Shown: positions 1-64,000 of the stretch, piece by piece | How positions within the stretch are numbered: the stretch's first letter is position 1 | Layout: each line of letters opens with the position of its first letter | Source: Mesorhizobium sp. CAU 1732 | GTDB lineage: Bacteria > Pseudomonadota > Alphaproteobacteria > Rhizobiales > Rhizobiaceae | DNA length: 64,000 nucleotides | Assembly (NCBI RefSeq): GCF_039888675.1 | Contig: NZ_JBDQQR010000001.1 | Location: forward strand, 3,558,301 to 3,622,300 | Reading direction: 5' to 3' | Made by a program: the position numbers and the translations under genes | The notes under the pieces: generated by a model | Told to the model about the DNA's origin: nothing | Databases searched by the model: none | The model's input: the letters and a program-made list of their open reading frames with translations, nothing else

Positions 1-200
1 GCCGCACGCGTGTCGGCCGACAACGCCAGCCGCGCGTCGATCAGCCGGGCGCGCTCGGCCTTGCGCCAGCGCGCGAGGTCGCCGCTCACGCTTTGCCCGC
101 CATCACAGCCGGGCGTCAGTTCATGCATGAAGCAGGGCGGCGACGCATACTGCGCAGGCGCGACCTCGCCGTCGTCCCGGTCGTTCTGCGAATCGGCCAT
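1..200 (-). CDS. 5-formyltetrahydrofolate cyclo-ligase-like protein, N-terminal part
   Basis: Only the first 66 codons are in the window; the gene continues past the left edge. It starts at an ATG (198-200) with a GGAGG-type ribosome site 4-9 bases upstream. The N-terminus has the motif SPPCFMHEL followed by WRKAERARLIDARLAL. From memory of rhizobial proteins, this leads into the Arg-rich first helix of 5-formyltetrahydrofolate cyclo-ligase, which returns 5-formyl-THF to the folate pool through 5,10-methenyl-THF. The catalytic core is outside the window. Other alphaproteobacterial proteins share the SPPCFMHE start, so the assignment is moderate only. Confidence 0.5.
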   Translation of the reverse strand, partial: MADSQNDRDDGEVAPAQYASPPCFMHELTPGCDGGQSVSGDLARWRKAERARLIDARLALSADTRA

Positions 201-486
201 GACCACCTCCATTGCAGGACGCTACCCTGCGCTGAACGCCGCCGCTATGCTGAATGCGACCTCGCCGACAACTCGGATAGGTTGTATGCGACCCATACAT
301 TGCCATAATGCGGAATGCATGAACGCAAGCCGACGAAACCACGTTTGAAGCGATGAACAATCGATCTCCGAGCGGTTTTCCATGGGAAACCGGACAGGCT
401 GATGGGCGTCGCTCCGGGCTCCGGCGGCTGGCTGCTTCTGGCAGCCACCGCCATGTCGATCGTGCAGGTGGTGCGTGTCTGGCGAA
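201..486. other. intergenic region without a convincing gene
   Basis: This stretch carries the promoter side of the minus-strand gene at the left edge. One 38-codon ORF with a hydrophobic centre (402-518, plus strand) is present, but it has no ribosome site and runs through the hairpin at 487-509. I see no tRNA, repeat or other support for a gene. Confidence 0.5.
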
Positions 487-509
487 ATCCCGCCCCTATT
501 GGGCGGGAT
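487..509 (-). terminator. hairpin terminator of yqeY
   Basis: A perfect 9-bp stem (ATCCCGCCC / GGGCGGGAT, 487-495 and 501-509) with a 5-base loop lies 19 bases beyond the stop codon of the minus-strand yqeY gene. No long T-run follows, so this is a weak intrinsic terminator or a 3'-end stabiliser. Confidence 0.6.
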
Positions 510-527
510 AAATCCTGACGGCGGAAA

Positions 528-977
528 CTAGCTCAGCAGACCCTTCACGATGCCGCTTGCCTTGGAAAAATCCATCTGGCCGGGGTACTTTTCCTTGAGC
601 ACGTTCATGCAGCGGCCCATGTCCCGCAAGCCATCGGCACCGACTTCGCCGATCACCTGCGCGCACAGCTTGCGCACATCGTCCTCGGCAAGCTGCTTGG
701 GCAGGAAGTCCTTGATGATGGCGATCTCCTCGCGCTCCTGCTCCGCCAGTTCGAGGCGGTTTCCGCTCTCGAAGGCGCGGGCCGATTCCTCGCGCTGCTT
801 CACCATCTTGGTCAGGATCTGCAGAATCTCGTCATCGCTGACCGGGTCCTTGCTGGCGCCGCGATTCGCGATGTCGCGATCCTGAATCGCGGCGTTGATC
901 AGCCTCAAAGTCGAGGTGCGCCGCTTGTCCTGGGACTTCTGTGCGGTCTTGAGTGCCTGGGCGATCTGCTCGCGCAT
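528..977 (-). CDS. yqeY: GatB/YqeY domain-containing protein
   Basis: The product is a 149-residue YqeY-type protein. The family shares the C-terminal tRNA-binding tail domain of GatB, the Asp/Glu-tRNA amidotransferase subunit, as a stand-alone unit whose role is unclear. Recognisable features are the N-terminal helix REQIAQALKTAQKSQD, the TLRLINAAIQDRDIA block and the C-terminal GADGLRDMGRCMNVLKEKYPGQMD segment. The chosen ATG (975-977) has GGAGAT about 10 bases upstream; the longer ORF upstream of it looks non-coding. It is divergent from carA, an arrangement common in rhizobia. Confidence 0.93.
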   Translation of the reverse strand: MREQIAQALKTAQKSQDKRRTSTLRLINAAIQDRDIANRGASKDPVSDDEILQILTKMVKQREESARAFESGNRLELAEQEREEIAIIKDFLPKQLAEDDVRKLCAQVIGEVGADGLRDMGRCMNVLKEKYPGQMDFSKASGIVKGLLS

Positions 978-1163
978 GGCCGTAATCTCCTGGTCGCAGC
1001 GATGCAGGTTAGCGTCGGCGCGATCTGTTCGCAAACCGTTTTGCCAAGCGTAAGCCGCTGTTTTTGTTGGTCTATGTTATTTCCCCGGCGTCAATATTGC
1101 GATCATTGACCGCTTTGGCGCCTTCGCTTATTGTCCGCCACCTGCATGGACGGAGTGTGTTTT

Positions 1164-1252
1164 GCACGGGGACAAGCCGAAATCGGCTCGACCCGTGCGT
1201 TTCGCTGCGTCATATGGCCTGCGGGCCACCGCAAATCAAGGGTGCGTCCCTT
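1164..1252 (+). promoter_or_regulatory. carA leader with two hairpins
   Basis: The region upstream of carA contains a compound hairpin. Its outer arms GCACGGG (1164-1170) and CCCGTGC (1192-1198) enclose inner arms AGCCGA (1175-1180) and TCGGCT (1183-1188). A second hairpin, AAGGG-N5-CCCTT (1238-1252), ends only 7 bases before the ribosome site. Both could form in the mRNA leader. Control of carbamoyl-phosphate synthesis by such a leader is my inference; no T-tract typical of an attenuator is present. Confidence 0.4.
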
Positions 1253-1271
1253 CACGAACGGAGACTTGGCC

Positions 1272-2486
1272 ATGGCCGATACGACTGACGCGACGATGTC
1301 CCCCTGGAAGCCGATCAAGGCCACCGCGGTTCTGGTTCTGGCCGATGGAACGGTCATCGAGGGACAGGGACTTGGCGCGGTCGGCCATGTCGTAGCCGAG
1401 GTCTGCTTCAACACCGCGTTGACCGGCTATCAGGAAATCCTCACCGACCCGTCCTACGCCAGCCAGATCGTCACCTTCACCTTCCCCCACATCGGCAATG
1501 TCGGCGCCAATGGCGAGGACATCGAGGATTTGACGCCCGCTGCCCGCACCGGCGCGGTCGGCGCGATCTTCAAGGCCGACATCACCAACCCGTCCAATTA
1601 TCGCTCAGCGGACCATCTCGATGCGTGGCTGAAGCGCCGCGGCGTGATCGCCATGAGCGGTCTCGACACCCGCGCCCTCACCGCCCTCATCCGCGAAAAG
1701 GGCACGCCGAACGCGGTCATCGCGCATGCACCCGACGGCGTCTTCGACATCGAGGCGCTGAAGGCGGCCGCGCGTGAGTGGTCCGGCCTCGTCGGTCTCG
1801 ACCTCGCCAAGGCAGCGACCTCCGGCCAGTCCTCGTCATGGAGCGAGACGCCCTGGGTCTGGGACGAAGGCTATGGCGAGCAGTCGGCCCCCTCGATGCA
1901 TGTCGTCGCGATCGACTACGGCGTCAAGCGCAACATCCTTCGCCTCATCGCCGGTCTCGGCGCGAAGGTCACCGTCGTTCCCGCCACAACCTCGGCCGAC
2001 GACATCCTCGCCATGAAGCCGGACGGCGTCTTCCTGTCGAACGGTCCCGGCGATCCGGCCGCGACCGGCGACTACGCCGTGCCGGTGATCCAGGACCTCC
2101 TGAAGGCCGATGTGCCCGTCTTCGGCATCTGCCTCGGCCACCAGATGCTGGCGCTCGCCGTCGGCGGCAAGACGGTGAAGATGCACCAGGGCCACCACGG
2201 CGCGAACCATCCGGTGAAGGACCACACCACCGGCAAGGTCGAGATCGTGTCGATGAACCACGGCTTCGCGGTGGATTCGAAGTCTCTGCCGGAAGGCGTT
2301 GAAGAGACTCACGTTTCGCTCTTCGACGGTTCCAACTGCGGCATCGCGCTCACCGGCAAGCCGGTCTTCTCCGTCCAGCATCACCCGGAAGCGTCGCCCG
2401 GCCCGCAGGATTCCCACTACCTCTTCCGCCGCTTCGCGAACCTCATCCGTGAGCGCAAGGGCGAGCCGGCTCTGGCCGAGCGCTGA
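1272..2486 (+). CDS. carA: carbamoyl-phosphate synthase small (glutaminase) subunit
   Basis: CarA hydrolyses glutamine and channels ammonia to CarB to make carbamoyl phosphate for pyrimidine and arginine synthesis. The 404-residue protein has the CPSase small-chain N-terminal domain ([30 protein letters not shown]) and a class I glutamine amidotransferase domain. The latter has SNGPGDP, the nucleophile Cys in GICLGHQ, and the catalytic His/Glu in HHPEASPG. The start at 1272 is favoured by GGAG 8 bases upstream; the ORF is open further 5' but that part looks untranslated. The partner carB lies about 17 kb away on the same strand. Confidence 0.98.
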
Positions 2487-2489
2487 GGT

Positions 2490-2804
2490 TCAGAAATTCC
2501 GGGCGCTGTCGCTGCGCAGCGGCTCCCAGACGCTGATCTCGCGCTCGCCCTCCAGAAGTTCGGGCAGCGCCGCATGCCACTCCGCGCGGTAAGGCCGCGC
2601 GAGTTGCACGTTCACCACGTCGTCGTGATCCGCCCAGGTTTCGTGCAGAAGGTAGCGGCCGGGGCGTTCGGGGTCGCGATGCAGCGTGGCGTTGATATAA
2701 GTTTCCTCCACGCGCATGGCGTCGAGCACCCCGTTGAGCAGGGACAGGAAGCGCGCCTCCTGCCCCTGCCGCACGGTGAATCCGATGATGTAGGTCACGC
2801 TCAT
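2490..2804 (-). CDS. antibiotic biosynthesis monooxygenase (ABM)-type protein
   Basis: This 104-residue protein has the ferredoxin-like ABM/quinol monooxygenase fold signature: a first strand (YIIGFTVRQGQEARFL), a central strand (INATLHRDPERPGRYLLHETWAD) and a helix ending in the dimer strand. These dimeric proteins oxidise quinols or act as small stress enzymes without a cofactor. The start has GGAG 8 bases upstream. It is convergent with carA and nearly abuts it (3-base gap). The substrate cannot be told. Confidence 0.8.
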   Translation of the reverse strand: MSVTYIIGFTVRQGQEARFLSLLNGVLDAMRVEETYINATLHRDPERPGRYLLHETWADHDDVVNVQLARPYRAEWHAALPELLEGEREISVWEPLRSDSARNF

Positions 2805-2895
2805 GCCAATTCTCCTTCGCTGGCGTCCGTTGCAAAGGACATGCACCAGCGAAGGAATGAACGCGATTACCTGTCAGGTCATATCGGCAGGTTGA

Positions 2896-3801
2896 TCACA
2901 CCGGGTTGTTGAACGTGTCGCAATCCGCCAGGCGGCCATTCGCGAACCCGTTCTGGAACCATGTCGCGCGCTGTTCCGACGTTCCGTGGTTGAAACTCTC
3001 CGGCACGACATAGCCCTGCGTGCGGCGCTGCAGCGTGTCGTCGCCGATCTGGTGCGCGGCGTTGAGCGCTTCCTCGATGTCGCCCTCTTCCAGCAAACCC
3101 TTCTGATCGGTGAAGTGCGCCCAGATGCCGGCGAAGCAATCCGCCTGCAACTCGACGCGGATCGACATCTCGTTCGCCTCGGTCTGGCTCATGGCCTGCC
3201 GCTGGCGGTTGAATTCCGGCAGCACGCCGATCAGGTTCTGGACGTGATGGCCGACCTCGTGCGCCACCACATAGGCCTGCGCGAAGTCGCCCGACGCGCC
3301 GAAGCGCTGCGACAGCTCGTCGAAGAAATCGGTATCCAGATAGAGCCTGCTGTCGCCCGGACAGTAGAACGGGCCTGACGCCGACGAGGCGAAGCCGCAG
3401 GCCGACTGAACCTGCCCCGCGAAGAGCACGAGCGCCGGCTCGCGATAGGTCTGGCCTTCCGCCTGGAAGATGCCGTTCCAGACGTCCTCCGTTTCGGCCA
3501 GCACGACGGACACGAACTGGGCCTGCTCATCGGTCGGACGGTCGCCCGTCGCGCCATCCCGGCTGATCTGCGGATTGGTGGCCGGCCCGCCGCCTTCGAG
3601 GATCTGCATCGGATCGATGCCGCATGCGCGCAGCACGAAGAACAGCACGATCAGGATGACGATGCCCGAAAGGCCGCCACCGCCGACGCCACGACCGAGC
3701 GGAATCTGGATCGGACGCCCGGACCGGCCGAAGCCTCCACCGCCGCCCTGCCCGCGGCGATCCTCGACATTGCTACTTTCCCGACGGCCTCTCCAACGCA
3801 T
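2896..3801 (-). CDS. neutral zinc metallopeptidase, YpfJ/KPN_02809 family
   Basis: The 301-residue protein has a Gly-rich cytosolic N-terminus (residues 18-45), one membrane helix (about 45-60) and a periplasmic zinc metallopeptidase domain. The zincin motif HEVGHH is at 181-186, and ELQADCFAGIWA (217-228) supplies the third metal ligand region. Paired cysteines (CGF, YCPGD) resemble those in the family. Family members are little-characterised envelope proteases. The start has GGGAAG 6 bases upstream. It is probably monocistronic. Confidence 0.92.
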   Translation of the reverse strand: MRWRGRRESSNVEDRRGQGGGGGFGRSGRPIQIPLGRGVGGGGLSGIVILIVLFFVLRACGIDPMQILEGGGPATNPQISRDGATGDRPTDEQAQFVSVVLAETEDVWNGIFQAEGQTYREPALVLFAGQVQSACGFASSASGPFYCPGDSRLYLDTDFFDELSQRFGASGDFAQAYVVAHEVGHHVQNLIGVLPEFNRQRQAMSQTEANEMSIRVELQADCFAGIWAHFTDQKGLLEEGDIEEALNAAHQIGDDTLQRRTQGYVVPESFNHGTSEQRATWFQNGFANGRLADCDTFNNPV

Positions 3802-3984
3802 CTGCGCTTCCCTCGATATGCGGCATCGCCACCGGGCGTTCGCCGTCGTTCATGGATCGAAATTAGCGCAAGCCGAGAGCCCGCGAAAGTGTCCATGCGC
3901 GCAACGCATGAACACGGGCGCGGTTCCGCTCCACGACCGCCGAGAGAGCGCCGGAACGCGGCCGCTTCCCCACTGCGCCGGACC

Positions 3985-4158
3985 TCAGTCCCCGCCGCGC
4001 CGGTCCGAGCTCATCGCGCGTTCCTCGAAGCGCTCCGCGCCCTTCTTCAGGTCGGAGCCCTTCTGCGCCTCGACCTTGCGCTCTTCCGTCTCGGCAGCCT
4101 TCTTGAGCCCCGCTGCGGCGTCCTTGCCCTTTTTGGTGGGTGCGTTCTCGACGGCCAT
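3985..4158 (-). CDS. small charged hypothetical protein
   Basis: A 57-residue, highly charged, Lys/Glu/Ala-rich protein with predicted helix from residue 12 to 48 and no Cys, signal peptide or membrane segment. I do not recognise a family. Support for a real gene comes from GGAGGA six bases before the ATG at 4158. An earlier in-frame ATG (4164) overlaps that site and is less likely to be used. It lies alone between the metallopeptidase and the next gene. Confidence 0.5.
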   Translation of the reverse strand: MAVENAPTKKGKDAAAGLKKAAETEERKVEAQKGSDLKKGAERFEERAMSSDRRGGD

Positions 4159-4302
4159 GACCATTCCTCCGCTGGCGGATGATCCCGCCTGACAGGAAGA
4201 ATGCGCAGCGGGCAACAGCGTTCCGCCCGGCGCTGTCTAGCGCCAGGCCGTGAAACCAAAAATGCGCAATGACCGAGATGGGGTGAAAAGCGCACCGGCA
4301 GG

Positions 4303-4755
4303 TCATGAGGTGTCGTGGGCCGGATGCGGTGCGCCGGGGACGAGCGCCACGAGCCGCGACAGAACGGCAAGCGCGTCGCGAAGCGCCGGCATCCGACATG
4401 CTAGCATCCGACTGGGCGGCACCGCGGCAGGTTCGCCGCCGATCCGCCTGCACGCGGCGGAGAGCCGCCTTGCCTGCCGGTCGAGCAGCCTTGCCAGCGC
4501 GCGAAGGCTGATTGCGAGACGCACGGCATCCGCAGGGCCTGTGCCCGCCGGGAGGATCGGCATCGACGCGGCGTCCGGGCCGCCGGCGAAGTCGCGCGCC
4601 ACGGCCTCGGCCTGCCGCAGGAACCACAGGACCAGGCGTCGCACGGCGGGGGAGCGGCCGGAGGCGCGCTCGGCCAGAACCGCAAGCGTGCAGAGCATGG
4701 CGACGATGCGGCCGAGTGCTGCCCGTTCCTCCTCCATCGCCCGCTTCCAGTCCAT
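4303..4755 (-). CDS. conserved hypothetical protein of rhizobia
   Basis: A 150-residue, Arg/Ala/Leu-rich, mainly helical protein beginning MDWKRAMEEERAALGRIVAML. The pattern of an N-terminal W..A......AL.RI.AML helix followed by LRRLVLWFLRQAEAVARD resembles a short uncharacterised protein that I recall from many Rhizobiales genomes. No function is known. GGAG lies 8 bases before the chosen ATG; the 27 codons further upstream look non-coding. Confidence 0.7.
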   Translation of the reverse strand: MDWKRAMEEERAALGRIVAMLCTLAVLAERASGRSPAVRRLVLWFLRQAEAVARDFAGGPDAASMPILPAGTGPADAVRLAISLRALARLLDRQARRLSAACRRIGGEPAAVPPSRMLACRMPALRDALAVLSRLVALVPGAPHPAHDTS

Positions 4756-4955
4756 CGCCGCCACTCCGTTGTGAAGCAGGCATTGTCGGGGAGGCGCGGA
4801 GGGAGGTGGACAGAATTTATGGCAGATTGCTGACACATGCTGACACCGTGATGTGTATGGGCGTGGCCAAAAGCGGTTGTGGAAAAGGGACGGCGGTTGT
4901 GGGGTGGGTTGCTGACCGGCAGCTTTGTTGTGAAATCAGATAGATAGCTGCCGCG

Positions 4956-5855
4956 TCACCGACACCGGACTATGATTACGCCCGCTGTCGCGATCAGCAG
5001 CATTCCGATCACTTCGCTCCAGGTGGGTGTCTGCGACAGTAGGAGGAAGCTCCAAAGTGCCGCGAACGGCAGATAGGCGTTATCGAATACGCCGATCGTC
5101 GTTGCGGAAGCAAGTTGATAGGCTTTGGCAACGGCGACTTCGATAACCGGATGCATAAGTGCCAGAAAGAGGATCAGCCCCCAATCGGCTGGTTGGAGTC
5201 TTGGCCAAGCGGAGAACACGAAACCCTCCGCATGCGTCGGAGCAAGAACCAACAGCGTAAGGACGCCAATCGCCCCACAGATCACGAGCACGAGATTGAG
5301 ATTCAGCGCCAGCGTGACGGGATCCTCATTTTGGCACCGGCGGCCTGTAACAAGTGCTGCGATCGCGTAGAGAAATGCTGCTGCGATGGCCAAGAGGGCA
5401 ACCGGGGATGGCTCGCTGCCCCATGGGTTGACGGCGACTAGGACGCCGAAAAAGGCTATCGCAACCGCCGCTGCCTTGGCCAGTCCGATCGCCTCCCCGA
5501 ACACAACTCTTGATAAAAGCGCCATCCAGACGGGGGCCGTGTAGTAGCAGGCGGCAGCGAGCGAGAGCGACATGAACGGGAGTGCCGCGTAATAGCTGAT
5601 CCACATTCCAGCAAGGCACAGACTGCGGACCCAAACCCACCGCGACCCCAAGAGGCTGATGCGTTGCGAGCGGCTCGAAAATGCCGAGACGAAAGCCAAG
5701 ATGCAAAGTATTGCAAATGTCGATCGGAGAAACACAAGTTGCGCCAGCGCAAGGCGCTCTCCGGCACCTTTGACCAAGGCATCGGACAAAGCGAGCAACA
5801 GCACCGCGACGAGGATGCTGAAGATGCCGACATTGCGCGTGGCGAGCTTGTCCAT
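4956..5855 (-). CDS. EamA/DMT-family transporter
   Basis: The 299-residue protein is built from two EamA repeats with about ten membrane helices. These drug/metabolite transporter proteins usually export amino acids or metabolites across the inner membrane. Features include an N-terminal ILVAVLLLALSDALVKG helix, FLRSTFAILCILAF, and the second-repeat segment HPVIEVAVAKAYQLASATTIG. The ATG at 5855 is used in preference to a TTG 11 codons upstream; AAGGA is about 12 bases before it. It is divergent from the LysR gene at 5942, its likely regulator. Confidence 0.93.
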   Translation of the reverse strand: MDKLATRNVGIFSILVAVLLLALSDALVKGAGERLALAQLVFLRSTFAILCILAFVSAFSSRSQRISLLGSRWVWVRSLCLAGMWISYYAALPFMSLSLAAACYYTAPVWMALLSRVVFGEAIGLAKAAAVAIAFFGVLVAVNPWGSEPSPVALLAIAAAFLYAIAALVTGRRCQNEDPVTLALNLNLVLVICGAIGVLTLLVLAPTHAEGFVFSAWPRLQPADWGLILFLALMHPVIEVAVAKAYQLASATTIGVFDNAYLPFAALWSFLLLSQTPTWSEVIGMLLIATAGVIIVRCR

Positions 5856-5941
5856 AGGCTTCTCATTCCTTTGAAGCCTACTGATCAATGCATGAGGGTC
5901 GTGTTAAATGAAAAATCCCACATCAACCATGAGCCTACGGA

Positions 5942-6844
5942 ATGGAAAACTCTCTTCGCAGTCTTCCCTCGCTGTCGAGGCTGAGACCCTTCGAGGCGGC
6001 CGCGAGGCTGGAAAGCTTCACGCGCGCGGCGACGGAGCTTGGCCTCACACAGACGGCGGTGAGCAAGCAGATCGCAGCCCTCGAGCTGGAACTCGGCGCA
6101 CTCCTTTTTGACCGGAGGAATCGCGCGGTATTTTTGACGGATGAGGGCAGGCGCTTCGGGCGGGTCGTGTCGGCCGCGCTTGCCGACATCGCGGCTGAAG
6201 CTTCTCTTTTGAGCGATCATCGCAAGTCGACTGGGGTGGTCCTTCACTGCCAGCTATGCGAAGCAATCTATTGGTTGATGCCCCGGCTTTCGGACTTTCA
6301 CGAGCGCCATCCGTCGGTGGAGGTCCGCATCGTGACGTCGGTGGAACCGATCACCAAAGCCAGCAAACCTTTCGATATCGCCATCCAGTCAACTGGCCGT
6401 CCCTCTGGTGCAACTCAACTGCTGTTCACCGCACCCGACGAAATTTATCCGGTCTGCGCGCCAGGCTTGATCGATGATCGAGCATTGCCGCTTTCTCCGG
6501 GTGACCTGAACGCGTTCCCACTGCTCGCGCACCGGGTGTCTCCGCAGGAGTGGATGGAGTGGCAGGACTGGTTCGTTGCAATCGGAGTGGCCGGGCCACG
6601 CGCTCGGTTGGTCACCTTCGACAGTTTCCCGTTAACGCTCCAAGCAGCGATCGCCGGGCGCGGCATGGCGCTTGGATGGGACCGAACCGTCGGCAATCTT
6701 GTCGCTGAGGGAAAGCTCGTCCGCCCGTGCGCGGAAAGCGTTCGTCGACCATCCGACATATCGGTTTTCCGAGGCTCACGGCGTGGTCCACGCAAGGCTG
6801 TTCAAGCGCTGCGAGAATGGCTGGAGCAGCAACTAATCGACTGA
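5942..6844 (+). CDS. LysR-family transcriptional regulator, GcvA-like
   Basis: The 300-residue protein has an N-terminal winged helix-turn-helix (LRPFEAAARLESFTRAATELGLTQ-type motif at about residues 14-40, then AVSKQIAALE and LFDRRNR) and a substrate-binding-like effector domain. The opening SLPSLSRLRPFEAAARL is typical of the GcvA subgroup. It is divergent from the EamA exporter, with 86 bases between the starts, so it probably controls that gene and itself. The inducer is unknown. Confidence 0.95.
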   Translation: MENSLRSLPSLSRLRPFEAAARLESFTRAATELGLTQTAVSKQIAALELELGALLFDRRNRAVFLTDEGRRFGRVVSAALADIAAEASLLSDHRKSTGVVLHCQLCEAIYWLMPRLSDFHERHPSVEVRIVTSVEPITKASKPFDIAIQSTGRPSGATQLLFTAPDEIYPVCAPGLIDDRALPLSPGDLNAFPLLAHRVSPQEWMEWQDWFVAIGVAGPRARLVTFDSFPLTLQAAIAGRGMALGWDRTVGNLVAEGKLVRPCAESVRRPSDISVFRGSRRGPRKAVQALREWLEQQLID

Positions 6845-6968
6845 CGGTCGTGCCCGCTTTCCGGCAGTGCTACCGAAGCCGGGAAAGTCTACAATGGGGT
6901 CGTTTCCGACCGAGACGTTCAGATTGAGGCCTAACTTAACTCACGCCCAAACGAGCCCGCCCACATCG

Positions 6969-6983
6969 TTAATCAACTGTTAA
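6969..6983 (+). promoter_or_regulatory. CtrA-type box TTAA-N7-TTAA
   Basis: The sequence TTAA-TCAACTG-TTAA followed by AC matches the consensus of the alphaproteobacterial cell-cycle regulator CtrA (TTAA-N7-TTAA). It lies 55 bases before the ATG of the short ORF at 7039 and 124 bases after the end of the LysR gene. Chance occurrence is possible, but both half-sites are perfect in a GC-rich sequence. Confidence 0.45.
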
Positions 6984-7038
6984 ACCGCTTCACGCTAGCG
7001 TCCGGCATGCACCACAAAAGAGCCCGCCGCGACGAACG

Positions 7039-7290
7039 ATGAACGGCCTGACCCCGCTGATCGACCTGGCCACGCAACGCAGCCTCGACCTGTTCTTCAG
7101 GGTCGGCCAGGGTTATCTCGCGCGCTCCGATCGCGACGCCGCGCAGAAGCAGCCGGGCTGGGGCCTCAGCCCGATCGGCGTCCAGTCCCGAGCCGAAGCC
7201 CGCATCGTAGTGACCCTCGGCCACAAGCCCCGCGACGGCGTGCTCCACGCATGGCCCGGCGGCAATCCGAAGACGCGTCAGCCTATGTAG
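7039..7290 (+). CDS. hypothetical short protein
   Basis: An 83-residue ORF beginning MNGLTPLIDLATQRSLDLFF, of no family I can name. It lacks a clear ribosome site. However, a preceding 11-codon reading frame (7007-7042, MHHKRARRDER) ends in an ATGA overlap with its start, which would allow translational coupling, and the CtrA-type box lies upstream. It overlaps the 3' end of the convergent fic gene by 13 bases. It could be a real small gene or a chance ORF. Confidence 0.4.
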   Translation: MNGLTPLIDLATQRSLDLFFRVGQGYLARSDRDAAQKQPGWGLSPIGVQSRAEARIVVTLGHKPRDGVLHAWPGGNPKTRQPM

Positions 7291-7853
7291 GCCTGGATCA
7301 ACGCCGCGAGGGACGCTTCACTTTCCACGAAGCTTTCCACCATTGCCGACAAAACACGTTCGGGGTCGAGGACCTCATCGTCAACCTCGAAGCCGGAATT
7401 CGCGGCGAGTAGGGTCAGGAATGTGAGCTGGGTGCGCCCGTTGCCTTCGCGAAACGGGTGTGTGGCGTTGATGTCGGCGAGCAATTTTGCGGTTTTCCGG
7501 GCGAAAATATCGGGCGGCGCGGCGCTCAGCGCGTCAGGGTCTCCGTACAGGTCGAACGCCTTCGTCAGCCAGTCCATGATATATTCCGGGTAGCAGAACC
7601 AGTTGCCCCCCTTGCCGATACGGATCGTGCGAATCTCGCCAGCCCAAACGTACACATCCTGGAACAGGTGATGGTGCAGGCTGCGATAGTGGGAGACGTC
7701 GAGATTTCCGGCAGGAAGGGGCTCGTTCGCCCGTATCAGGAACAGTCCGAGCTCGGCTTCGTCGAGTTCGGACTGATCATGAATGTCGAGAAGATTCCGC
7801 AGGACCGTTGAGCCGGGATAGCAAAGCGGATCGTTCTCGGCAACATAGGGCAC
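7278..7853 (-). CDS. Fic/DOC family protein (probable AMP-transferase toxin)
   Basis: The 191-residue protein has the canonical Fic motif HPFREGNGR in its C-terminal half, preceded by the flap region and the LHHHLFQDVYVWAGEIR segment typical of small Fic toxins. Fic enzymes transfer AMP to target proteins such as gyrase and topoisomerase IV in bacterial toxin-antitoxin pairs. The motif is intact, so activity is expected. Translation starts at GTG (7851-7853). It sits 6 bases after the stop of the small upstream gene, its probable antitoxin. The N-terminus begins directly with the core fold and has no inhibitory helix of its own. Confidence 0.93.
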   Translation of the reverse strand: MPYVAENDPLCYPGSTVLRNLLDIHDQSELDEAELGLFLIRANEPLPAGNLDVSHYRSLHHHLFQDVYVWAGEIRTIRIGKGGNWFCYPEYIMDWLTKAFDLYGDPDALSAAPPDIFARKTAKLLADINATHPFREGNGRTQLTFLTLLAANSGFEVDDEVLDPERVLSAMVESFVESEASLAALIQAYIG

Positions 7854-7859
7854 GCGCTT

Positions 7860-8057
7860 CTATCTCTTGCGAAGGGTTTCCTTGATCAAAGACCGGCGCT
7901 CGTCGCTGGTGAGGAATTTGCCGGACGCATCGCGCACCACATGGCTCATACGTTCGGACAGGTGCAGTCCTTCGACGGCACTGATTTTCTCGCCGCGCTT
8001 GCTGGTCAGGACAAAGCGGCCGGATTTGGCCTCGCGCATGATTTTGGTGTTTTTCAT
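7860..8057 (-). CDS. probable antitoxin of the Fic toxin
   Basis: A 65-residue basic protein directly upstream of fic on the same strand. The inhibitory motif of known Fic antitoxins is S/T-x-x-x-E-G/N. This protein has SAVEGLHLSERM, where the Ser is one position closer to the Glu than in the consensus, so it is an imperfect match. Of two nearby ATGs, the second (8057) is preferred because AAGG stands 8 bases before it. The antitoxin role rests mainly on size and position. No other family was recognised. Confidence 0.6.
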   Translation of the reverse strand: MKNTKIMREAKSGRFVLTSKRGEKISAVEGLHLSERMSHVVRDASGKFLTSDERRSLIKETLRKR

Positions 8058-8100
8058 GGACATAACCTTACACCGCAAGCACGAGCCCGGCAAAGAAATC

Positions 8101-8880
8101 TCAAACCCCGCCTGCCACCATCGGCGCTTCGTCACGGCGCAGGGTCAGCACCTCGACGCCGGTTTTCGTCACCGCGACCGTGTGCTCGAACTGGGCGGAG
8201 AGCTTGCGGTCGTTGGTCACGACCGTCCAGCCGTCGCTCGACGTCGACACCTTGCGGGTGCCCTGGTTGACCATCGGCTCGATGGTGAAGACCATGCCTT
8301 CGCGCAGTTTCACGCCCGTTCCCGGCCGGCCGAAATTGAGCACCTGCGGTTCCTCGTGCATCTCGCGGCCGATGCCATGGCCGCAATACTCCCGCACCAC
8401 CGAATAACCGTTCTTCCTGGCATGCCGTTCGATGGCGAAGCCGATGTCTCCGATATGCGCTCCGGGCCGGACCTGCCTGATGCCTTTCCACATCGCCTCC
8501 TGCGCGACCCGCACCAGCCGCTTTGCAGCGGGCGGGGCATCGCCGACCAGATAGGTCTTGCTCGAATCCGCGATAAAACCGTTCTTTTCGAGCGTGATGT
8601 CGAGATTGATGATGTCGCCGTCGCGGATGATCTCCTCGCCATCGGGCACCCCATGGCACACGACATGATTGATCGAGCAGTTCAGGACGTGTTTGAAGCC
8701 GTATTGCCCCTTGCTGGCCGGGCGCGCGGCAAGGTCAGCGGTGATGAAGCGGTCGACCAGATCGTTGACCTGCAAGGTCGACATGCCGGCGAGGTCCTGC
8801 CCGTCCAGCATCTCGAAGACCGAAGCCAGCAACCTGCCCGACACGCGCATCAGCGCCAGTTCGTCCGGGGTCTTGACCAT
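8101..8880 (-). CDS. map: type I methionine aminopeptidase
   Basis: A 259-residue MetAP that removes the initiator Met from nascent proteins. The pita-bread fold motifs are all present: NHVVCHGVPD, the metal ligands in NLDITLEKNGFIADSSKTYLVG, YCGHGIGREMHEEP, and FTIEPMVNQG followed by AQFEHTVAVT. The start (8880) lies one base after the stop of the ParD-like gene, so the two are co-translated. It is probably an additional MetAP, because this arrangement differs from the usual rpsB or secY neighbourhood. Confidence 0.95.
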   Translation of the reverse strand: MVKTPDELALMRVSGRLLASVFEMLDGQDLAGMSTLQVNDLVDRFITADLAARPASKGQYGFKHVLNCSINHVVCHGVPDGEEIIRDGDIINLDITLEKNGFIADSSKTYLVGDAPPAAKRLVRVAQEAMWKGIRQVRPGAHIGDIGFAIERHARKNGYSVVREYCGHGIGREMHEEPQVLNFGRPGTGVKLREGMVFTIEPMVNQGTRKVSTSSDGWTVVTNDRKLSAQFEHTVAVTKTGVEVLTLRRDEAPMVAGGV

Positions 8881-8881
8881 G

Positions 8882-9088
8882 TCAGGCGGCCGCTGCGTCC
8901 GGGAGACGCACATGCGCCGCCGAAAACTGCATCGTCACGATCTCGTTGAAGGACAACGTCGGATTGGCTTCGGCCAGCATGCCGATCTTCATCCAGAACT
9001 CGGCCTGCGCATTGATCGACCGGCACATCACCGCGCTGGCCCGCCGCGCATCCTCATGCAAGTCGTCGTCGATTTTCACGATACCCAT
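8882..9088 (-). CDS. ParD-like antitoxin-type protein
   Basis: A 68-residue protein starting MGIVKIDDDLHEDARRASAVMCRSINAQAEFWMKIG-like, with the short strand-helix-helix pattern of ribbon-helix-helix DNA-binding proteins. It belongs to the ParD-like group I recall being encoded beside methionine aminopeptidase in proteobacteria. The strand segment (VKIDDDLHEDARRAS) would bind DNA as a dimer. It is immediately upstream of map, and a palindrome 26 bases before its start may be its own operator. Whether map is the regulated partner or a toxin-like partner is not known. Confidence 0.75.
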   Translation of the reverse strand: MGIVKIDDDLHEDARRASAVMCRSINAQAEFWMKIGMLAEANPTLSFNEIVTMQFSAAHVRLPDAAAA

Positions 9089-9113
9089 GAACGTCTCTCA
9101 AAGCCGGTGACCA

Positions 9114-9135
9114 TACGAACCATATATGGATCGTA
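9114..9135 (-). promoter_or_regulatory. 22-bp palindromic operator upstream of parD-like/map
   Basis: The arms TACGAACCATA (9114-9124) and TATGGATCGTA (9125-9135) are inverted repeats with a single mismatched pair and no spacer. The centre is the perfect decamer CCATATATGG. It lies 26 bases upstream of the ParD-like start, where an autoregulatory RHH repressor would bind. Confidence 0.6.
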
Positions 9136-9145
9136 CATCGCCCGG

Positions 9146-10120
9146 TCAACCGCGCCGGAAGACGCTCGGCGGCTCCTCGTTGACGCGGCTCCAGGCGCGT
9201 CGAAGCTGCCGGCCCGACCCGAAACCGGCCCGCTCCGCCACGCGCTCGATATCCAGCCGCGTTTCCACCAGCAATTGCTGGGCAAGCGCGACCCGCAGCC
9301 GGTTCAGATAGTCGGGAAGGCTCATGCCGGTATGATCGTTGAACAGCCGGCTCAAATGGCGCGGGCTTGCAATGGCGATCGAAGCCAGTCTTTCGAGCGG
9401 CCAGTCCTGCGCCGGATCGGCCGAAATCGCATCCTGCACGCGGTGGATCGCGGGGTGAACGTGATTGCGGCCTTCGAGCCAGGGCGATAGCTGCGGATCG
9501 GTGCCGGCGCGCCGCATATAGACGACCAGTTGCCGCGCCACCGCCGCAGCCGTCGCGGGCGAAATCGTCTGCGCGATGATGTGGAGCATCAGGTCGATGC
9601 CCGCCGTGATCCCGGCGCTGCTGTATCGCTCGCCATCCTGCACATAGAGGCGGTTTTCGAGAACGCGCGCGGTGGGCGCCGCAGCACTCAGCACATGGCA
9701 ATCGGTAAAATGCGTCGTGCAGGTCACCCCATCGAGCAGGCCCGCGCGGGCTGCGAACAGCGCGCCCGTGCAGATGGTCACCAGCTTCACGCCCGGCCGA
9801 ACCACGCGGCGCAGCCACGCCACGATCTCCGCGTCACCTTCATCGGTCGCGCCGAGGCCGTTGCCCGCATCCATCGGCATGTCGGCATGCCCGGAAACGA
9901 CGATCATCGCGTCGGGCTCGATCTCCGGCGGCAGGCTCCCGATGCCCGACACAAGCAGCCCGATCGACGTGGTCAGCTCGGCCAGCGCGCCGACATACCG
10001 CACGTCGAACACCACGTCCCGCTGCATCTGGTTGGCATAGCGCAGCGCTTCGATCGGCCCGGCCACATCGAGCAGCAGTGTCCGGGCTGGGAGAACCACA
10101 TAGGTCGGGATCCGGCGCAT
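9146..10120 (-). CDS. GlxA-family regulator (DJ-1/PfpI + AraC domains)
   Basis: The 324-residue protein has an N-terminal DJ-1/PfpI-like amidase-fold domain (about 1-185, with the TICTGALFAARAGLLDG nucleophile-elbow region) and a C-terminal AraC-type pair of helix-turn-helix motifs (about 215-320, LASIAIASPRHLSRLFNDHTG and IERVAERAGFGSGRQLRRAW). Such proteins activate catabolic or stress genes. The start at 10120 has AAAGG upstream. It follows the isochorismatase-fold gene by 8 bases and is probably co-transcribed with it. Confidence 0.93.
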   Translation of the reverse strand: MRRIPTYVVLPARTLLLDVAGPIEALRYANQMQRDVVFDVRYVGALAELTTSIGLLVSGIGSLPPEIEPDAMIVVSGHADMPMDAGNGLGATDEGDAEIVAWLRRVVRPGVKLVTICTGALFAARAGLLDGVTCTTHFTDCHVLSAAAPTARVLENRLYVQDGERYSSAGITAGIDLMLHIIAQTISPATAAAVARQLVVYMRRAGTDPQLSPWLEGRNHVHPAIHRVQDAISADPAQDWPLERLASIAIASPRHLSRLFNDHTGMSLPDYLNRLRVALAQQLLVETRLDIERVAERAGFGSGRQLRRAWSRVNEEPPSVFRRG

Positions 10121-10128
10121 CGGACCTT

Positions 10129-10692
10129 TTACGCCGCCGCAGCCCGGGGTTGGCCGGCCAGGGCCTCGGCGACGGTGCAGACGCGCGCGAACCGCCCTTC
10201 CAGCACGGCCGCGGTGCGCGCCTTCAGCTCGTCGACCGACCAGGTCTTTCCGGTCGCATCGGTCAGCGGCATGGTCAGCGTCGCCTCGGTGACGTAGTCG
10301 ACCTGCCAGCCAAGATCCGAGCCGTGACGGGTCGTCGTCTCGCAACACTGCTCGGTCCTGATGCCCGAGACGACGATGCGGCGGATGGAATTCTCGATCA
10401 GGAACACCTCCAGCGGCGACCCGACAAAGGCCGAATGGCGCAGTTTGGCGAATTCGAGATCCGGAGCATCCAGCCGCAGTTCAGCGAGCGGCCTGACGAA
10501 ACCGGAGGCCAATGCGAAAATCCCCTCGGGCTCCGCATGAAACACCCGCACGATCTTCCAGCCGGCAGCCCGCGCGCCATCGATCAGCGCCTGCTGGTTC
10601 CTGAGGTAAGTGGCGCTGTCGATCTCGCCCCAACTGGAGCGCTGCCGAAAACTCTCCTGCGCGTCGATGACCAGCAATGCAGTGTCTGTCAT
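10129..10692 (-). CDS. isochorismatase-family cysteine hydrolase
   Basis: A 187-residue member of the isochorismatase-like hydrolase fold. The catalytic Asp is in LLVIDAQESF, a Lys is near LEFAKLRHSAF, and the expected nucleophile Cys is in the VSGIRTEQCCETTTRHG segment. Members hydrolyse nicotinamide, ureido acids or isochorismate. The substrate here is unknown. The GlxA-type gene directly downstream suggests inducible nitrogen or amide metabolism. GGAG lies 9 bases before the ATG. Confidence 0.9.
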   Translation of the reverse strand: MTDTALLVIDAQESFRQRSSWGEIDSATYLRNQQALIDGARAAGWKIVRVFHAEPEGIFALASGFVRPLAELRLDAPDLEFAKLRHSAFVGSPLEVFLIENSIRRIVVSGIRTEQCCETTTRHGSDLGWQVDYVTEATLTMPLTDATGKTWSVDELKARTAAVLEGRFARVCTVAEALAGQPRAAAA

Positions 10693-10846
10693 GTCTTGTT
10701 GCTCCTGTTCTCACGGGCAAGATGAGACAACGCGGACGCAAAATCCAGCACCTGACCGGACGAGAACCGGACAAAAAAGGACAAGCGGTCTGCCCTCGTC
10801 CTTGAACGCTTTCGTTCGTTTGACGCATCAGGCTCGAGAGTCTTAG

Positions 10847-11632
10847 ATGCAAAAATCCGCCATTTTGCCGTTGCAGCAGCATCTCCGAATTTTGAAACAG
10901 AAGACCGCTATCGTGATCCTTCGACGTATCGTCCTTTCCCTTCTCTCGATCCTTGTCCTCGCTTGCATCGTCTACGGCCTCCACAGCCTGAGCAATGCGC
11001 GAACCTACCAGGTGTTCGGCGACCTCGTCGCGCGCGTCGATACGCAGGAGCCTGTCGTCGCCCTGACCTTCGATGACGGCCCCACGGCGCAGTACACCGG
11101 CGAGGTGCTGGCAATTCTGGACGAACGCGACGTGCCCGCGACGTTCTTCGTCACCGGCAGGGAAGTCACCGAGAACCCGGACGAGACGCGGGCCATCATC
11201 GCGGCCGGGCACGAGCTCGGCAATCACACCTACGCGCATCCCCGGATGGTCTTCAAAAGCTATGGCGCCATCCGCCGCGAGATCGAAGAGACCGATGCCG
11301 CCATACGGGCAGCCGGTTACGGCGGACCGCTCCACTTTCGTCCGCCCTACGGAAAGAAGCTCTTCGGCCTGCCGTGGTATCTGTCCGCCACCGATCGCAC
11401 GACCGTCATGTGGGATGTCGAGCCGGAGACCTTTCCCGACGTGGCGTCGGACGTCGAAGCGTTTGTGAACCACGTCGTCCAGGGCGCGAGCAACGGGTCC
11501 ATCATCCTGATGCACGTCATGTATGACAGCCGCGACGTCTCGCGCCAGGCGCTTCCCGGCATCGTCGCCGGCCTGCGCGAACGCGGTTTCGAATTCGTCA
11601 CCGTGTCCCAATTGCTGGAAAGACGCCGCTGA
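10847..11632 (+). CDS. membrane-anchored polysaccharide deacetylase
   Basis: The 261-residue protein has an N-terminal membrane helix (about residues 23-47) and a NodB-type carbohydrate esterase 4 domain. Motif 1 is TFDDGP, motif 2 is HTYAHP and motif 3 is RPPYGK, with the later conserved DVEPET and LMHV segments, so the Asp and His metal ligands are intact. It probably removes N-acetyl groups from an envelope or extracellular polysaccharide on the periplasmic side. No strong ribosome site precedes the ATG; a GTG at codon 22 is a possible alternative start but would cut the membrane anchor. Confidence 0.92.
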   Translation: MQKSAILPLQQHLRILKQKTAIVILRRIVLSLLSILVLACIVYGLHSLSNARTYQVFGDLVARVDTQEPVVALTFDDGPTAQYTGEVLAILDERDVPATFFVTGREVTENPDETRAIIAAGHELGNHTYAHPRMVFKSYGAIRREIEETDAAIRAAGYGGPLHFRPPYGKKLFGLPWYLSATDRTTVMWDVEPETFPDVASDVEAFVNHVVQGASNGSIILMHVMYDSRDVSRQALPGIVAGLRERGFEFVTVSQLLERRR

Positions 11633-11716
11633 GCGAGATGTCGGCTGAGGCGAACGGCGGCTGCGGGCGCAACGCTGACGAAGCGTGTGGCGGCGTAGGC
11701 ATGGGGGAACAGGATC

Positions 11717-12178
11717 GTGCAGCGAGATCGATATCGAACTCAGATCGCCGATGAAGCGCAGGCCGGGCGGCTTGCGGATATACGCGTCGAGGCAATGCGC
11801 CCCAGCCTGGAAGCAGCCGGACGCTTTGATCCTGACAGGGCAAGGCAGCGCTTTCTAGACTCCTTCCGCGCCGAAGACACCAGCCTCATATGCCTGGGCG
11901 ACAGCGTTGCCGGTTTCTACGTCGTGCGCAGAAAATCCGATCATCTCTATCTCGACCATCTCTATGTCATCGCGGCCTTTCAGGGCCTCGGCATTGGCCG
12001 GCGCGTCGTCGACGACCTGAAGATCGAAGCCGAAATGCATGCTCTGCCGATCCGGCTCATGGCCCTGAATGGCAGCCCCTCGAACGATTTCTATCAAAGC
12101 CTCGGCTTTCGCGTCGTGTCCGCCGACGACCTCGACACCATCTACGAGTGGCTGCCTGACTCACACAGCGCCGGATAG
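11717..12178 (+). CDS. GNAT-family N-acetyltransferase
   Basis: A 153-residue acetyltransferase of the GNAT fold. The acetyl-CoA binding motif A is visible as LYVIAAFQGLGIGRRVVDDL (Q/R-x-x-G-x-G/A type), followed by the C-terminal strand and LGFRVV. The start is a GTG with AGGA a few bases upstream. The substrate cannot be inferred. It is unlinked in function to its neighbours. Confidence 0.9.
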   Translation: MQRDRYRTQIADEAQAGRLADIRVEAMRPSLEAAGRFDPDRARQRFLDSFRAEDTSLICLGDSVAGFYVVRRKSDHLYLDHLYVIAAFQGLGIGRRVVDDLKIEAEMHALPIRLMALNGSPSNDFYQSLGFRVVSADDLDTIYEWLPDSHSAG

Positions 12179-12325
12179 GGACCGGGCGCATGACGCACCG
12201 CCCTGTGTCGCCAACTGTGGCGCAAAGGCAACTGCCCTGCCCTTAACATGACCGTGATTTCCGATATCGCGTCGCCGAAGCGCATTTGCGCCATTCTCGC
12301 CACTTTCCGCTTCTAGCCCGCCACC

Positions 12326-12646
12326 ATGTTTCGCCTGCGTTCCATTTTTCTCGCCTTCTTTTGCTGCCTGACGCTCGTCGTCCCGGCGCAGGCGAGCGCG
12401 ATGCTGGAAGGGGTCGGTCCGAAGTGCCGCGCCCTGCAGGAAAAGCTGGTCGAAATCAGCGGCGTCGATCAGTTGGCGGGTGTAAACGAGCCCGCCATCA
12501 CCGTGTGCACCGGCTTTCAGGCGATCGCGCCGAAAGGGATCGACGCTCCCTTCGCCGCCTCCGTCGAGGTCCACAGCCCGTCCGTGCATCCCCGGCTCTC
12601 GATCGCAAAACGCCCGTCGGGCGTCGAGCGACCTCCGCGCGCCTGA
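12326..12646 (+). CDS. small exported hypothetical protein
   Basis: A 106-residue protein with a clear signal peptide (MFRLRSIFLAFFCCLTLVVP, cleavage probably after AQA at about residue 23) and no recognised domain in the mature part. Two Cys residues in the mature part could form a disulfide. The ATG has no good ribosome site, so the start is uncertain. It lies 93 bases upstream of the L,D-transpeptidase gene on the same strand. Confidence 0.5.
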   Translation: MFRLRSIFLAFFCCLTLVVPAQASAMLEGVGPKCRALQEKLVEISGVDQLAGVNEPAITVCTGFQAIAPKGIDAPFAASVEVHSPSVHPRLSIAKRPSGVERPPRA

Positions 12647-12739
12647 TCCACCCGGCCCTGGCCGGCCCTGGCCGGCATTCCACCCCGACACGTCCCGCGT
12701 GCCGCTTTTACGGCACCGCACACCTTTTTCGAGGCAACA

Positions 12740-13468
12740 ATGACTGACAGATCACCCGGCGCCGGGGATGTTCCCGCGCGCTTGACCCGACGTTTTCTCC
12801 TTCTGGGTACAGGCTCACTGATGCTCTCCGGCTGCGTTTCGACGCCGGAGCCCAAGCCGGCCCCGCTTCCAAAACCGCTGCCGCCGGTTCGACCCGCAAT
12901 GTACGATGCGATGCCGCAGGAACCCTACGACGTTCCGGCCGTCGACGTCTCCCAGATGGCGCCGGAATGGTGGCGCAGCGAGGTCGACTACGCGACCGAC
13001 GAACGCCCCGGCACGCTCGTCGTCGAGACCGCGCAGAAATACCTCTATCACGTGCGCCCGAATGGCCGTGCGATGCGCTACGGCATCGGCGTCGGCCGTG
13101 ACGGCTTCGCCTGGCAGGGCCGCGCCGTCATCGCCTACCGGCGCGTCTGGCCGCGCTGGACGCCGCCCGATTCCATGGTTGCGCGCCAGCCCGAGCTCGA
13201 GCCCTATTCGATCGCCAATGGCGGCATGGATCCGAGCGCGACCAACCCGATGGGCGCGCGCGGGCTCTACATCCACCAGAACGGCCGCGACACGATCTAC
13301 CGCGTTCACGGCACGCACCAGCCCTGGTCGATCGGCCGCTCGATCTCGTCGGGATGCATCCGCCTGATCAATCAGGACATCATCCACCTGCACGACAATG
13401 TCCGCGACGGCAGCCCCATCGTCGTCCGCCACGACGCCGCCCCCGATCTGGTCGCGATGGCCGGCTAG
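12740..13468 (+). CDS. L,D-transpeptidase (YkuD domain) lipoprotein
   Basis: The 242-residue protein starts with a lipoprotein signal (lipobox LSGC, Cys 32), a Pro-rich spacer (about 36-52) and a YkuD catalytic domain. The active-site block has His 190 in HGTHQPWSIGRS and the nucleophile Cys 206 in SSGCIRL. Such enzymes make 3-3 peptidoglycan cross-links or attach proteins to peptidoglycan, consistent with outer-membrane or periplasmic anchoring. Rhizobia carry many paralogues, so no gene symbol is given. Confidence 0.95.
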   Translation: MTDRSPGAGDVPARLTRRFLLLGTGSLMLSGCVSTPEPKPAPLPKPLPPVRPAMYDAMPQEPYDVPAVDVSQMAPEWWRSEVDYATDERPGTLVVETAQKYLYHVRPNGRAMRYGIGVGRDGFAWQGRAVIAYRRVWPRWTPPDSMVARQPELEPYSIANGGMDPSATNPMGARGLYIHQNGRDTIYRVHGTHQPWSIGRSISSGCIRLINQDIIHLHDNVRDGSPIVVRHDAAPDLVAMAG

Positions 13469-13587
13469 AGCATCGGACCGAGATCGAACACCATCCATGT
13501 GTCTGCGATGGCCAACTACCGAAATGCCCGCTCGATCGTTGCAAGCGATCCAGCGGGCTGCGGCGTCACATGGAAGACGTCCCGCAA

Positions 13588-14121
13588 TCAGGCCGGGACA
13601 TAGCTAAGCCTCATCACGTTGTCGTCGATCTGTTCACTGCCGGCCAGACGCAAGGGCGGGCGCGCCGCGGCGAAGAAGGGGGTGCCCTCGCCAAGCACCT
13701 CCGGATGCAGGTAGATGCGATACTCGTCGATCAGGCCCAGCTCGGTCAGGCTGCGCGCCAGATTGGGTCCGCCAATTTCGATCTCGCCATCGATCTCGGC
13801 CTTGAGCCGGCGAACCTCCCCCTCGAAGTCCTGTCCCAGAAGCGTCGCATTGGGTCCAACCGAATCCAGCGTGCGCGACACCACCCATTTCGGCGCCTTG
13901 CGCCACGCCGCGGCGAATTCGTGCTCCGCAGTCCCCCAGCCCGGCTGGTCATCATCCCAATAGTGCATGAGCTCATAGAGATGACGGCCATAAAGGCTGC
14001 CGGCGAGGCTGTTCGTCTGCTCGATGAAATGACGAAACAGCTTCGAGCTGGGCGGCCCGATGCGCATATGGTCGACATAGCCATCCAGCGATTGGTTCAT
14101 CCCGAAGAAAAGCGTGGCCAT
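13588..14121 (-). CDS. dihydrofolate reductase-fold (RibD C-terminal) family protein
   Basis: A 177-residue NADPH-binding RibD/DHFR-fold protein: an N-terminal strand with SLDGYVD, LYGRHLYELM, and the C-terminal IGGPNLARSLTELGLIDEYRIYLHP nucleotide-binding and dimer segment. Many such proteins are reductases of unknown substrate. GGAGG lies 8 bases upstream of the ATG. It is divergent from an HxlR regulator, which probably controls it. Confidence 0.9.
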   Translation of the reverse strand: MATLFFGMNQSLDGYVDHMRIGPPSSKLFRHFIEQTNSLAGSLYGRHLYELMHYWDDDQPGWGTAEHEFAAAWRKAPKWVVSRTLDSVGPNATLLGQDFEGEVRRLKAEIDGEIEIGGPNLARSLTELGLIDEYRIYLHPEVLGEGTPFFAAARPPLRLAGSEQIDDNVMRLSYVPA

Positions 14122-14170
14122 TTTCTGCCTCCCATTGATGGGTGACGCCCCTCACGCCACGTTCAATTGT

Positions 14171-14222
14171 TACCGAAACTGTGGTAGCAGTCAGCCCGAC
14201 GCAAAAACCAGTCCTATTTTGC
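14171..14222. promoter_or_regulatory. inverted repeats in the HxlR/RibD-fold divergent promoter
   Basis: Two inverted repeats lie between the divergent starts: TACC-N8-GGTA (14171-14186) and GCAAAA-N10-TTTTGC (14201-14222). The second ends 10 bases before the HxlR start. Either could be the operator of a dimeric winged-helix regulator. Confidence 0.4.
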
Positions 14223-14232
14223 AACCGGTTTC

Positions 14233-14730
14233 GTGGATGACGCTGTGAGACTAAGACGCTCAGGATGCCCGATCAATCTGACGCTTGAAACCTTCGGCGA
14301 TCGGTGGAGCCTGATCATCCTGCGTGACACCATGTTCGGTGGTCGCCGCCGCAGCTTCCGATCGTATCTCACCCAAAGCGTGGAAGGCATTGCTTCCAAC
14401 ATTCTGTCCGACCGCTTGCGGCGCCTGACCGCCAGCGGGCTGCTCACGCGCGCCGCCGATCCCGGTCACAAACAGAGGGTTGTCTACAGCTTGACGGAAA
14501 GAGCGATCGAGCTCGTTCCCCTGATGGCCTTCATGGGAAGCTGGGGGATGCGGCACGCGCTTCCCTCCATCGAGCTGTCAGCGCGCGCCCAGGTTCTCGA
14601 AGACGGCGGCCCGCACCTGTGGGCTGAATTGATGGATGAGCTGCGGCATATCCATCTGGGATCACCTGCACCTGCGGCCTCCGCTCTGGCAAAGATGCAA
14701 ATGGCCTACGAAGCGTCATTTCCCGCCTAG
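14233..14730 (+). CDS. HxlR-family transcriptional regulator
   Basis: The 165-residue protein has the HxlR winged-helix domain: the conserved Cys in RRSGCPINLTLETFGDRWSLIILRD, then FRSYLTQSVEGIASNILSDRLRRLTASGLL. HxlR proteins often sense electrophiles or redox state through that Cys and control a divergent reductase gene, as here. The start appears to be GTG at 14233 with a poor ribosome site. Confidence 0.92.
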   Translation: MDDAVRLRRSGCPINLTLETFGDRWSLIILRDTMFGGRRRSFRSYLTQSVEGIASNILSDRLRRLTASGLLTRAADPGHKQRVVYSLTERAIELVPLMAFMGSWGMRHALPSIELSARAQVLEDGGPHLWAELMDELRHIHLGSPAPAASALAKMQMAYEASFPA

Positions 14731-14832
14731 CCTGGCGCCGGCGCGGCGGAGTAACGGGGCTTGCGCCCCATGCCCGACGCGACGCGCATCGCTGGCTGCG
14801 TTTGGAGGATCTGTCTGCTCTGCGTGGAAAAC

Positions 14833-15225
14833 CTATTCTCCCAGCCTTGGACGTAATTCTTCTGTAATCGTATCGATATTTGCCGGCGTCACTTTCCAGC
14901 GCGCCACATTGTCGTATTCGAAATCGGCTTTGACCTTCAAAGTGTTGCGGTTGAACTGGAAGAGCATCCTGGTAAATCCCTTATCGCCTTCCTGCCGCAG
15001 CCATTCCCTGTAAGCGCGGACAGGCTCCTCGACATTATCGATGTCGGGCGCGATCGCCGTTGGTTTTCCGTCATCGTCATAGGAGTAGCCGTAGGTGTTG
15101 GTTACGAACCCTTCGTCATCGACTTGGAAAACCACAGAGACTTCCGCCCATTCCAGTCCGTTAAAATCGATCGACTCAACGACGCCTTTGGCAATGTTGC
15201 TTGCATGCTTCATATTCACAGACAT
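14833..15225 (-). CDS. DUF600/YezG-like immunity-type protein (tentative)
   Basis: A 130-residue acidic protein with alternating strands (WAEVSVVFQVDDEGFVTNTYGYSYDDDG) and a C-terminal amphipathic part (FTRMLFQFNRNTLKVKADFEYDNVARW). The acidic character and layout resemble the DUF600/YezG family of immunity proteins that neutralise polymorphic nuclease toxins. This is pattern recognition only. No toxin gene is adjacent, so it may be an orphan immunity gene. GGAG is 5 bases before the ATG. Confidence 0.5.
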   Translation of the reverse strand: MSVNMKHASNIAKGVVESIDFNGLEWAEVSVVFQVDDEGFVTNTYGYSYDDDGKPTAIAPDIDNVEEPVRAYREWLRQEGDKGFTRMLFQFNRNTLKVKADFEYDNVARWKVTPANIDTITEELRPRLGE

Positions 15226-15298
15226 TCGAACTCCATGTCACGAAACGGATCCTTGTGGCATCGACAATCGCGGTTCAGTGTCGTGAAAACCCTGGGAT

Positions 15299-15574
15299 TT
15301 GGCGACATTTATTGCGGCTGTGAAGCCCCGATTTGGCGCAGCACGTCCAGCAGGGCAAGGTGCACAGGTCCTGAAAGCAGCGACGAGATATTCGAGAAAC
15401 CCCATGCGCATCACGTCTGAGCGTCGGGTACGCCTTGTCGAGGCGACGTTCACAAAACGAGCGGGACAGCCTGAAGACGTCGTTGCGGCGGTGGCGTTCC
15501 TCGCCTCGCCGGGTGCGGGACATGTGACAGGCCAGGTGATACCCGTGAACGGCGGAGCCCACCTGGCGCGGTAG
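15299..15574 (+). pseudogene. C-terminal relic of a short-chain dehydrogenase
   Basis: The last 40 residues of this frame ([20 protein letters not shown], then [16 protein letters not shown]) are the conserved C-terminus of SDR oxidoreductases such as FabG. The Rossmann motif, catalytic Ser-Tyr-Lys and everything N-terminal are missing, and the upstream part of the frame has no SDR similarity. It is best read as the remnant of a deleted SDR gene. Confidence 0.65.
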
Positions 15575-15619
15575 GCAAAATGACAGCAGAAGCGGCATAT
15601 GGGCGTCACCAGCAGCCCC

Positions 15620-16168
15620 TCACCCCTTCCCCTTTGCAAGCTCCTCCATATCCTCGAACAGCGACGACCACTCGTCCTCGGTCATCCTCACCAGCCCCAG
15701 GCCGCGCAGCAAAAACGCGCCCTCGGCTGCGAAGAAGGCCAGCCGCTCGCGACGCCCCTTCTGCGAGGCCCCGCCAAAACGTCCCATCTGGTCGCGGTAG
15801 TAGCTGCGGATCGGCTCGGCGTGTTCGGGCGTCTCGACAAGGGCGGCCATGAGGCTGGCGGCCTTGGCGGCAAGCGCATCGCTTTCCTGGCGCGTGGCGG
15901 CGAGATGCGCCAGGATGTCGGCCGCGTCCGAGGGCTCCATGCCGGCGCGGTGGGCGGCGATATCCCGCTCGAAGCGGTCCATGTCGCGCTTGGCCATCGC
16001 GCCGACCAGCTCCTGCTTGCTGGCAAAGCAGTAGAGCACGCCGCCCTTGCTGACGCCGGCGCGTTTCGCGATCGCGTCGAAAGTCAGCCTGCCCGCCCCC
16101 ATCTCCGTGACGATCGCCTCGGCGGCGTCGAGAATGGCATCGCGGTCGATTGTGCGTTTCCTGCCCAT
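15620..16168 (-). CDS. TetR-family transcriptional repressor
   Basis: The 182-residue protein has an N-terminal TetR helix-turn-helix (RDAILDAAEAIVTEMG, LTFDAIAKRAGVSKGGVLYCFASKQELV) and a helical ligand-binding domain. The start at 16168 follows AAGGA. It is divergent from the SugE-like gene with a 16-bp inverted repeat in between, so it most likely represses that exporter. Confidence 0.94.
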   Translation of the reverse strand: MGRKRTIDRDAILDAAEAIVTEMGAGRLTFDAIAKRAGVSKGGVLYCFASKQELVGAMAKRDMDRFERDIAAHRAGMEPSDAADILAHLAATRQESDALAAKAASLMAALVETPEHAEPIRSYYRDQMGRFGGASQKGRRERLAFFAAEGAFLLRGLGLVRMTEDEWSSLFEDMEELAKGKG

Positions 16169-16181
16169 TTTGTCCTTTTCA

Positions 16182-16197
16182 ATCCGTCTGGTCGGAT
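16182..16197. promoter_or_regulatory. candidate TetR operator
   Basis: The inverted repeat ATCCG-N6-CGGAT lies 14 bases upstream of the tetR start and 75 bases upstream of sugE. A second short palindrome, CCCGT-A-ACGGG (16234-16244), sits nearer to sugE. Confidence 0.5.
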
Positions 16198-16271
16198 ATA
16201 TATAATGCACATCGGCATCGCATCATGCAATGTCCCGTAACGGGTCCAGTATCTGGAAAAGGAAAAACGTC

Positions 16272-16592
16272 ATGGCTTGGATATTTCTCGGCCTCGCAGG
16301 TCTTCTCGAAGTTGTCTGGGCCTCGTTCCTCAAGGAGACGGCCGGCTTCACCAAGCTGGTCCCAAGCGCCATCACCCTCGTCGCCATGGCGGGCTCGTTC
16401 TGGCTCCTGTCCCTTGCGCTCAAGACGCTTCCGCTCGGCACCGCCTACGCGATCTGGACCGGCATCGGTGCCGTCGGCGCGTTCGTGGTCGGCATCGTGA
16501 TCCTGGGCGAAGCGGCAACCGTCGCGCGGATCGCAAGCGTCGCACTGATCGTCACCGGCATGATCGGGCTCAAGCTGTCGTCGGGACACTGA
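16272..16592 (+). CDS. sugE: SMR-family exporter, SugE/Gdx type
   Basis: A 106-residue small multidrug resistance protein with four membrane helices. The first helix [20 protein letters not shown] contains the essential Glu in the GLLEVVWA context that marks the SugE/Gdx branch, whose members export guanidinium or quaternary ammonium ions. The start at 16272 has AAAGGA upstream. Control here appears to be by the divergent TetR gene; no guanidine riboswitch was recognised in the short leader. Confidence 0.92.
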
Positions 16593-16798
16593 AAGACTGT
16601 TTGATCATTCGCCCTGCCCGGTCATACGGGTCGCCAGGAGCGACGCGCGGAGCGGGCATGCGAGTCCGCGGCACCCATCCACGGAATTGCGAATGCAGAC
16701 ATAATTAACCAATGTCGTCCGACATATCGCGCAGCCGAGGCTCCCACACGCTTCGACGTAACGATCACGTTTTCAATCCAAAATGCGTCGGGAACTTC

Positions 16799-17869
16799 AT
16801 GGTTGGTACGTCTGGAAAATTGCGGATGGCGGTGCTCTTCGGCGGACGCTCGGCCGAGCATGAAGTCTCGGTCATGTCGGCCACGAACGTCATCCGTGCC
16901 TTGCAGCCCGCCAGCTATGATGCAGTACCGATTTTTGTCACCAAAGACGGGCGATGGCTGCTCAGCAGCTTCGAAGCGGGCGTGTTGGCACAACCGGCAT
17001 CCGGCACGGAGATTTGCCTTCTGCCGGGCGGACAAGGCCGAATGCTTGCGATCCCGACCGATGGCCCCGCCTGCGAACTGCCGAAGATCGACGCGCTGTT
17101 TCCGGTGCTGCACGGCCTCCACGGCGAAGACGGTTCCGTTCAGGGCTTGGCGGAAGTGGCTCGCGTCCCGCTTGTCGGCTGTGGAATTCTCGGCTCCGCG
17201 ACCGCGTTGGACAAGAGTTTTACCAAGCGCCTCTTGAATGAAGCTGGACTGCCGACCGCGCGCTCCCTGACGATCCTGCCCCGAAACGCCCCTTCTTTCT
17301 CGGAGTTGCAGAATGCGCTGGGGCTTCCGGTGTTCATCAAGCCCGCACGGCAGGGCTCGTCGGTCGGCATCAGCAAAGTCGCAAACGAACAGGATTACGA
17401 GCTGGCTCTCGCGGAGGGCTTCAGGCACGACGGCAAGCTCCTGGCGGAAGAGTTCGTCAAGGCGCGCGAAATCGAATTCAGTGTGCTGGAGGACGCCGAC
17501 GGCGGGATCACCGTATCGAGACCCGGAGAAATCGTTCCCGCGGAAAGTCACGGCTTCTACAGCTACGAGGCCAAATATATCGACGCCGACGGCGCGCTGT
17601 TGAAGGTTCCCGCCGACCTGCCGGAAGACGTCGAACATCGCTTGCGCCAGATGGCTGCACAGGCGTTCCAGGCTCTGGGTTGCGACGGCATGGCGCGCGT
17701 GGATTTTTTCCTGACAGACGACATGCGCATCCTCGTCAATGAAATCAACACGATCCCGGGCTTTACGGACATCAGCATGTACGCCAAGGCGATGGCCGCG
17801 AGCGGCATCGACTACGCCACCGTCATCGATCGTCTGGTCGCCCATGGCCTGGCGCGGGCAAGCCGCTGA
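16799..17869 (+). CDS. D-alanine--D-alanine ligase, DdlA-type
   Basis: The 356-residue ATP-grasp enzyme joins two D-alanines for peptidoglycan synthesis. It shows the N-terminal VLFGGRSAEHEVSVMSA, FPVLHGLHGEDGSVQGL, FIKPARQGSSVGISKV, and the metal-binding VDFFL and LVNEINTIPGFT. Its isolated position suggests a second copy besides the ddl of the division cluster. Start 16799 is chosen for GGGAA 6 bases upstream; the 29 codons before it look non-coding. Confidence 0.94.
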   Translation: MVGTSGKLRMAVLFGGRSAEHEVSVMSATNVIRALQPASYDAVPIFVTKDGRWLLSSFEAGVLAQPASGTEICLLPGGQGRMLAIPTDGPACELPKIDALFPVLHGLHGEDGSVQGLAEVARVPLVGCGILGSATALDKSFTKRLLNEAGLPTARSLTILPRNAPSFSELQNALGLPVFIKPARQGSSVGISKVANEQDYELALAEGFRHDGKLLAEEFVKAREIEFSVLEDADGGITVSRPGEIVPAESHGFYSYEAKYIDADGALLKVPADLPEDVEHRLRQMAAQAFQALGCDGMARVDFFLTDDMRILVNEINTIPGFTDISMYAKAMAASGIDYATVIDRLVAHGLARASR

Positions 17870-17984
17870 CAAGCGCAGAAACCTGCGTCAGACGGCCGGA
17901 AGGGTAGATGTCCAAACGGTCTGCGAGAACGGCCGCGGGAAGCAGGGAACGATCAGGCGCAACGCCGCCGGGCCCCGCTGCACC

Positions 17985-18377
17985 CTACTCCTCGAAACGC
18001 CCCGTCGCCTCCCGGTCGCCGTCATAGCGCCTTGTGGCCGCAAACGGCGGCAACCAGTTGACCCGGCGCACGGTCCAGAGTTCGTAGGTCGGCTTCAACT
18101 GGTCGGGCGCGTCCAGCGACCCCAAATTCACTTCGACTTCGTCGCCGCTGCGTCCGAAAACGGGCGAGCCGCAGTCTGGACAGAAAAACCGCCCGGCATA
18201 GTCGCGTGTGTCGCCACTGATCGTCACCGCGTCCTGCGGGAAGATCGCGGAGGCATGAAAAATGGCCCCGTGATGCTTTCGGCAGTCGATGCAGTGACAG
18301 ACGCCGACGCGATAGGGGCGTCCCGACGCCACGATCTTGACGTTGCCGCACAGACAGCCACCCGTAAATCGGTCCAT
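17985..18377 (-). CDS. GFA-family (CENP-V/GFA) zinc protein
   Basis: A 130-residue protein with the zinc-binding Cys set of the GFA family: GGCLCGNVKI, CHCIDCRKHHG and FFCPDCGSPVF. Family members include glutathione-dependent formaldehyde-activating enzyme, but most have unknown activity. GGAGGAG is about 10 bases before the ATG. It is divergent from the next gene. Confidence 0.92.
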   Translation of the reverse strand: MDRFTGGCLCGNVKIVASGRPYRVGVCHCIDCRKHHGAIFHASAIFPQDAVTISGDTRDYAGRFFCPDCGSPVFGRSGDEVEVNLGSLDAPDQLKPTYELWTVRRVNWLPPFAATRRYDGDREATGRFEE

Positions 18378-18568
18378 GCTGCGTCTCCTCCATGGTCAGC
18401 TTGGCGGGGGTTTACACGACCAGCATTGCCCACCCCGGTCAACAGGCGGGAAACCGCGGAATCCCCAGCCACGGCATCGTTTCGCCGAAAACATGCGATG
18501 ACATGTCGGCCCAGCCTGCCTTGGAACGTCCTCGAGACACGATGCCAACGGCAGCAGGAGGAAAGACC

Positions 18569-19255
18569 ATGCGCAAGATCGTGACAGGAGCATTCATCAG
18601 CCTCGACGGCGTCATGCAGGCGCCGGGAGGCCCGGAGGAAGACCCGACCGGCGGCTTCAGACATGGCGGCTGGGTGCCGCCTTATTGGGACGACACGACC
18701 GGCGAGGTGATCGGCAGGCTGTTTTCCCAGCCCTTCGACCTGCTGCTCGGCCGCCGCACCTACGATATCTTCGCGGCTCATTGGCCCTATGTGCAGATGG
18801 ACCCCGAAGCGGGAGACTTCGAGGCGCTGAACGCGGGCATCGCCGAGAACTTCAACCGCGTCACCAAATATGTCGCGACGCACCGGCCCGATTCGCTCGA
18901 CTGGGAAAACAGCGAGGCGCTGGGTGCCGATATCCCCGGCAGGGTGCGCGATCTCAAGCAGGGCGACGGGCGGATGCTGCTGACCCAGGGTTCGACCGAG
19001 CTTCTGCAGATCCTGCTGCGGCACGACCTGATCGACGAACTGCATCTGCACGTTTTCCCGCTGCTTCTGGGCAAGGGCAAGCGCCTGTTCGGCGACGGCG
19101 CGGTTCCAGCGGCGCTCAAACTGACGTCGTCGCACGTCTCGCCGAGCGGCGTGTTCAGCGCCAGCTATGTCCGCTCCGGCGACGTCGTCAGCGGTTCCTT
19201 CGCGATGGACACCCCCACCGAGGCCGAACTGGAGCGACGGCGGACGCTGACCTGA
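18569..19255 (+). CDS. dihydrofolate reductase-fold (RibD C-terminal) family protein
   Basis: A 228-residue RibD/DHFR-fold protein: IVTGAFISLDGVMQAPGGPEE at the N-terminus, LLLGRRTYDIF, and LLTQGSTELLQILLRHDLIDELHLHVFPLLLGKGKRLF. It is a second, longer paralogue of the gene at 13588. The start has AGGAGG 8 bases upstream; the 59 codons of open frame before it overlap the divergent promoter and are not used. The substrate is unknown. Confidence 0.92.
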   Translation: MRKIVTGAFISLDGVMQAPGGPEEDPTGGFRHGGWVPPYWDDTTGEVIGRLFSQPFDLLLGRRTYDIFAAHWPYVQMDPEAGDFEALNAGIAENFNRVTKYVATHRPDSLDWENSEALGADIPGRVRDLKQGDGRMLLTQGSTELLQILLRHDLIDELHLHVFPLLLGKGKRLFGDGAVPAALKLTSSHVSPSGVFSASYVRSGDVVSGSFAMDTPTEAELERRRTLT

Positions 19256-19275
19256 TCCCGGCGACCCGCCATCCT

Positions 19276-19298
19276 CTCCCCCCGCAGGACGGGGGGAG
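19276..19298 (+). terminator. hairpin after the RibD-fold gene
   Basis: A perfect 9-bp GC stem, CTCCCCCCG (19276-19284) and CGGGGGGAG (19290-19298), with loop CAGGA, begins 20 bases after the stop codon. No T-run follows. The same CTCCCCC/GGGGGAG design recurs after carB. Confidence 0.5.
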
Positions 19299-19500
19299 GA
19301 AACCTCGACGCGGCAACCGCGAATGCCGTGCGACAAAGGCTCAGCACCCTTTCCCCTGCATTGCCGCATTTCCGGGGTTCCCTCCCCCCCATCCTTCCCC
19401 TATAAGCCGCGTCTAGCCTACAGATTCTTCTCCTTGCGCACCGGCCGGGCCACGCCCTTCGCCGGGTTCTTTGCGCAAGCGCCTGCCGGATGGACCCACA

Positions 19501-22983
<3,483 letters not shown>

Positions 22984-22998
22984 GCGCCCCCGCCTTTC

Positions 22999-23023
22999 CT
23001 CTCCCCCATGAAATGGGGGAGAG
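22999..23023 (+). terminator. strong hairpin after carB
   Basis: A perfect 11-bp stem, CTCTCCCCCAT (22999-23009) and ATGGGGGAGAG (23013-23023), with a 3-base loop lies 15 bases after the carB stop. Its sequence and the following GGTGCC...GGAGTGGGGGA resemble dispersed intergenic repeats of rhizobia, so it may be a repeat serving as a terminator. Confidence 0.6.
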
Positions 23024-23138
23024 GTGCCAAACGCAGCGAGACGGAGTGGGGGACACCGCATCCTCCCCGACAACCGCACCCGGACGGGCGTTCTCTTCGT
23101 CATCCTCGGGCGGAGCCTTGAGCGCAGCGAAAGGCCCA

Positions 23139-23274
23139 GACCCGGGGATCCATGCTTCGGCGGTGCATACAAATGATCGCGCGGAAGAACAGCGCCCGCC
23201 TCTGACCCCTCCCCCTCGTCACAGGCCGAGGCATGGATGCTCGGGTCAAGCCCGAGCAGGACGAAGCGGAGAGG
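23139..23274. repeat. dispersed intergenic repeat, copy 1
   Basis: This stretch is closely similar to 43073-43211. Shared blocks include GACCCGGGGA-CCATGC, GGTGCATACAAATGATCGCG, CGAGGCATGGATGCTCGGG and CAAGCCCGAGCAGGACGAAG. The ends are partly inverted (CATGC(T/C)TCG... CGAGGCATG), and the right part holds the hairpin GCTCGGG-TCAAG-CCCGAGC (23239-23257). It codes for nothing visible. Confidence 0.75.
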
Positions 23275-23357
23275 TGCGCGCCCTATCCCCCGGCGTCACG
23301 CCACCCACGACTGACCTTCCGGTCCCCTCACCTATCGTTCAAACGTGGACGCATTCG

Positions 23358-23723
23358 TTAGAGGGCGTAAGGTTCGCGGATCCCCGGATCGTCGGTTGGA
23401 AAATCCTTGATGTTGCGGGTCACGAGCAGACGACCTGCGGTCTGCGCCGTGGCCCAGATCACTGCGTCCGGAAGCTTGATGCGATGTGCTCGCCGTAACG
23501 CCACCGCACGGTGGGCGATCTCGTCGTTCAGTGCAATCAATTCGAAGCCGTCAAGAAAGCGTTGGGTCGGCTCAACCAGATCGGCATCCGCTCCAACCAT
23601 CACCTCCATCCAGGTGATGATGCTGATCGCCCGGTTCTCGAAACGATTGAGTTCCTTGCGCGCCTGAGGCACCGCGTTCAGATGGTCGATGAGGATGTTG
23701 GTGTCGAAGAGCGCGCCTACCAT
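23358..23723 (-). CDS. vapC: PIN-domain ribonuclease toxin, VapC type
   Basis: A 121-residue PIN-domain protein with the acidic active-site residues in ALFDTNILID, SIITWMEVMVG and LPDAVIWATAQ, ending in RNIKDF. VapC toxins cleave tRNA or rRNA. It overlaps the antitoxin gene by 7 bases, the usual coupled arrangement. The active site looks intact. The start ATG (23721-23723) is inside the antitoxin's last codons. Confidence 0.93.
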   Translation of the reverse strand: MVGALFDTNILIDHLNAVPQARKELNRFENRAISIITWMEVMVGADADLVEPTQRFLDGFELIALNDEIAHRAVALRRAHRIKLPDAVIWATAQTAGRLLVTRNIKDFPTDDPGIREPYAL

Positions 23724-23932
23724 TCGCGGCGCACCTTCTCCTGATAGACCAGACCATCGACCTTGCGTTTGCCCCACAGGCCGAAGCTATCTTCGACCTG
23801 CTCGCGATGATGACGGTTGAGATAGTCATCTATGGCGTCGCGGATCAGCGCGGCACGGGACCGGCGCACCCGTTTGGCGATTGTGTCGAGGGCTTCGACC
23901 TGGGTATCGGTCATGTCGACCAAGGCTCGCAT
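23717..23932 (-). CDS. ribbon-helix-helix antitoxin of VapC
   Basis: A 71-residue protein with an N-terminal CopG/Arc-type RHH fold (RALVDMTDTQVEALDTIAKRVRRSRAALIRDAIDDYL) and a C-terminal toxin-binding tail ending in a Trp-containing segment (LVYQEKVRREW). It neutralises VapC and represses the operon. The start (23932) has GGAG 6 bases upstream, better than the TTG four codons earlier. Confidence 0.9.
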   Translation of the reverse strand: MRALVDMTDTQVEALDTIAKRVRRSRAALIRDAIDDYLNRHHREQVEDSFGLWGKRKVDGLVYQEKVRREW

Positions 23933-23944
23933 CGCACACTCCAA

Positions 23945-23967
23945 ATGATATGTGTTGTGTATATCAT
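23945..23967 (-). promoter_or_regulatory. operator of the vapBC pair
   Basis: A perfect inverted repeat ATGATAT-N9-ATATCAT is centred 24 bases upstream of the antitoxin start. The AT-rich palindrome in GC-rich surroundings and its position match autoregulatory RHH operators. Confidence 0.65.
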
Positions 23968-24026
23968 ATAGATCGATGCGATGAAAGGCAACCGACCGCC
24001 TTGGCGCACGTCATGATGCGATCTCT

Positions 24027-24258
24027 TCACTCCCTGTCGGCTCCTTGTTCTGGAGCCCCGGAACGCGGGAGGCTGTTATCATTGGCGGCGGCGGTCCGCC
24101 TGGCAAAATCCTCTCGCGCCATGCGGCCGACGATGCGTCGCAAACTGGCAGGCGACATCGTCGACCTTGCGCTGCGCGTTGGGATCGGAGCCGTCCGCGT
24201 TGCGATTGTCGTTGACCGGCCGTCTCTCTTTACCGGAACGTTTCCCCTCATCGCCCAT
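24027..24258 (-). pseudogene. frameshifted small companion gene of AlpA
   Basis: Two frames together give one plausible protein. The first (from ATG 24258) reads GDEGKRSGKERRPVNDNRNADG...KVDDVA; the second reads LRRIVGRMAREDFARR followed by AAANDNS and a stop at 24027. The second part resembles the C-terminal IGR-MARE-F....ANDN pattern that I recall from small genes next to AlpA regulators in rhizobial integrated elements. A frameshift near 24,150 joins the two. The start overlaps the AlpA stop. Confidence 0.45.
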
Positions 24259-24459
24259 GACCGGCCTCTTCCTCCCGCCGCCACCGGACCGGATCGGCAA
24301 CCCAGCGGTCGATATCGGACTCCCTCCAGCCCGCGCCGTTGACGCTGATCCTGAGCTGGGTTGGGAACGTGCCCTCGGCGATCTTGCGGTCGATGGTGGA
24401 GCGGGACAGGCCTGAGCGAGCACGGTGTTCAGGCGCACGATACGGTCTGGTTGGCGCAT
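24248..24459 (-). pseudogene. AlpA-family excision regulator, frameshifted
   Basis: From ATG 24459 the frame reads MRQPDRIVRLNTVLA; a different frame then continues RSGLSRSTIDRKIAEGTFP and GWRESDIDRWVADP. Together these are a complete AlpA-type helix-turn-helix protein, which in phages and integrative elements activates integrase or excision genes. The break falls in a tandem GAGC repeat (24414-24421, two copies). A third copy would restore one continuous frame. No integrase gene is present nearby. Confidence 0.75.
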
Positions 24460-24821
24460 GGCGGAGACGCTTCCTGCTGGTTGTTCCTGACGGCTTCCGA
24501 GACCAGTCACAGCAAGGAATTGTCGGTGTGCAAGGAAGATTTAGCCGGCGTCGTACTGCGGCGTAGAAAGCGCGGCAAATAGGACTGTTTTGCGAGTGAA
24601 TATCCTTCCTCTGCCAGGTCGCGCCGCTCATTAGAGGGCGGCTTTGGGGCCGGTAGCGGACCGTCGGCTTCGAGAGCAACGACCCCGACAAGCTGCCATC
24701 GACGGATAGTCGACCACGCGACGGCTGCGAAAGGCACACCTGATCGCATGCGATGGATCGTCCAGATGTATCCATGATCAGTGCCGTGAGGGTGGGTGAT
24801 CTATCGTCCCTCGCGAGAAGG
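24460..24821. other. 362-base stretch without a recognisable gene
   Basis: No frame shows a known motif, ribosome site or coding bias, and I see no tRNA gene that could have served as an integration site. It is probably non-coding residue of the decayed element next to the alpA relic. Confidence 0.5.
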
Positions 24822-26225
24822 TCACGAGCGCCACTTCGACCGCAGAAGCGCGCCCGCGATGCACGTCCCGTAGGCAAACATCCCTGCCGCGATGGCGATG
24901 TAGACTGATTGCATGCCGAGATCGGTCTCGTCGGCAAGCACAATGGCTCCGCCAAATGCAACGCCGATCCGGAGGACGCCTCCGAGGAACGGCCACATCA
25001 TTCGTCCTGCCCCCTGGCTTGCGAAGTAGATCGCGAGACCGAGCGCGAAGAACCCGTAGAAGGGGCCAACGATCCGGAAATAGGATCGTCCGGCCTCCAG
25101 CGCGCCCGTTGCCTCCGGCGCGAGGAACATCCGAAGCCAGAGATCAGGGAACAGGGCTGCGACGAGACCGATCGATCCCACGATCGCGGCCGCCGCCAGC
25201 GAGCCGATCCAGGCGATGCTTAGGGCGCGCGCCGTCTGGCCGGCGCCCATGTTCGTACCCACCATCGCCGTCATGGCCGCGCCGATGCCGAAGACGACCG
25301 GAATCATCAGGAACTCCAAACGCGCGCCGAGACCATAGCCCGCCAGCGCGTCGGGGCCATATCTGCCGACGGCGCCGACCATCAGGACGATGGTCAAAAC
25401 CGTCAGCGCGGAATTCGCCGAAGCGATTCCGCCGACGCGGAGGATATCGTCAAATGTCGTCCTGTCGGGACGCACTCGGTTGAGGGAGAAGCCCGCGCGA
25501 CCCGCCAGAACATATACAATCGCGATCGATGCTCCGACCGCGTGAGCCAGCACGGCCCCGAGCGCCAGCCCGCTCATGCCCCACGCAGGCAATCCGCCCC
25601 ATCCCAACGACAATGCTCCCGCGAGGGGTACCGTAAGCAGAGACACGAGGAGCAAAACGCCCGATGCAAACCCCATTCCGCCCGTACCCCGCACGACGCT
25701 GAGGGTCAGGTGGCAAATCCAGATCGCCACACATCCGGGAAAGAAGACCATCGCATAGGCGATCGCCGCGTCGGTTGCTGCGCCCGGACCGCCGAGCAAT
25801 TCAAATGTCGAGCGCCCGAACGCTGCGATCAAGGCAATGGATGCAACCGATGCGCCCAGTCCTACGATCCAGGCGGCGATAACGACGCCGCTGGCGCGCG
25901 CCGTGTTGCCGGCTCCCAGTGCTCGCGCGACCGCCGATGATGTTGCACCGCCGATCGCGCCTGCCGACAGCATCTGAGTGAGCATGACCAGGGGGAAGAC
26001 CAGCGCCAGCCCAGCGAGGGCGTCGACGCCGAGGCGGCTGGCAAAATAGCCCTCGGCAATGCTGATCAGCGCCTGAACGCCCATCGCAATCACGTTCGGC
26101 GCAGCCAGCCGCGCCAGCGTCGGCGCGATCGGATCGTGGAGAATTGCGTGCGTCCTCGCCGCGCGTGACGCCGCCGCAGCTTGAAGCGGTCCCGTCGACA
26201 CCCCAGTCGTCGTATCCCCTACCAT
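24822..26225 (-). CDS. MATE-family efflux transporter
   Basis: The 467-residue inner-membrane protein has about twelve membrane helices in two MATE halves (PTLARLAAPNVIAMGVQALI at the N-terminus; LTIVLMVGAVGRYGPDALAGYGLGARLEFLMIP at the start of the second half). MATE proteins export cationic drugs or metabolites in exchange for H+ or Na+. GGAAAC precedes the ATG. It lies downstream of a broken SDR gene on the same strand, within the former TetR-controlled unit. Confidence 0.93.
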   Translation of the reverse strand: MVGDTTTGVSTGPLQAAAASRAARTHAILHDPIAPTLARLAAPNVIAMGVQALISIAEGYFASRLGVDALAGLALVFPLVMLTQMLSAGAIGGATSSAVARALGAGNTARASGVVIAAWIVGLGASVASIALIAAFGRSTFELLGGPGAATDAAIAYAMVFFPGCVAIWICHLTLSVVRGTGGMGFASGVLLLVSLLTVPLAGALSLGWGGLPAWGMSGLALGAVLAHAVGASIAIVYVLAGRAGFSLNRVRPDRTTFDDILRVGGIASANSALTVLTIVLMVGAVGRYGPDALAGYGLGARLEFLMIPVVFGIGAAMTAMVGTNMGAGQTARALSIAWIGSLAAAAIVGSIGLVAALFPDLWLRMFLAPEATGALEAGRSYFRIVGPFYGFFALGLAIYFASQGAGRMMWPFLGGVLRIGVAFGGAIVLADETDLGMQSVYIAIAAGMFAYGTCIAGALLRSKWRS

Positions 26226-26285
26226 TCTGTTTCCATCATCTCGGGATTATCGAGGCGAGCGTCCGAGAGTACATCGATCATTGTG

Positions 26286-27070
26286 TCAGGCAGCTCGATA
26301 GCGCGCAGCAGGAACGACCCCGCCGAAGCCGGGCAGCATTGCTTTGCGGGCTTGCTGATAGGTTTCCCAGAGTCCGGCGTCGGGCAGGACGGGGATGGTG
26401 ATCGGCTCGCGCCGGTCAAAGCCGGCCAGCGCCGCATCGACGAGAGCGTTGACATCCATCATTGCCGGCGACTGGGAGGGACCGGCTCCCGAGCGCGTCC
26501 AAATTTCGGTGGCCGTCGCCGCTGGCAGCACTGCCTGCACATAGACGCCCTTGCCCATCAGTCGACAGCCATGGGCTGGGAGAGCGTCGTCACGAAGGCC
26601 TTGCTCGCGGCATAGACCGTCTGGCCAAACTCGGGGACAAGGCCGACGACCGACGAAATGTTGACGATCGCGCCCTCGCCGGCAGATGCAAAACGACGGG
26701 CGGCCGCTTGGGCGAGCATCGTCACGGCGCTAACATTGACGGCGATAAGCTTCACGACGTCATCCGGCTTTTGATCGGCAAAGCTACCCGACAATCCCAA
26801 GCCGGGATTGTTCACCAGAACGCCGATCCGGTCGTCCTCGGCCAGGCGGGCCGAAACCCGTTCCAGAGCTTCATGATCGGCAAGATCGGCCTGCATGACG
26901 TCGACCGTCACGCCATCGCCCGGGCGGAGATGCGCGGCGACTTCATCCAGGCGTTCGGCCCTGCGGGCAACGAGGACCAGGTCGTGGCCGCGGGCGGCAA
27001 ATCGGTCTGCGTAGGTGGCGCCGATGCCGGACGAGGCGCCGGTGATGAGAACTGCGGACTTTTGGGGCAT
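26286..27070 (-). pseudogene. short-chain dehydrogenase interrupted by a single-base frameshift
   Basis: The first 170 codons carry the SDR cofactor motif (LITGASSGIG), LVNNPGLG and the catalytic YAASK. The frame then stops at 26558 after QPMAVD. The next frame continues with GKGVYVQAVLPAATATEIW to 26286, exactly what follows in intact homologues. Restoring one A in GTCGACTG (to GTCGAACTG) at about 26,563 gives the expected AVELMGKGVYV. It is either a real one-base deletion or a sequencing error. AGAGGGA precedes the start. Confidence 0.85.
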
Positions 27071-27089
27071 AGTATCCCTCTCGGTATTC

Positions 27090-27133
27090 ATGATTATCAT
27101 CATCATTTTTGCTTTTTATATGATTGCTATCAT
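27090..27133. promoter_or_regulatory. two ATGAT/ATCAT palindromes, candidate TetR operators
   Basis: ATGAT-T-ATCAT (27090-27100) and ATGAT-TGCT-ATCAT (27120-27133) lie in the 99-base divergent promoter between the broken SDR and TetR genes. The pair resembles operators of TetR regulators that control a divergent SDR. Confidence 0.55.
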
Positions 27134-27169
27134 AAATATGTCAACGACGACGAACCGGAGATGTCGATT

Positions 27170-27466
27170 ATGAAGGTCAGCCGCGAAAAGATGGCCGAGA
27201 ACCGAGCACAGATCCTCGAAAAGGCGGGACGCCTGTTCCGCGCAAAGGGATTCGAAGCCGTCGGTGTCGCCGAGGTCATGAAGGCAGCCGGACTGACCCA
27301 CGGCGGATTCTATGGTCTCTCATCGCCGAAAGCCTTGCGCACATGCTGACGACATCGCTGGCCGAGCCGAGGGATTTTGAGCGTTTTGCCGACGCCTACC
27401 TGTCGGAGTCACATCGGTCCAACGCATCTACGGGGTGCCCGACGGCAGCCCTGGCGTCGGCGACCG
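27170..27466 (+). pseudogene. TetR-family regulator with internal deletion and missing C-terminus
   Basis: The first 48 codons form a good TetR DNA-binding domain (KMAENRAQILEKAGRLFRAKG, VAEVMKAAGLTHGGFYG). The next expected segment (about HFxSKEAL) is absent and the frame changes. Another frame then reads IAESLAHMLTTSLAEPRDFERFADAYLSESHR and breaks off near CPTAALASATA, where an unrelated transporter fragment begins. The C-terminal ligand-binding half is lost. Confidence 0.75.
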
Positions 27467-27776
27467 CGCATCACCATTGCGCAACCGGATCGAAGGCGTC
27501 GGCCTGATCGCTGTGGTGATCGGCGTTGGTTATCTGGCGGCGATCACGCTGCTTGGACAATCAGGCTTCGTGCGAGGCAGCTGGACTGCCGCAATAGTCG
27601 GACCGCTGCTGACCTGTGTGTTTGCCGTCAGCCTCGCGGCGATGATGATTTACAGCCAGAGGCTCAACGGTTTAGGTATCGCACCCGTCGCGCAATATGG
27701 GCTGCGGTTTCCGCTTTACGTGATGGTGGCGCTTCCGGCGGCATGGCTCGGCCTCGACGGGCAAGGCTCGTGCCGG
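27467..27776 (+). pseudogene. fragment of an EamA/DMT-family transporter
   Basis: About 100 codons encode the second half of a DMT transporter: AVVIGVGYLAAITLLGQSGF, IVGPLLTCVFAVSLAAMMIYSQRLNGLG and VAQYGLRFPLYVMVALPAAWLGLD. There is no start region and the end runs into unrelated sequence. It is fused directly to the truncated TetR gene, so a deletion joined two genes here. Confidence 0.7.
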
Positions 27777-27802
27777 AAGGTACCGGTGCAGTCGCGTTCA
27801 TC

Positions 27803-29047
27803 TCACGCCGCCTCGTCGGTTGACCGTTCGCTTCGCGCATCGGATGGCGACGCATCTTCGGAGCGCAGTTCCGTGTGAACGAGGTTTACCCAGTAAGAGA
27901 TGCCGTACGGGATCGACTCGTCGTTGAAATCGAAGCGGTCGGTGTGCACCTCGTGCACCTTGCCGTCGGCACCGACCCCTCCGCCCATCCACACATAGGT
28001 TCCGGGAACCTTGTTGGAGAAATACGCGAAATCCTCGCCGCCGGTGGACAGGTCTCGTTCCCGCTCGACATTCTCCTTGCCGAAGGTGAGTTCGGCGGCC
28101 GCCAGCGCGCTTTCGAAAGCCTCGGGATGGTTGACCAGCGGCGGCGTTCCCTCGTCGATCTGGACATCAACGGTGCAGTTGCTTGCCTTGGCGAAGAGTT
28201 CGGCCTGATCGCGCAGGCCACGCAGGATGGTCTGCTGCACGTCGTCGCGGAAATAGCGCGCGGTGCCCGACACGAGCATCTCGGCGGGCATCACGTTCGG
28301 CGAGCCTTTGGAACCGCCGGAGATATGCCCGATCGAAATCACCGCTGCGTCGATCGCCGCGACCTTTCGGCCGACTATGGACTGGAGGGCGAGAATGAAA
28401 TGCGCGACCGGAATCGTGCAGTCGTCTGCAAGGTGCGGCGCGGCGCCACCATGTCCGGCGGTTCCCTTGAACGTCACATGAAACGACAGCGATCCGGCCA
28501 GCGCCGGCCCGACGCGTGTCGCGATTTCGCCGACGGGACGCCCCGGCTCGGTGTGCAGGCCATAGACGGCGTCGCAGGGAAAGCGGTCAAACAGCCCGTC
28601 ATCCATCATCGCCGGCGCGCCGCCGGCGCACTCTTCGGCCGGCTGGAAGATGAAGTGGACGGTGCCCGCGAAATCGGGATTCTCGGCAAGGTAACGCGCC
28701 GCGCCCAGAAGCATCGTGGTATGGCCGTCATGGCCGCAGGCGTGCATCTTGCCGCTCACCCTGGACGCGTAGTCAAAATCGTTGCGCTCGAAAATGTGCA
28801 GGGCGTCGATATCGGCACGCAGGCCGACATTGCGCTGGCCGGGACGCGATCCTTTCAGAACGCCCACGACACCGGTCCGGCCGATGCCCTCGTGAACCTC
28901 GATGCCCCATTCGCGAAGCTTCGAGGCGACGAGCGTGGACGTACGCACCTCCTCGAAGGCGGTTTCGGGATTGGCGTGGATGTCATGACGCAGAGCGATC
29001 AGTTCCGGCATGTACGCGTCGAGCTTGCTGCGATCGATGGATGACAT
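27803..29047 (-). CDS. M20 family amidohydrolase (hippurate hydrolase type)
   Basis: The 414-residue metallopeptidase/amidohydrolase has the M20D motifs: HACGHDGHTTMLLG (metal ligands), FIFQPAEECAGGAPAMM (catalytic Glu pair), HVTFKGTAGHGGAAPH and GGEDFAYF. Such enzymes hydrolyse N-acyl amino acids, aminoacylated auxins or hippurate. It is the last gene of the ABC importer operon (93-base gap), so it probably cleaves the imported conjugate in the cytosol. ATG 29047 is preferred over a GTG 13 codons upstream. Confidence 0.92.
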   Translation of the reverse strand: MSSIDRSKLDAYMPELIALRHDIHANPETAFEEVRTSTLVASKLREWGIEVHEGIGRTGVVGVLKGSRPGQRNVGLRADIDALHIFERNDFDYASRVSGKMHACGHDGHTTMLLGAARYLAENPDFAGTVHFIFQPAEECAGGAPAMMDDGLFDRFPCDAVYGLHTEPGRPVGEIATRVGPALAGSLSFHVTFKGTAGHGGAAPHLADDCTIPVAHFILALQSIVGRKVAAIDAAVISIGHISGGSKGSPNVMPAEMLVSGTARYFRDDVQQTILRGLRDQAELFAKASNCTVDVQIDEGTPPLVNHPEAFESALAAAELTFGKENVERERDLSTGGEDFAYFSNKVPGTYVWMGGGVGADGKVHEVHTDRFDFNDESIPYGISYWVNLVHTELRSEDASPSDARSERSTDEAA

Positions 29048-29140
29048 TGTCGGGGCAATTCCTTGATTGGAAGACGACGAAGGCACGCGCCGTGGGGATG
29101 CGCGGTGGGCGTGTTCTTGCTGGGAAGCGAGGTGGAAAGG

Positions 29141-29971
29141 CTATCTGCGGGTCGCTGCGGATATGTCGGGCACCGCGTCGATCAGCATTCGGGTGTAGGC
29201 TTCGCGGGGATTCTTGAACAAGGCTCTGGACTCCTCCACCTCCACGAGTTTTCCGAAATGCATGACGCCTATGCGCGAGGACATATGGCGCACGACCGCA
29301 AGGTTGTGGCTGATCAGCAGGTAAGTCAGGCCGAACTGCTCCTGCAGATCTCGCATGAGGTTGAGAATCTGCGCCTGGACCGACACGTCGAGCGCCGAGG
29401 TCGGCTCGTCGCAGACGATGAATTCCGCCTTAGCGGCAAGAGCTCGCGCGATTGCGATGCGCTGGCGCTGTCCGCCGGAGAATTCGTGCGGGTATTTGCG
29501 CCCGTCGAGCGGATTGAGGCCGACGACGCGCAGCAGCTCGCCCGCCTCGTGGTGCGCCTCGGCCTTCGACGACGCGATGCCAAGCGCCAGCATCGGCTCC
29601 GCGATGATGCTGGCGACACGCCAGCGCGGATTGAGGCTTGCGTAGGGATCCTGAAAGATCATCTGGATACGGCGGCGCAGCGCGCGCATCTGCGCCCTCC
29701 CATGCCGGCCGGTCACTGATACGCCGTCGATCTCGACCGTTCCCGACGTGGCGGGCAGGAGACCCACGACCATCTTGGCGACGGTCGACTTGCCGGAACC
29801 GGATTCACCGACAAGCGCGAAGGTTTCGCCCTTGACGATCGAGAAGCTGACATCGTTGGCGGCATGCACGAAGCGCCTCGGCTTACGCTCGATGATGCGA
29901 TTGAGAAGCGGCTTCGAGACGTCGAATATCCGGTTGAGCTTTTCGACCTTGACGAATTCGTTGTCGCTCAT
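29141..29971 (-). CDS. peptide-type ABC importer ATPase, second subunit (DppF-like)
   Basis: A 276-residue ATPase with Walker A GESGSGKST, signature SGGQRQRIAIARAL and Walker B FIVCDEPTSALDVS. It is one of the two nucleotide-binding subunits of an oligopeptide/dipeptide (PepT family) importer. Its ATG overlaps the stop of the preceding ATPase gene (ATGA). Confidence 0.95.
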   Translation of the reverse strand: MSDNEFVKVEKLNRIFDVSKPLLNRIIERKPRRFVHAANDVSFSIVKGETFALVGESGSGKSTVAKMVVGLLPATSGTVEIDGVSVTGRHGRAQMRALRRRIQMIFQDPYASLNPRWRVASIIAEPMLALGIASSKAEAHHEAGELLRVVGLNPLDGRKYPHEFSGGQRQRIAIARALAAKAEFIVCDEPTSALDVSVQAQILNLMRDLQEQFGLTYLLISHNLAVVRHMSSRIGVMHFGKLVEVEESRALFKNPREAYTRMLIDAVPDISAATRR

Positions 29972-30948
29972 GCGGCCACCTCATGCTGCGCGTAGAGATG
30001 ACAGGCGACCTTGTGATCGCTCTCGCCGGAGAGGGACGGCGCGCGCAGCCGGCACACGTCCAAGGTGTGCTCGCAGCGCGGATTGAAGGAGCATCCCGTG
30101 GGCAGTGCGGTAAGCGACGGCATCGAGCCTTGTATCTGACGAAGCCTGGGCTCCTCATTGTCGAGCGAGGGAATGGCACCCATCAGCCCTTGTGCATAGG
30201 GATGCAGTGGCGCGCCGACTACCTTGCCGACCTTGCCGATTTCCGCGACCTTGCCCGCATACATGACCGCCACGCGATCGGCCGTCTCCGCGATCATCCC
30301 CATATCGTGTGTGATGAGCATGAAGGCGGTTCCGCGTGTCGAGCACAGCTTGCGGATCAGCTTGATGATTTGCGCCTGAACCGAAACGTCGAGAGCGGTG
30401 GTCGGCTCGTCGGCGATGACGAGTTCCGGCTCCGCGCATAGCGCCAGCGCGATCACCACACGCTGCCTCTGTCCGCCGGAAAATTCGTGCGGATACGAAT
30501 CGATGCGCACCTCCGGATCCGGGATACCCACTTCCTCGAGCAACTCGATCGCGCGGGCGCGCGCCTGCCGCCTGCCGAGAGGAAGATGGACGCGGATCGT
30601 TTCGACCAGATGATCGCCGACCGTCATCAGTGGGTTAAGGCTGGTCAGCGGGTCTTGGAAGATCATACCGATGCGCCGGCCACGAATGGCCTCGATGCCG
30701 GTGCGCTCGAGATTGTCGATGCGCTGGTCGCCGAGCATGATGCGGCCTCCGGCTATGCGGCCAGGGCGAGGTATGAGATGCATGATCGCCGCGCCGGTCA
30801 TCGACTTGCCGGCTCCCGATTCGCCGACGACGCCCAGAACCTCGCCTCTCGCGATGGAGAAGCTGACGTCGTCGAGCGCGACAAGCCTCGCGCGGCGCGT
30901 GTCGAATTCGACGCGAAGGTTTTCGACGGAAAGGATCGTGTCGGACAT
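29968..30948 (-). CDS. peptide-type ABC importer ATPase, first subunit (DppD-like)
   Basis: A 326-residue ATPase with Walker A GESGAGKSM, signature SGGQRQRVVIALAL and Walker B LVIADEPTTALDVS. The C-terminal oligopeptide-transporter extension has the Cys-bearing GCSFNPRCEHTLDVC. GGAGG lies about 8 bases upstream of the ATG. It is in the middle of the five-gene transporter operon. Confidence 0.95.
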   Translation of the reverse strand: MSDTILSVENLRVEFDTRRARLVALDDVSFSIARGEVLGVVGESGAGKSMTGAAIMHLIPRPGRIAGGRIMLGDQRIDNLERTGIEAIRGRRIGMIFQDPLTSLNPLMTVGDHLVETIRVHLPLGRRQARARAIELLEEVGIPDPEVRIDSYPHEFSGGQRQRVVIALALCAEPELVIADEPTTALDVSVQAQIIKLIRKLCSTRGTAFMLITHDMGMIAETADRVAVMYAGKVAEIGKVGKVVGAPLHPYAQGLMGAIPSLDNEEPRLRQIQGSMPSLTALPTGCSFNPRCEHTLDVCRLRAPSLSGESDHKVACHLYAQHEVAA

Positions 30949-30958
30949 TCTCCGCCTC

Positions 30959-31909
30959 CTAACGCAGCCGGGGATTGAGCGCGTCGCGCAGCCAATCGCC
31001 CAGGAGGTTGATGGTCAGGACCAGCATTGCGAGCGCGATGCCGGGAAACGCGACGATCCACCACTCTCCGGAGAACAGGAATTCCTGCCCGATGCGGATG
31101 AGTGTGCCAAGCGAGGGCTGCATCGGCGGCAGCCCGACACCGAGATAGGAAAGCGTCGCCTCGGTGATGATCGCCAGCCCGAAATTGATGGTCAGGATGA
31201 CGAGTACCGGACCCATGACGTTCGGCAATATGTGCCGCGTCATGATCGCGACGGGCGGCAGGCCGAAAAGGCGGGCGGCGTTCACGTAGTCCTTCTTGCG
31301 CTCGACCATGGTAGAGGACCGGATGGTGCGCGCGTACTGCACCCAGAAGGACAGGCCGATCGACAGGATGATCACCCAGGAGGCGCTGCTTTCGCGCGAC
31401 AGCGACGGCATGAGGCCATGCAGCAGGCCGTCGATCAGCAGCGCGATCAGGATCGCCGGGAATGTGAGCTGAATGTCGGCGACGCGCATGATGAAGGCAT
31501 CGAGAAAGCCACCGAAATAGCCGGAGAGAACGCCGAGGCAGATACCGAGCGTGGCGGCGAGGAATACGCCGATCGCGCTGATGATGATCGACACGCGCAG
31601 GCCGTAGAGAACGGCCGAGAGCATGTCGCGGCCCTGGTCGTCCGTCCCAAGAACGAACGGCCATTGGCCATCCGCCTGCCAGATCGGTGGCAGGCTCGAA
31701 TTCATGATGTCGAGCGTCATCGGATCGAATGGGTCCGTCGGCGCTATCCACGGCGCGAGCAGCGAGGCGCCGAGAATGACGAGCAGAAGCGCGGTGGCGA
31801 ACATGACCAGCCGGCTGCGGACGAAATCGATGAAGATGTCGCTGTCGGCGATACGGGCGCGCAAGGTCGGCTCGACCGGCTTCGGGGTATCGGAGGTGAC
31901 CTCGGCCAT
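30959..31909 (-). CDS. peptide-type ABC importer permease (DppC-like)
   Basis: The 316-residue inner-membrane permease has an N-terminal OppC-type helix and a BPD-transport domain. Its EAA-type loop reads YVNAARLFGLPPVAIMTRHILPN. The start overlaps the stop of the upstream permease (TAATG). It pairs with the DppB-like subunit to form the channel. Confidence 0.94.
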   Translation of the reverse strand: MAEVTSDTPKPVEPTLRARIADSDIFIDFVRSRLVMFATALLLVILGASLLAPWIAPTDPFDPMTLDIMNSSLPPIWQADGQWPFVLGTDDQGRDMLSAVLYGLRVSIIISAIGVFLAATLGICLGVLSGYFGGFLDAFIMRVADIQLTFPAILIALLIDGLLHGLMPSLSRESSASWVIILSIGLSFWVQYARTIRSSTMVERKKDYVNAARLFGLPPVAIMTRHILPNVMGPVLVILTINFGLAIITEATLSYLGVGLPPMQPSLGTLIRIGQEFLFSGEWWIVAFPGIALAMLVLTINLLGDWLRDALNPRLR

Positions 31910-32883
31910 TAGCTGGAGGCGTCCTTGAGGCGCGGATCGATGAAGTTGTAAATCAGGTCGACGATGAGATTGACCGTGACGAACAGCAGCGCGATCAAAA
32001 GGAGGTAGGTGGATATGATCGGGATATCGACGTTCTGCACGGCCTGCAGGAACAACAGCCCCATTCCCGGCCACTGGAACACCGTCTCGGTGATGATGGA
32101 AAAGGCGATGATCGAGCCAATCTGAAGGCCGACCACAGTGATCACGGGCACCAGCGTGTTCTTGAGCGCGTGGCGGAAGTAAAGGCGGATGCGCGGCAAG
32201 CCGCGTGCGACGCCGAACTTGACGAAGTCGGTGCGCAGCACCTCCAGCATTTCGGACCGCACGAGGCGCATGATCAGCGTCATCTGGAACAGTCCGAGCG
32301 TGATTGCGGGCAGAATCAGCGACTTCCATCCCTCGATCGTCAACAGGCCCGTCGACCAATTCTCGGTCACCCGTACCAGCCCGTTGCGCCCGAATGCTGG
32401 CAGCCAGCCGAGCGATACGGAAAAGACGTAGATCAGCAGGATGCCGATAAGGAATGTCGGCAGGCTGACGCCCACCAGCGACACGCTCTGCAGCAGTGAT
32501 GAAATTCGGCCCCGCGGATTGAGGGCACAGTAGACGCCGAGCACGATGCCGGCGAAGAGCGAAATCACGGCTGCCACGAAGGAAAGTTCGAGCGTGGCGG
32601 AAAGCCGCTCGGCCAGAAGCTTCGTCACCGGCTGGCGGAACTGGTAGGAGACGCCGAAGTCGAGTGTCACGACGCGCCCGACATAACGCGCGAACTGCAC
32701 GAGTGTCGGTTGATCGAGACCGAGGCTCTCGCGCACCATCTGGCGCTCCGCCGGGGTCGTTTCCGCGCCGACCATCTGGTTGACCGGGTCGCCCGCATAT
32801 CGAAACATCACGAAGGCCAGAAGCGACACGACCAGCATCACTGCGAGCGATTGCAGAAGCCGTCGGATGACAAGGGCAAGCAT
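31909..32883 (-). CDS. peptide-type ABC importer permease (DppB-like)
   Basis: The 324-residue permease starts MLALVIRRLLQSLAVMLVVSLLAF and has the characteristic DppB periplasmic part (LGLDQPTLVQFARYVGRVVTLDFGVS) and the EAA-type loop around FVKFGVARGLPRIRLYFRHALKN. ATG 32883 has AGGACG upstream, better than the start ten codons earlier. It follows the binding-protein gene by 89 bases. Confidence 0.95.
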   Translation of the reverse strand: MLALVIRRLLQSLAVMLVVSLLAFVMFRYAGDPVNQMVGAETTPAERQMVRESLGLDQPTLVQFARYVGRVVTLDFGVSYQFRQPVTKLLAERLSATLELSFVAAVISLFAGIVLGVYCALNPRGRISSLLQSVSLVGVSLPTFLIGILLIYVFSVSLGWLPAFGRNGLVRVTENWSTGLLTIEGWKSLILPAITLGLFQMTLIMRLVRSEMLEVLRTDFVKFGVARGLPRIRLYFRHALKNTLVPVITVVGLQIGSIIAFSIITETVFQWPGMGLLFLQAVQNVDIPIISTYLLLIALLFVTVNLIVDLIYNFIDPRLKDASS

Positions 32884-32972
32884 TGCATTCGTCCTGTTAT
32901 GCGCCGCGCACATGTGCGCAAGCGCCAGATCGGGAACGGCCGGCGGTCATGAGACCGCCGGCAAAGGCGGCA

Positions 32973-34583
32973 TCATTCGCCCTTGGTTACCCAATAGAAG
33001 CGGAAGTCGTTGTCGGCGCGCTGCACGACTTCGACATCGTTCGACACACCCCAGGCCAGCGACTGCTGGTGCAGCGGAACATAGGCTGTTTCCTGGTTCT
33101 GGGCGATCTCGTAGGCTTGGCGAATGAGATCGTTGCGTGTCGCCTCGTCGGGTTCGACGGCGATCTGCTTGATCAGCGCGTCGACCTCTTCGCTGCAATA
33201 CCCGCCGACATTGGAGCCGCCGCCATTGCCTGCGTCGTCGCGGCAACGATAGAGGTCCTGAAGAACGCCGAGGCTGCCCGAGCCGTTCGTCTGCCAACCG
33301 AGCAAATAGAACGAGGTGTGATAGCCGCCGCTGGCGAAGATGCGCCCGAAATAGGTGGCCTTCGGTTCGGCGTTGAGATTCACCTTGATTCCGACGCGGG
33401 CGAGCATCGGCACTACCGACTGGCAAATGCGCTCGTCATTGACGTAGCGGTCGTTCGGGCAGTCCAGCGTCACCTCGAAACCGTCGCCATAGCCTGCCTC
33501 GGCCAGAAGCGCGCGGGCAGCTTCCGGATCGTAGGCGGGCCGCTCGAACTCGTCGGCAAGCGGGAACAGTTCCTTGGCCACGATGAGCGAGGTGGGAACC
33601 GAAGCTCCGCGCATGATGCGTTCATGTATCGCATCCACATTTATCGCCTGATACACCGCACGACGCACGCGCGCATCCTTGAACGGGTTCTCGCCCTTGA
33701 CCGACGAGAACAGAAGTTCGTCGCGCTTCTGGTCGAAGCCGAAATAGATCGTGCGAACTTCCGGCCCCTGGAGAACGGACGCATTGCCGCTGGCGTTGAT
33801 GCGGTCAACGTCCTGAAGCGGCGCGGGATCGATCATATCGACTTCGCCGGAAAGCAGCGCGGCAACGCGGGTCGCGCCGGAGGAGATTGGAGTGAGGACA
33901 ACCTCGTCGAGATTGTGCGTTGGCGTGCCCCACCAGTCGGCGTTGGGCTTCCAGGTCGTGCGAACGCCAGGCTGGTGCTGCTCGAGCTTGAAGGGGCCGG
34001 TTCCGTTCGCATTCAGCGAGATGTAGGATGGAGCAGACGATGCGCTTGCGACGTCCGTTGCGCCATGTTCCTCGGCCCAGCTCTTGGACACGATGTACCA
34101 GGTATCCCAAACCGCATGCAGCAGGGGCGACGGATCGGGTGTCGTCACCTCAACGGTAAAGTCGTCGATCTTCTTGAACACCGCGTCGGCGGGGACGCGG
34201 CTCTTGAGATCCGAACCGACAGACCGGACGCGGTCGGCGGAGAAGATCACGTCGTCGGCGGTGAAGTCCTGGCCGTCCTGGAACTTGACGCCCTGGCGCA
34301 GATGGAACGTCCATGTGCGGGCATCCTCCGAGACATCCCAGCTTTCGGCAAGCGCCGGCACGATCTGGAGATTTTCGTCGCGCGCGACAAGCCCTTCATA
34401 GACGCCGCCGATCATCGCCAGCGAAAAAGTCTCCGCAAGCGCATAGGGGTCCAACGACTTCAAGTCGCTCTGCGTGGCGAAGCGGAAAGCCTGGGCATCC
34501 GCCGCACCTACGGAGTTCCCGAGCACCGAGACTGATGTCGCTAGCGCCAATGCCGCCACAGCCATAACTTTTCTGATACGCAA
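32973..34583 (-). CDS. peptide-type ABC importer substrate-binding protein
   Basis: The 536-residue family 5 solute-binding protein has a signal peptide ([20 protein letters not shown], cleavage near ADAQA) and typical SBP_5 blocks: [34 protein letters not shown] and [16 protein letters not shown]. The likely start is a TTG at 34583 placed 5 bases after GGAGG; the open frame continues seven codons upstream through the ribosome site. It is the first gene of the operon and divergent from a LysR gene. With the M20 hydrolase, import of a peptide-like or N-acyl compound is likely. Confidence 0.94.
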
Positions 34584-34740
34584 TGCTGCCTCCCAATAGA
34601 CCAATCGTCACACTCGAAACGACGACGTCCGTCGCGTTGGCGAAAGCCTTAAGGGGAAACGATGTTGCGAACAATGTCCGCGATCGATACAATTCGTTGC
34701 GTAAAAAGCAACGATTTCGAACTTTCTGCTAGGATGATCG

Positions 34741-35640
34741 ATGCTCGATCCGACCCGTTTGCGGTACCTGTTCTACACCGATGCCTGCGGAGGAATCCGA
34801 CAGGCTGCTGAAGAGCTAAAGATCAATGCGTCTTCGATCAGCCGTCAGATCGCCGCCCTCGAAAGCGAACTGGAGCTGACGCTTTTGGAGCGGCACGGCC
34901 GCAAGGTCAAAGTGACCGAAACGGGCAGCGCACTTTGCGAATACTACCGAACGCAGCGATCAGCAGATATTCAGCTACGGGCGAGGCTGGACGAGTTTCG
35001 CAATATCAAGCGGGGACTTATTCGCCTTTCGATGGGAGAGGGTTTCGGCGAGTGGGTCGTCAACGAACCCCTTCGTACGTTTCAGACGAGATATCCCGGC
35101 ATCGATCTCGACATCCGCATCCATCCGACGGCCGAGACCGTGCGAGCCATTCTCGAAGACGAAGCCGATATCGGTGTCACCTACTTCGCACCCAACGACC
35201 GTGACCTGAAATTTCACGCACGATCCGATGTCCCGATCTGTGTCGTCGTTCACCGGGATCACCCGCTTGCTCATCTGGGACGCGATCCCAAACTTATGGA
35301 CATCGTGGAGTTTCCTATCGGCATGCTGCATCCCGAATTCGGCGGACGGCAGGTTACCGACCTTATCGCCCGCTCGGAAAATGTGGTGTTGCGGCCGACG
35401 TTGACGGCAAACTCCTATGCCATCGTGCGCAAGTTCGTGCTGTTGGGCGAAGGGGTTTTCCTCATGCCGTTCCGCCCCTCACCTCAACGGGAACTCGACG
35501 AGCAACTCGTGCCGCTGCCGCTTGATTACGCCTCGAAGATCACGTCTCAAACCCAGGTCATCACCCGAAACGAGCGGCACCTGACGAATGCCATGCGCAT
35601 GCTCATCAAGTCGCTGATCGAAAGCGGGCAATTTGAATAA
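34741..35640 (+). CDS. LysR-family transcriptional regulator
   Basis: The 299-residue protein has a LysR winged helix-turn-helix (LRYLFYTDACGGIRQAAEELKINASSISRQIAALE) and an effector-binding domain. It is divergent from the ABC importer operon with a 157-base gap and is its probable activator. The N-terminal LRYLFYTDACGGI is unusual compared with the common FxxVAexGSF pattern but the fold is clear. Confidence 0.93.
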   Translation: MLDPTRLRYLFYTDACGGIRQAAEELKINASSISRQIAALESELELTLLERHGRKVKVTETGSALCEYYRTQRSADIQLRARLDEFRNIKRGLIRLSMGEGFGEWVVNEPLRTFQTRYPGIDLDIRIHPTAETVRAILEDEADIGVTYFAPNDRDLKFHARSDVPICVVVHRDHPLAHLGRDPKLMDIVEFPIGMLHPEFGGRQVTDLIARSENVVLRPTLTANSYAIVRKFVLLGEGVFLMPFRPSPQRELDEQLVPLPLDYASKITSQTQVITRNERHLTNAMRMLIKSLIESGQFE

Positions 35641-35745
35641 CCACGCCTGACGCCATCTCAGCCTGGATATGGCTGCGACAAGGTTCCGTTATGCTGATCC
35701 CCGATAACTGACAACGGCCGATCAAGCGGATGCTGGCTGGCGGCG

Positions 35746-35874
35746 TCAATTCTCGATAAGCGTTTTGACCCTGTCGAGGCCGGCCGCGAACCCATTGAGG
35801 GACAGATCGATCGGGACCGCCGTTTTGGTCCACGGCATGGATTTCGGATCAGACCGCCTCCCCAGCCTTTTCAT
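35746..35874 (-). pseudogene. possible C-terminal relic of an IalB-like protein
   Basis: A 42-codon ORF just after dctM on the same strand ends in VPIDLSLNGFAAGLDRVKTL. This resembles the conserved C-terminal strand and helix (P.SL.GF..A...L) of invasion-associated locus B proteins. No signal peptide or core domain is present. The match is short and could be chance. Confidence 0.3.
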
Positions 35875-35886
35875 GGCGATCCCGCC

Positions 35887-37197
35887 TCACATCGTGTTCG
35901 GCAGGAAGAGCGAAATGATCGGGAACGCGCAGATCAGGAACAGGCGGATGAAATCGGAGATGATGAACGGCGCCACGCCGCGATAGATCGTACCCAACGT
36001 GACATCGCGCGCCAGTGAGTTGATCACGAAGACATTCATGCCCACGGGTGGCGTGATCATGCCGAGCGTGCAGGTCATGACGATAACGACGCCGAACCAT
36101 GTCGGATCGAAGCCGAGCTGCATCATGGCCGGGAAGACGACAGGAATCGTGACGAGGATGATCGCCAGTTCGTCCATGATCGCGCCCAGGACGATGTAGA
36201 CCACGACCACGAGGAACAGGACGCCATAAGGGCCGATGGGCAGATCGACGAGGAAGCCGATAATGTTCTGCGTGGTCTGCGTGATCGTCAGGAAGTAGCC
36301 GAACAGATAGGCGCCGATGACGATCAGGAAGATGGCCGCGCTGGTGCGCAGGGACACGATCAGGCAATCGAGGATCTGCCTGGGACCGAGCCGGCCCTGC
36401 GCGACGCCGATGAAAAGCGCGCCCATCGCACCCATGCCGGCCGCCTCGGTGATCGTGAAGAACCCGCCATAGAGCCCGCCGATGACAAAGGCGAACAACA
36501 GGATGGCGGGCCAGACGGATGACAGGCTCGCGAAACGTTCACCCCAGGAGGCAGGCATCGCCTGCGGCACCTCGCCCGGACGCAGATGCACCACGATGCG
36601 CAGCGTGATCGCGTACATGACGATGCCCAGCAGGCCGGGCAGAATGCCCGCGATGAACAAGCGCGTCACATCCTGATTTGTGACGACGGCATAGAGAACA
36701 AAGATCACCGAGGGCGGGATCATGATGCCGAGCGTCCCGCCGGCAGCGATCAATCCGGTGGAAAGCTTGTCGCCATAGCCGGCCTTGCGAAGCTCCGGCA
36801 GGGCCACCTGCGTCATGGTGGCGGCGGTCGCCACCGAGGAGCCGTTGATGGCGGCAAAGCCGCCACAGGTCGCGATGGTCGCCATCCCAAGCCCGCCACG
36901 CCAGTGGCCGAGCCATGCGCGGCTGGCCGCGAAGAGATCACGCGACATGCCCGAACCGGAGGCGAATGCCCCCATCAGGATGAACATCGGCACGACCGAC
37001 AGGTTGAAATCCGTAACCGTGGAGAAGGGGGATTGCGACAGGAGGCGGAACGCCGCCGACCAGCTCGTCAGGAACCCGAACCCTCCCACGCCCACGACAG
37101 CCATGGCAATCCCTACCGGAACGCGCAGGAACATCATCACGAAGAGGGCCACGAAGCCCCCGAGGGCTATGAGTTCTCTATCCATGATGCTGCTCAT
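35887..37197 (-). CDS. dctM: TRAP transporter large permease (DctM)
   Basis: The 436-residue protein has about 12 membrane helices with the DctM signatures LIAAGGTLGIMIPPSVIFVLYA and CTLGMITPPVGMNVFVIN. It forms the sodium-driven import channel of the TRAP system with DctQ and DctP encoded just upstream. Its start overlaps the end of dctQ by 20 bases. Confidence 0.96.
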   Translation of the reverse strand: MSSIMDRELIALGGFVALFVMMFLRVPVGIAMAVVGVGGFGFLTSWSAAFRLLSQSPFSTVTDFNLSVVPMFILMGAFASGSGMSRDLFAASRAWLGHWRGGLGMATIATCGGFAAINGSSVATAATMTQVALPELRKAGYGDKLSTGLIAAGGTLGIMIPPSVIFVLYAVVTNQDVTRLFIAGILPGLLGIVMYAITLRIVVHLRPGEVPQAMPASWGERFASLSSVWPAILLFAFVIGGLYGGFFTITEAAGMGAMGALFIGVAQGRLGPRQILDCLIVSLRTSAAIFLIVIGAYLFGYFLTITQTTQNIIGFLVDLPIGPYGVLFLVVVVYIVLGAIMDELAIILVTIPVVFPAMMQLGFDPTWFGVVIVMTCTLGMITPPVGMNVFVINSLARDVTLGTIYRGVAPFIISDFIRLFLICAFPIISLFLPNTM

Positions 37198-37654
37198 GTG
37201 AAGGCTTGAAGGAACGCAGGACGACGACGAGAGAAACGAAGGCGGTAGCCAGAGCGCCGCAGATCGCGGTCAGGTAGAACGGCCAGATCACGATACGCAT
37301 GTCGGCCGTCACCTCATTCGAGCCGATGACGGACGGGAACCGGCTGAAGAGCGCCCAGGCAAACAGGCAGAAGAAACCGGCCGTCAGCACAGAAGCGAAT
37401 ATGTCGATGGCGCGCTGGGTCGCCGGCTGCGAGATCTCCCAGATCACGTCCACGCAGATGTGGCTGCCGCGGTAGGTCGCGACCGACAGGCCCCATAGGA
37501 TCGCGATGCCTTGCAGGTAGCGCGCGAAGTCGAAGCCGTCCGGCAGGTTCATCGAGAAGCCGTACCGCAACACTGCCGTCAGGAAGATCAGCGCTGCGAC
37601 GACGGCCAGCGCGAGGCCGGCAATCGCCTCGATCGCGGAAAGAATGCGGCCCAT
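37178..37654 (-). CDS. dctQ: TRAP transporter small permease (DctQ)
   Basis: The 158-residue protein has four membrane helices and the DctQ pattern (VLRYGFSMNLPDGFDFARYLQGIAILWGLSVATYRGSHICVD). ATG 37654 has GGAGAC upstream; the 57 codons before it are not coding. It lies between dctP and dctM. Confidence 0.93.
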   Translation of the reverse strand: MGRILSAIEAIAGLALAVVAALIFLTAVLRYGFSMNLPDGFDFARYLQGIAILWGLSVATYRGSHICVDVIWEISQPATQRAIDIFASVLTAGFFCLFAWALFSRFPSVIGSNEVTADMRIVIWPFYLTAICGALATAFVSLVVVLRSFKPSHEQHHG

Positions 37655-37734
37655 GGGGAAATGTCTCCGGCGCTGTGAAAGGAAGGCGGCCACGAACGCG
37701 TCGTGGCCGCACCTGCCGATGGTTGGTCGCGGCT

Positions 37735-38739
37735 CTACTCGACCTTGGCGCCTTCGGCCTCCAGGGCGGCCTCGAAGCTCTCGAACACGCCCTGCGCGTC
37801 GTCTATTCCCGCACCGTTGATCCATTGCTGGCGAAGCGGCGCGGCGGCTTCACGCCAGGCGGCCGTTTCCTCGGCGGTCAGTTCGTATACGGTGTGGCCG
37901 GCTTTGGTCTTCAGCGCTTCGTGCCCGGCCTTCTCGTGGACGCTCCACGTCGAACCGATCTCGCCAGACCACTGCGTCGAGCAGTGTTCGTCCATCACCG
38001 CTTTCTGCTCGTCGGTCATCGCGTCGTAGGTGCCGTGGTTCATCACCCAGGCGAAACCGGCGACGTAGAGTGGAGCCTCCATCGAGTAGCTCACGACGTT
38101 GTCGAGACCGAAGATCTTGGCCGATTCCCAGGGGAACGTCACGGCGTCCGCGACGCCCGATTCCAGCGCGGAACGGCTCTCGGGCGCGGACACACGCACA
38201 TTGGTGCCGCCAAGGGTGGTGACGAAATTCGCCATGGTGGCATGCGCCGACCGGATCTTCATGCCGGATATTTCGGCGGGCGAGCGGATCTCCTTCTTGG
38301 CGTGAAGCGTGCCCGGTTCATGAACGAAGCCGAGGCAGAACTTCACGTCCGACATTTCGGTTTCCGCATGCGGCCGGTACCACGAGTCGAACGCCTTGCT
38401 GCCCCCGACCCCGTTGGCGACGGTGAAGGGCAGGTGCACGGCTTCGGCGAGCGGGAAACGCCCGGCCTGATAGCCGACATTCAGGAATGAGAGGTCGGCG
38501 ATGCCGTCGCGCGCCATGTCGTAGTGGTCGTTGGCGCGACCGAGTTGCTCCGCCGGATAAAGCGTGACGGAGATCGTGCCGCCGCTCTTTTCCTTGATCG
38601 AGGCGGCCCAGTTCTGAAGCGCCTCGTGCACGCCGTGCTTGGGCGGCAGCCATGTGGAAAAGCGCAACTCGACGTTCTGCGCGGATGCGCCGGCGGTTGC
38701 GATCAACAGAAAAGCCGTGGTTCTGGCCAGAAGTTTCAT
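37735..38739 (-). CDS. dctP: TRAP transporter substrate-binding protein (DctP)
   Basis: The 334-residue periplasmic binding protein has a signal peptide (cleavage near AGASA-Q) and the DctP fold: FSTWLPPKHGVHEALQNWA, the LHAKKEIRSPAEISGMKIR segment, and the ligand-Arg region around MKIRS. Substrates of the family are organic acids. GGGAGAG precedes the ATG. It lies 92 bases downstream of a ThDP enzyme gene on the same strand, so the imported acid is probably that enzyme's substrate. Confidence 0.95.
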   Translation of the reverse strand: MKLLARTTAFLLIATAGASAQNVELRFSTWLPPKHGVHEALQNWAASIKEKSGGTISVTLYPAEQLGRANDHYDMARDGIADLSFLNVGYQAGRFPLAEAVHLPFTVANGVGGSKAFDSWYRPHAETEMSDVKFCLGFVHEPGTLHAKKEIRSPAEISGMKIRSAHATMANFVTTLGGTNVRVSAPESRSALESGVADAVTFPWESAKIFGLDNVVSYSMEAPLYVAGFAWVMNHGTYDAMTDEQKAVMDEHCSTQWSGEIGSTWSVHEKAGHEALKTKAGHTVYELTAEETAAWREAAAPLRQQWINGAGIDDAQGVFESFEAALEAEGAKVE

Positions 38740-38831
38740 GTCTCTCCCTTTCGCGTGTTTGAAGGCGCGTGACGTTCCTCCGCCGCGCCATCCTCCCTTT
38801 GCCGTTCAATCGGCAGAATCTGTGCGCGCTC

Positions 38832-40526
38832 TCACGGTCGTATCCGGATCTCGACGAGCGCGTGGGTGCGTTTGGTCTCGATGTGCTCGATGGCGCGCGC
38901 AAGCACCTGCGGCAGTTCCTCGCCGTCGCTGACGAGCGCGGTCCATGCGCGGCTCGCCTCCGCTATCTTGGTGAAATCGGGGGTCGGCTTCAAAGAGGTG
39001 AGCGGCATGGAGTTGGCTTTCGCCGCGAAGCCATCCGGATAGATGCCGAGCACCGACTGGCGCACTGCACCCCATTCGGAGTTGTTGAGCACGAGGATGA
39101 GGACCGGCAGATCGAGCGCTTCCGCGATCTGGTGGCAGGCAGGTCCGTTGGAGAAGATGTACGAGCCGTCGCCCATGGTCGCCACGACGAGACGGTCGCG
39201 GTTGGCCAGCGACATGCCGAGCGCGGCGGGAAACGCCCAGCCGAGCCCGCCCGAATGGGGTTCCTGATACCAAGAATTCGCGTGGCTGAGCGTCAGCGGT
39301 GCGAGCGGACAACCAAGCTCGGACAACACTGCCGCATCGCGTTCGCCCAGCGCTTCCGACAGACAAAGGCTGACATAGTCCTTGGTCATCGGGGCGCCCG
39401 CCCCTGCGCGTGCCCCGTCGATCACCTGCGCGCGGGTTTCCTTCACACGAGCGGAGATAATCGGCCGACGCGCCGCGATGCGCGCGTTGGCCTCTTTCCG
39501 ATACGGCCCCAACCCGTTCGCAAGCGCGGCCAGACCGTCGGCGACATCGGAGACAAGGGAAACATGCGAGGCGAAATGCCGGACCGGGAAGCGGCCATAG
39601 AGCGGGTCGCGCCCGAGATGAATGATGCGGGCGTCGTCTCTCGGCTTGTGGATCTCAGGCGACCACGGCGCGAGACAGTCGATCACCAGGATGACGTCCG
39701 CCTCTTCGATGTAGGGCGACGGGTTCATGCCCGCCGACATCGGATGGTCGGATGCAATCGCAAGCTGGATGGCCCAGTACTGGACGACCGGAATTGCCCA
39801 GTCTTCCGCGATTTCGGCGAGCAGCTCAAAGCCCGCAGCACTCCCGCAACCGCGCTGCGCGACAATCAGCGGGCGCTCAGCCTTGGCAAGAAGGTCGATC
39901 GCGTAAGCCAGTGCTGCGGGATCGACAGCCGCCTTGGCCGGAGCGACGCTCGGTGGCGCTGCGAGGTCGGGATAGGCCACGGCTTCGCACAGCGTTTCGC
40001 GCGGCAGGCTCACATAGACGGGACCGGGGGGCGTCGAGTTCGCGACGGCGTAGGCCCGGTCGACGATCGCCGGCACCTGTTCGGGAAAGCGCAGTTCGTA
40101 ATCCCATTTGCAGGCCTCGCGCACCAGGGCTGTCTGGTCGCGCATTTCCTGCCCCCACCCGATGGGCACCGTGCGCGAGCCGAGCCGCCCCTGCTCAGTC
40201 GTCGGGGTGCGGCCCGAGAACAGCAGGATCGGAACCTGCTCGGCCGCCGCGTTGATCGCCCCGATGGCGCAGTTGGCGAGACCGACATTGGTGTGGGCCA
40301 TGACGGCCTGCGCCTTGCCGGTCGCGAGGTAGTAGCCGTGCGCCATGCCCATCGCCGCCGCCTCGTGCGGCATGACGAGCGCTTCCGGCAGATCAAGGTC
40401 CTTTGCCGATGCCTCGGCAAGCCCTTCGATGATTGGCGGAAAATCGGTTCCGGAATTGGCGAAGATGTAGTCCACGCCGACAGCTTTCAGGCGCGCAAGG
40501 AGCGCGCCCCCGGCAGTGAGCTTCAT
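38832..40526 (-). CDS. thiamine-diphosphate-dependent decarboxylase-like enzyme
   Basis: The 564-residue protein has the three domains of the acetolactate synthase/benzoylformate decarboxylase family. The N-terminal Pyr domain has the catalytic Glu 55 in MPHEAAAMGMAHGYY; a central domain follows; the C-terminal PP domain has the ThDP motif beginning GDGSYIFSNGP and ending LVLNN. The N-terminus ANSGTDFPPIIEGL marks a subgroup annotated only as 'ThDP-requiring protein'. The start could instead be ATG 40619, 31 codons upstream; neither has an ideal ribosome site. Neighbouring TRAP genes and a divergent aldehyde dehydrogenase suggest decarboxylation of a 2-oxo acid to an aldehyde. Confidence 0.92.
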   Translation of the reverse strand: MKLTAGGALLARLKAVGVDYIFANSGTDFPPIIEGLAEASAKDLDLPEALVMPHEAAAMGMAHGYYLATGKAQAVMAHTNVGLANCAIGAINAAAEQVPILLFSGRTPTTEQGRLGSRTVPIGWGQEMRDQTALVREACKWDYELRFPEQVPAIVDRAYAVANSTPPGPVYVSLPRETLCEAVAYPDLAAPPSVAPAKAAVDPAALAYAIDLLAKAERPLIVAQRGCGSAAGFELLAEIAEDWAIPVVQYWAIQLAIASDHPMSAGMNPSPYIEEADVILVIDCLAPWSPEIHKPRDDARIIHLGRDPLYGRFPVRHFASHVSLVSDVADGLAALANGLGPYRKEANARIAARRPIISARVKETRAQVIDGARAGAGAPMTKDYVSLCLSEALGERDAAVLSELGCPLAPLTLSHANSWYQEPHSGGLGWAFPAALGMSLANRDRLVVATMGDGSYIFSNGPACHQIAEALDLPVLILVLNNSEWGAVRQSVLGIYPDGFAAKANSMPLTSLKPTPDFTKIAEASRAWTALVSDGEELPQVLARAIEHIETKRTHALVEIRIRP

Positions 40527-40734
40527 CGCTCCCGGAGAACCTGCCGATGTGTCGGGCAGGTCAGCGCCGGAATGGTCCGAGGGCAAAATGTCGAGGCGTC
40601 GCGGATCGGCTGGCAACATGCTTCCATTACTATATGTGAAATCTCTATATCTAAAATGTTGACAGCTTCTGCCAACCTTGTCAATCTGCAGTCTCCGGCA
40701 ACGATGGGGCGCCGCATGCGCGGCGGGGATGTGA

Positions 40735-41571
40735 GTGGTCAGCCAGATAAACGGCTCGGTTGTGAAGGCTTTCGAAATCCTGTCGCTGTTCAACGACGGC
40801 AGGGATGAGATTTCGGCTGCCACGCTTGCCGAACGACTGGGCATGAATGCCGTCACCGCGCATCGTTTCCTGCGCACGCTGGAATTCACCGGCGCACTTG
40901 TCGCTGTTTCGAAAGGCACCTACCGGCTTGGTTTCACGCTCGCCGATCTCGGCCTTCGCGCGGCCGATCCCGCCAGTCTCTCAAGCGTCGTCCAACCGAT
41001 TCTGGAACGGTTGACCACGCGCCTCGGCGAGGGATCGATGGCAACGGTCTTCGACGGCGAATATGCCGTCTGCATCGCAAAGGCGGTGCCCGACAGGCCG
41101 CTCTTCATCGATATCAGGAAGGGCAGCCGGCTCGAGGCGTATGCGACTGCGCATGGCAAGCTCTGGCTTGCTCACCTGCCCTCCGCCGAGCTGGACCAGT
41201 ATTTCGAGGCGACAGAGCGCCGCCTCATGACGAATGCGACGGCAGTATCGCGTACCGAGCTTGAGCCGCAGCTCATCGCAGCGCGCGAGACGGGGCTGTC
41301 CTTCAATCGGGGCGAGCGCGAATCGCATATTCACGGCATCGCGGTCCCCGTTCTCGGTCCGGGCGGACGCATGATATGCGGCCTCTCGGTGTTCGGGACA
41401 TCCACGCGCATTACCGAAGATGGCACGAACAGCTTTGCCGGTCCGCTGCGCGAGGCGGCGAAGGAAGTGTCGCGCCTACTCTACGGCACATCCGATTCAG
41501 AGCTGACAAACGGTTCCGGGAAACAAGCGGCGAAGCCTCGCAAGGGTCGTTCCGCTGGAAACACTGCATAA
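40735..41571 (+). CDS. IclR-family transcriptional regulator
   Basis: The 278-residue protein has an N-terminal winged helix (VVKAFEILSLFN, LAERLGMNAVTAHRFLRTLE) and an IclR effector domain (AYATAHGKLWLAHLP, GLSFNRGERESHIHGIAVPV, ICGLSVFGTSTRI). The start appears to be GTG 40735. It is divergent from the ThDP enzyme/TRAP operon and directly upstream of an aldehyde dehydrogenase, so it probably controls both sides. A direct repeat CTATAT-N9-CTATAT lies in the promoter region (about 40,632-40,652). Confidence 0.95.
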   Translation: MVSQINGSVVKAFEILSLFNDGRDEISAATLAERLGMNAVTAHRFLRTLEFTGALVAVSKGTYRLGFTLADLGLRAADPASLSSVVQPILERLTTRLGEGSMATVFDGEYAVCIAKAVPDRPLFIDIRKGSRLEAYATAHGKLWLAHLPSAELDQYFEATERRLMTNATAVSRTELEPQLIAARETGLSFNRGERESHIHGIAVPVLGPGGRMICGLSVFGTSTRITEDGTNSFAGPLREAAKEVSRLLYGTSDSELTNGSGKQAAKPRKGRSAGNTA

Positions 41572-41590
41572 CATCGAAAGGGAGAAACTT

Positions 41591-43036
41591 ATGGATATTG
41601 GCTTGTTGATCGGCGGCGAAGACGTCGGCGCAAACGGGGGCGCGACGTTCGAGCGGCGTGACCCGGTGACGAACGATGTCGCGACCCGCGCCGCAGCCGC
41701 GCGCAAGGACGACGTCGACAAAGCGATCGAGGCCGCGGCTGGGGCATTTGTCGCGTGGTCGAAGACCGGCCCCTCCGAGCGCCGCAAAATCCTCAACAAG
41801 GCGGCCGATATTCTGGAAGAATGGACGCCGAAATTCATCCAGGTCGGCATAGCCGAGACCGGGGCAACGGGTCCGTGGATGGGCTTCAACTGCATGTTCG
41901 CCGCCAAGATCCTGCGCGAAGCGGCGAGTTCGGTGACCCAGATCAAGGGCGAGGTCATTCCCTCCGACAAGCCCGGCACGATCGCCATGGCCTACCGTCA
42001 GCCGGTCGGCGTTCTCGTCGGCATGGCGCCGTGGAACGCACCCGTCATTCTCGGCGTGCGTGCTGTCGCGATGCCGATCGCCTGCGGCAATACCGTCGTC
42101 CTGAAGGCGTCGGAGATGTGCCCGCACACCCACCGCATGATCGCGGAAGTGCTGGCGGAAGCGGGCCTGCCATCCGGCGTGCTCAACATCGTCACGCATT
42201 CGGCTGAGGATGCGCCCGAGGTGGTCAGTGCACTGATCGCCCACCCCAAGGTGAAGCGGATCAACTTCACCGGCTCGACCAGGGTCGGCAAGATCATCGC
42301 GGCCGAGGCGGCGAAATATCTGAAGCCGGTGCTTCTGGAACTCGGCGGAAAGGCGCCGCTGATCATCCTGGACGACGCCGATCTCGACGCGGCCGTCAAC
42401 GCTGCCGCGTTCGGCGCCTTCATGAATCAGGGACAGATCTGCATGTCCACCGAACGCATCATCGTCGACGAGAAAGTGGCCGACGCCTTCGTGGAGAAGT
42501 TCACCGCCAAGGCGTCCAAGCTGCCGCACGGCAACCCGCGCGATCAGGTAGTGCTCGGTTCCGTGGTCAACCGCTCCACCGTGGAGCGCGTGGACGAACT
42601 CATCGGCGATGCGCTGAAGGCCGGCGCGACGATGACGACGGGCGGCGCGGGTGACACCACCATCATGCCGGCGACCGTGATCGACAAAGTGACCCCGCAG
42701 ATGCGTCTCTTTCGCGAAGAGAGCTTCGGGCCTGTCGTCTGCGTCGTGCGCGCCCGCGATTCCGACCACGCCGTGGAGCTTGCAAACGACACCGAATATG
42801 GGCTTTCGGCGGCAGTGTTCGGACGCGATATAGGTCGGGCGCTCGAGATCGCCAAACGCATCGAGTCGGGCATCTGCCACGTCAACGGCCCGACGGTCGG
42901 CGACGAGGCGCAGATGCCCTTCGGCGGTGTGAAGGAAAGTGGCTACGGTCGCTTCGGCGGCACAGCCGGTATCGCGGAATTCACCGAACTGCGCTGGATC
43001 ACCATCGAGGATCCCAACCAGCATTACCCGTTCTAA
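41591..43036 (+). CDS. NAD(P)-dependent aldehyde dehydrogenase, aromatic-aldehyde (vanillin) type
   Basis: The 481-residue enzyme has the cofactor segment GVLVGMAPWNAPVILGVRAVAMPIACGNTVVLK, catalytic Glu in LELGGKAPLII and nucleophile Cys in NQGQICMSTERIIV. The APWNAP and NQGQICMST motifs are close to vanillin and salicylaldehyde dehydrogenases. It follows the IclR gene by 19 bases with GGAGAAA as ribosome site. It would oxidise the aldehyde produced by the ThDP enzyme. Confidence 0.94.
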   Translation: MDIGLLIGGEDVGANGGATFERRDPVTNDVATRAAAARKDDVDKAIEAAAGAFVAWSKTGPSERRKILNKAADILEEWTPKFIQVGIAETGATGPWMGFNCMFAAKILREAASSVTQIKGEVIPSDKPGTIAMAYRQPVGVLVGMAPWNAPVILGVRAVAMPIACGNTVVLKASEMCPHTHRMIAEVLAEAGLPSGVLNIVTHSAEDAPEVVSALIAHPKVKRINFTGSTRVGKIIAAEAAKYLKPVLLELGGKAPLIILDDADLDAAVNAAAFGAFMNQGQICMSTERIIVDEKVADAFVEKFTAKASKLPHGNPRDQVVLGSVVNRSTVERVDELIGDALKAGATMTTGGAGDTTIMPATVIDKVTPQMRLFREESFGPVVCVVRARDSDHAVELANDTEYGLSAAVFGRDIGRALEIAKRIESGICHVNGPTVGDEAQMPFGGVKESGYGRFGGTAGIAEFTELRWITIEDPNQHYPF

Positions 43037-43044
43037 ATGGAACA

Positions 43045-43068
43045 GCGGCGGACCTCACAGTCCGCCGC
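43045..43068 (+). terminator. hairpin after the aldehyde dehydrogenase
   Basis: A perfect 9-bp stem, GCGGCGGAC (43045-43053) and GTCCGCCGC (43060-43068), with a 6-base loop begins 8 bases after the stop codon. There is no T-run. Confidence 0.6.
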
Positions 43069-43072
43069 ATCT

Positions 43073-43211
43073 GACCCGGGGACCCATGCCTCGACGGTGC
43101 ATACAAATGATCGCGCGGAAGAAAAGCGTCACGCTCTGAACCCTCCCGCCCCGCGTCACACGCCGAGGCATGGATGCTCGGGTCAAGCCCGAGCAGGACG
43201 AAGCGGAGAGG
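43073..43211. repeat. dispersed intergenic repeat, copy 2
   Basis: This is the second copy of the element at 23139-23274, with mostly identical blocks and small indels. It fills the space between two convergent aldehyde dehydrogenase genes. Its right part again holds the GCTCGGG/CCCGAGC hairpin. Confidence 0.75.
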
Positions 43212-43246
43212 CCAGCGCCACAACTGCTCCCCGAAACCCACCCCTC

Positions 43247-44683
43247 TTAGGGCAACGTGTAGGAGGTCTTCACCGTGGTGTAGAACTCCGCAGCATAGCG
43301 GCCCTGTTCGCGTGGTCCGTAGGATGAGCCTTTCCGCCCACCAAAGGGCACGTGATAATCCACTCCGGCGGTCGGCAGGTTGACCATCACCATCCCGGAT
43401 TCGGCGTTGCGCTTAAAGTGGCTGGCGTGTTTGAGACTCGTCGTGCAGATTCCCACCGTAAGCCCGAATTCGGTGTCGTTGGCAAGCGCCAGCGCCTCAT
43501 CATAGTCTTTGACCCGAATGACCGAGGCGACCGGACCAAAGATCTCTTCACGGTTGATGCGCATCTGAGGCGTCGTTTCAGTGAATAGCGCTGGCTCCAG
43601 GTAGTAGCCTGGCGTCCCCCGCTCCAGCCGAGAGCCGCCCCATGCAAGTTTGGCCCCCTCATCCTTGCCGATCGCGATGTAGGACAGGTCTTGGTCGAGC
43701 TGACTTTGATCCACGACGGGCCCGATATGCGTTCCATCCTTGAGCGCGTCATCGACGACAAGCGTGCTCAGCCGCGCCTTGAGCGCTTCGACGAAGGAGT
43801 CGTGGATCTTGTCCGTTACGATCAGGCGGGACGAGGCAGTGCAACGCTGACCGGTAGAGAAGAAGGCGCCGTTCGCGGCACACTCGACAGCGGTCTGGAG
43901 ATCCGCATCGTCAAGGATGACGAGCGGATTCTTTCCGCCGAGTTCCAACTGGAACTTGCGCATGTGTTCGACGCTGCTGGCGGCGACCTTCTTGCCCGTC
44001 GTGACGGAGCCAGTGAAACTGATCGCGTGCACATCGCGGCTGGTGAGAAAAGCATCGCCAACGACTGAACCGCGGCCCATGACCAGGTTGAAGACCCCGT
44101 CGGGAATACCAGAGCGAATGATGATGTCGGCAAGCGCCCAAGCTGACCCGGGTACCAGGTCGGCGGGTTTGAAGACAACGCAGTTTCCATAGGCAAGCGC
44201 CGGTGCGATCTTCCAGGCAGGGATCGCGATCGGAAAATTCCAGGGCGTGATGATGCCCACGACGCCTACCGGTTCGCGTGTTATGTCAACCTCGACACCC
44301 GGGCGAACGGAAGGCAGCTTCTCGCCGGACAGGCGCAGGGTTTCGCCCGCGAAGAAGCCGAATATCTGGCCCGCTCGGACGACCTCACCGATGGCTTCGC
44401 CCAGCGTCTTGCCTTCTTCTCGCGCCAGCAACCTGCCCAGTTCCTCCCTGCGGGCCAACAACTCTGTCGAAACCTTTTGCAGGATGTCGTGTCGGAGCTG
44501 GATGCTGGACCGCGACCAGGACTTGGACGCCTGTTTGGCCGCAGCGATGGCGGCTTCGGCGTCCTGTCGAGACCCACGGACATAGACACCGACGACGTCT
44601 CGGGTGTCCGACGGATTGATGTTGTCTGCAGCCTCGCCCGAGTTCGTCCATTGCCCGGCGATAAAATTCTGATGCACGGTCAT
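43247..44683 (-). CDS. aldehyde dehydrogenase, semialdehyde dehydrogenase-like
   Basis: The 478-residue enzyme has the NAD(P) segment GVVGIITPWNFPIAIPAWKIAPALAYGNCVVFKPA, catalytic Glu in LELGGKNPLVI and nucleophile Cys in STGQRCTASSRLIV. The N-terminus HQNFIAGQWTNSGEAADNINPSDTRDVVG and the STGQRCTA motif resemble 2-oxoglutarate semialdehyde dehydrogenases of sugar-acid pathways, but this is family-level only. The open frame runs far 5' of ATG 44683 through an unrelated relic and is not used. It is probably the last gene of the cupin/dctP operon. Confidence 0.93.
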   Translation of the reverse strand: MTVHQNFIAGQWTNSGEAADNINPSDTRDVVGVYVRGSRQDAEAAIAAAKQASKSWSRSSIQLRHDILQKVSTELLARREELGRLLAREEGKTLGEAIGEVVRAGQIFGFFAGETLRLSGEKLPSVRPGVEVDITREPVGVVGIITPWNFPIAIPAWKIAPALAYGNCVVFKPADLVPGSAWALADIIIRSGIPDGVFNLVMGRGSVVGDAFLTSRDVHAISFTGSVTTGKKVAASSVEHMRKFQLELGGKNPLVILDDADLQTAVECAANGAFFSTGQRCTASSRLIVTDKIHDSFVEALKARLSTLVVDDALKDGTHIGPVVDQSQLDQDLSYIAIGKDEGAKLAWGGSRLERGTPGYYLEPALFTETTPQMRINREEIFGPVASVIRVKDYDEALALANDTEFGLTVGICTTSLKHASHFKRNAESGMVMVNLPTAGVDYHVPFGGRKGSSYGPREQGRYAAEFYTTVKTSYTLP

Positions 44684-44748
44684 TCTGGTATTTTTTCCTG
44701 TTTGCCGCTGTTCGCCTGAGGGGAACAGTTGTCTACTGAACCGAAAGT

Positions 44749-45003
44749 CTAACTGCCCTGCTTGGGACAAAAGTCTTCGAAGGTGACGATGGCGCGGCGG
44801 TTCTGGCGCAAGGCCAGCTTTCGCATCCAGCCGGTCCTCTCGCCGAACTTGGCGCGGCACCAAGCGCCGTCGGTCGCCATCAAGCACAGTTGCCGGTCTG
44901 GTCGAGTCCGGTGCCGCGCGTGCCAAGTTGGTTGCGGTTGTCGGCCTGGTCGGCCTGGTCGGCGTCGAGGCTGTTGCCCGCGCCGTTCCCTTGACGTCCG
45001 AGA
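44749..45003 (-). pseudogene. frameshifted SH3-domain protein relic
   Basis: One frame reads TTATNLARAAPDSTRPATVL, like the first strands of a bacterial SH3 domain. Another frame, from 44880, continues MATDGAWCRAKFGERTGWMRK to a stop at 44749, like the end of the same domain. A frameshift near 44,885 separates them, and no signal peptide or start was found. A 9-bp tandem repeat (GTCGGCCTG, 2.7 copies, 44940-44963) lies in its 5' part. Confidence 0.4.
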
Positions 45004-45063
45004 CCGCGCGCACTGCCTGCGGCTTCAAACTGAATCTGACACGCCAAAGCTTCTGGAAATGGA

Positions 45064-45092
45064 CGCCGGAGCTGGCGAACCAGGCTCCGGCG
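45064..45092 (-). terminator. hairpin after dctP
   Basis: Arms CGCCGGAGCTGG (45064-45075) and CCAGGCTCCGGCG (45080-45092) pair with one bulged base around a CGAA tetraloop. On the minus strand it begins 14 bases after the dctP stop. It may reduce read-through into the downstream aldehyde dehydrogenase gene. Confidence 0.6.
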
Positions 45093-45106
45093 CCCAAACG
45101 TGGCCT

Positions 45107-46102
45107 TTACGGCTTGGCAGTCGCGGCCATAGCAGCCCGGGCCTGCTCGACCAGATCGATGCCGATCTTCTCGCTGTACTCCGTCACGACAGGCGCAACG
45201 CGTTCGCTCATGGCTGCGATCGCTTCAGGCGTGGGTCGGGTAATCTTGAACCCCCTCGCTTCGAGCTCCGCCTCCAGATCCTCTGCCGCCTTGCGGGAAA
45301 GATCCCGTTGGAAGGCTGCCGATTCCTTTCCCGCTTCCATGACGTGTGCCTTGTCTTCCTCGGAGAGGCTTCCAAACCACTTCTGGCTGGCGAGGAGGAC
45401 GAACGGCGTATAGACATGGCCCGTCTTGGCCAGATGGCTCTGCACCTCATAGAACCTCGCGGTATAGATGAGAGCGTATGGTGTCTCCTGAGCATCGACG
45501 GCGCGATTTTCAAGCGCGCTGTAAAGCTCAGGCCAGGGAAGCGGCGTCGGATTGGTTCCCAAAGCCGACCAGGTCGCAAGGAACAATGGGTTAGGGATGA
45601 CCCGGATGTTGAGCCCTGCCATATCCTCTACGGTGTTGACGGGACGAATTCCGTTGGTCATGTGGCGGAACCCGTTGTCCCACCACGCGAGCCCCTCGAT
45701 GCCGGTCTTCTCCTTCAACTGTGCAAACAGCTGCTCGCCGACCGCGCCGTCCATGACGGCATCCACGGCGGCGAAGTCTTTATAGAAGAACGGAAGGTCG
45801 TAGATCATGAATTGCGGAACGACGCCGACCAGGTTTGGCGTCGGGCCAACCATGATGTCGATGAAACCAGCCTGGACCGACGCCTGCATTTCGGGCTCGT
45901 TGCCGAGCACGCCGTTGCCGAAGGTATCGATCTTGATGCGCCCGCCGGTCTTTTCTTCCACCAGCTTCGCAAAATGGCGCGAAGCCTCTCCAACCGGATG
46001 ATCTTCCACAGGTACGTAGCCCAGGCGCGGATTCTGAGCCATCGCTGGAGCGGCCGCCAGGAGCCCTCCAACAAGTGCCGCAGTTAGAAGCAGTACTTTC
46101 AT
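45107..46102 (-). CDS. dctP: orphan TRAP transporter substrate-binding protein (DctP)
   Basis: The 331-residue periplasmic protein has a signal peptide (MKVLLLTAALVGGLLAAAP, cleavage after AMA) and the DctP pattern (FAKLVEEKTGGRIKIDTFGNGVLGNEPEM, RPVNTVEDMAGLNIRVIPNP with the ligand Arg). GGGAGG is 7 bases before the ATG. No intact permease genes adjoin it; directly upstream is a decayed dctM end. Its likely membrane partners are dctQM at 55,088-56,907, which lack a binding protein of their own nearby. Confidence 0.94.
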   Translation of the reverse strand: MKVLLLTAALVGGLLAAAPAMAQNPRLGYVPVEDHPVGEASRHFAKLVEEKTGGRIKIDTFGNGVLGNEPEMQASVQAGFIDIMVGPTPNLVGVVPQFMIYDLPFFYKDFAAVDAVMDGAVGEQLFAQLKEKTGIEGLAWWDNGFRHMTNGIRPVNTVEDMAGLNIRVIPNPLFLATWSALGTNPTPLPWPELYSALENRAVDAQETPYALIYTARFYEVQSHLAKTGHVYTPFVLLASQKWFGSLSEEDKAHVMEAGKESAAFQRDLSRKAAEDLEAELEARGFKITRPTPEAIAAMSERVAPVVTEYSEKIGIDLVEQARAAMAATAKP

Positions 46103-46105
46103 AGT

Positions 46106-46336
46106 TTAACCTCCCAAGAACGGTTCACAGGAACCAAGATGCAGGGACTGTCTCCAATCAGGGAACAGGACCGGCGGTACGAAAATTGCGCCCTCGGCCG
46201 TTGAAGCAAAGGGTACGTTGCTTTCATTGATCACCGCGTTGAGCGCGGGATCGACAGGCGGCGTGATTGTCTCAATTGCTGCGGTTGCGATGAACGCAAC
46301 CCCAGACTGCACCGGATCGACGCCTGCCACCTCCAC
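46106..46336 (-). pseudogene. decayed 3' end of a TRAP dctM gene
   Basis: The 76-codon frame reads AGVDPVQSGVAFIATAAIETITPPVDPALNAV. It aligns with the C-terminal region of DctM, for example AGIDPVYFGVMFIMTAAIGMITPPVGTVLNTV in the intact dctM at 55,088. The glycines of the motif are mutated and no membrane-compatible remainder or proper start exists. It ends 3 bases before the dctP ATG, where an intact dctM would sit in a dctQ-dctM-dctP order. Divergence from the local dctM suggests an old, different copy. Confidence 0.6.
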
Positions 46337-46393
46337 CAAAGGTGTATGGGACCAGTGGCGCGCCCTCGCGATAAGGACGGGCCACCGGCAAGA

Positions 46394-47356
46394 TCAATCC
46401 AGGTATCCCTTGCCCGAGATCGGGGGCGTTGGGGGCTGGTTGTTAACCGGCCAGTGATGCGATCCGCCAGGATAGCCGTTGATGGCAATCCGCGTGTCGA
46501 ATCCCGGACAATGGTTCGCCGCCGAATGCCAGCGGCCGGCCGGGACATAGACAATATCGCCGGGTTCCGAGACGAAGAAGGGCACGCCTTCGATGTTGTA
46601 GCTGATCTGACCTTCCATGATGAACCAGAATTCAGCATAGTCGGCGTGGAAATGTCCGATGCTTGTGGCGGGCTGAGGGTCGCAATTGCGCGCCTGGCCG
46701 CGGATGCGGTTAACGAACATGCGATCATCACTTACGAATGCGCCGGCTGCGGGCGAAGCAAGGAAGTCGTAGAAAATAGGCTGAGGCTGTCGCGTCAAGC
46801 TATCGGGGGCATCAAGCCGGCTCAGGTACCAATTCATCCTCGACGGCGGTTTCGGCAATGTTGCCGAGCTTTCCTCGTAAAGAATGGTGGCGTCTGCATT
46901 GAATATCTCGAAGTGCAGTGACGGCACCGTACCCACGTTCTTCATTGAAAACGCCCGGCGGTACGGAACCCGGACCATAAAGCCCTTGGTGGCGACAAAC
47001 GGCTCGACACCCTGGATAGTGACTTCAATCTGCCCCTCCCAGACAATGAAGGCGGTTTGGTGATCCGCCACTCGCAAGGTCGGCGTGGAATCGAACACCG
47101 CCAACTGGTGCCATGCAGCCCTCAGGTGCTTGTCTTCGACGACCGGTACACGCCAGGTCTTGGACTGATTTGGGGGTGCGATTTTGGCACGCACGTCGGC
47201 AATCGTCGTACGCGGCTTATGCGGGGCCTTGTATGGCGCCGCCGCTACCGGCTTCGGCGTCCAGGCATTCACCGTCTGCGCGATAGCTCCGGTAACCGCT
47301 ACCCCCCCGATCGCCAGCGCGGCCACAATGGCCAATGCGCCTTTCCATAAATTCAT
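46394..47356 (-). CDS. exported bicupin protein
   Basis: The 320-residue protein has a signal peptide (MNLWKGALAIVAALAIGGVAVTG, cleavage near AIA-Q) and two cupin barrels. The first, around FIVWEGQIEVTIQGVEPF, is degenerate. The second has the metal-binding pattern GHFHADYAEFWFIMEGQ and PAGRWHSAANH. Bicupins include dioxygenases, decarboxylases and sugar-acid binding proteins; periplasmic location is unusual. GGAGGAG lies 9 bases before the ATG. It heads the operon with dctP and aldehyde dehydrogenase, so it may act on the substrate before uptake. Confidence 0.9.
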   Translation of the reverse strand: MNLWKGALAIVAALAIGGVAVTGAIAQTVNAWTPKPVAAAPYKAPHKPRTTIADVRAKIAPPNQSKTWRVPVVEDKHLRAAWHQLAVFDSTPTLRVADHQTAFIVWEGQIEVTIQGVEPFVATKGFMVRVPYRRAFSMKNVGTVPSLHFEIFNADATILYEESSATLPKPPSRMNWYLSRLDAPDSLTRQPQPIFYDFLASPAAGAFVSDDRMFVNRIRGQARNCDPQPATSIGHFHADYAEFWFIMEGQISYNIEGVPFFVSEPGDIVYVPAGRWHSAANHCPGFDTRIAINGYPGGSHHWPVNNQPPTPPISGKGYLD

Positions 47357-47437
47357 GGCAGTCACTCCTCCTTTGTCTGCTCAATCGATAGAGACATCGC
47401 GCTCCCGACCCGAAAACCAAAGCACCTCCCAGGCCTC

Positions 47438-47462
47438 GTCCATAATATGGACGCGATGTCCA
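47438..47462. promoter_or_regulatory. IclR-type operator 1 upstream of the bicupin operon
   Basis: Three half-sites stand in series: GTCCA (47438-47442), TGGAC (47448-47452) and GTCCA (47458-47462), each separated by 5 bases. The core TGGAC-GCGAT-GTCCA is the 15-bp palindrome also found at 48754 and 57567. It lies 82-106 bases upstream of the bicupin start. Confidence 0.75.
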
Positions 47463-47606
47463 ACAATGCATAGTGGTCAGACTATTAATGGTTGTCAACA
47501 CTTCATCGCCGCACCTCAAAGTGCCTGATGCTTGCCGGTTGGGTTCACATCATGGCGCTGCTTTCTGCGCACAGTGCAGGAGGCCTCGGCGATCGGTCGG
47601 ATACTG

Positions 47607-48551
47607 CTAGGGTACGGGCGTGATCGCCGCTCCACTCTGGAACCAGGCGATCACGTTCCGGGCCACGAGGTCGGCCATAGCGGTGCGCGTACTGACCGAT
47701 GCGGATCCGATGTGCGGCAGGATCGTCAGGTTATCGAGCGCCAGAAGATCGTCGGAGACATTCGGTTCATCCGCGAGCACGTCGAGACCGGCTGCAGCAA
47801 TGACCCCTGTGCGCAGGGCGCTGACCAGGGCATCCTCGTCCACGACGGTTCCACGGCCGACATTGATGAACACGCCCTCGGGCCCGAGGGCGGACAGCAC
47901 CTCGGCATTCACGCTCTTTGCGGTCGACGCGTCCCCCGGAACGATGGAGATGAGCACATCGACGGCACCTGCAAGTTCCAGCAGTGAAGGAAAGTAGTCG
48001 TACACGACCCCTTCCGCGGGCCGCCGGCTGTGATAGGCGATGGGCAGACCGAATGCTTCGATCCGCCGGGCGATGCAGCGGCCGATCCGCCCCATTCCGT
48101 AAATGCCGACCTTGCGGTTGCGAAGCGTCAGACGGCTGAGCGGATAGTCCGACGCCTTCCACCGCCCCTCGCGAACGAAGGCTGCTGCTTGGGGTATCTC
48201 CCGGACGACGCTGATAAGGAGCCCCAGCGTGAGGTCGGCGACCTCCTCGTTGAGGACATCAGGGGTGTTCGTGACGATGATATTCTTGCTGCGCGCATAG
48301 GCAGCATCCACCGCGTCGTAGCCGACGCCGTAGCTGGCGATGATCTCAAGGTTGGGAAGGGCGTCTATGAACTGCCGATCGATTCTGGCGCGACAGGCTA
48401 CGCCACGAATTGAAGCCCGGACCTCTGGGGACAGGTGGCCCTGCAGGTCGCAGTCAGGGATTTCGACCAGGTTGAAATGCGTTCCGAGCATGCGCCGGGC
48501 ATGCTCGTGCATCCAACCAGGTATCAGCACGGTGGCGGCGGGTTTCGACAA
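47607..48551 (-). CDS. D-isomer-specific 2-hydroxyacid dehydrogenase
   Basis: The 314-residue enzyme has the NAD(P)-binding motif GIYGMGRIGRCIARR, the substrate Arg in NVGRGTVVDEDAL, the Glu in LADEPNV and the catalytic His in LPHIGSAS. It reduces a 2-oxo acid such as glyoxylate or hydroxypyruvate, or the reverse. A TTG at 48551 with AAGGA upstream is the best start; the frame is open 51 codons further. It is divergent from the Fe-alcohol dehydrogenase with a shared operator. Confidence 0.92.
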   Translation of the reverse strand: MSKPAATVLIPGWMHEHARRMLGTHFNLVEIPDCDLQGHLSPEVRASIRGVACRARIDRQFIDALPNLEIIASYGVGYDAVDAAYARSKNIIVTNTPDVLNEEVADLTLGLLISVVREIPQAAAFVREGRWKASDYPLSRLTLRNRKVGIYGMGRIGRCIARRIEAFGLPIAYHSRRPAEGVVYDYFPSLLELAGAVDVLISIVPGDASTAKSVNAEVLSALGPEGVFINVGRGTVVDEDALVSALRTGVIAAAGLDVLADEPNVSDDLLALDNLTILPHIGSASVSTRTAMADLVARNVIAWFQSGAAITPVP

Positions 48552-48753
48552 CGATTTTCCTTCAGGTTGGGGCACTGCCGGCGAGAATTGCCGCAAGTGA
48601 ATCAGTGGCTGTCGCGCGGAAGGCCAGTGGATTGCGCAATATTCCCCATTGGCTTCGAGTTCGCGGCGGCTGGCCAGTTCTTCCGGCAAAACCGGAATCT
48701 CCACAGTTCCTGTACCATCTCATCCAAGACCGCCACCCAAAACGACCACAATA

Positions 48754-48768
48754 TGGACAATGCGTCCA
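48754..48768. promoter_or_regulatory. IclR-type operator 2 (divergent dehydrogenase genes)
   Basis: The palindrome TGGAC-AATGC-GTCCA lies in the 363-base gap between the 2-hydroxyacid dehydrogenase and the Fe-alcohol dehydrogenase. Weaker half-sites (GACCA at 48744, TGGTA at 48774) continue the 10-base periodicity. A second related element, GTCCA-TATAA-TGGGC (48873-48887), lies 27 bases before the plus-strand start. Confidence 0.75.
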
Positions 48769-48914
48769 CAAATTGGTAGAACCCTGAGGCTTCCTTGTCA
48801 AGGCGGCGGACACACCGCCAGCACGAAGCGGAGCTTGACAAGTGTGCAGTTCTAACGATGATTGGGCAACATGTCCATATAATGGGCAGAAATGGGGCCA
48901 GGGAGAACGGCAGC

Positions 48915-50042
48915 GTGCATACTATAACCTACCTTACAAACATCAGCTTCGGGCTTGGAGCGTCCGAGTCATTGGCAGAAATACTGCGCGAACTCGGCGT
49001 ATTGCGCCCTTTGGTAATCAGCGATCACGGCATCAAAACTGCTGGTCTTCTTGAGCGCCCGAGCTTCGCGTTCCTGAAAACGGCGCCGGTCTTCCTGGAC
49101 GTACCCACCAACCCGACGGAGAGCGCAGTTGCTGCTGGCCTTGAGCTGTACAGGCAAGGCGGCTGCGATGGCGTAGTGGCGATCGGCGGGGGCTCTCCGA
49201 TCGATTTGGCCAAGGGCGTGGCGCTGCTGGCCACGCACGATGGTGAACTCGAGGGTTACGCAGCGATTCTGGGCGGTGTGGCACGCATCACCAGCGCGGT
49301 GGCTCCGCTCGTGGCCATCCCGACAACGGCTGGTACCGGGTCCGAAGTCGGACGCGCGGCATTGATCACGCTGGATGACGGCCGCAAGCTCGGATTCATC
49401 AGCCCGTTCCTCATCCCCCGCAGGGCGGTTTGCGACCCGGCCCTGACAATGGGGCTCCCCCCCGCCCTGACGGCCTCGACAGGTCTTGACGCACTGTCGC
49501 ATTGCATCGAGACGTACCTTTCCCCCCGCTATAATCCGCCTGCCGAGGCGATCGCCACCGATGGCTTCCAGCGCATCTGGCAGGCTTTGCCTGTCGCCTA
49601 CGCGGATGGCGCGAACGCGGAGGCGCGGACCGAACTGATGATGGGTGCCCTCGAAGGGGGCATGACGTTCCAGAAGGGTCTCGGCGCCGTCCATGCCCTC
49701 AGCCATGCACTGGGCGGCCTCAAGGAGGCCAAGCTTCATCATGGGACTCTCAACGCCATCCTGATGCCGACCGTCCTTCGGTGGAACGTGGAAATTGAAG
49801 CCGTGGCCAGGAAGGTCAGCCACCTCGAGAGCCTGGCCGGACTTGAAGGGACGACGCTCGCGGACGCGCTGGACGACTTGAACCGTCGGTTAGGCATTAC
49901 GCCCAGACTGTCCGAACTGGGCGTGACCCGGCAGGTCATCGATTGGGTGTGTGAGCGAGCCCTTGCAGACCACAGCCATCCCACCAATCCTCGCCCGCTG
50001 ACCAAGGAAGACTACGCCGCGATCCTTGAGGCCGTCTTCTAG
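48915..50042 (+). CDS. iron-containing alcohol dehydrogenase
   Basis: The 375-residue group III dehydrogenase has the NAD-binding GVVAIGGGSPIDLAKGVAL, IPTTAGTGSEVGRAA, and metal ligands in TGLDALSHCIETYLSPR, HALSHALGG and HHGTLNAILMP. Members include 4-hydroxybutyrate, lactaldehyde and maleylacetate reductases. The start is taken as GTG 48915 with GGGAG 9 bases upstream; an ATG at 48882 is possible but would include the operator-like element. It is followed 38 bases later by an SDR gene. Confidence 0.93.
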   Translation: MHTITYLTNISFGLGASESLAEILRELGVLRPLVISDHGIKTAGLLERPSFAFLKTAPVFLDVPTNPTESAVAAGLELYRQGGCDGVVAIGGGSPIDLAKGVALLATHDGELEGYAAILGGVARITSAVAPLVAIPTTAGTGSEVGRAALITLDDGRKLGFISPFLIPRRAVCDPALTMGLPPALTASTGLDALSHCIETYLSPRYNPPAEAIATDGFQRIWQALPVAYADGANAEARTELMMGALEGGMTFQKGLGAVHALSHALGGLKEAKLHHGTLNAILMPTVLRWNVEIEAVARKVSHLESLAGLEGTTLADALDDLNRRLGITPRLSELGVTRQVIDWVCERALADHSHPTNPRPLTKEDYAAILEAVF

Positions 50043-50080
50043 GCTGCGAACCCTCAGAGAAAGAACAAGGAGGTCATTTC

Positions 50081-50827
50081 GTGAGACCGATTGTGATCGT
50101 AACGGGCGCGAGCCACGGCATCGGTGCCGCAACGGCTCGGCTGTTCGCCGCCGAAGGCTACGATGTCTGCATAAACTACCTCTCGGACACCACCGCTGCG
50201 TCCGAAGTCGTCGAGGCCTGCAAGGCCGCGGGCGCCCGCGCCATCGCGGTGCAGGGAGACGTGGGCAAGAGGGAGGACATTCAGGCTCTGTTCAGCGCCT
50301 GCGACGATGAACTTGGGCGAGTAACCTGCCTGGTCAACAATGCCGGGATCATCGGGAAAGCCGGAAAGATAGAAGAGTTGCAGCCTGCGGTGCTGGAAAC
50401 CGCCTTCAGGATCAACGTCTTCGGCGTCATGTACTGTATTCAGGAGGCCGCGAAACGCATGTCCACCCGCAAGGGTGGCCAGGGCGGGACGATCGTGAAC
50501 ATGTCGTCGCTGGCCGCATTCCTCGGCAGTCCCAACGAATATGTCCACTATGCCGCCACCAAGGGGGCAGTGGAATCCATCACATTCGGCGCCGGCAAGG
50601 AGCTGGCGCCGGAGGGCATCCGCGTGAATGCCATACGTGTCGGGACCACCAACACGCGGATACACACGCAGGGCGGAAATCCCGAGCGGCCGGCCAGGAT
50701 CGCGGCGGCGACCCCCATGGGGCGCATCGCGGAGCCTGACGACATCGCGCGCGCAGCGCTGATGCTTGCGTCTCCCGGTTCCGGGTTCATGACAGGCACC
50801 CTGATCACGGTGGCCGGAGGGCTGTGA
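50081..50827 (+). CDS. short-chain dehydrogenase/reductase (glucose dehydrogenase/FabG-like)
   Basis: The 248-residue SDR is intact: IVTGASHGIGAATARLF cofactor motif, LVNNAGIIG, NMSSLAAFLGSPNEYVHYAATKGAVE with catalytic Ser, Tyr and Lys, and the C-terminal LITVAGGL. It begins with GTG preceded by AAGGAGG. It is co-directional with the Fe-alcohol dehydrogenase and probably co-transcribed, in the same catabolic regulon. The substrate is unknown. Confidence 0.94.
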   Translation: MRPIVIVTGASHGIGAATARLFAAEGYDVCINYLSDTTAASEVVEACKAAGARAIAVQGDVGKREDIQALFSACDDELGRVTCLVNNAGIIGKAGKIEELQPAVLETAFRINVFGVMYCIQEAAKRMSTRKGGQGGTIVNMSSLAAFLGSPNEYVHYAATKGAVESITFGAGKELAPEGIRVNAIRVGTTNTRIHTQGGNPERPARIAAATPMGRIAEPDDIARAALMLASPGSGFMTGTLITVAGGL

Positions 50828-51035
50828 GGCCAGGCGAGAAAATCGCAGAGGAGTGCCAGGTGAGGCTGGCACTCCTGCCAAAGCTCGTCGCGCCTGCCGT
50901 CTCGGAACAGGACCTGCATTGACCGTCAGCGCGAACCTCGAACTGGTCGCGCCTCCGGCACCGTTCGGTTTTCCGTGGCCGAAAGGTCATCTTCCGGCAC
51001 ATCAACCGATGCGCCGAAGATCCATTCATATGTTC

Positions 51036-51935
51036 TCATTCAAGCTCGATCGCCGCGCGACGCCAGTCGAGCACTCTGTAGGGTGCCTCGTCCGCGTTCG
51101 ATACAAGCATCAATGCCTCGAACGATTCGCTGTAGCCCGACTGCAGGGTCGTCCTGAGATCGACGCGCCAACTCGGTGCCTGCGCCAGCGTGTTGAAGGT
51201 CACGCCCGCAAGCGATCGGTCGAGTTCCCCGCGCGACAAGCGGCCGGCGTGGAAATCCATGATCGCCTTTCGCGCCGAGGGGGGCAGGCCAGGAATCTCG
51301 CCCAGCAGTGCATCATCGAGCGCTTCCAGGCGAACGCCTGCCAAGCCGGAGGAGACGGTGACATAGGGTTCGATGGCGATGGCCATGTCGGGCGTTATTC
51401 CCGGGAAGGCGGCGAGTTCTGAGACCGTCTGAAACAGCTTTGTGTCGTCCCCAGCCTGCTGCGGAGCGGAACCGGCCGGCTGTCCGTTCGGCCGAGTCGG
51501 GCCGGCGCGCTGGCCGATGATCTTTGTCGCCAGATCGTCCGCGGTTCCGGGAGCGGCGCCGGCGGCGCGCAACGCGCCAACGATCAGCGGCTGCTCGGCG
51601 GTGTTGAGATCGATCCGCAAGGCTTCATTTGTCGCAGAGACGGAAACAACCCCGGTCGGCAGGGTGATCGTTGACGAGATCTGATCGCTCAGCGTACCCA
51701 CGCCGTCGGCTGGGCCGGCGCGAATCTCGGCCGCTGCCTGCGAGAGCCCGGCTTCCGCCAGAATGCGCGCCGACGCCTTGTCCTCCGTGACGCGCACGCT
51801 GGCCACGACACCAGTCATCTGCACGCGAAGGATGACGGCAAGGAACCCCAGGAAAATCATAATCCACAGGACGCTGACGAGGATTGCACCCCGCCGACTC
51901 GTTGACGAGTTCACGCCCATTGCCGCAAGACCCAT
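51036..51935 (-). CDS. gspK: type II secretion minor pseudopilin GspK
   Basis: The 299-residue protein has a prepilin-type N-terminus (SRRG cleavage site followed by AILVSVLWIMIFLGFLAVIL) without the Glu at position 5 that is also missing in other GspK proteins. The large C-terminal part has the helix-hairpin-helix-like NTAEQPLIVGALRAAG and FPGITPDMAIAIEPYVTV. GspK caps the T2SS pseudopilus. It is the last gene of a gspD-peptidase-gspK operon; other pseudopilin genes are absent here. The start among several is uncertain (51935 chosen). Confidence 0.88.
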   Translation of the reverse strand: MGLAAMGVNSSTSRRGAILVSVLWIMIFLGFLAVILRVQMTGVVASVRVTEDKASARILAEAGLSQAAAEIRAGPADGVGTLSDQISSTITLPTGVVSVSATNEALRIDLNTAEQPLIVGALRAAGAAPGTADDLATKIIGQRAGPTRPNGQPAGSAPQQAGDDTKLFQTVSELAAFPGITPDMAIAIEPYVTVSSGLAGVRLEALDDALLGEIPGLPPSARKAIMDFHAGRLSRGELDRSLAGVTFNTLAQAPSWRVDLRTTLQSGYSESFEALMLVSNADEAPYRVLDWRRAAIELE

Positions 51936-52010
51936 TTCGGCCCCATGCCTCGCCACGAAAAGTTACGCCACGACCTCAAGACTTTGCCCTCCCCGGCTCA
52001 ATCAATGTGA

Positions 52011-52571
52011 TCACCATGCGGCCGGCAGCCACGCCCAGACGATGACCAGTGCCGGCGCGAGGAAGGTGCCGAACGGAACCTTCGCCACGGCACGCAACGG
52101 TCTGCGCAGGCGCATCCCCCGCAACGCGATGAAAATCAGCGCGGCCGATGCGGCAAGCATGATCTGAACGCCGGTCCCGGGAATCCCGACGAGCAGTGCT
52201 GATGCCCCAAGCAGCTTGATATCGCCCATCCCGAGCCCGGTCTGCCCGCGCAGGCGCTCGTAAAACATATCGAACAGCCACAGCGCCCCTCCCAGCAGCA
52301 GAGCGCCGCCGGCCCGCACGGCGAGTACCTCGGGGTCTCCCGACGCGAACAGCCACTCGGCAAACCCGACAAGAAGGATGCCAAGCGTGTAGCGGTCGGG
52401 TATGAGCATCGTCGCGAGATCGTGGACCGCGATCGCCGCGGCGAGACAGCATAGCGCAAGCATCGACGCGACGAAGAATGCGGGGCCTCCGATGAGAGCG
52501 GGCACGGTACCGGCGGCGAGCGCGGCTGCGACGGCTGCGGTAGACCGCCCCCGTGCCCTCAGAAGCTTCAT
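52011..52571 (-). CDS. type IV prepilin peptidase, A24 core only
   Basis: The 186-residue membrane protein has the two catalytic aspartates of A24 peptidases: Asp 51 in AVHDLATMLIPDR and Asp 117 in GMGDIKL. It lacks the N-terminal methyltransferase domain with Cys motifs found in PilD/GspO, so it is a CpaA/minimal type. Between gspD and gspK, it presumably processes the T2SS pseudopilins. Its ATG overlaps the gspD stop (ATGA). Confidence 0.9.
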   Translation of the reverse strand: MKLLRARGRSTAAVAAALAAGTVPALIGGPAFFVASMLALCCLAAAIAVHDLATMLIPDRYTLGILLVGFAEWLFASGDPEVLAVRAGGALLLGGALWLFDMFYERLRGQTGLGMGDIKLLGASALLVGIPGTGVQIMLAASAALIFIALRGMRLRRPLRAVAKVPFGTFLAPALVIVWAWLPAAW

Positions 52572-54781
52572 TCGATGATCGTCTTGGCCGGCCGCTGCAG
52601 CGGGACGTTCAGGGACGGTTCGTTCATCAGCCGCAATTGCGACCGCATCTGCTCAGCCACATGTTGCGCATCCAGGCTGTCACGGATGACCTGTGGCCGG
52701 ATCAGGATGATGAGTTCGGTGCGCGCCCCGGAATTCTGGTTGGACCGAAACGCGTCGCCGATCAGCGGAAGGTCGCCGAGAACCGGCAGGCCGTCACGGC
52801 CGCGCTGCTGGCGTTCGCTGATCAGGCCGCCGAGCATGACGGTCTGGCCGCTGGTCACCGAAACGGTCGAGCTGACCTTTCGTTGCGATATTGTCGGCGT
52901 CAGAGACTGCGCCTGGCTTCGCTGGACGGAGCTGATCTCCTGCTCGACGACCAGGTTGATCGTGCCGTTGCCCGTGATGCGCGGGAGGACCTTCAGGATA
53001 ACGCCGGTGTTGCGGAACTCGACATTGTTGACGATCGGCGCATCCGGATCGGTCACCGACTGCGCAGTGCGCGTCACGATCGGGATCTCGTCACCGACCT
53101 GCAGCACCGCCGGCTTGTTGTCGAGGACGACGATCGACGGCGACGACAGCACCTTCACCTCGGTGATACCACGCAGGGCGTCGAGGACGACGCGCGGCTC
53201 GGTTTCGGGGCCAAGCAGCAGGTTGAAGCCGGGAAGCGTTCGCGAAAGCACGGCCGCGCCGGCTTCCTTGAACAAGCCCATCGATCCTTTGTTGCCGCCC
53301 AGGCCGAGATCGTTGGACGTCAGGAAGAACTGCACGCCGTAGCGCAAGTCGTTGGTCAGTGTCACCTCGGCGATCGTCGCTTCGATAGCGACCTGCTCTT
53401 GAGGACGATCGAGCGCCGTGATCGCCTGTTCGATCACCCGTTGCTGGTCGGGTCGCGCGAAGATGAGAATGGTGTTGTTTTCCGGGTTCGCGGTGATGCG
53501 CACGCCGCCTCGGGACAAGTTCGCGTTTTCCGCCCCGCCCGCGATCGGCGTTTCATCCGCCATGCTCTGATCCGGCGTCGCATCGGCCGACTGCCAACCG
53601 TCTGCGCCCTGATTCTGGCCGTCAGCCTGCGAGCCGGGCGGAAACTGCGAGGCCGGCTCTTCCGAAGCCGACGATGCTGAGGAGCCGTTGAATATCTCGT
53701 TGACCATCGATGCAAGGCGCCGTGCCTGCAGGTGCTGGACCTTGTACACCCGCAAATTGGAGGCAGCCGCGTCGATCCGGTCGAGCCGCTGGATCCAGCT
53801 TGCCGCGCGCTGCAACTGGTTGCGCGTCTTCGCCACCACCAGAATCGAATTGCTGCGCTCGACAGGCTGGACCCTGATCGTGTTGCGCCCGCGACCGCCC
53901 TCCCCGATGTCGAGCACGCGGTTCAGCTCCGGCATCATGGTGGCCGCGCTGGAATTGTGGACGGGGAAAATACCGACCGACTGGTCCGCCAGCCAATCCT
54001 GGTCGAATGAGCGCGCTGCTTCGATCGCCGCGGTCCGCTCCGCCGCCGTCCCCTGGAAGATCAGCGCGTTGCGGCTGGGATCCTCGCGCACCATGCCGGG
54101 ACGGGCGACGAAGTTTTCGAGCAGCGGCAGGATCGTGCTGGCGGAAACGTTTTGCAGGGGAAGCACCGTGACGGCGTAGCCGGGCTGGATGGTTGTGCCC
54201 TGGTCGAGTTCGGCGGTTCCGAACGCTTCAGCCGCGGGCACAAGCCGCAGACGGTCGCTTTCGCGCACCATGGCCACGCCGTTGCTGCGCAGCGCGGTTT
54301 CGAGCATGGTCAGGATTTCCGCGGCCGGCGTAGGCTTCGACGTCGTGATCGAAACACTGCCCGCGACCCTGGGATCGATCGAGTAGCTGATTCCCAGCAC
54401 CTCCCCCAGAACGGTACGGGCCGCAACCTTGACCTCTGCGTCCTCGAGATTGACTTCGAACTCTTCGCCGCTCAGCCGCTCAAGCGATCTGCGCTCGCCA
54501 GCAGTCAGCTTCTGTTGATAGCCGTAGTATACCTCACCCTGCCGATTGTTCTGCCCGCGGCCAAAGCCGAGGTTCGACAGGAAGCCGCCGCCGGACGGCT
54601 TGCGCGCACTCAGATCTGCGTTCGAGACCTTGTCCAGAGGATCCGGCCGGCCGGCAGCATCTTCGAGATAGTCACTGGTGGAGGTACACGCGGTCACGGC
54701 CGCCAGAGCGCAGGCCGCCAAACATCTGCGAACCCACACGGCATAGGCATTTGGAGCGCCGCCCTGCCGACCTACCCTCAC
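52568..54781 (-). CDS. gspD: type II secretion system secretin GspD
   Basis: The 737-residue outer-membrane secretin has a lipoprotein-type signal with Cys 32 (AVTAC), an N0 domain (VNLEDAEVKVAARTVLGEVLGI), N1-N3 repeats (VTVLPLQNVSASTILPLLENFV; VYKVQHLQARRLASMVNEIF) with a Ser/Gln-rich linker, and the secretin core (VAIEATIAEVTLTNDLRYGVQFF, VPRT-type region, VTSGQTVMLGGLI). The lipobox suggests it needs no separate pilotin. The start appears to be GTG 54781. It heads the gspD-peptidase-gspK operon. Confidence 0.95.
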   Translation of the reverse strand: MRVGRQGGAPNAYAVWVRRCLAACALAAVTACTSTSDYLEDAAGRPDPLDKVSNADLSARKPSGGGFLSNLGFGRGQNNRQGEVYYGYQQKLTAGERRSLERLSGEEFEVNLEDAEVKVAARTVLGEVLGISYSIDPRVAGSVSITTSKPTPAAEILTMLETALRSNGVAMVRESDRLRLVPAAEAFGTAELDQGTTIQPGYAVTVLPLQNVSASTILPLLENFVARPGMVREDPSRNALIFQGTAAERTAAIEAARSFDQDWLADQSVGIFPVHNSSAATMMPELNRVLDIGEGGRGRNTIRVQPVERSNSILVVAKTRNQLQRAASWIQRLDRIDAAASNLRVYKVQHLQARRLASMVNEIFNGSSASSASEEPASQFPPGSQADGQNQGADGWQSADATPDQSMADETPIAGGAENANLSRGGVRITANPENNTILIFARPDQQRVIEQAITALDRPQEQVAIEATIAEVTLTNDLRYGVQFFLTSNDLGLGGNKGSMGLFKEAGAAVLSRTLPGFNLLLGPETEPRVVLDALRGITEVKVLSSPSIVVLDNKPAVLQVGDEIPIVTRTAQSVTDPDAPIVNNVEFRNTGVILKVLPRITGNGTINLVVEQEISSVQRSQAQSLTPTISQRKVSSTVSVTSGQTVMLGGLISERQQRGRDGLPVLGDLPLIGDAFRSNQNSGARTELIILIRPQVIRDSLDAQHVAEQMRSQLRLMNEPSLNVPLQRPAKTIIE

Positions 54782-55087
54782 CTACGCACCCCACGCAAAC
54801 TGGCATCCGGCTCCCAAAAACCTGGAACGGTACCGTCTATCAAACGCCTGATAACCATAAAGCACGCTTTCTGCTTCCCGCTCGGGCACCGGACACCTCG
54901 TCGACGTCGGTCAGCCCGAGGTAGGTGAAGAACTCAAACATGTGCAGCGATTTGACATTGGCCTACGCCAGCGGCTGCAGCTCCTCCCGCGTCAGGATCC
55001 CGCCGCAGTCCTCGTGAGAGGACCTGTGCGGCATGGGTGGAAAAGCCATCGTCGAATGTCCAGTCCAACTCCTCCACGGATTGAGTC
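54782..55087 (-). other. gap with possible degenerate coding relic
   Basis: Between dctM and gspD the minus strand contains short coding-like pieces: VEELDWTFDDGFSTHAAQVL in one frame, HEDCGGILTREELQPLA up to an amber codon (TAG, 54963-54965) in another, and ANVKSLHMFEFFTYLGLTDVDEV after that amber. They could be parts of one decayed protein of a family I do not recognise. No intact gene is present. Confidence 0.3.
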
Positions 55088-56365
55088 TCAATGGAACCAG
55101 GACGCTGGCACGGTGACCAATGCCGGGAACAGCACCAGCAGCACGATGAGAGACATCTGGGCCAGAAGGAAAGGCCAAACCCCCTTCAGAGCCGATCCCA
55201 TCGAAACTTGGCTGATCCCGCACACCGTATTGAGGACCGTTCCTACAGGGGGCGTGATCATGCCGATGGCGGCAGTCATGATGAACATGACCCCGAAATA
55301 GACCGGGTCGATCCCGGCCGCGATGACGAGCGGCATAAGGATTGGCACCAGGATAGTGATCGAAGGTGCGAAATCGAGCACCATGCCGATGATAAAGATC
55401 GCCAGAACGATCATGCCCATCAGCAGGATCGGCATATCGATAAATGGAGCAAGAAGACTGATGAGCTGGCCGGGCAGATTGGTAATGGTCATCATGAAGC
55501 CGGTCACCATAGAGGCTGCCACCAGCAGCATGATCACCGCTGTCATGCGACCGGCGTCGAGCAGTGCGTGATAGAGCAGCCGCGGCGTCAGCTCCCGATA
55601 CACAACCAGCCCCACGAACAGAGCATAGGCGGCGGCAACGACGCCGGCCTCCGTGGGGGTGAAGAGGCCAAACCGCAGTCCGGCCAGGATAATCACCGGC
55701 AGCATCAACGCCCAACCGGCGGTCATGATGGCTTTCGGGATGTCCCTTCGCGGAAGTTTGGGCTGGACCGCCGCCGTTTCCTTTTTCGCGACGAACCACC
55801 AAGCCACCACGAGGCTCAGCCCCATCATGATCCCTGGCACGATTCCGGCCATGAACAGGCCGATGATGGAAATGTTTGCGGTGACACCCAGGATGATGAA
55901 TCCGACAGAGGGCGGGATCACAGGGGCGATAATGCCTGTCGCCGCGATCAAGCCTGTGGCTCGATCCATGTTGTAGCCCGCATCCCGCAAAAGGGGGATC
56001 AGCATGACCGCCAGCGTCGCCGTATCGGCGATGGCGGATCCGGAGAGGCTGGCCATCACCAGGCCCGTGCCGATGACCACGTAACCGAGGCCGCCACGCA
56101 GGTGACCGACGAGCGCCAGGGCCATCGTCACGATGCGGCGGGAGAGGCCACCGGCGTTCATGAGCTCGCCGGCAATGAGAAAGAACGGGATCGCCATCAG
56201 CGGATAGCTGTCCGCGCCATTGACCAGACGTTGGGCCAGGATTTGCGCATCCAGATTGCCCATCATCAGCATCAGCGCGACCGCCGACAGCATGAGGGCG
56301 AAGCTGATGGGTATCCCGATGCCGATCGCACCAAGTAGGGAACCGAGAAATACCAAGCCGCTCAC
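55088..56365 (-). CDS. dctM: TRAP transporter large permease (DctM)
   Basis: The 425-residue permease has the DctM signatures LIAATGIIAPVIPPSVGFIILG and TAAIGMITPPVGTVLNTVCG. It begins with GTG overlapping the dctQ stop (GTGA). No dctP follows; the nearest unpaired dctP is at 45,107 on the same strand. It lies in the operon DUF1330-dctQ-dctM downstream of operator 3. Confidence 0.96.
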   Translation of the reverse strand: MSGLVFLGSLLGAIGIGIPISFALMLSAVALMLMMGNLDAQILAQRLVNGADSYPLMAIPFFLIAGELMNAGGLSRRIVTMALALVGHLRGGLGYVVIGTGLVMASLSGSAIADTATLAVMLIPLLRDAGYNMDRATGLIAATGIIAPVIPPSVGFIILGVTANISIIGLFMAGIVPGIMMGLSLVVAWWFVAKKETAAVQPKLPRRDIPKAIMTAGWALMLPVIILAGLRFGLFTPTEAGVVAAAYALFVGLVVYRELTPRLLYHALLDAGRMTAVIMLLVAASMVTGFMMTITNLPGQLISLLAPFIDMPILLMGMIVLAIFIIGMVLDFAPSITILVPILMPLVIAAGIDPVYFGVMFIMTAAIGMITPPVGTVLNTVCGISQVSMGSALKGVWPFLLAQMSLIVLLVLFPALVTVPASWFH

Positions 56366-56907
56366 TGAAGTTTCTCCTGAGTTATAGCGGGGCTTACGGC
56401 CAGTGGGGCCTCATCGGACTTTGCTCCCGCCCATGTGCTGGGCAGGGTGCCGCGCAGCCCGCGCCACAGCTCAAGAAGGAGAACCAGAGCCATCATGAGG
56501 GCAGCGACGAGCCCCGCGGCGTAAGTGAGGCCGACGGGAAGTCCCGTCAGTGGAGTGATATTGCCCCATTCGATGCGGGTAAGTGCCCAGCTACCCTTTG
56601 CGAGGAGCCAGCAGCACCAAAGCATCAGGCCGTATGAAGCAAGAAAGCAGGCGAAGCGCGCCCTTTGAGGCAACCGCGCGACCAGCGCGTCCACGCTGAG
56701 ATGCGCGCCCTTGGCAAGGCCCACGACGGCTCCCAGGAAGATGATCCAGACGAGGATCACACGGGAGATTTCAACGGAATACGAAATGCCTGAGCTGAAG
56801 CCATACCGCAGCACGACATTAGTAAAGATCAGGACGCTCATGACGGCCATGCCGATGACGACAAGGGCGTCAAAAAGCTTGAAAAGCCACTTTAGCGGGG
56901 TGGGCAT
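56362..56907 (-). CDS. dctQ: TRAP transporter small permease (DctQ)
   Basis: The 181-residue protein has four membrane helices and the DctQ pattern (VLRYGFSSGISYSVEISRVILVWIIFLGAVVGLAKGAHLSVDAL). ATG 56907 has AGGAG upstream. It is upstream of and overlapping dctM. Confidence 0.94.
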   Translation of the reverse strand: MPTPLKWLFKLFDALVVIGMAVMSVLIFTNVVLRYGFSSGISYSVEISRVILVWIIFLGAVVGLAKGAHLSVDALVARLPQRARFACFLASYGLMLWCCWLLAKGSWALTRIEWGNITPLTGLPVGLTYAAGLVAALMMALVLLLELWRGLRGTLPSTWAGAKSDEAPLAVSPAITQEKLQ

Positions 56908-57131
56908 GACTGCTCCTAAAAAGGCTGTGGGTGCATGCAACGATCCTCGCGGCACTCTGACGAGCATCCGGCGACCGTCAGCAGGGCGCTTCCAGCATGC
57001 GGATCGGGCATAAGCACCCGATCGCCCGATGAAGGCCTGCCCTGCTCATCCGGTCGAACAGCGCGCAAGGGGGTAAAGACGACGGCCCCTCCGACCAGTT
57101 CGATAGGAGGTTTAAAGCGATGATTCCGGTG

Positions 57132-57422
57132 TCACACACCTTCAACCACGGCAAGATGTGCCTTGGCATGCTTCTCGCGGGCCTTGATAGCCGTCTGATA
57201 CTCGGGAGAGTTGTAGCAGGCGAGAGCGGTCTCGTAGTCCTTGAACTCGATTACCGCCAGGCGGTTCGCGTCAGGACCTTCCATAACCTGGCTCGTTCCA
57301 GCGCGAACGACAAAGGTCGCCCCGTACTTGTCGAACGCTGCCTTGTTCAAGGCAATGTATTCCTTGTAGCCTTCTTGGTTTGCAATATCGACCATTGCAA
57401 CCCAGTATCCCTTTTTGGTCAT
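57132..57422 (-). CDS. DUF1330 family protein
   Basis: A 96-residue protein of the DUF1330 ferredoxin-like (dimeric alpha-beta barrel) fold: YWVAMVDIANQEGYKEYIALNKAAFDKYGATFVVRAG, the central RLAVIEFKDYETALACYNSPEYQ and the C-terminal helix. Members occur next to catabolic genes but have no established reaction. GGGAGG precedes the ATG. It is the first gene before dctQM (224-base gap) and divergent from iclR. Confidence 0.93.
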   Translation of the reverse strand: MTKKGYWVAMVDIANQEGYKEYIALNKAAFDKYGATFVVRAGTSQVMEGPDANRLAVIEFKDYETALACYNSPEYQTAIKAREKHAKAHLAVVEGV

Positions 57423-57566
57423 TTGCTTCCTCCCTGCAGAACTTCCCACGCCCTCTCGCGAAAGATACGGACGGCCCGCTGCGTTCACATGTGGTGCACA
57501 CGAGTTTGCCGTTGATCCTCCTCGATCACACGACTAGCATCGACATCATTAACGCTGACTACAATA

Positions 57567-57581
57567 TGGACAGCCTGTCCA
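57567..57581. promoter_or_regulatory. IclR-type operator 3 (iclR/DUF1330 divergent promoter)
   Basis: The palindrome TGGAC-AGCCT-GTCCA, preceded by CAATA as in operator 2, lies 52 bases upstream of the iclR start and 144 bases upstream of the DUF1330 start. This is where an autoregulated IclR repressor or activator would bind. Confidence 0.75.
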
Positions 57582-57633
57582 TGAACGTGTAGTACCCACA
57601 TGTTCTGTTGTCAAGCTCGCAAGGAGATGCGCC

Positions 57634-58443
57634 ATGGACCGGAGTGATATTCAGGACGAAGCCGATTCTAGGGCGCCTACTCACGTGCAGGGAGCGGCAT
57701 CGTTCTCGAAGTTCATGACGGTGCTGCAGATCATTGCCGACACCCCCGGAACACTGGACATTGCCCAACTGACCAAGCGCGCGCCATTTCCCCGGGGAAC
57801 GGTGTACCGCCTCGTTTCGGCGCTCATCGCGGAGGGGCTCATCACCCAGTCGGGAGAGAACGGAACGTTTCGCCTGGGGCCACGCCTCCTCCATCTTGCG
57901 GCCAAGACCTGGGAAGATTCCGACCTGCGGACGATCGCAAGGGATTTTCTGATATCGCTCCGAGACGCGACGGATGAGGCAGTGCACCTCGCGGTGCCGA
58001 GCAACAACCGGATGGTCTATATCGACAAGCTGGTCGGCTCCAGCACGGTTCAGATGAAAACCAGCATTGGCGGCCAGGTCGAACTTCACTCCACATCCGT
58101 GGGCAAGGCGTGGCTGTCCGGCCTTCCGGACCAGCGGCTCATGGAAGTTCTCAAGAGCCTGGATTTGAGGCGTCATACCGCCAAGACGTTCACGACACCC
58201 GAAACGCTGTTCGATGAATTGAAGCGGACGCGCGAGCAAGGGTTCGCGTTTGATGACGAGGAGAACGAGCCCGATATCCGGTGTCTCGGCAGCCCGATCT
58301 TCAATCGCTTGCGGGAACCGATTGGAGCGGTAAGCATCAGTATGCCCGTGTATCGGCACGACGCGCGGCGCCACGAGCTCTGCGCAAGGCTGGTGCGTCA
58401 AACGGCGAAACTGATCAGCACCGAATTGTCCAGGATGGTGTAG
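57634..58443 (+). CDS. IclR-family transcriptional regulator
   Basis: The 269-residue protein has a winged helix (FMTVLQIIADTPGTLDIAQLTKR, FPRGTVYRLVSALIAEGLI) and an IclR effector domain (VELHSTSVGKAWLSGLP, GFAFDDEENEPDIRCLGSPIFN, GAVSISMPVYR). AAGGAG is 9 bases before the ATG. From the operator distribution it is the likely master regulator of the bicupin/dctP/aldehyde dehydrogenase, hydroxyacid dehydrogenase, Fe-alcohol dehydrogenase/SDR and DUF1330/dctQM transcripts. Confidence 0.95.
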   Translation: MDRSDIQDEADSRAPTHVQGAASFSKFMTVLQIIADTPGTLDIAQLTKRAPFPRGTVYRLVSALIAEGLITQSGENGTFRLGPRLLHLAAKTWEDSDLRTIARDFLISLRDATDEAVHLAVPSNNRMVYIDKLVGSSTVQMKTSIGGQVELHSTSVGKAWLSGLPDQRLMEVLKSLDLRRHTAKTFTTPETLFDELKRTREQGFAFDDEENEPDIRCLGSPIFNRLREPIGAVSISMPVYRHDARRHELCARLVRQTAKLISTELSRMV

Positions 58444-58486
58444 CCCGACGCGCCGCAGCGCATATCATCGATTTGGAGATACCGAG

Positions 58487-59068
58487 GTGGGATTTCATCA
58501 CTACGCGCGGGCTTTGCTTGCTTCTGGCATGTTTATTTTTGTTTCGGCGGCGCACGCAGAAGAAGAGCGGAGAGAGCTTGGTCCCCATGTCCATGGACAC
58601 GGGACATTGGCGATTGCTGTCGAGGGCAACAATATTCAGATGGAGCTCGTTGCTCCTGGCATGGATATCGCCGGGTTTGAGCACGAAGCTGAAACCGCTC
58701 GGCAAAAGAGAGCTGTCGAGGCCGCGCTTGCCGACCTGAAGGAACCGTTGAACCTCTTCGAATTGCCTGACTCCGCGGGGTGCGCCGTCACCTCCGCCGA
58801 CGTCAAAATCGTCGCGGAAGAGCACGAAGACGACGACGCCCCGGCCGAAGCTGACAAAACCGCGGGGATCGAAGAGCACGACGACCATCACACCGAGTTC
58901 CGGGCCACTTACGCTTTCGCCTGCGCGGATGCCGCCCAGGTCAGGTCGATAAATTTCCGCTTCTTCGATCGCTTCCGGGATTCCTGGGAACTCAACGTGA
59001 CGTTCATCGATGCGGACGGGGAGACGGCCTTCGCGGTGTCCCGCGAGTTTCGCAACATGGAAAGATAG
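58487..59068 (+). CDS. zrgA: DUF2796 periplasmic zinc-binding protein (ZrgA-like)
   Basis: The 193-residue protein has a signal peptide (cleavage after AHA, about residue 24) and a DUF2796 domain. The metal-binding HVHGHG is at the mature N-terminus, and an acidic/His-rich stretch (EEHEDDD, EEHDDHH) lies in the middle. DUF2796 proteins include ZrgA of the Vibrio ZrgABCDE zinc uptake system. It begins with GTG after GGAG. The three following genes (ATPase, permease, DUF3299) complete the same set. I saw no clear Zur box upstream. Confidence 0.88.
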   Translation: MGFHHYARALLASGMFIFVSAAHAEEERRELGPHVHGHGTLAIAVEGNNIQMELVAPGMDIAGFEHEAETARQKRAVEAALADLKEPLNLFELPDSAGCAVTSADVKIVAEEHEDDDAPAEADKTAGIEEHDDHHTEFRATYAFACADAAQVRSINFRFFDRFRDSWELNVTFIDADGETAFAVSREFRNMER

Positions 59069-59069
59069 G

Positions 59070-59792
59070 GTGGAAGCGCACGCCTTGACCGACGCCGTGA
59101 GCTTGCGCGGCGTCGAATACAAGTGGAACGGGCGAGATGCGTTCGCTCTATCTGTCGGCGCCCTCCAGATTCCCCGTGGCGAGCGTCTCCTGCTGCTCGG
59201 CCCATCCGGCAGCGGAAAGTCGACGCTGCTCAGCCTGTTGACCGGGATCGTGGCGGCGCAAGCCGGAAGCCTTGAAATCCTGGGGCAACGGCTTGATGCA
59301 CTGGGCAGCAGCGGGCGCGATCGGTTTCGCGCTGAACACTTTGGGATCATCTTCCAGATGTTCAATCTTCTTCCCTACGGCGCCGTCATCGACAATGTGC
59401 TGCTGCCGCTCAGCTTCGCACCGGCGCGTCGCACCCGCGCGACGGCCGCGGGCGGCACTGAGGGCGAAGCGCGGCGCCTCCTGTCGGCGCTGGGACTTCC
59501 GGCGGACATCGGGCGGCGAAAGGCGGCCACGCTGAGCGTCGGTCAGCAGCAACGCGTCGCGACCGCGCGGGCGCTCATCGGCTCACCCGAGATCATCGTT
59601 GCCGATGAGCCGACATCGGCTCTCGACGACGACCGGCAGCAGGACTTTCTCGACCTTCTGTTCGGCCAGATCGATGCCACGCAGGCGACCCTGATCATGG
59701 TCAGTCACGACCGGCGCCTGGCGCGACATTTCACCAGAGTGGTCGAGCTCACCGACATCCTGGCAACGTCGCAGCGCGAAGGCGCCGCGTGA
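59070..59792 (+). CDS. ABC transporter ATPase of the zinc (Zrg-like) system
   Basis: The 240-residue LolD/MacB-type ATPase has Walker A GPSGSGKST, signature LSVGQQQRVATARAL and Walker B IIVADEPTSAL. GTG 59070 lies one base after the zrgA stop. It would energise the FtsX-like permease downstream, whose start overlaps its stop (GTGA). Confidence 0.93.
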   Translation: MEAHALTDAVSLRGVEYKWNGRDAFALSVGALQIPRGERLLLLGPSGSGKSTLLSLLTGIVAAQAGSLEILGQRLDALGSSGRDRFRAEHFGIIFQMFNLLPYGAVIDNVLLPLSFAPARRTRATAAGGTEGEARRLLSALGLPADIGRRKAATLSVGQQQRVATARALIGSPEIIVADEPTSALDDDRQQDFLDLLFGQIDATQATLIMVSHDRRLARHFTRVVELTDILATSQREGAA

Positions 59793-61045
59793 TCGTCGCG
59801 CGCCTCGCCCTGCAATCCCTGCTCAACCGCTGGATCACGGTTTTGCTGACGGTCCTTGCGATCTCCGTCAGCGTCATGCTGCTGCTCGGCGTCGAAAAGG
59901 TGCGCAGCGGGGCGAGGGACAGCTTCGCTGGCACGGTGTCGGGCGCGGATGTGGTCATCGGCGCACGGTCAGGCTCCATGCAGCTCCTTCTCTATTCGGT
60001 GTTCCGCATCGGAAACGCCACCAACAACGTCACGTGGCGCAGTTACCAGGACATCGTTTCGCGCGCGGAGGTCGCCTGGGCGATCCCGCTTTCCCTTGGC
60101 GACAGTCACCGCGGCTTTCGCGTCATCGGGACCACTCCGGACTATTTCGAGCACTTGCAGTACCGCGGCGGCCAGACCTTGAAGTTTGTCGCAGGCACGC
60201 CCTTTGATGACCTGTTCGATGTCGTCCTCGGCTCGGACGTTGCGAGCCGGCTTGGCTATTCCATCGGCGACGAGATCACCGTCGCGCACGGTGCGGGCTC
60301 CCTTGGGCCACGGCACGACGACCTCCCGTTTCGCGTGTCCGGCATTCTGGCACGGACCGGCACGCCGGTGGACAAGTCCCTCCATGTCAGTCTCAAGGCT
60401 ATCGAGGCCATTCATGTCGACTGGCGGTCCGGTTCGCGGATCCCGGGACAAGCTACGCCGGCGGACCGTCTGCGGCAGATGTCGCTTCCTCCGAGGGCGA
60501 TAACGGCGGCCATCATCGGCTTGAAATCGCGCCTGCAAGTCATCGGATTCCAGCGCGCTGTGAACGAGTACAGGGCCGAGCCACTTTCGGCCGTGCTGCC
60601 GGGTCTCGCCTTGCAGGAGATGTGGGGACTGGTCGCCACCGCCGAGACCGCATTGCTTGGCGTCTCCGCGATGGTCGTGGTGACTTCGATGCTGGGCCTG
60701 TCGGCGATGATCCTGTCGACGCTCAACGAGCGGCGACGTGAGATCGCAATACTGCGCTCGCTGGGGGCGAGACCCCGCACGGTTGCAGGACTTCTCGTCG
60801 GCGAGGCGACGCTGCTGACGGTAGCGGGAATCGCGATCGGTACGGCCGCGCTCTATGCGGTCCTGGTGGTGGCCCACCCGCTTATCGACAGACAGTTCGG
60901 TATCGACATCGGCATCCAGCCTCCATCCTCGACCGATGCCCTGTTGCTGTTGGCAATATTGATCGGCGGAATGGCCGCCGGCTTCCTGCCGGCCTATCGC
61001 GCCTACAGGATGTCCCTCGCAGACGGCATGATGGTGAGAACATGA
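59789..61045 (+). CDS. FtsX/MacB-like ABC permease of the zinc (Zrg-like) system
   Basis: The 418-residue protein has an N-terminal helix (LLNRWITVLLTVLAISVSVMLLLG), a periplasmic domain of about 230 residues, and three C-terminal FtsX-type helices (MVVVTSMLGLSAMILSTLNERRREIAILRSLGARPRTV). It starts with GTG and overlaps both neighbours by 4 bases, showing tight translational coupling. Confidence 0.93.
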   Translation: MIVARLALQSLLNRWITVLLTVLAISVSVMLLLGVEKVRSGARDSFAGTVSGADVVIGARSGSMQLLLYSVFRIGNATNNVTWRSYQDIVSRAEVAWAIPLSLGDSHRGFRVIGTTPDYFEHLQYRGGQTLKFVAGTPFDDLFDVVLGSDVASRLGYSIGDEITVAHGAGSLGPRHDDLPFRVSGILARTGTPVDKSLHVSLKAIEAIHVDWRSGSRIPGQATPADRLRQMSLPPRAITAAIIGLKSRLQVIGFQRAVNEYRAEPLSAVLPGLALQEMWGLVATAETALLGVSAMVVVTSMLGLSAMILSTLNERRREIAILRSLGARPRTVAGLLVGEATLLTVAGIAIGTAALYAVLVVAHPLIDRQFGIDIGIQPPSSTDALLLLAILIGGMAAGFLPAYRAYRMSLADGMMVRT

Positions 61046-61767
61046 AGATCCCCGGCTTCCTTTTCGGCAGCGCGCAATCGATGTTGCACGGCATCGCACT
61101 CGTTCTGGCTGTTTTAAGCCTTGGCTGCGGCGGGGCATTCAGCGAGCGCGCCACCCAGTTGACATGGGAAATGCTGGTCCCGCCTACGGAACCGCTGGCA
61201 AATTCCCCGGACCACCTTCCCTTCGAGCAGCAGGAGGCATTGAGAAGTGTGCTGTACTGGAAAGGACATCCGTCGGGCGACGTGGACGAAGAGCTTGCCC
61301 TTCAGCGCGACGAAGCCAAAAAAACGGTCGACGCCGAGAGGGAGAACCTCGCAAAACAGGGCGTCGATCTTGATACGCTCTACGAACAATACGTAGCCTG
61401 GGCTACCGAGGTCGAGAGACGCGGAACGCTTACCGAGCAGAAGTACGACGGCGAGCGGGTAGCGATCGCCGGCTATCTGCTGCCCCTGGATTTCGATCCG
61501 GCGGGTACGACCGAGTTCCTGCTTGTCCCCTATTTCGGTGCATGCATCCATGAGCCGCCACCGCCGCCGAACCAGGTGATCTACTTGAAATCCTCCACTC
61601 CGTACGCGCCAGCGGCTCTGTTCGAGGGCGTCATGATAACCGGCACGATGCGCGTGCAGTCTGAAAAGAAAGAGCTCTCTTTCGTGGACGGCTCGGACGA
61701 AGTTGCCTCGGGCTATCTTTTGGAGGGGGAAAGCATCGAGCCCTATCAAGGCGATGAAGGCGGGTAA
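61042..61767 (+). CDS. DUF3299 protein of the zinc (Zrg-like) system
   Basis: The 241-residue protein has an N-terminal hydrophobic signal with a possible lipobox (LGCG), a charged helical middle, and a DUF3299 domain marked by GYLLPLDFDP, LVPYFGACIHEPPPPPNQ and VMITGTMRV. The DUF is regularly encoded with DUF2796 and ABC genes in Zrg-type loci. The Cys-His pair in ACIHEPPPPP may bind metal. Its start overlaps the permease stop (ATGA). Confidence 0.9.
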   Translation: MKIPGFLFGSAQSMLHGIALVLAVLSLGCGGAFSERATQLTWEMLVPPTEPLANSPDHLPFEQQEALRSVLYWKGHPSGDVDEELALQRDEAKKTVDAERENLAKQGVDLDTLYEQYVAWATEVERRGTLTEQKYDGERVAIAGYLLPLDFDPAGTTEFLLVPYFGACIHEPPPPPNQVIYLKSSTPYAPAALFEGVMITGTMRVQSEKKELSFVDGSDEVASGYLLEGESIEPYQGDEGG

Positions 61768-61843
61768 CAGTGGCCGAGACCTGAACGGAGATTCCAACTG
61801 CCACTCGCGGGTCAGAGGCAGGCACTGACGTGGACGGACGCGC

Positions 61844-63529
61844 TCAGCGAAACCCGGTGACCCTCAGCACCTCCGCCGGCGAGGTGAGACCCTGCCCTGC
61901 CTTCCTGGCGCCGTCATGCGCCATCGTGCTCATGCCTCGCTCCAGCGCGAGCGCTTCGATCCTGGAGTGGTCTGCCCCCTGCGAAGCGAGTTCCGTGATC
62001 GCCTCGTCGAGGACAAGAATCTCGAACACGGCGATGCGGCCTCGATACCCTGTGCCGTTGCAACGGCCGCAGCCAACCGCGTTGAACACTTTCTGGTTCG
62101 GGGAGAACCCGACGGCCTGATAGCGCGTGTCGGAGGAGAAAGTCTCGATCGAAAGAATTCCTTCCTGCTTGCAGTGATCGCACAGCCGCCGCAACAGGCG
62201 CTGGGAGATGATGCCGCGTACGGCGCCGACCAGCAGATAGGTCTCGACACCCAGGTCGCGCATACGCGTGAAGGCCGCCGCCGCAGTGTTCGCGTGGACG
62301 GTGGTGAGTACAAGGTGTCCGGTGAGCGCTGCCTGCACGGCGGCATGTGCCGTCTCGCCGTCGCGTATCTCGCCGACCAGGATCACGTCGGGGTCCTGCC
62401 GCACGAACGTCCGGATCGCGGACGAGAAGGTGATGCCGATCGCCGAGTTGATCTGCGACTGCACGATGCCGGCGATCTGGTACTCGACGGGATCCTCGAT
62501 GGTCACGATCTTGCGGCTCGGATCGTTGAGCTTCGAGAGCGCGGCGGCAAGCGTCGTCGTCTTGCCGCTGCCGGTCGGGCCGGCGACGGCGATCATTCCA
62601 TGGGTGTGCTCAAGGAGCCGGTTCAGCGTCTGCCGTTCTTGGTCATCCAGGCCCACGCCCGCGAAATCCAGCAGGACGCTGTCGCGGTGCAGGATGCGCA
62701 TGACGACAGTCTCGCCATGGATGGATGAGAGGGTGGCGACGCGCAGTTCGACTTCGCGGTCGCCGATGGGAAGGCGCATGGCACCATCCTGAGGCTTGCG
62801 GCGCTCGGTGATGTCGAGGCCGGCGAGAACCTTGATGCGCGAGACGATCGCATCGCCCATTTCGTGCGGCGGCGAAGGCATGATCCGCAAGACGCCGTCG
62901 ATGCGGAAACGCATCACGAGCCGTCCGCGCATCGGTTCGAGGTGGATGTCGGTTGCCCTCAGGTCGAGCGCGCGCCGGAAGATGTCGTCGACGACAACCA
63001 CAACCGGCGCGCCGCTCGCGAGATCCCGCAGGCTTGCGATAGCCGCTTCGGAGGTTGCTCCTTCGCCGGTGGCCTGGGCGACATCCTGGCTGCCGGAAAG
63101 GCGTTCCAGGCAGGATTCCAGATCGGGTGCGGGAACCACGCAGACTTCCACGTCACCATCGAGGACGGATCGCAGCGCCTCTATCGGGTCTGCGTCGCCG
63201 GGGTGGAGGACGCCGATGACGGCGTTCCCGTCCGGCGCCGTGAGCGGCGCGATCCAGTTCTCCACAAGAAATCGGTTTGAGAGATTCTGCGCGACGGGCC
63301 TGTAGTCAGCGAGCTGCTGCCGGTCGAGAAGCCGCACGCTATAATAGGAAGACAGGAAGCCCGCGAGGGCATCGGCGTCGACGATCTGCGCTTCGATCAG
63401 GCGGTGCAGGTCGGAGGCTCGCGATGCCGTGCTCTGACCGAAAAGGCCCCGCGTAGCCTCGCGGCTCGCCAGTCCGGCATCGGCCATGGACGACAAGAGT
63501 GGGTGTAGGTCTGTAAGCTCTGGGTTCAT
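61844..63529 (-). CDS. gspE: type II secretion system ATPase GspE
   Basis: The 561-residue cytoplasmic ATPase has an N-terminal N1E/MshEN-like domain, Walker A GPTGSGKTTTLAAAL, Asp box IEDPVEYQIAGIVQSQIN, Walker B DPDVILVGEIRDGETA, and the four-Cys zinc motif (LCDHCKQ...GCGRCNGTGYRGR). It powers pseudopilus assembly. ATG 63529 has AGG 8 bases upstream. It is alone: the adjoining genes are zrg (convergent) and pntB, and the other T2SS genes here are 7 kb away. Confidence 0.95.
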   Translation of the reverse strand: MNPELTDLHPLLSSMADAGLASREATRGLFGQSTASRASDLHRLIEAQIVDADALAGFLSSYYSVRLLDRQQLADYRPVAQNLSNRFLVENWIAPLTAPDGNAVIGVLHPGDADPIEALRSVLDGDVEVCVVPAPDLESCLERLSGSQDVAQATGEGATSEAAIASLRDLASGAPVVVVVDDIFRRALDLRATDIHLEPMRGRLVMRFRIDGVLRIMPSPPHEMGDAIVSRIKVLAGLDITERRKPQDGAMRLPIGDREVELRVATLSSIHGETVVMRILHRDSVLLDFAGVGLDDQERQTLNRLLEHTHGMIAVAGPTGSGKTTTLAAALSKLNDPSRKIVTIEDPVEYQIAGIVQSQINSAIGITFSSAIRTFVRQDPDVILVGEIRDGETAHAAVQAALTGHLVLTTVHANTAAAAFTRMRDLGVETYLLVGAVRGIISQRLLRRLCDHCKQEGILSIETFSSDTRYQAVGFSPNQKVFNAVGCGRCNGTGYRGRIAVFEILVLDEAITELASQGADHSRIEALALERGMSTMAHDGARKAGQGLTSPAEVLRVTGFR

Positions 63530-63880
63530 TGAACATACCTGTCGCACTTGACCCTTGAGCACAATGGAAGCCTGCTTGCGCAGGCCGTTGCCGGCTGTCG
63601 GCTTGGTCCGCACAGCGGTCTGCCTGACGTACAATTCCGGATCCGGCGGTTCCCCGGAAAGCTGCGCCAGACCAGAAGGCTGTGCGGTATAGGTGTCAAG
63701 ACCCCCTGCCCTTCCACTCCCACCAGACGGTGAACCGGGTGCCACACGAGGTAGCGATTGAGAATCTTTCGCTAGGGAAAGATATCTTGGCCGCAAAGGC
63801 AGACTGCGCCGCGTTGGAATGAGCAGGCTTGGAGTGGCTGGAGCCCTTCCCGCTTCATCGCCTTGCCGGGCGTATCAATC
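63530..63880. other. 351-base intergenic region upstream of gspE
   Basis: No coding frame with known motifs is present. It holds a hairpin GCCTGC-TTGC-GCAGGC (63570-63585) and an inverted repeat ATCTTTC-N6-GAAAGAT (63764-63783), which may be parts of the gspE promoter region or the pntB terminator region. Confidence 0.5.
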
Positions 63881-64000
63881 CTAGTGATCCATAGCCTTTA
63901 CGATTTCCTCGGTCATTTTCTTTGCGTCGCCGAGGAGCATCATGGTTCCGTCCTTGTAGAACAGGGTGTTGTCGATGCCGGCATAGCCCGAGCCGAGCGA
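63881..64000 (-). CDS. pntB: NAD(P) transhydrogenase subunit beta, C-terminal end
   Basis: The last 39 codons and stop of a minus-strand gene that extends beyond the right edge. The sequence [34 protein letters not shown] and KAMDH is the conserved NADP-binding C-terminus of PntB, the membrane subunit of proton-translocating transhydrogenase that makes NADPH from NADH. Confidence 0.93.

Follow-up and report, generated by a model that had tools for sequence, protein, structure and literature searches.

The 64,000-nucleotide stretch of DNA analysed here (the window) contains a cluster of transport and dehydrogenase genes between 43247 and 58443. The 13 genes named in this region were scanned with Pfam, and 51036-51956 was without a match. 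The minus strand carries genes coding for an aldehyde dehydrogenase (43247..44689, PF00171, the NCBIfam models shown being below their cut-offs), the TRAP solute-binding protein DctP (45107..46102, TIGR00787 over its cut-off, with 7bbr as the nearest solved chain), a bicupin protein (46394..47365, PF07883) with an N-terminal signal-peptide-like stretch by eye, a D-2-hydroxyacid dehydrogenase (HADH; 47607..48704, PF02826 and PF00389), the large TRAP permease DctM (55088..56365, TIGR00786 over its cut-off), the small permease DctQ (56362..56967, PF04290), and a DUF1330 protein (57132..57488, PF07045). On the plus strand are located an iron-containing alcohol dehydrogenase (Fe-ADH) of the 4-hydroxybutyrate dehydrogenase family (48915..50042; NF058672, 540 bits against a cut-off of 500), a short-chain dehydrogenase (SDR; 50081..50827, PF13561), and an IclR-family regulator of 269 aa (57634..58443, PF01614 and PF09339). 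Alignment to a 375-aa paralogue indicates that the Fe-ADH probably starts at the GTG at 48915 and has 375 aa, and the ORFs of the relatives L065 and L080 suggest that HADH may start about 50 codons further in. An AlphaFold model of DctP built from 9 aligned sequences had a mean pLDDT of 48, too low to be of use.

A sequence-only reading of this DNA had reported one 15-bp palindrome at three places. Exact matches to TGGACNNNNNGTCCA were indeed found in the window at 47448, 48754, and 57567, all three intergenic and preceded by AATA as described. The half-sites said to continue at 10-bp spacing are real at 47438 (GTCCA) and 48744 (GACCA); at 57557 there is only a degenerate GACTA. Read toward the target gene, the full operator is TGGRCA-N3-TGTCCA-YATTR-TGGNC, with three alternating half-sites; this matrix was built from 58 sites, whose selection by half-site score favours the half-site letters and leaves the spacer letters unaffected. 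Operator A (47438..47462, minus strand, TGGAC-ATCGC-GTCCA-TATTA-TGGAC, 15/15 half-site letters) lies before the bicupin gene and dctP, operator B (48744..48768, minus, TGGAC-GCATT-GTCCA-TATTG-TGGTC) before HADH, operator C (48863..48887, plus, TGGGC-AACAT-GTCCA-TATAA-TGGGC) before Fe-ADH and SDR, and operator D (57557..57581, minus, TGGAC-AGGCT-GTCCA-TATTG-TAGTC) between DUF1330-dctQM and iclR. The bicupin-dctP, HADH, and DUF1330-dctQM/iclR groups were correctly named as fronted by sites, but the window holds four operators rather than three, and the Fe-ADH, earlier thought to share a site with HADH, has its own operator C, which had been missed. Each operator follows a -35-like TTGACA on its own strand, at 47493..47498 for A (beginning 36 nt upstream of the operator), 48796..48801 for B (33 nt), 48835..48840 for C (28 nt, with a 16-nt spacer to GATGAT), and 57609..57614 for D (33 nt). 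The corresponding -10 elements are weak. A consensus scan accepted the Fe-ADH promoter alone and showed no enrichment of promoters over shuffles (3 found against 3.6 expected).

The three exact matches in the window compare with a mean of 0.09 and a maximum of 1 in 100 window shuffles. The earlier reading had proposed a genome scan in which a frequent motif would speak against a regulon; TGGAC-N5-GTCCA was found at 8 places in 5,438,500 bases, 3 of them within 10.1 kb. A pattern with 10 fixed bases does give chance matches, as the reversed control did at 3 places in the genome, and four of the five outside matches (C1:358191, C1:1710349, C2:187662, C3:253, and C4:380937) had no target-type gene adjoining; these were dropped as regulon sites, which left C3:253 as the one candidate. 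That the three palindromes are functionless coincidences is nevertheless close to inconceivable, given the 0.09 expected in the window, and is already refuted by their conservation in 18 other genomes. When as many as 2 mismatches were allowed, the window showed no enrichment of the 15-bp frame (31 against 28 expected), and therefore weight was placed only on exact or three-box matches. The three-box pattern with at most 1 mismatch occurred at only 5 places, four of these in the cluster and the fifth on contig C3, where it precedes a second Fe-ADH, so that the motif is not frequent genome-wide.

The operator is conserved in related loci. Nineteen near loci were compared, the window and 18 others with IclR homologues of 70-92% identity, and 58 of 63 target gene copies were preceded by an operator that matched 12 or more of the 15 half-site letters and faced the gene (dctP 10/13, cupin 3/3, HADH 10/12, Fe-ADH 16/16, and DUF1330 19/19). 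Gene matches below 50% identity or 130 bits, such as the HADH of L074 (41%), were dropped from these counts, as were copies lacking a site where the available upstream sequence was shorter than 150 bases, so that 13, 3, 12, 16, and 19 copies were kept. Among the five copies without a site, one HADH has a weaker version (11/15 letters), and two are dctP genes behind a cupin gene that bears the site (the window and L066). The HADH of L070 has no site at the threshold and carries a 2-mismatch version; the dctP of L080 has no site of its own. At 55 of 59 sites in the near loci, a TTGAC begins 27-39 nt upstream. In 728,743 bases from 36 sources, with overlapping registers counted, sites of at least 13 letters numbered 81, against 0-7 for ten scrambled half-sites. 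At 12/15 letters there were 132 sites against 4-58 for the scrambled controls, and single 12-letter sites are therefore weak.

The signal also follows the regulator gene across genomes. Operators with at most 1 mismatch gave 20 matches (two pairs overlap, making 18 places), all in those 7 of 15 genomes that encode this IclR or a homologue of 52-56% identity, and 19 of the 20 sit in iclR clusters; none was found in the 8 genomes that lack an IclR of 52% identity or more. Of 17 distant loci (IclR 44-56%), 14 had iclR or Fe-ADH preceded by a site of 12 or more letters; here both orientations were counted, and the stretch examined ran from 420 bases upstream of the gene to 200 bases within it. No site was found in L095, L096, and L098, which have the lowest IclR identity of the distant loci, and L083, L084, L085, L088, L090, and L092 had a site at iclR and none directly before Fe-ADH. 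The samples are not independent, as G035 and L070 come from the same organism, like G004 and L071, G001 and L079/L097, G003 and L082, and G002 and L088, and the loci within each of the pairs L088/L089 and L093/L094 nearly duplicate each other; genome and locus counts thus overlap.

The regulator at 57634..58443, the proposed binder of operators A-D, has the IclR family domains HTH_IclR (PF09339, 34 bits against a cut-off of 22) and IclR_C (PF01614, 161 against 24). Conservation of the operator and its co-occurrence with iclR strongly support a single regulon under the adjacent IclR, as the earlier reading had supposed, and on this comparative evidence one IclR regulator very probably controls the transport and dehydrogenase genes through the conserved signal. 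A different regulator travelling with the cluster might bind the sites instead, and the second Fe-ADH operon on C3 has a site yet no IclR gene within 19.9 kb around it. However, where genomes are compared, the sites track iclR, the loci whose IclR is least similar lack them, and their layout is that of IclR operators, so this alternative appears quite improbable.

Three-box IclR operators are known for PcaU, PobR, and HmgR, and predicted sites are given for 32 orthologous groups in the text of Suvorova and Gelfand (2021, PMC8222616), whose study covered 181 orthologous groups and where binding of PcaU is stated to require the extra repeat. The operator described here has the same architecture as those groups, and as in PcaU, PobR, and HmgR it consists of a palindrome plus an external direct half-site, the three boxes alternating (PMC8222616). 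In contrast, its half-site is TGGAC/GTCCA, while theirs are GTTCGAT-like (Table 1 of PMC8222616), it lies at the predicted transcription start, and the gene set is non-aromatic. The protein scored 136.1 bits against the TIGR02431 cut-off of 284.75, far under that for the PcaR/PcaU/PobR subfamily, and subfamily membership was dropped; the likeness to PcaU and PobR noted earlier therefore holds for the three-box plan and not for the protein. Likewise, the view that IclR operators typically read TGG...CCA agrees with the E. coli IclR site TGGAAATNATTTCCA, whereas many other motif kinds appear in the same Table 1 (PMC8222616). Compared by eye with consensus sequences in the text of that paper, boxes 2 and 3 (GTCCATATTATGGAC) fit group 1 (GTYCRYW3RYGRAC), and TGGACA-N3-TGTCCA might match group 2 (TGRAACAN1-2TGTTYCA), having its TG...CA frame and width of 15 but inner letters shifted by one.

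The earlier proposal of a bicupin-dctP-aldehyde dehydrogenase unit is supported for bicupin and dctP, but not for the aldehyde dehydrogenase. The latter gene has no nearby operator that reaches 12 letters and is absent beside dctP in all 12 near loci holding dctP (6 of 18 do not hold it); it was left out of the regulon, and its membership would depend on possible read-through, which is uncertain. A second IclR gene (40735-41571), likewise lacking such an operator nearby, was also left out. The cluster further contains type II secretion genes (51036-54781); with no operator of 12 or more letters between them, they were rejected as targets.

The second Fe-ADH, located with a tctCBA transporter on contig C3 and preceded by an operator with at most 1 mismatch, suggests that the regulon reaches at least one further copy outside the window. 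Both Fe-ADHs of this genome that pass NF058672 (540 and 560 against 500 bits) have the operator, and none of six lower matches, some of them fragments, has one. In other genomes, Fe-ADHs over this cut-off without an operator were found in G004 (a second one), G002, G048, G010, and G022. In addition, a weaker operator with 2 mismatches (C3:243-267) lies by a dehydratase gene (345-2147) whose product is closest to the galactonate dehydratase 7m3k (1046 bits), then to 5oyn of the IlvD/Edd family, the substrate of which is presumably D-xylonate. This site, also present in L065, L066, and L067, points away from the dehydratase, toward pntA. In L065 and L066 the C3-type site lies too close to the T2SSE gene for pntAB to fit between them, and the site persists before the dehydratase; therefore the dehydratase, not pntAB, was retained as a candidate. 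This argument rests on L065, as the dehydratase of L066 was not found in the stretch examined. No operator was found at the nearest dehydratases of G035 and G004 (86 and 85%) or at an 86% paralogue in the window's genome. The sugar-acid dehydratase is thus perhaps a further member. AraD1/GguC of this genome, at C1:2370480 and without an operator, was dropped.

The operators, with their conservation, direction, spacing, and linkage to iclR, are read from the sequence itself. From these comparisons, we infer that IclR binds the 25-bp operator, whose three half-sites recur every 10 bp and alternate in direction. The four window copies would control bicupin-dctP, HADH, Fe-ADH-SDR, and DUF1330-dctQM, operator D would also lie within the iclR promoter and confer autoregulation, and at least one further copy on C3 would control the second Fe-ADH and its tctCBA transporter. 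The operators begin about 28-37 nt after the start of a TTGAC box, most likely over the transcription start, so that repression is the most likely mode; IclR would repress without ligand and release the DNA on binding a pathway intermediate. Repression is probable on these grounds, and uncertain because the IclR proteins PcaU and PobR are activators. A hydroxy or sugar acid would enter by the TRAP transporter and be oxidised by Fe-ADH, SDR, and HADH. Taken as a whole, this proposal of IclR, three-box operators, four window targets plus C3, repression, and acid uptake and oxidation is one that we hold with good confidence. A more speculative extension, which we rate as rather unlikely, is that one IclR runs both a TRAP (DctPQM) and a TctCBA branch, each with a copy of the same Fe-ADH, that Fe-ADH, SDR, and HADH act in series on a small sugar or hydroxy acid, and that the C3 operon, its own IclR missing, has been taken over by the IclR of the window.

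The substrate may be a sugar acid or a 2-keto-3-deoxy acid that DctPQM imports and the dehydrogenases act on, in which case the IlvD/EDD-family dehydratase on C3 would be a further member, a reading that we find plausible but just short of probable. The nearest solved relative of DctP is 7bbr (E 1.4e-72), which we take to be CxaP; the weaker operator by the galactonate dehydratase-like gene points the same way, and the cluster of Devosia (L080) includes an AraD1/GguC gene. To our knowledge, no sugar-acid route uses an Fe-ADH of this 4-hydroxybutyrate dehydrogenase family, and this argues against the reading, as do the direction of the C3 site toward pntA, the related dehydratases without an operator, and the location of AraD1 elsewhere in the window's genome. 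A Weimberg-like pathway comprises a sugar-acid dehydratase, a keto-deoxy-acid dehydratase, and a 2-oxoglutarate semialdehyde dehydrogenase; of such components, the dehydratase has a weak C3 operator, AraD1 has none, and the aldehyde dehydrogenase scored 524 bits against a cut-off of 770. According to the accessible text of PMC11668362, 7bbr carries bound 2-keto-3-deoxy-D-gluconate and CxaP of Advenella binds sugar acids, but ligands of TRAP proteins in crystals may be co-purified.

Alternatively, and doubtfully, the substrate could be 4-hydroxybutyrate or a similar omega-hydroxy acid, converted by Fe-ADH to succinate semialdehyde and by the aldehyde dehydrogenase to succinate in the manner of BlcR-blcABC. 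Both Fe-ADHs pass the 4-hydroxybutyrate dehydrogenase cut-off, and all 16 near copies have the operator; however, a family name is not equal to a proven activity, the route offers no place for SDR or HADH, and the aldehyde dehydrogenase is not conserved beside dctP. No lactonase was found by the Pfam scan among the 13 genes of 43247-58443. The regulator is a relative of BlcR (3mq0, E 1.9e-13), presumably an IclR-type protein, as this match bears out, and we take BlcB to be an Fe-ADH. In the accessible text of PMC6402643, BlcR of Agrobacterium is a tetrameric repressor released by GHB, with 4-hydroxybutyrate as the route of blcABC. The present system is similar in its putative IclR-type repressor and differs in having a TRAP transporter, extra dehydrogenases, and no lactonase, and BlcR is only a distant relative of weak protein similarity.

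COG3181 and COG3333 are presumably Tct proteins. IclR regulogs with these and with DctPQM are mentioned in the text of PMC8222616. The signal is thus of a known architecture, and no description of this gene set as a regulon was found in the openly readable literature searched. As a putative acid-induced repressor with a tight three-box site, the IclR protein could find use as a biosensor part. The system also adds a test case for the question of whether the third box decides which of two dimer arrangements is adopted, an idea put forward in the text of PMC8222616. The analysis names a small gene set, Fe-ADH above all, whose common substrate may be found by screening a few acids against a single binding protein and a single repressor, and for an IclR group of rhizobia and their relatives it specifies each letter of a predicted operator.

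The palindrome TGGAC-N5-GTCCA, which the sequence-only reading had located at 47448, 48754 and 57567, was found at all three positions, beyond chance (three exact copies in the window against 0.09 expected), and each copy was intergenic and preceded by AATA, as claimed. The palindrome was not frequent in the genome, with 8 exact copies against 3 for the reversed control, and 3 of the 8 lie inside 10.1 kb of the window; the five copies outside the window correspond to about 0.06 expected per 64 kb. No enrichment of the 15-bp frame in the window was seen once two mismatches were tolerated (31 found, 28 expected). The extra half-sites described earlier are present, and together with AATA they form parts of one 25-bp element, TGGAC-N5-GTCCA-N5-TGGAC when read toward the served gene; its first spacer is free, and its second is conserved. 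Four such predicted operators were identified: A (47438-47462) before bicupin-dctP, B (48744-48768) before the 2-hydroxyacid dehydrogenase gene, C (48863-48887) before Fe-ADH-SDR, and D (57557-57581) before DUF1330-dctQM and iclR. TTGACA begins 28-36 nt upstream of the first box in all four. Fe-ADH-SDR has its own operator C, which reads TGGGC and had been overlooked.

Similar elements were observed in related genomes. Searching species genomes with eight aligned IclR proteins turned up 78 loci. Site scans covered a near set (the window and 18 loci at 70-92% IclR identity) and a distant set (17 loci at 44-56%), leaving aside the other 43 loci, at 26-36% apart from one partial match at 45%. An operator in the direction of the gene precedes 58 of the 63 target gene copies of the near set, one more copy has a weaker version, and 4 have none; a TTGAC starts 27-39 nt upstream in 55 of these 59 sites. 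The matrix from the 58 sites reads TGGRCA-N3-TGTCCA-YATTR-TGGNC; positions 1, 3, 11, 13, and 15 do not vary. No operator precedes the aldehyde dehydrogenase gene, which had been included in the bicupin-dctP unit and sits roughly 420 bases downstream of dctP; all 12 near loci holding dctP lack this gene. In the distant set, a site of at least 12 letters precedes iclR or Fe-ADH in 14 of 17 loci; none was found there in L095, L096, and L098, which have the lowest IclR identities of this set, and the L098 match misses the DNA-binding domain. Over the 728,743 bases of these 36 sources, with overlapping registers counted, the true half-site gave 81 sites of at least 13 letters against 0-7 for ten scrambled half-sites, and 132 against 4-58 at 12 letters.

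Scans of 15 genomes with the pattern TGGRCNNNNNGNCCAYAWTRTGGNC gave 20 matches with at most one mismatch (18 places). All 20 fall in the 7 genomes that encode an IclR homologue at 52% identity or more, 19 of them inside iclR clusters; the remaining 8 genomes gave none. At most two mismatches gave 49 matches against 9 for the reversed control. The five matches with at most one mismatch in the window's genome are operators A-D and a site before a second Fe-ADH gene (contig C3, 15792-15816). Arguing against a simple Fe-ADH-operator rule, G004 (in its second copy), G002, G048, G010, and G022 contain Fe-ADHs that exceed the 4-hydroxybutyrate dehydrogenase cut-off and lack an operator within two mismatches; G010 and G022 are without the close IclR.

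Contig C1 ends together with the window, inside pntB (63880-64000), contig C3 begins inside pntA (1-180), and the related locus L067 has pntAB between a T2SSE gene and an operator-type site (Pnt names by eye). The two contig ends are therefore probably neighbours, and L067 suggests a gap of roughly 2.5-3 kb. Behind pntA lie an IlvD/EDD dehydratase gene (NCBIfam dihydroxy-acid dehydratase subfamily; nearest solved chain galactonate dehydratase 7m3k), then type II secretion genes (T2SSF, PilN-like) and, 9-16 kb in, a run on one strand of Fe-ADH2, tctC, tctB, tctA, and a flavoprotein gene. Fe-ADH2 has the operator and TTGACA at the usual place, and matches the Fe-ADHs of distant clusters L082, L086, L091, and L097 at 79-82%, that of the window at 75%. 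Since in L082 and L086 an Fe-ADH-SDR-tct run (tct named by eye from likeness to the C3 genes) has iclR alongside, and the next best IclR in the window's genome reaches only 30% identity, the C3 operon is probably controlled by the IclR of the window. A second operator-like stretch of C3 in the opposite direction (L202:7949-7973) has no likely gene behind it by eye. The site near the dehydratase (C3:243-267) is weaker and directed toward pntA, and is kept in L065, L066, and L067; the dehydratase is only a candidate regulon member. A palindrome, TTGTCCGACAA, lies between this weak site and the dehydratase start (C3:287-297); it is kept in L066 and L067, is absent from L065, and presumably resembles a GntR-type operator.

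Interspersed among the regulon genes at 51036-54781 and 61844-63796 and on into C3 are genes for type II secretion (prepilin peptidase, secretin, T2SSE, T2SSF), and their homologues occur within the cluster in 6 of the 18 near loci (L064, L065, L066, L067, L069, L077). The 51036-51956 protein looks like GspK by eye and has no Pfam match. Between iclR and the T2SSE gene, 58487-59792 codes for a ZrgA-family zinc uptake protein and an ABC transporter ATPase, the latter retained at the same place in L064-L067 and L069. A second iclR (40735-41571, within 38832-43036) is flanked by genes for a thiamine-diphosphate enzyme and another aldehyde dehydrogenase. Its product stays below the NCBIfam cut-offs, scoring best against PcaR/PcaU/PobR.

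Fe-ADH (48915-50042) and Fe-ADH2 score 540 and 560 against the NCBIfam 4-hydroxybutyrate dehydrogenase cut-off of 500, the only two of the genome's 8 Fe-ADH family matches to exceed it. Residues D232, H236, H300, and H315/H316 of Fe-ADH, which we take to be metal ligands, are invariant in 10 aligned sequences. Translation of Fe-ADH probably begins with the GTG at 48915, which would place the start codon 27 bases from operator C. This enzyme family points to 4-hydroxybutyrate as the regulon substrate, a rather unlikely choice that fails to account for all genes. A sugar acid, which likewise leaves some genes unexplained, comes close to an even chance: the nearest solved structure to DctP is 7bbr, bound to 2-keto-3-deoxy-D-gluconate according to PMC11668362, and the candidate dehydratase on C3 fits the same reading. 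Between the bicupin gene and dctP, a short stretch (46160-46342) shares 47% similarity with the DctM end and also occurs in L066 (1613-1822); it is perhaps a relic of a lost dctM.

The operator architecture is already known, as PMC8222616 (Suvorova and Gelfand) counts PcaU, PobR, and HmgR among the regulators with three-box operators and predicts three-box sites for 32 orthologous groups. GTCCATATTATGGAC of the present operator fits the group 1 consensus in that paper. No description of the half-site letters or the gene set was found in a literature search outside subscription papers, RegPrecise, and the PMC8222616 supplements. The -10 boxes near the operators are weak in a sequence scan, and the promoter positions are predicted. 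An operator starting about 28-37 nt after the TTGAC start would cover the transcription start, which favours repression. Operator D ends about 50 bases before iclR, so IclR probably also regulates its own gene.
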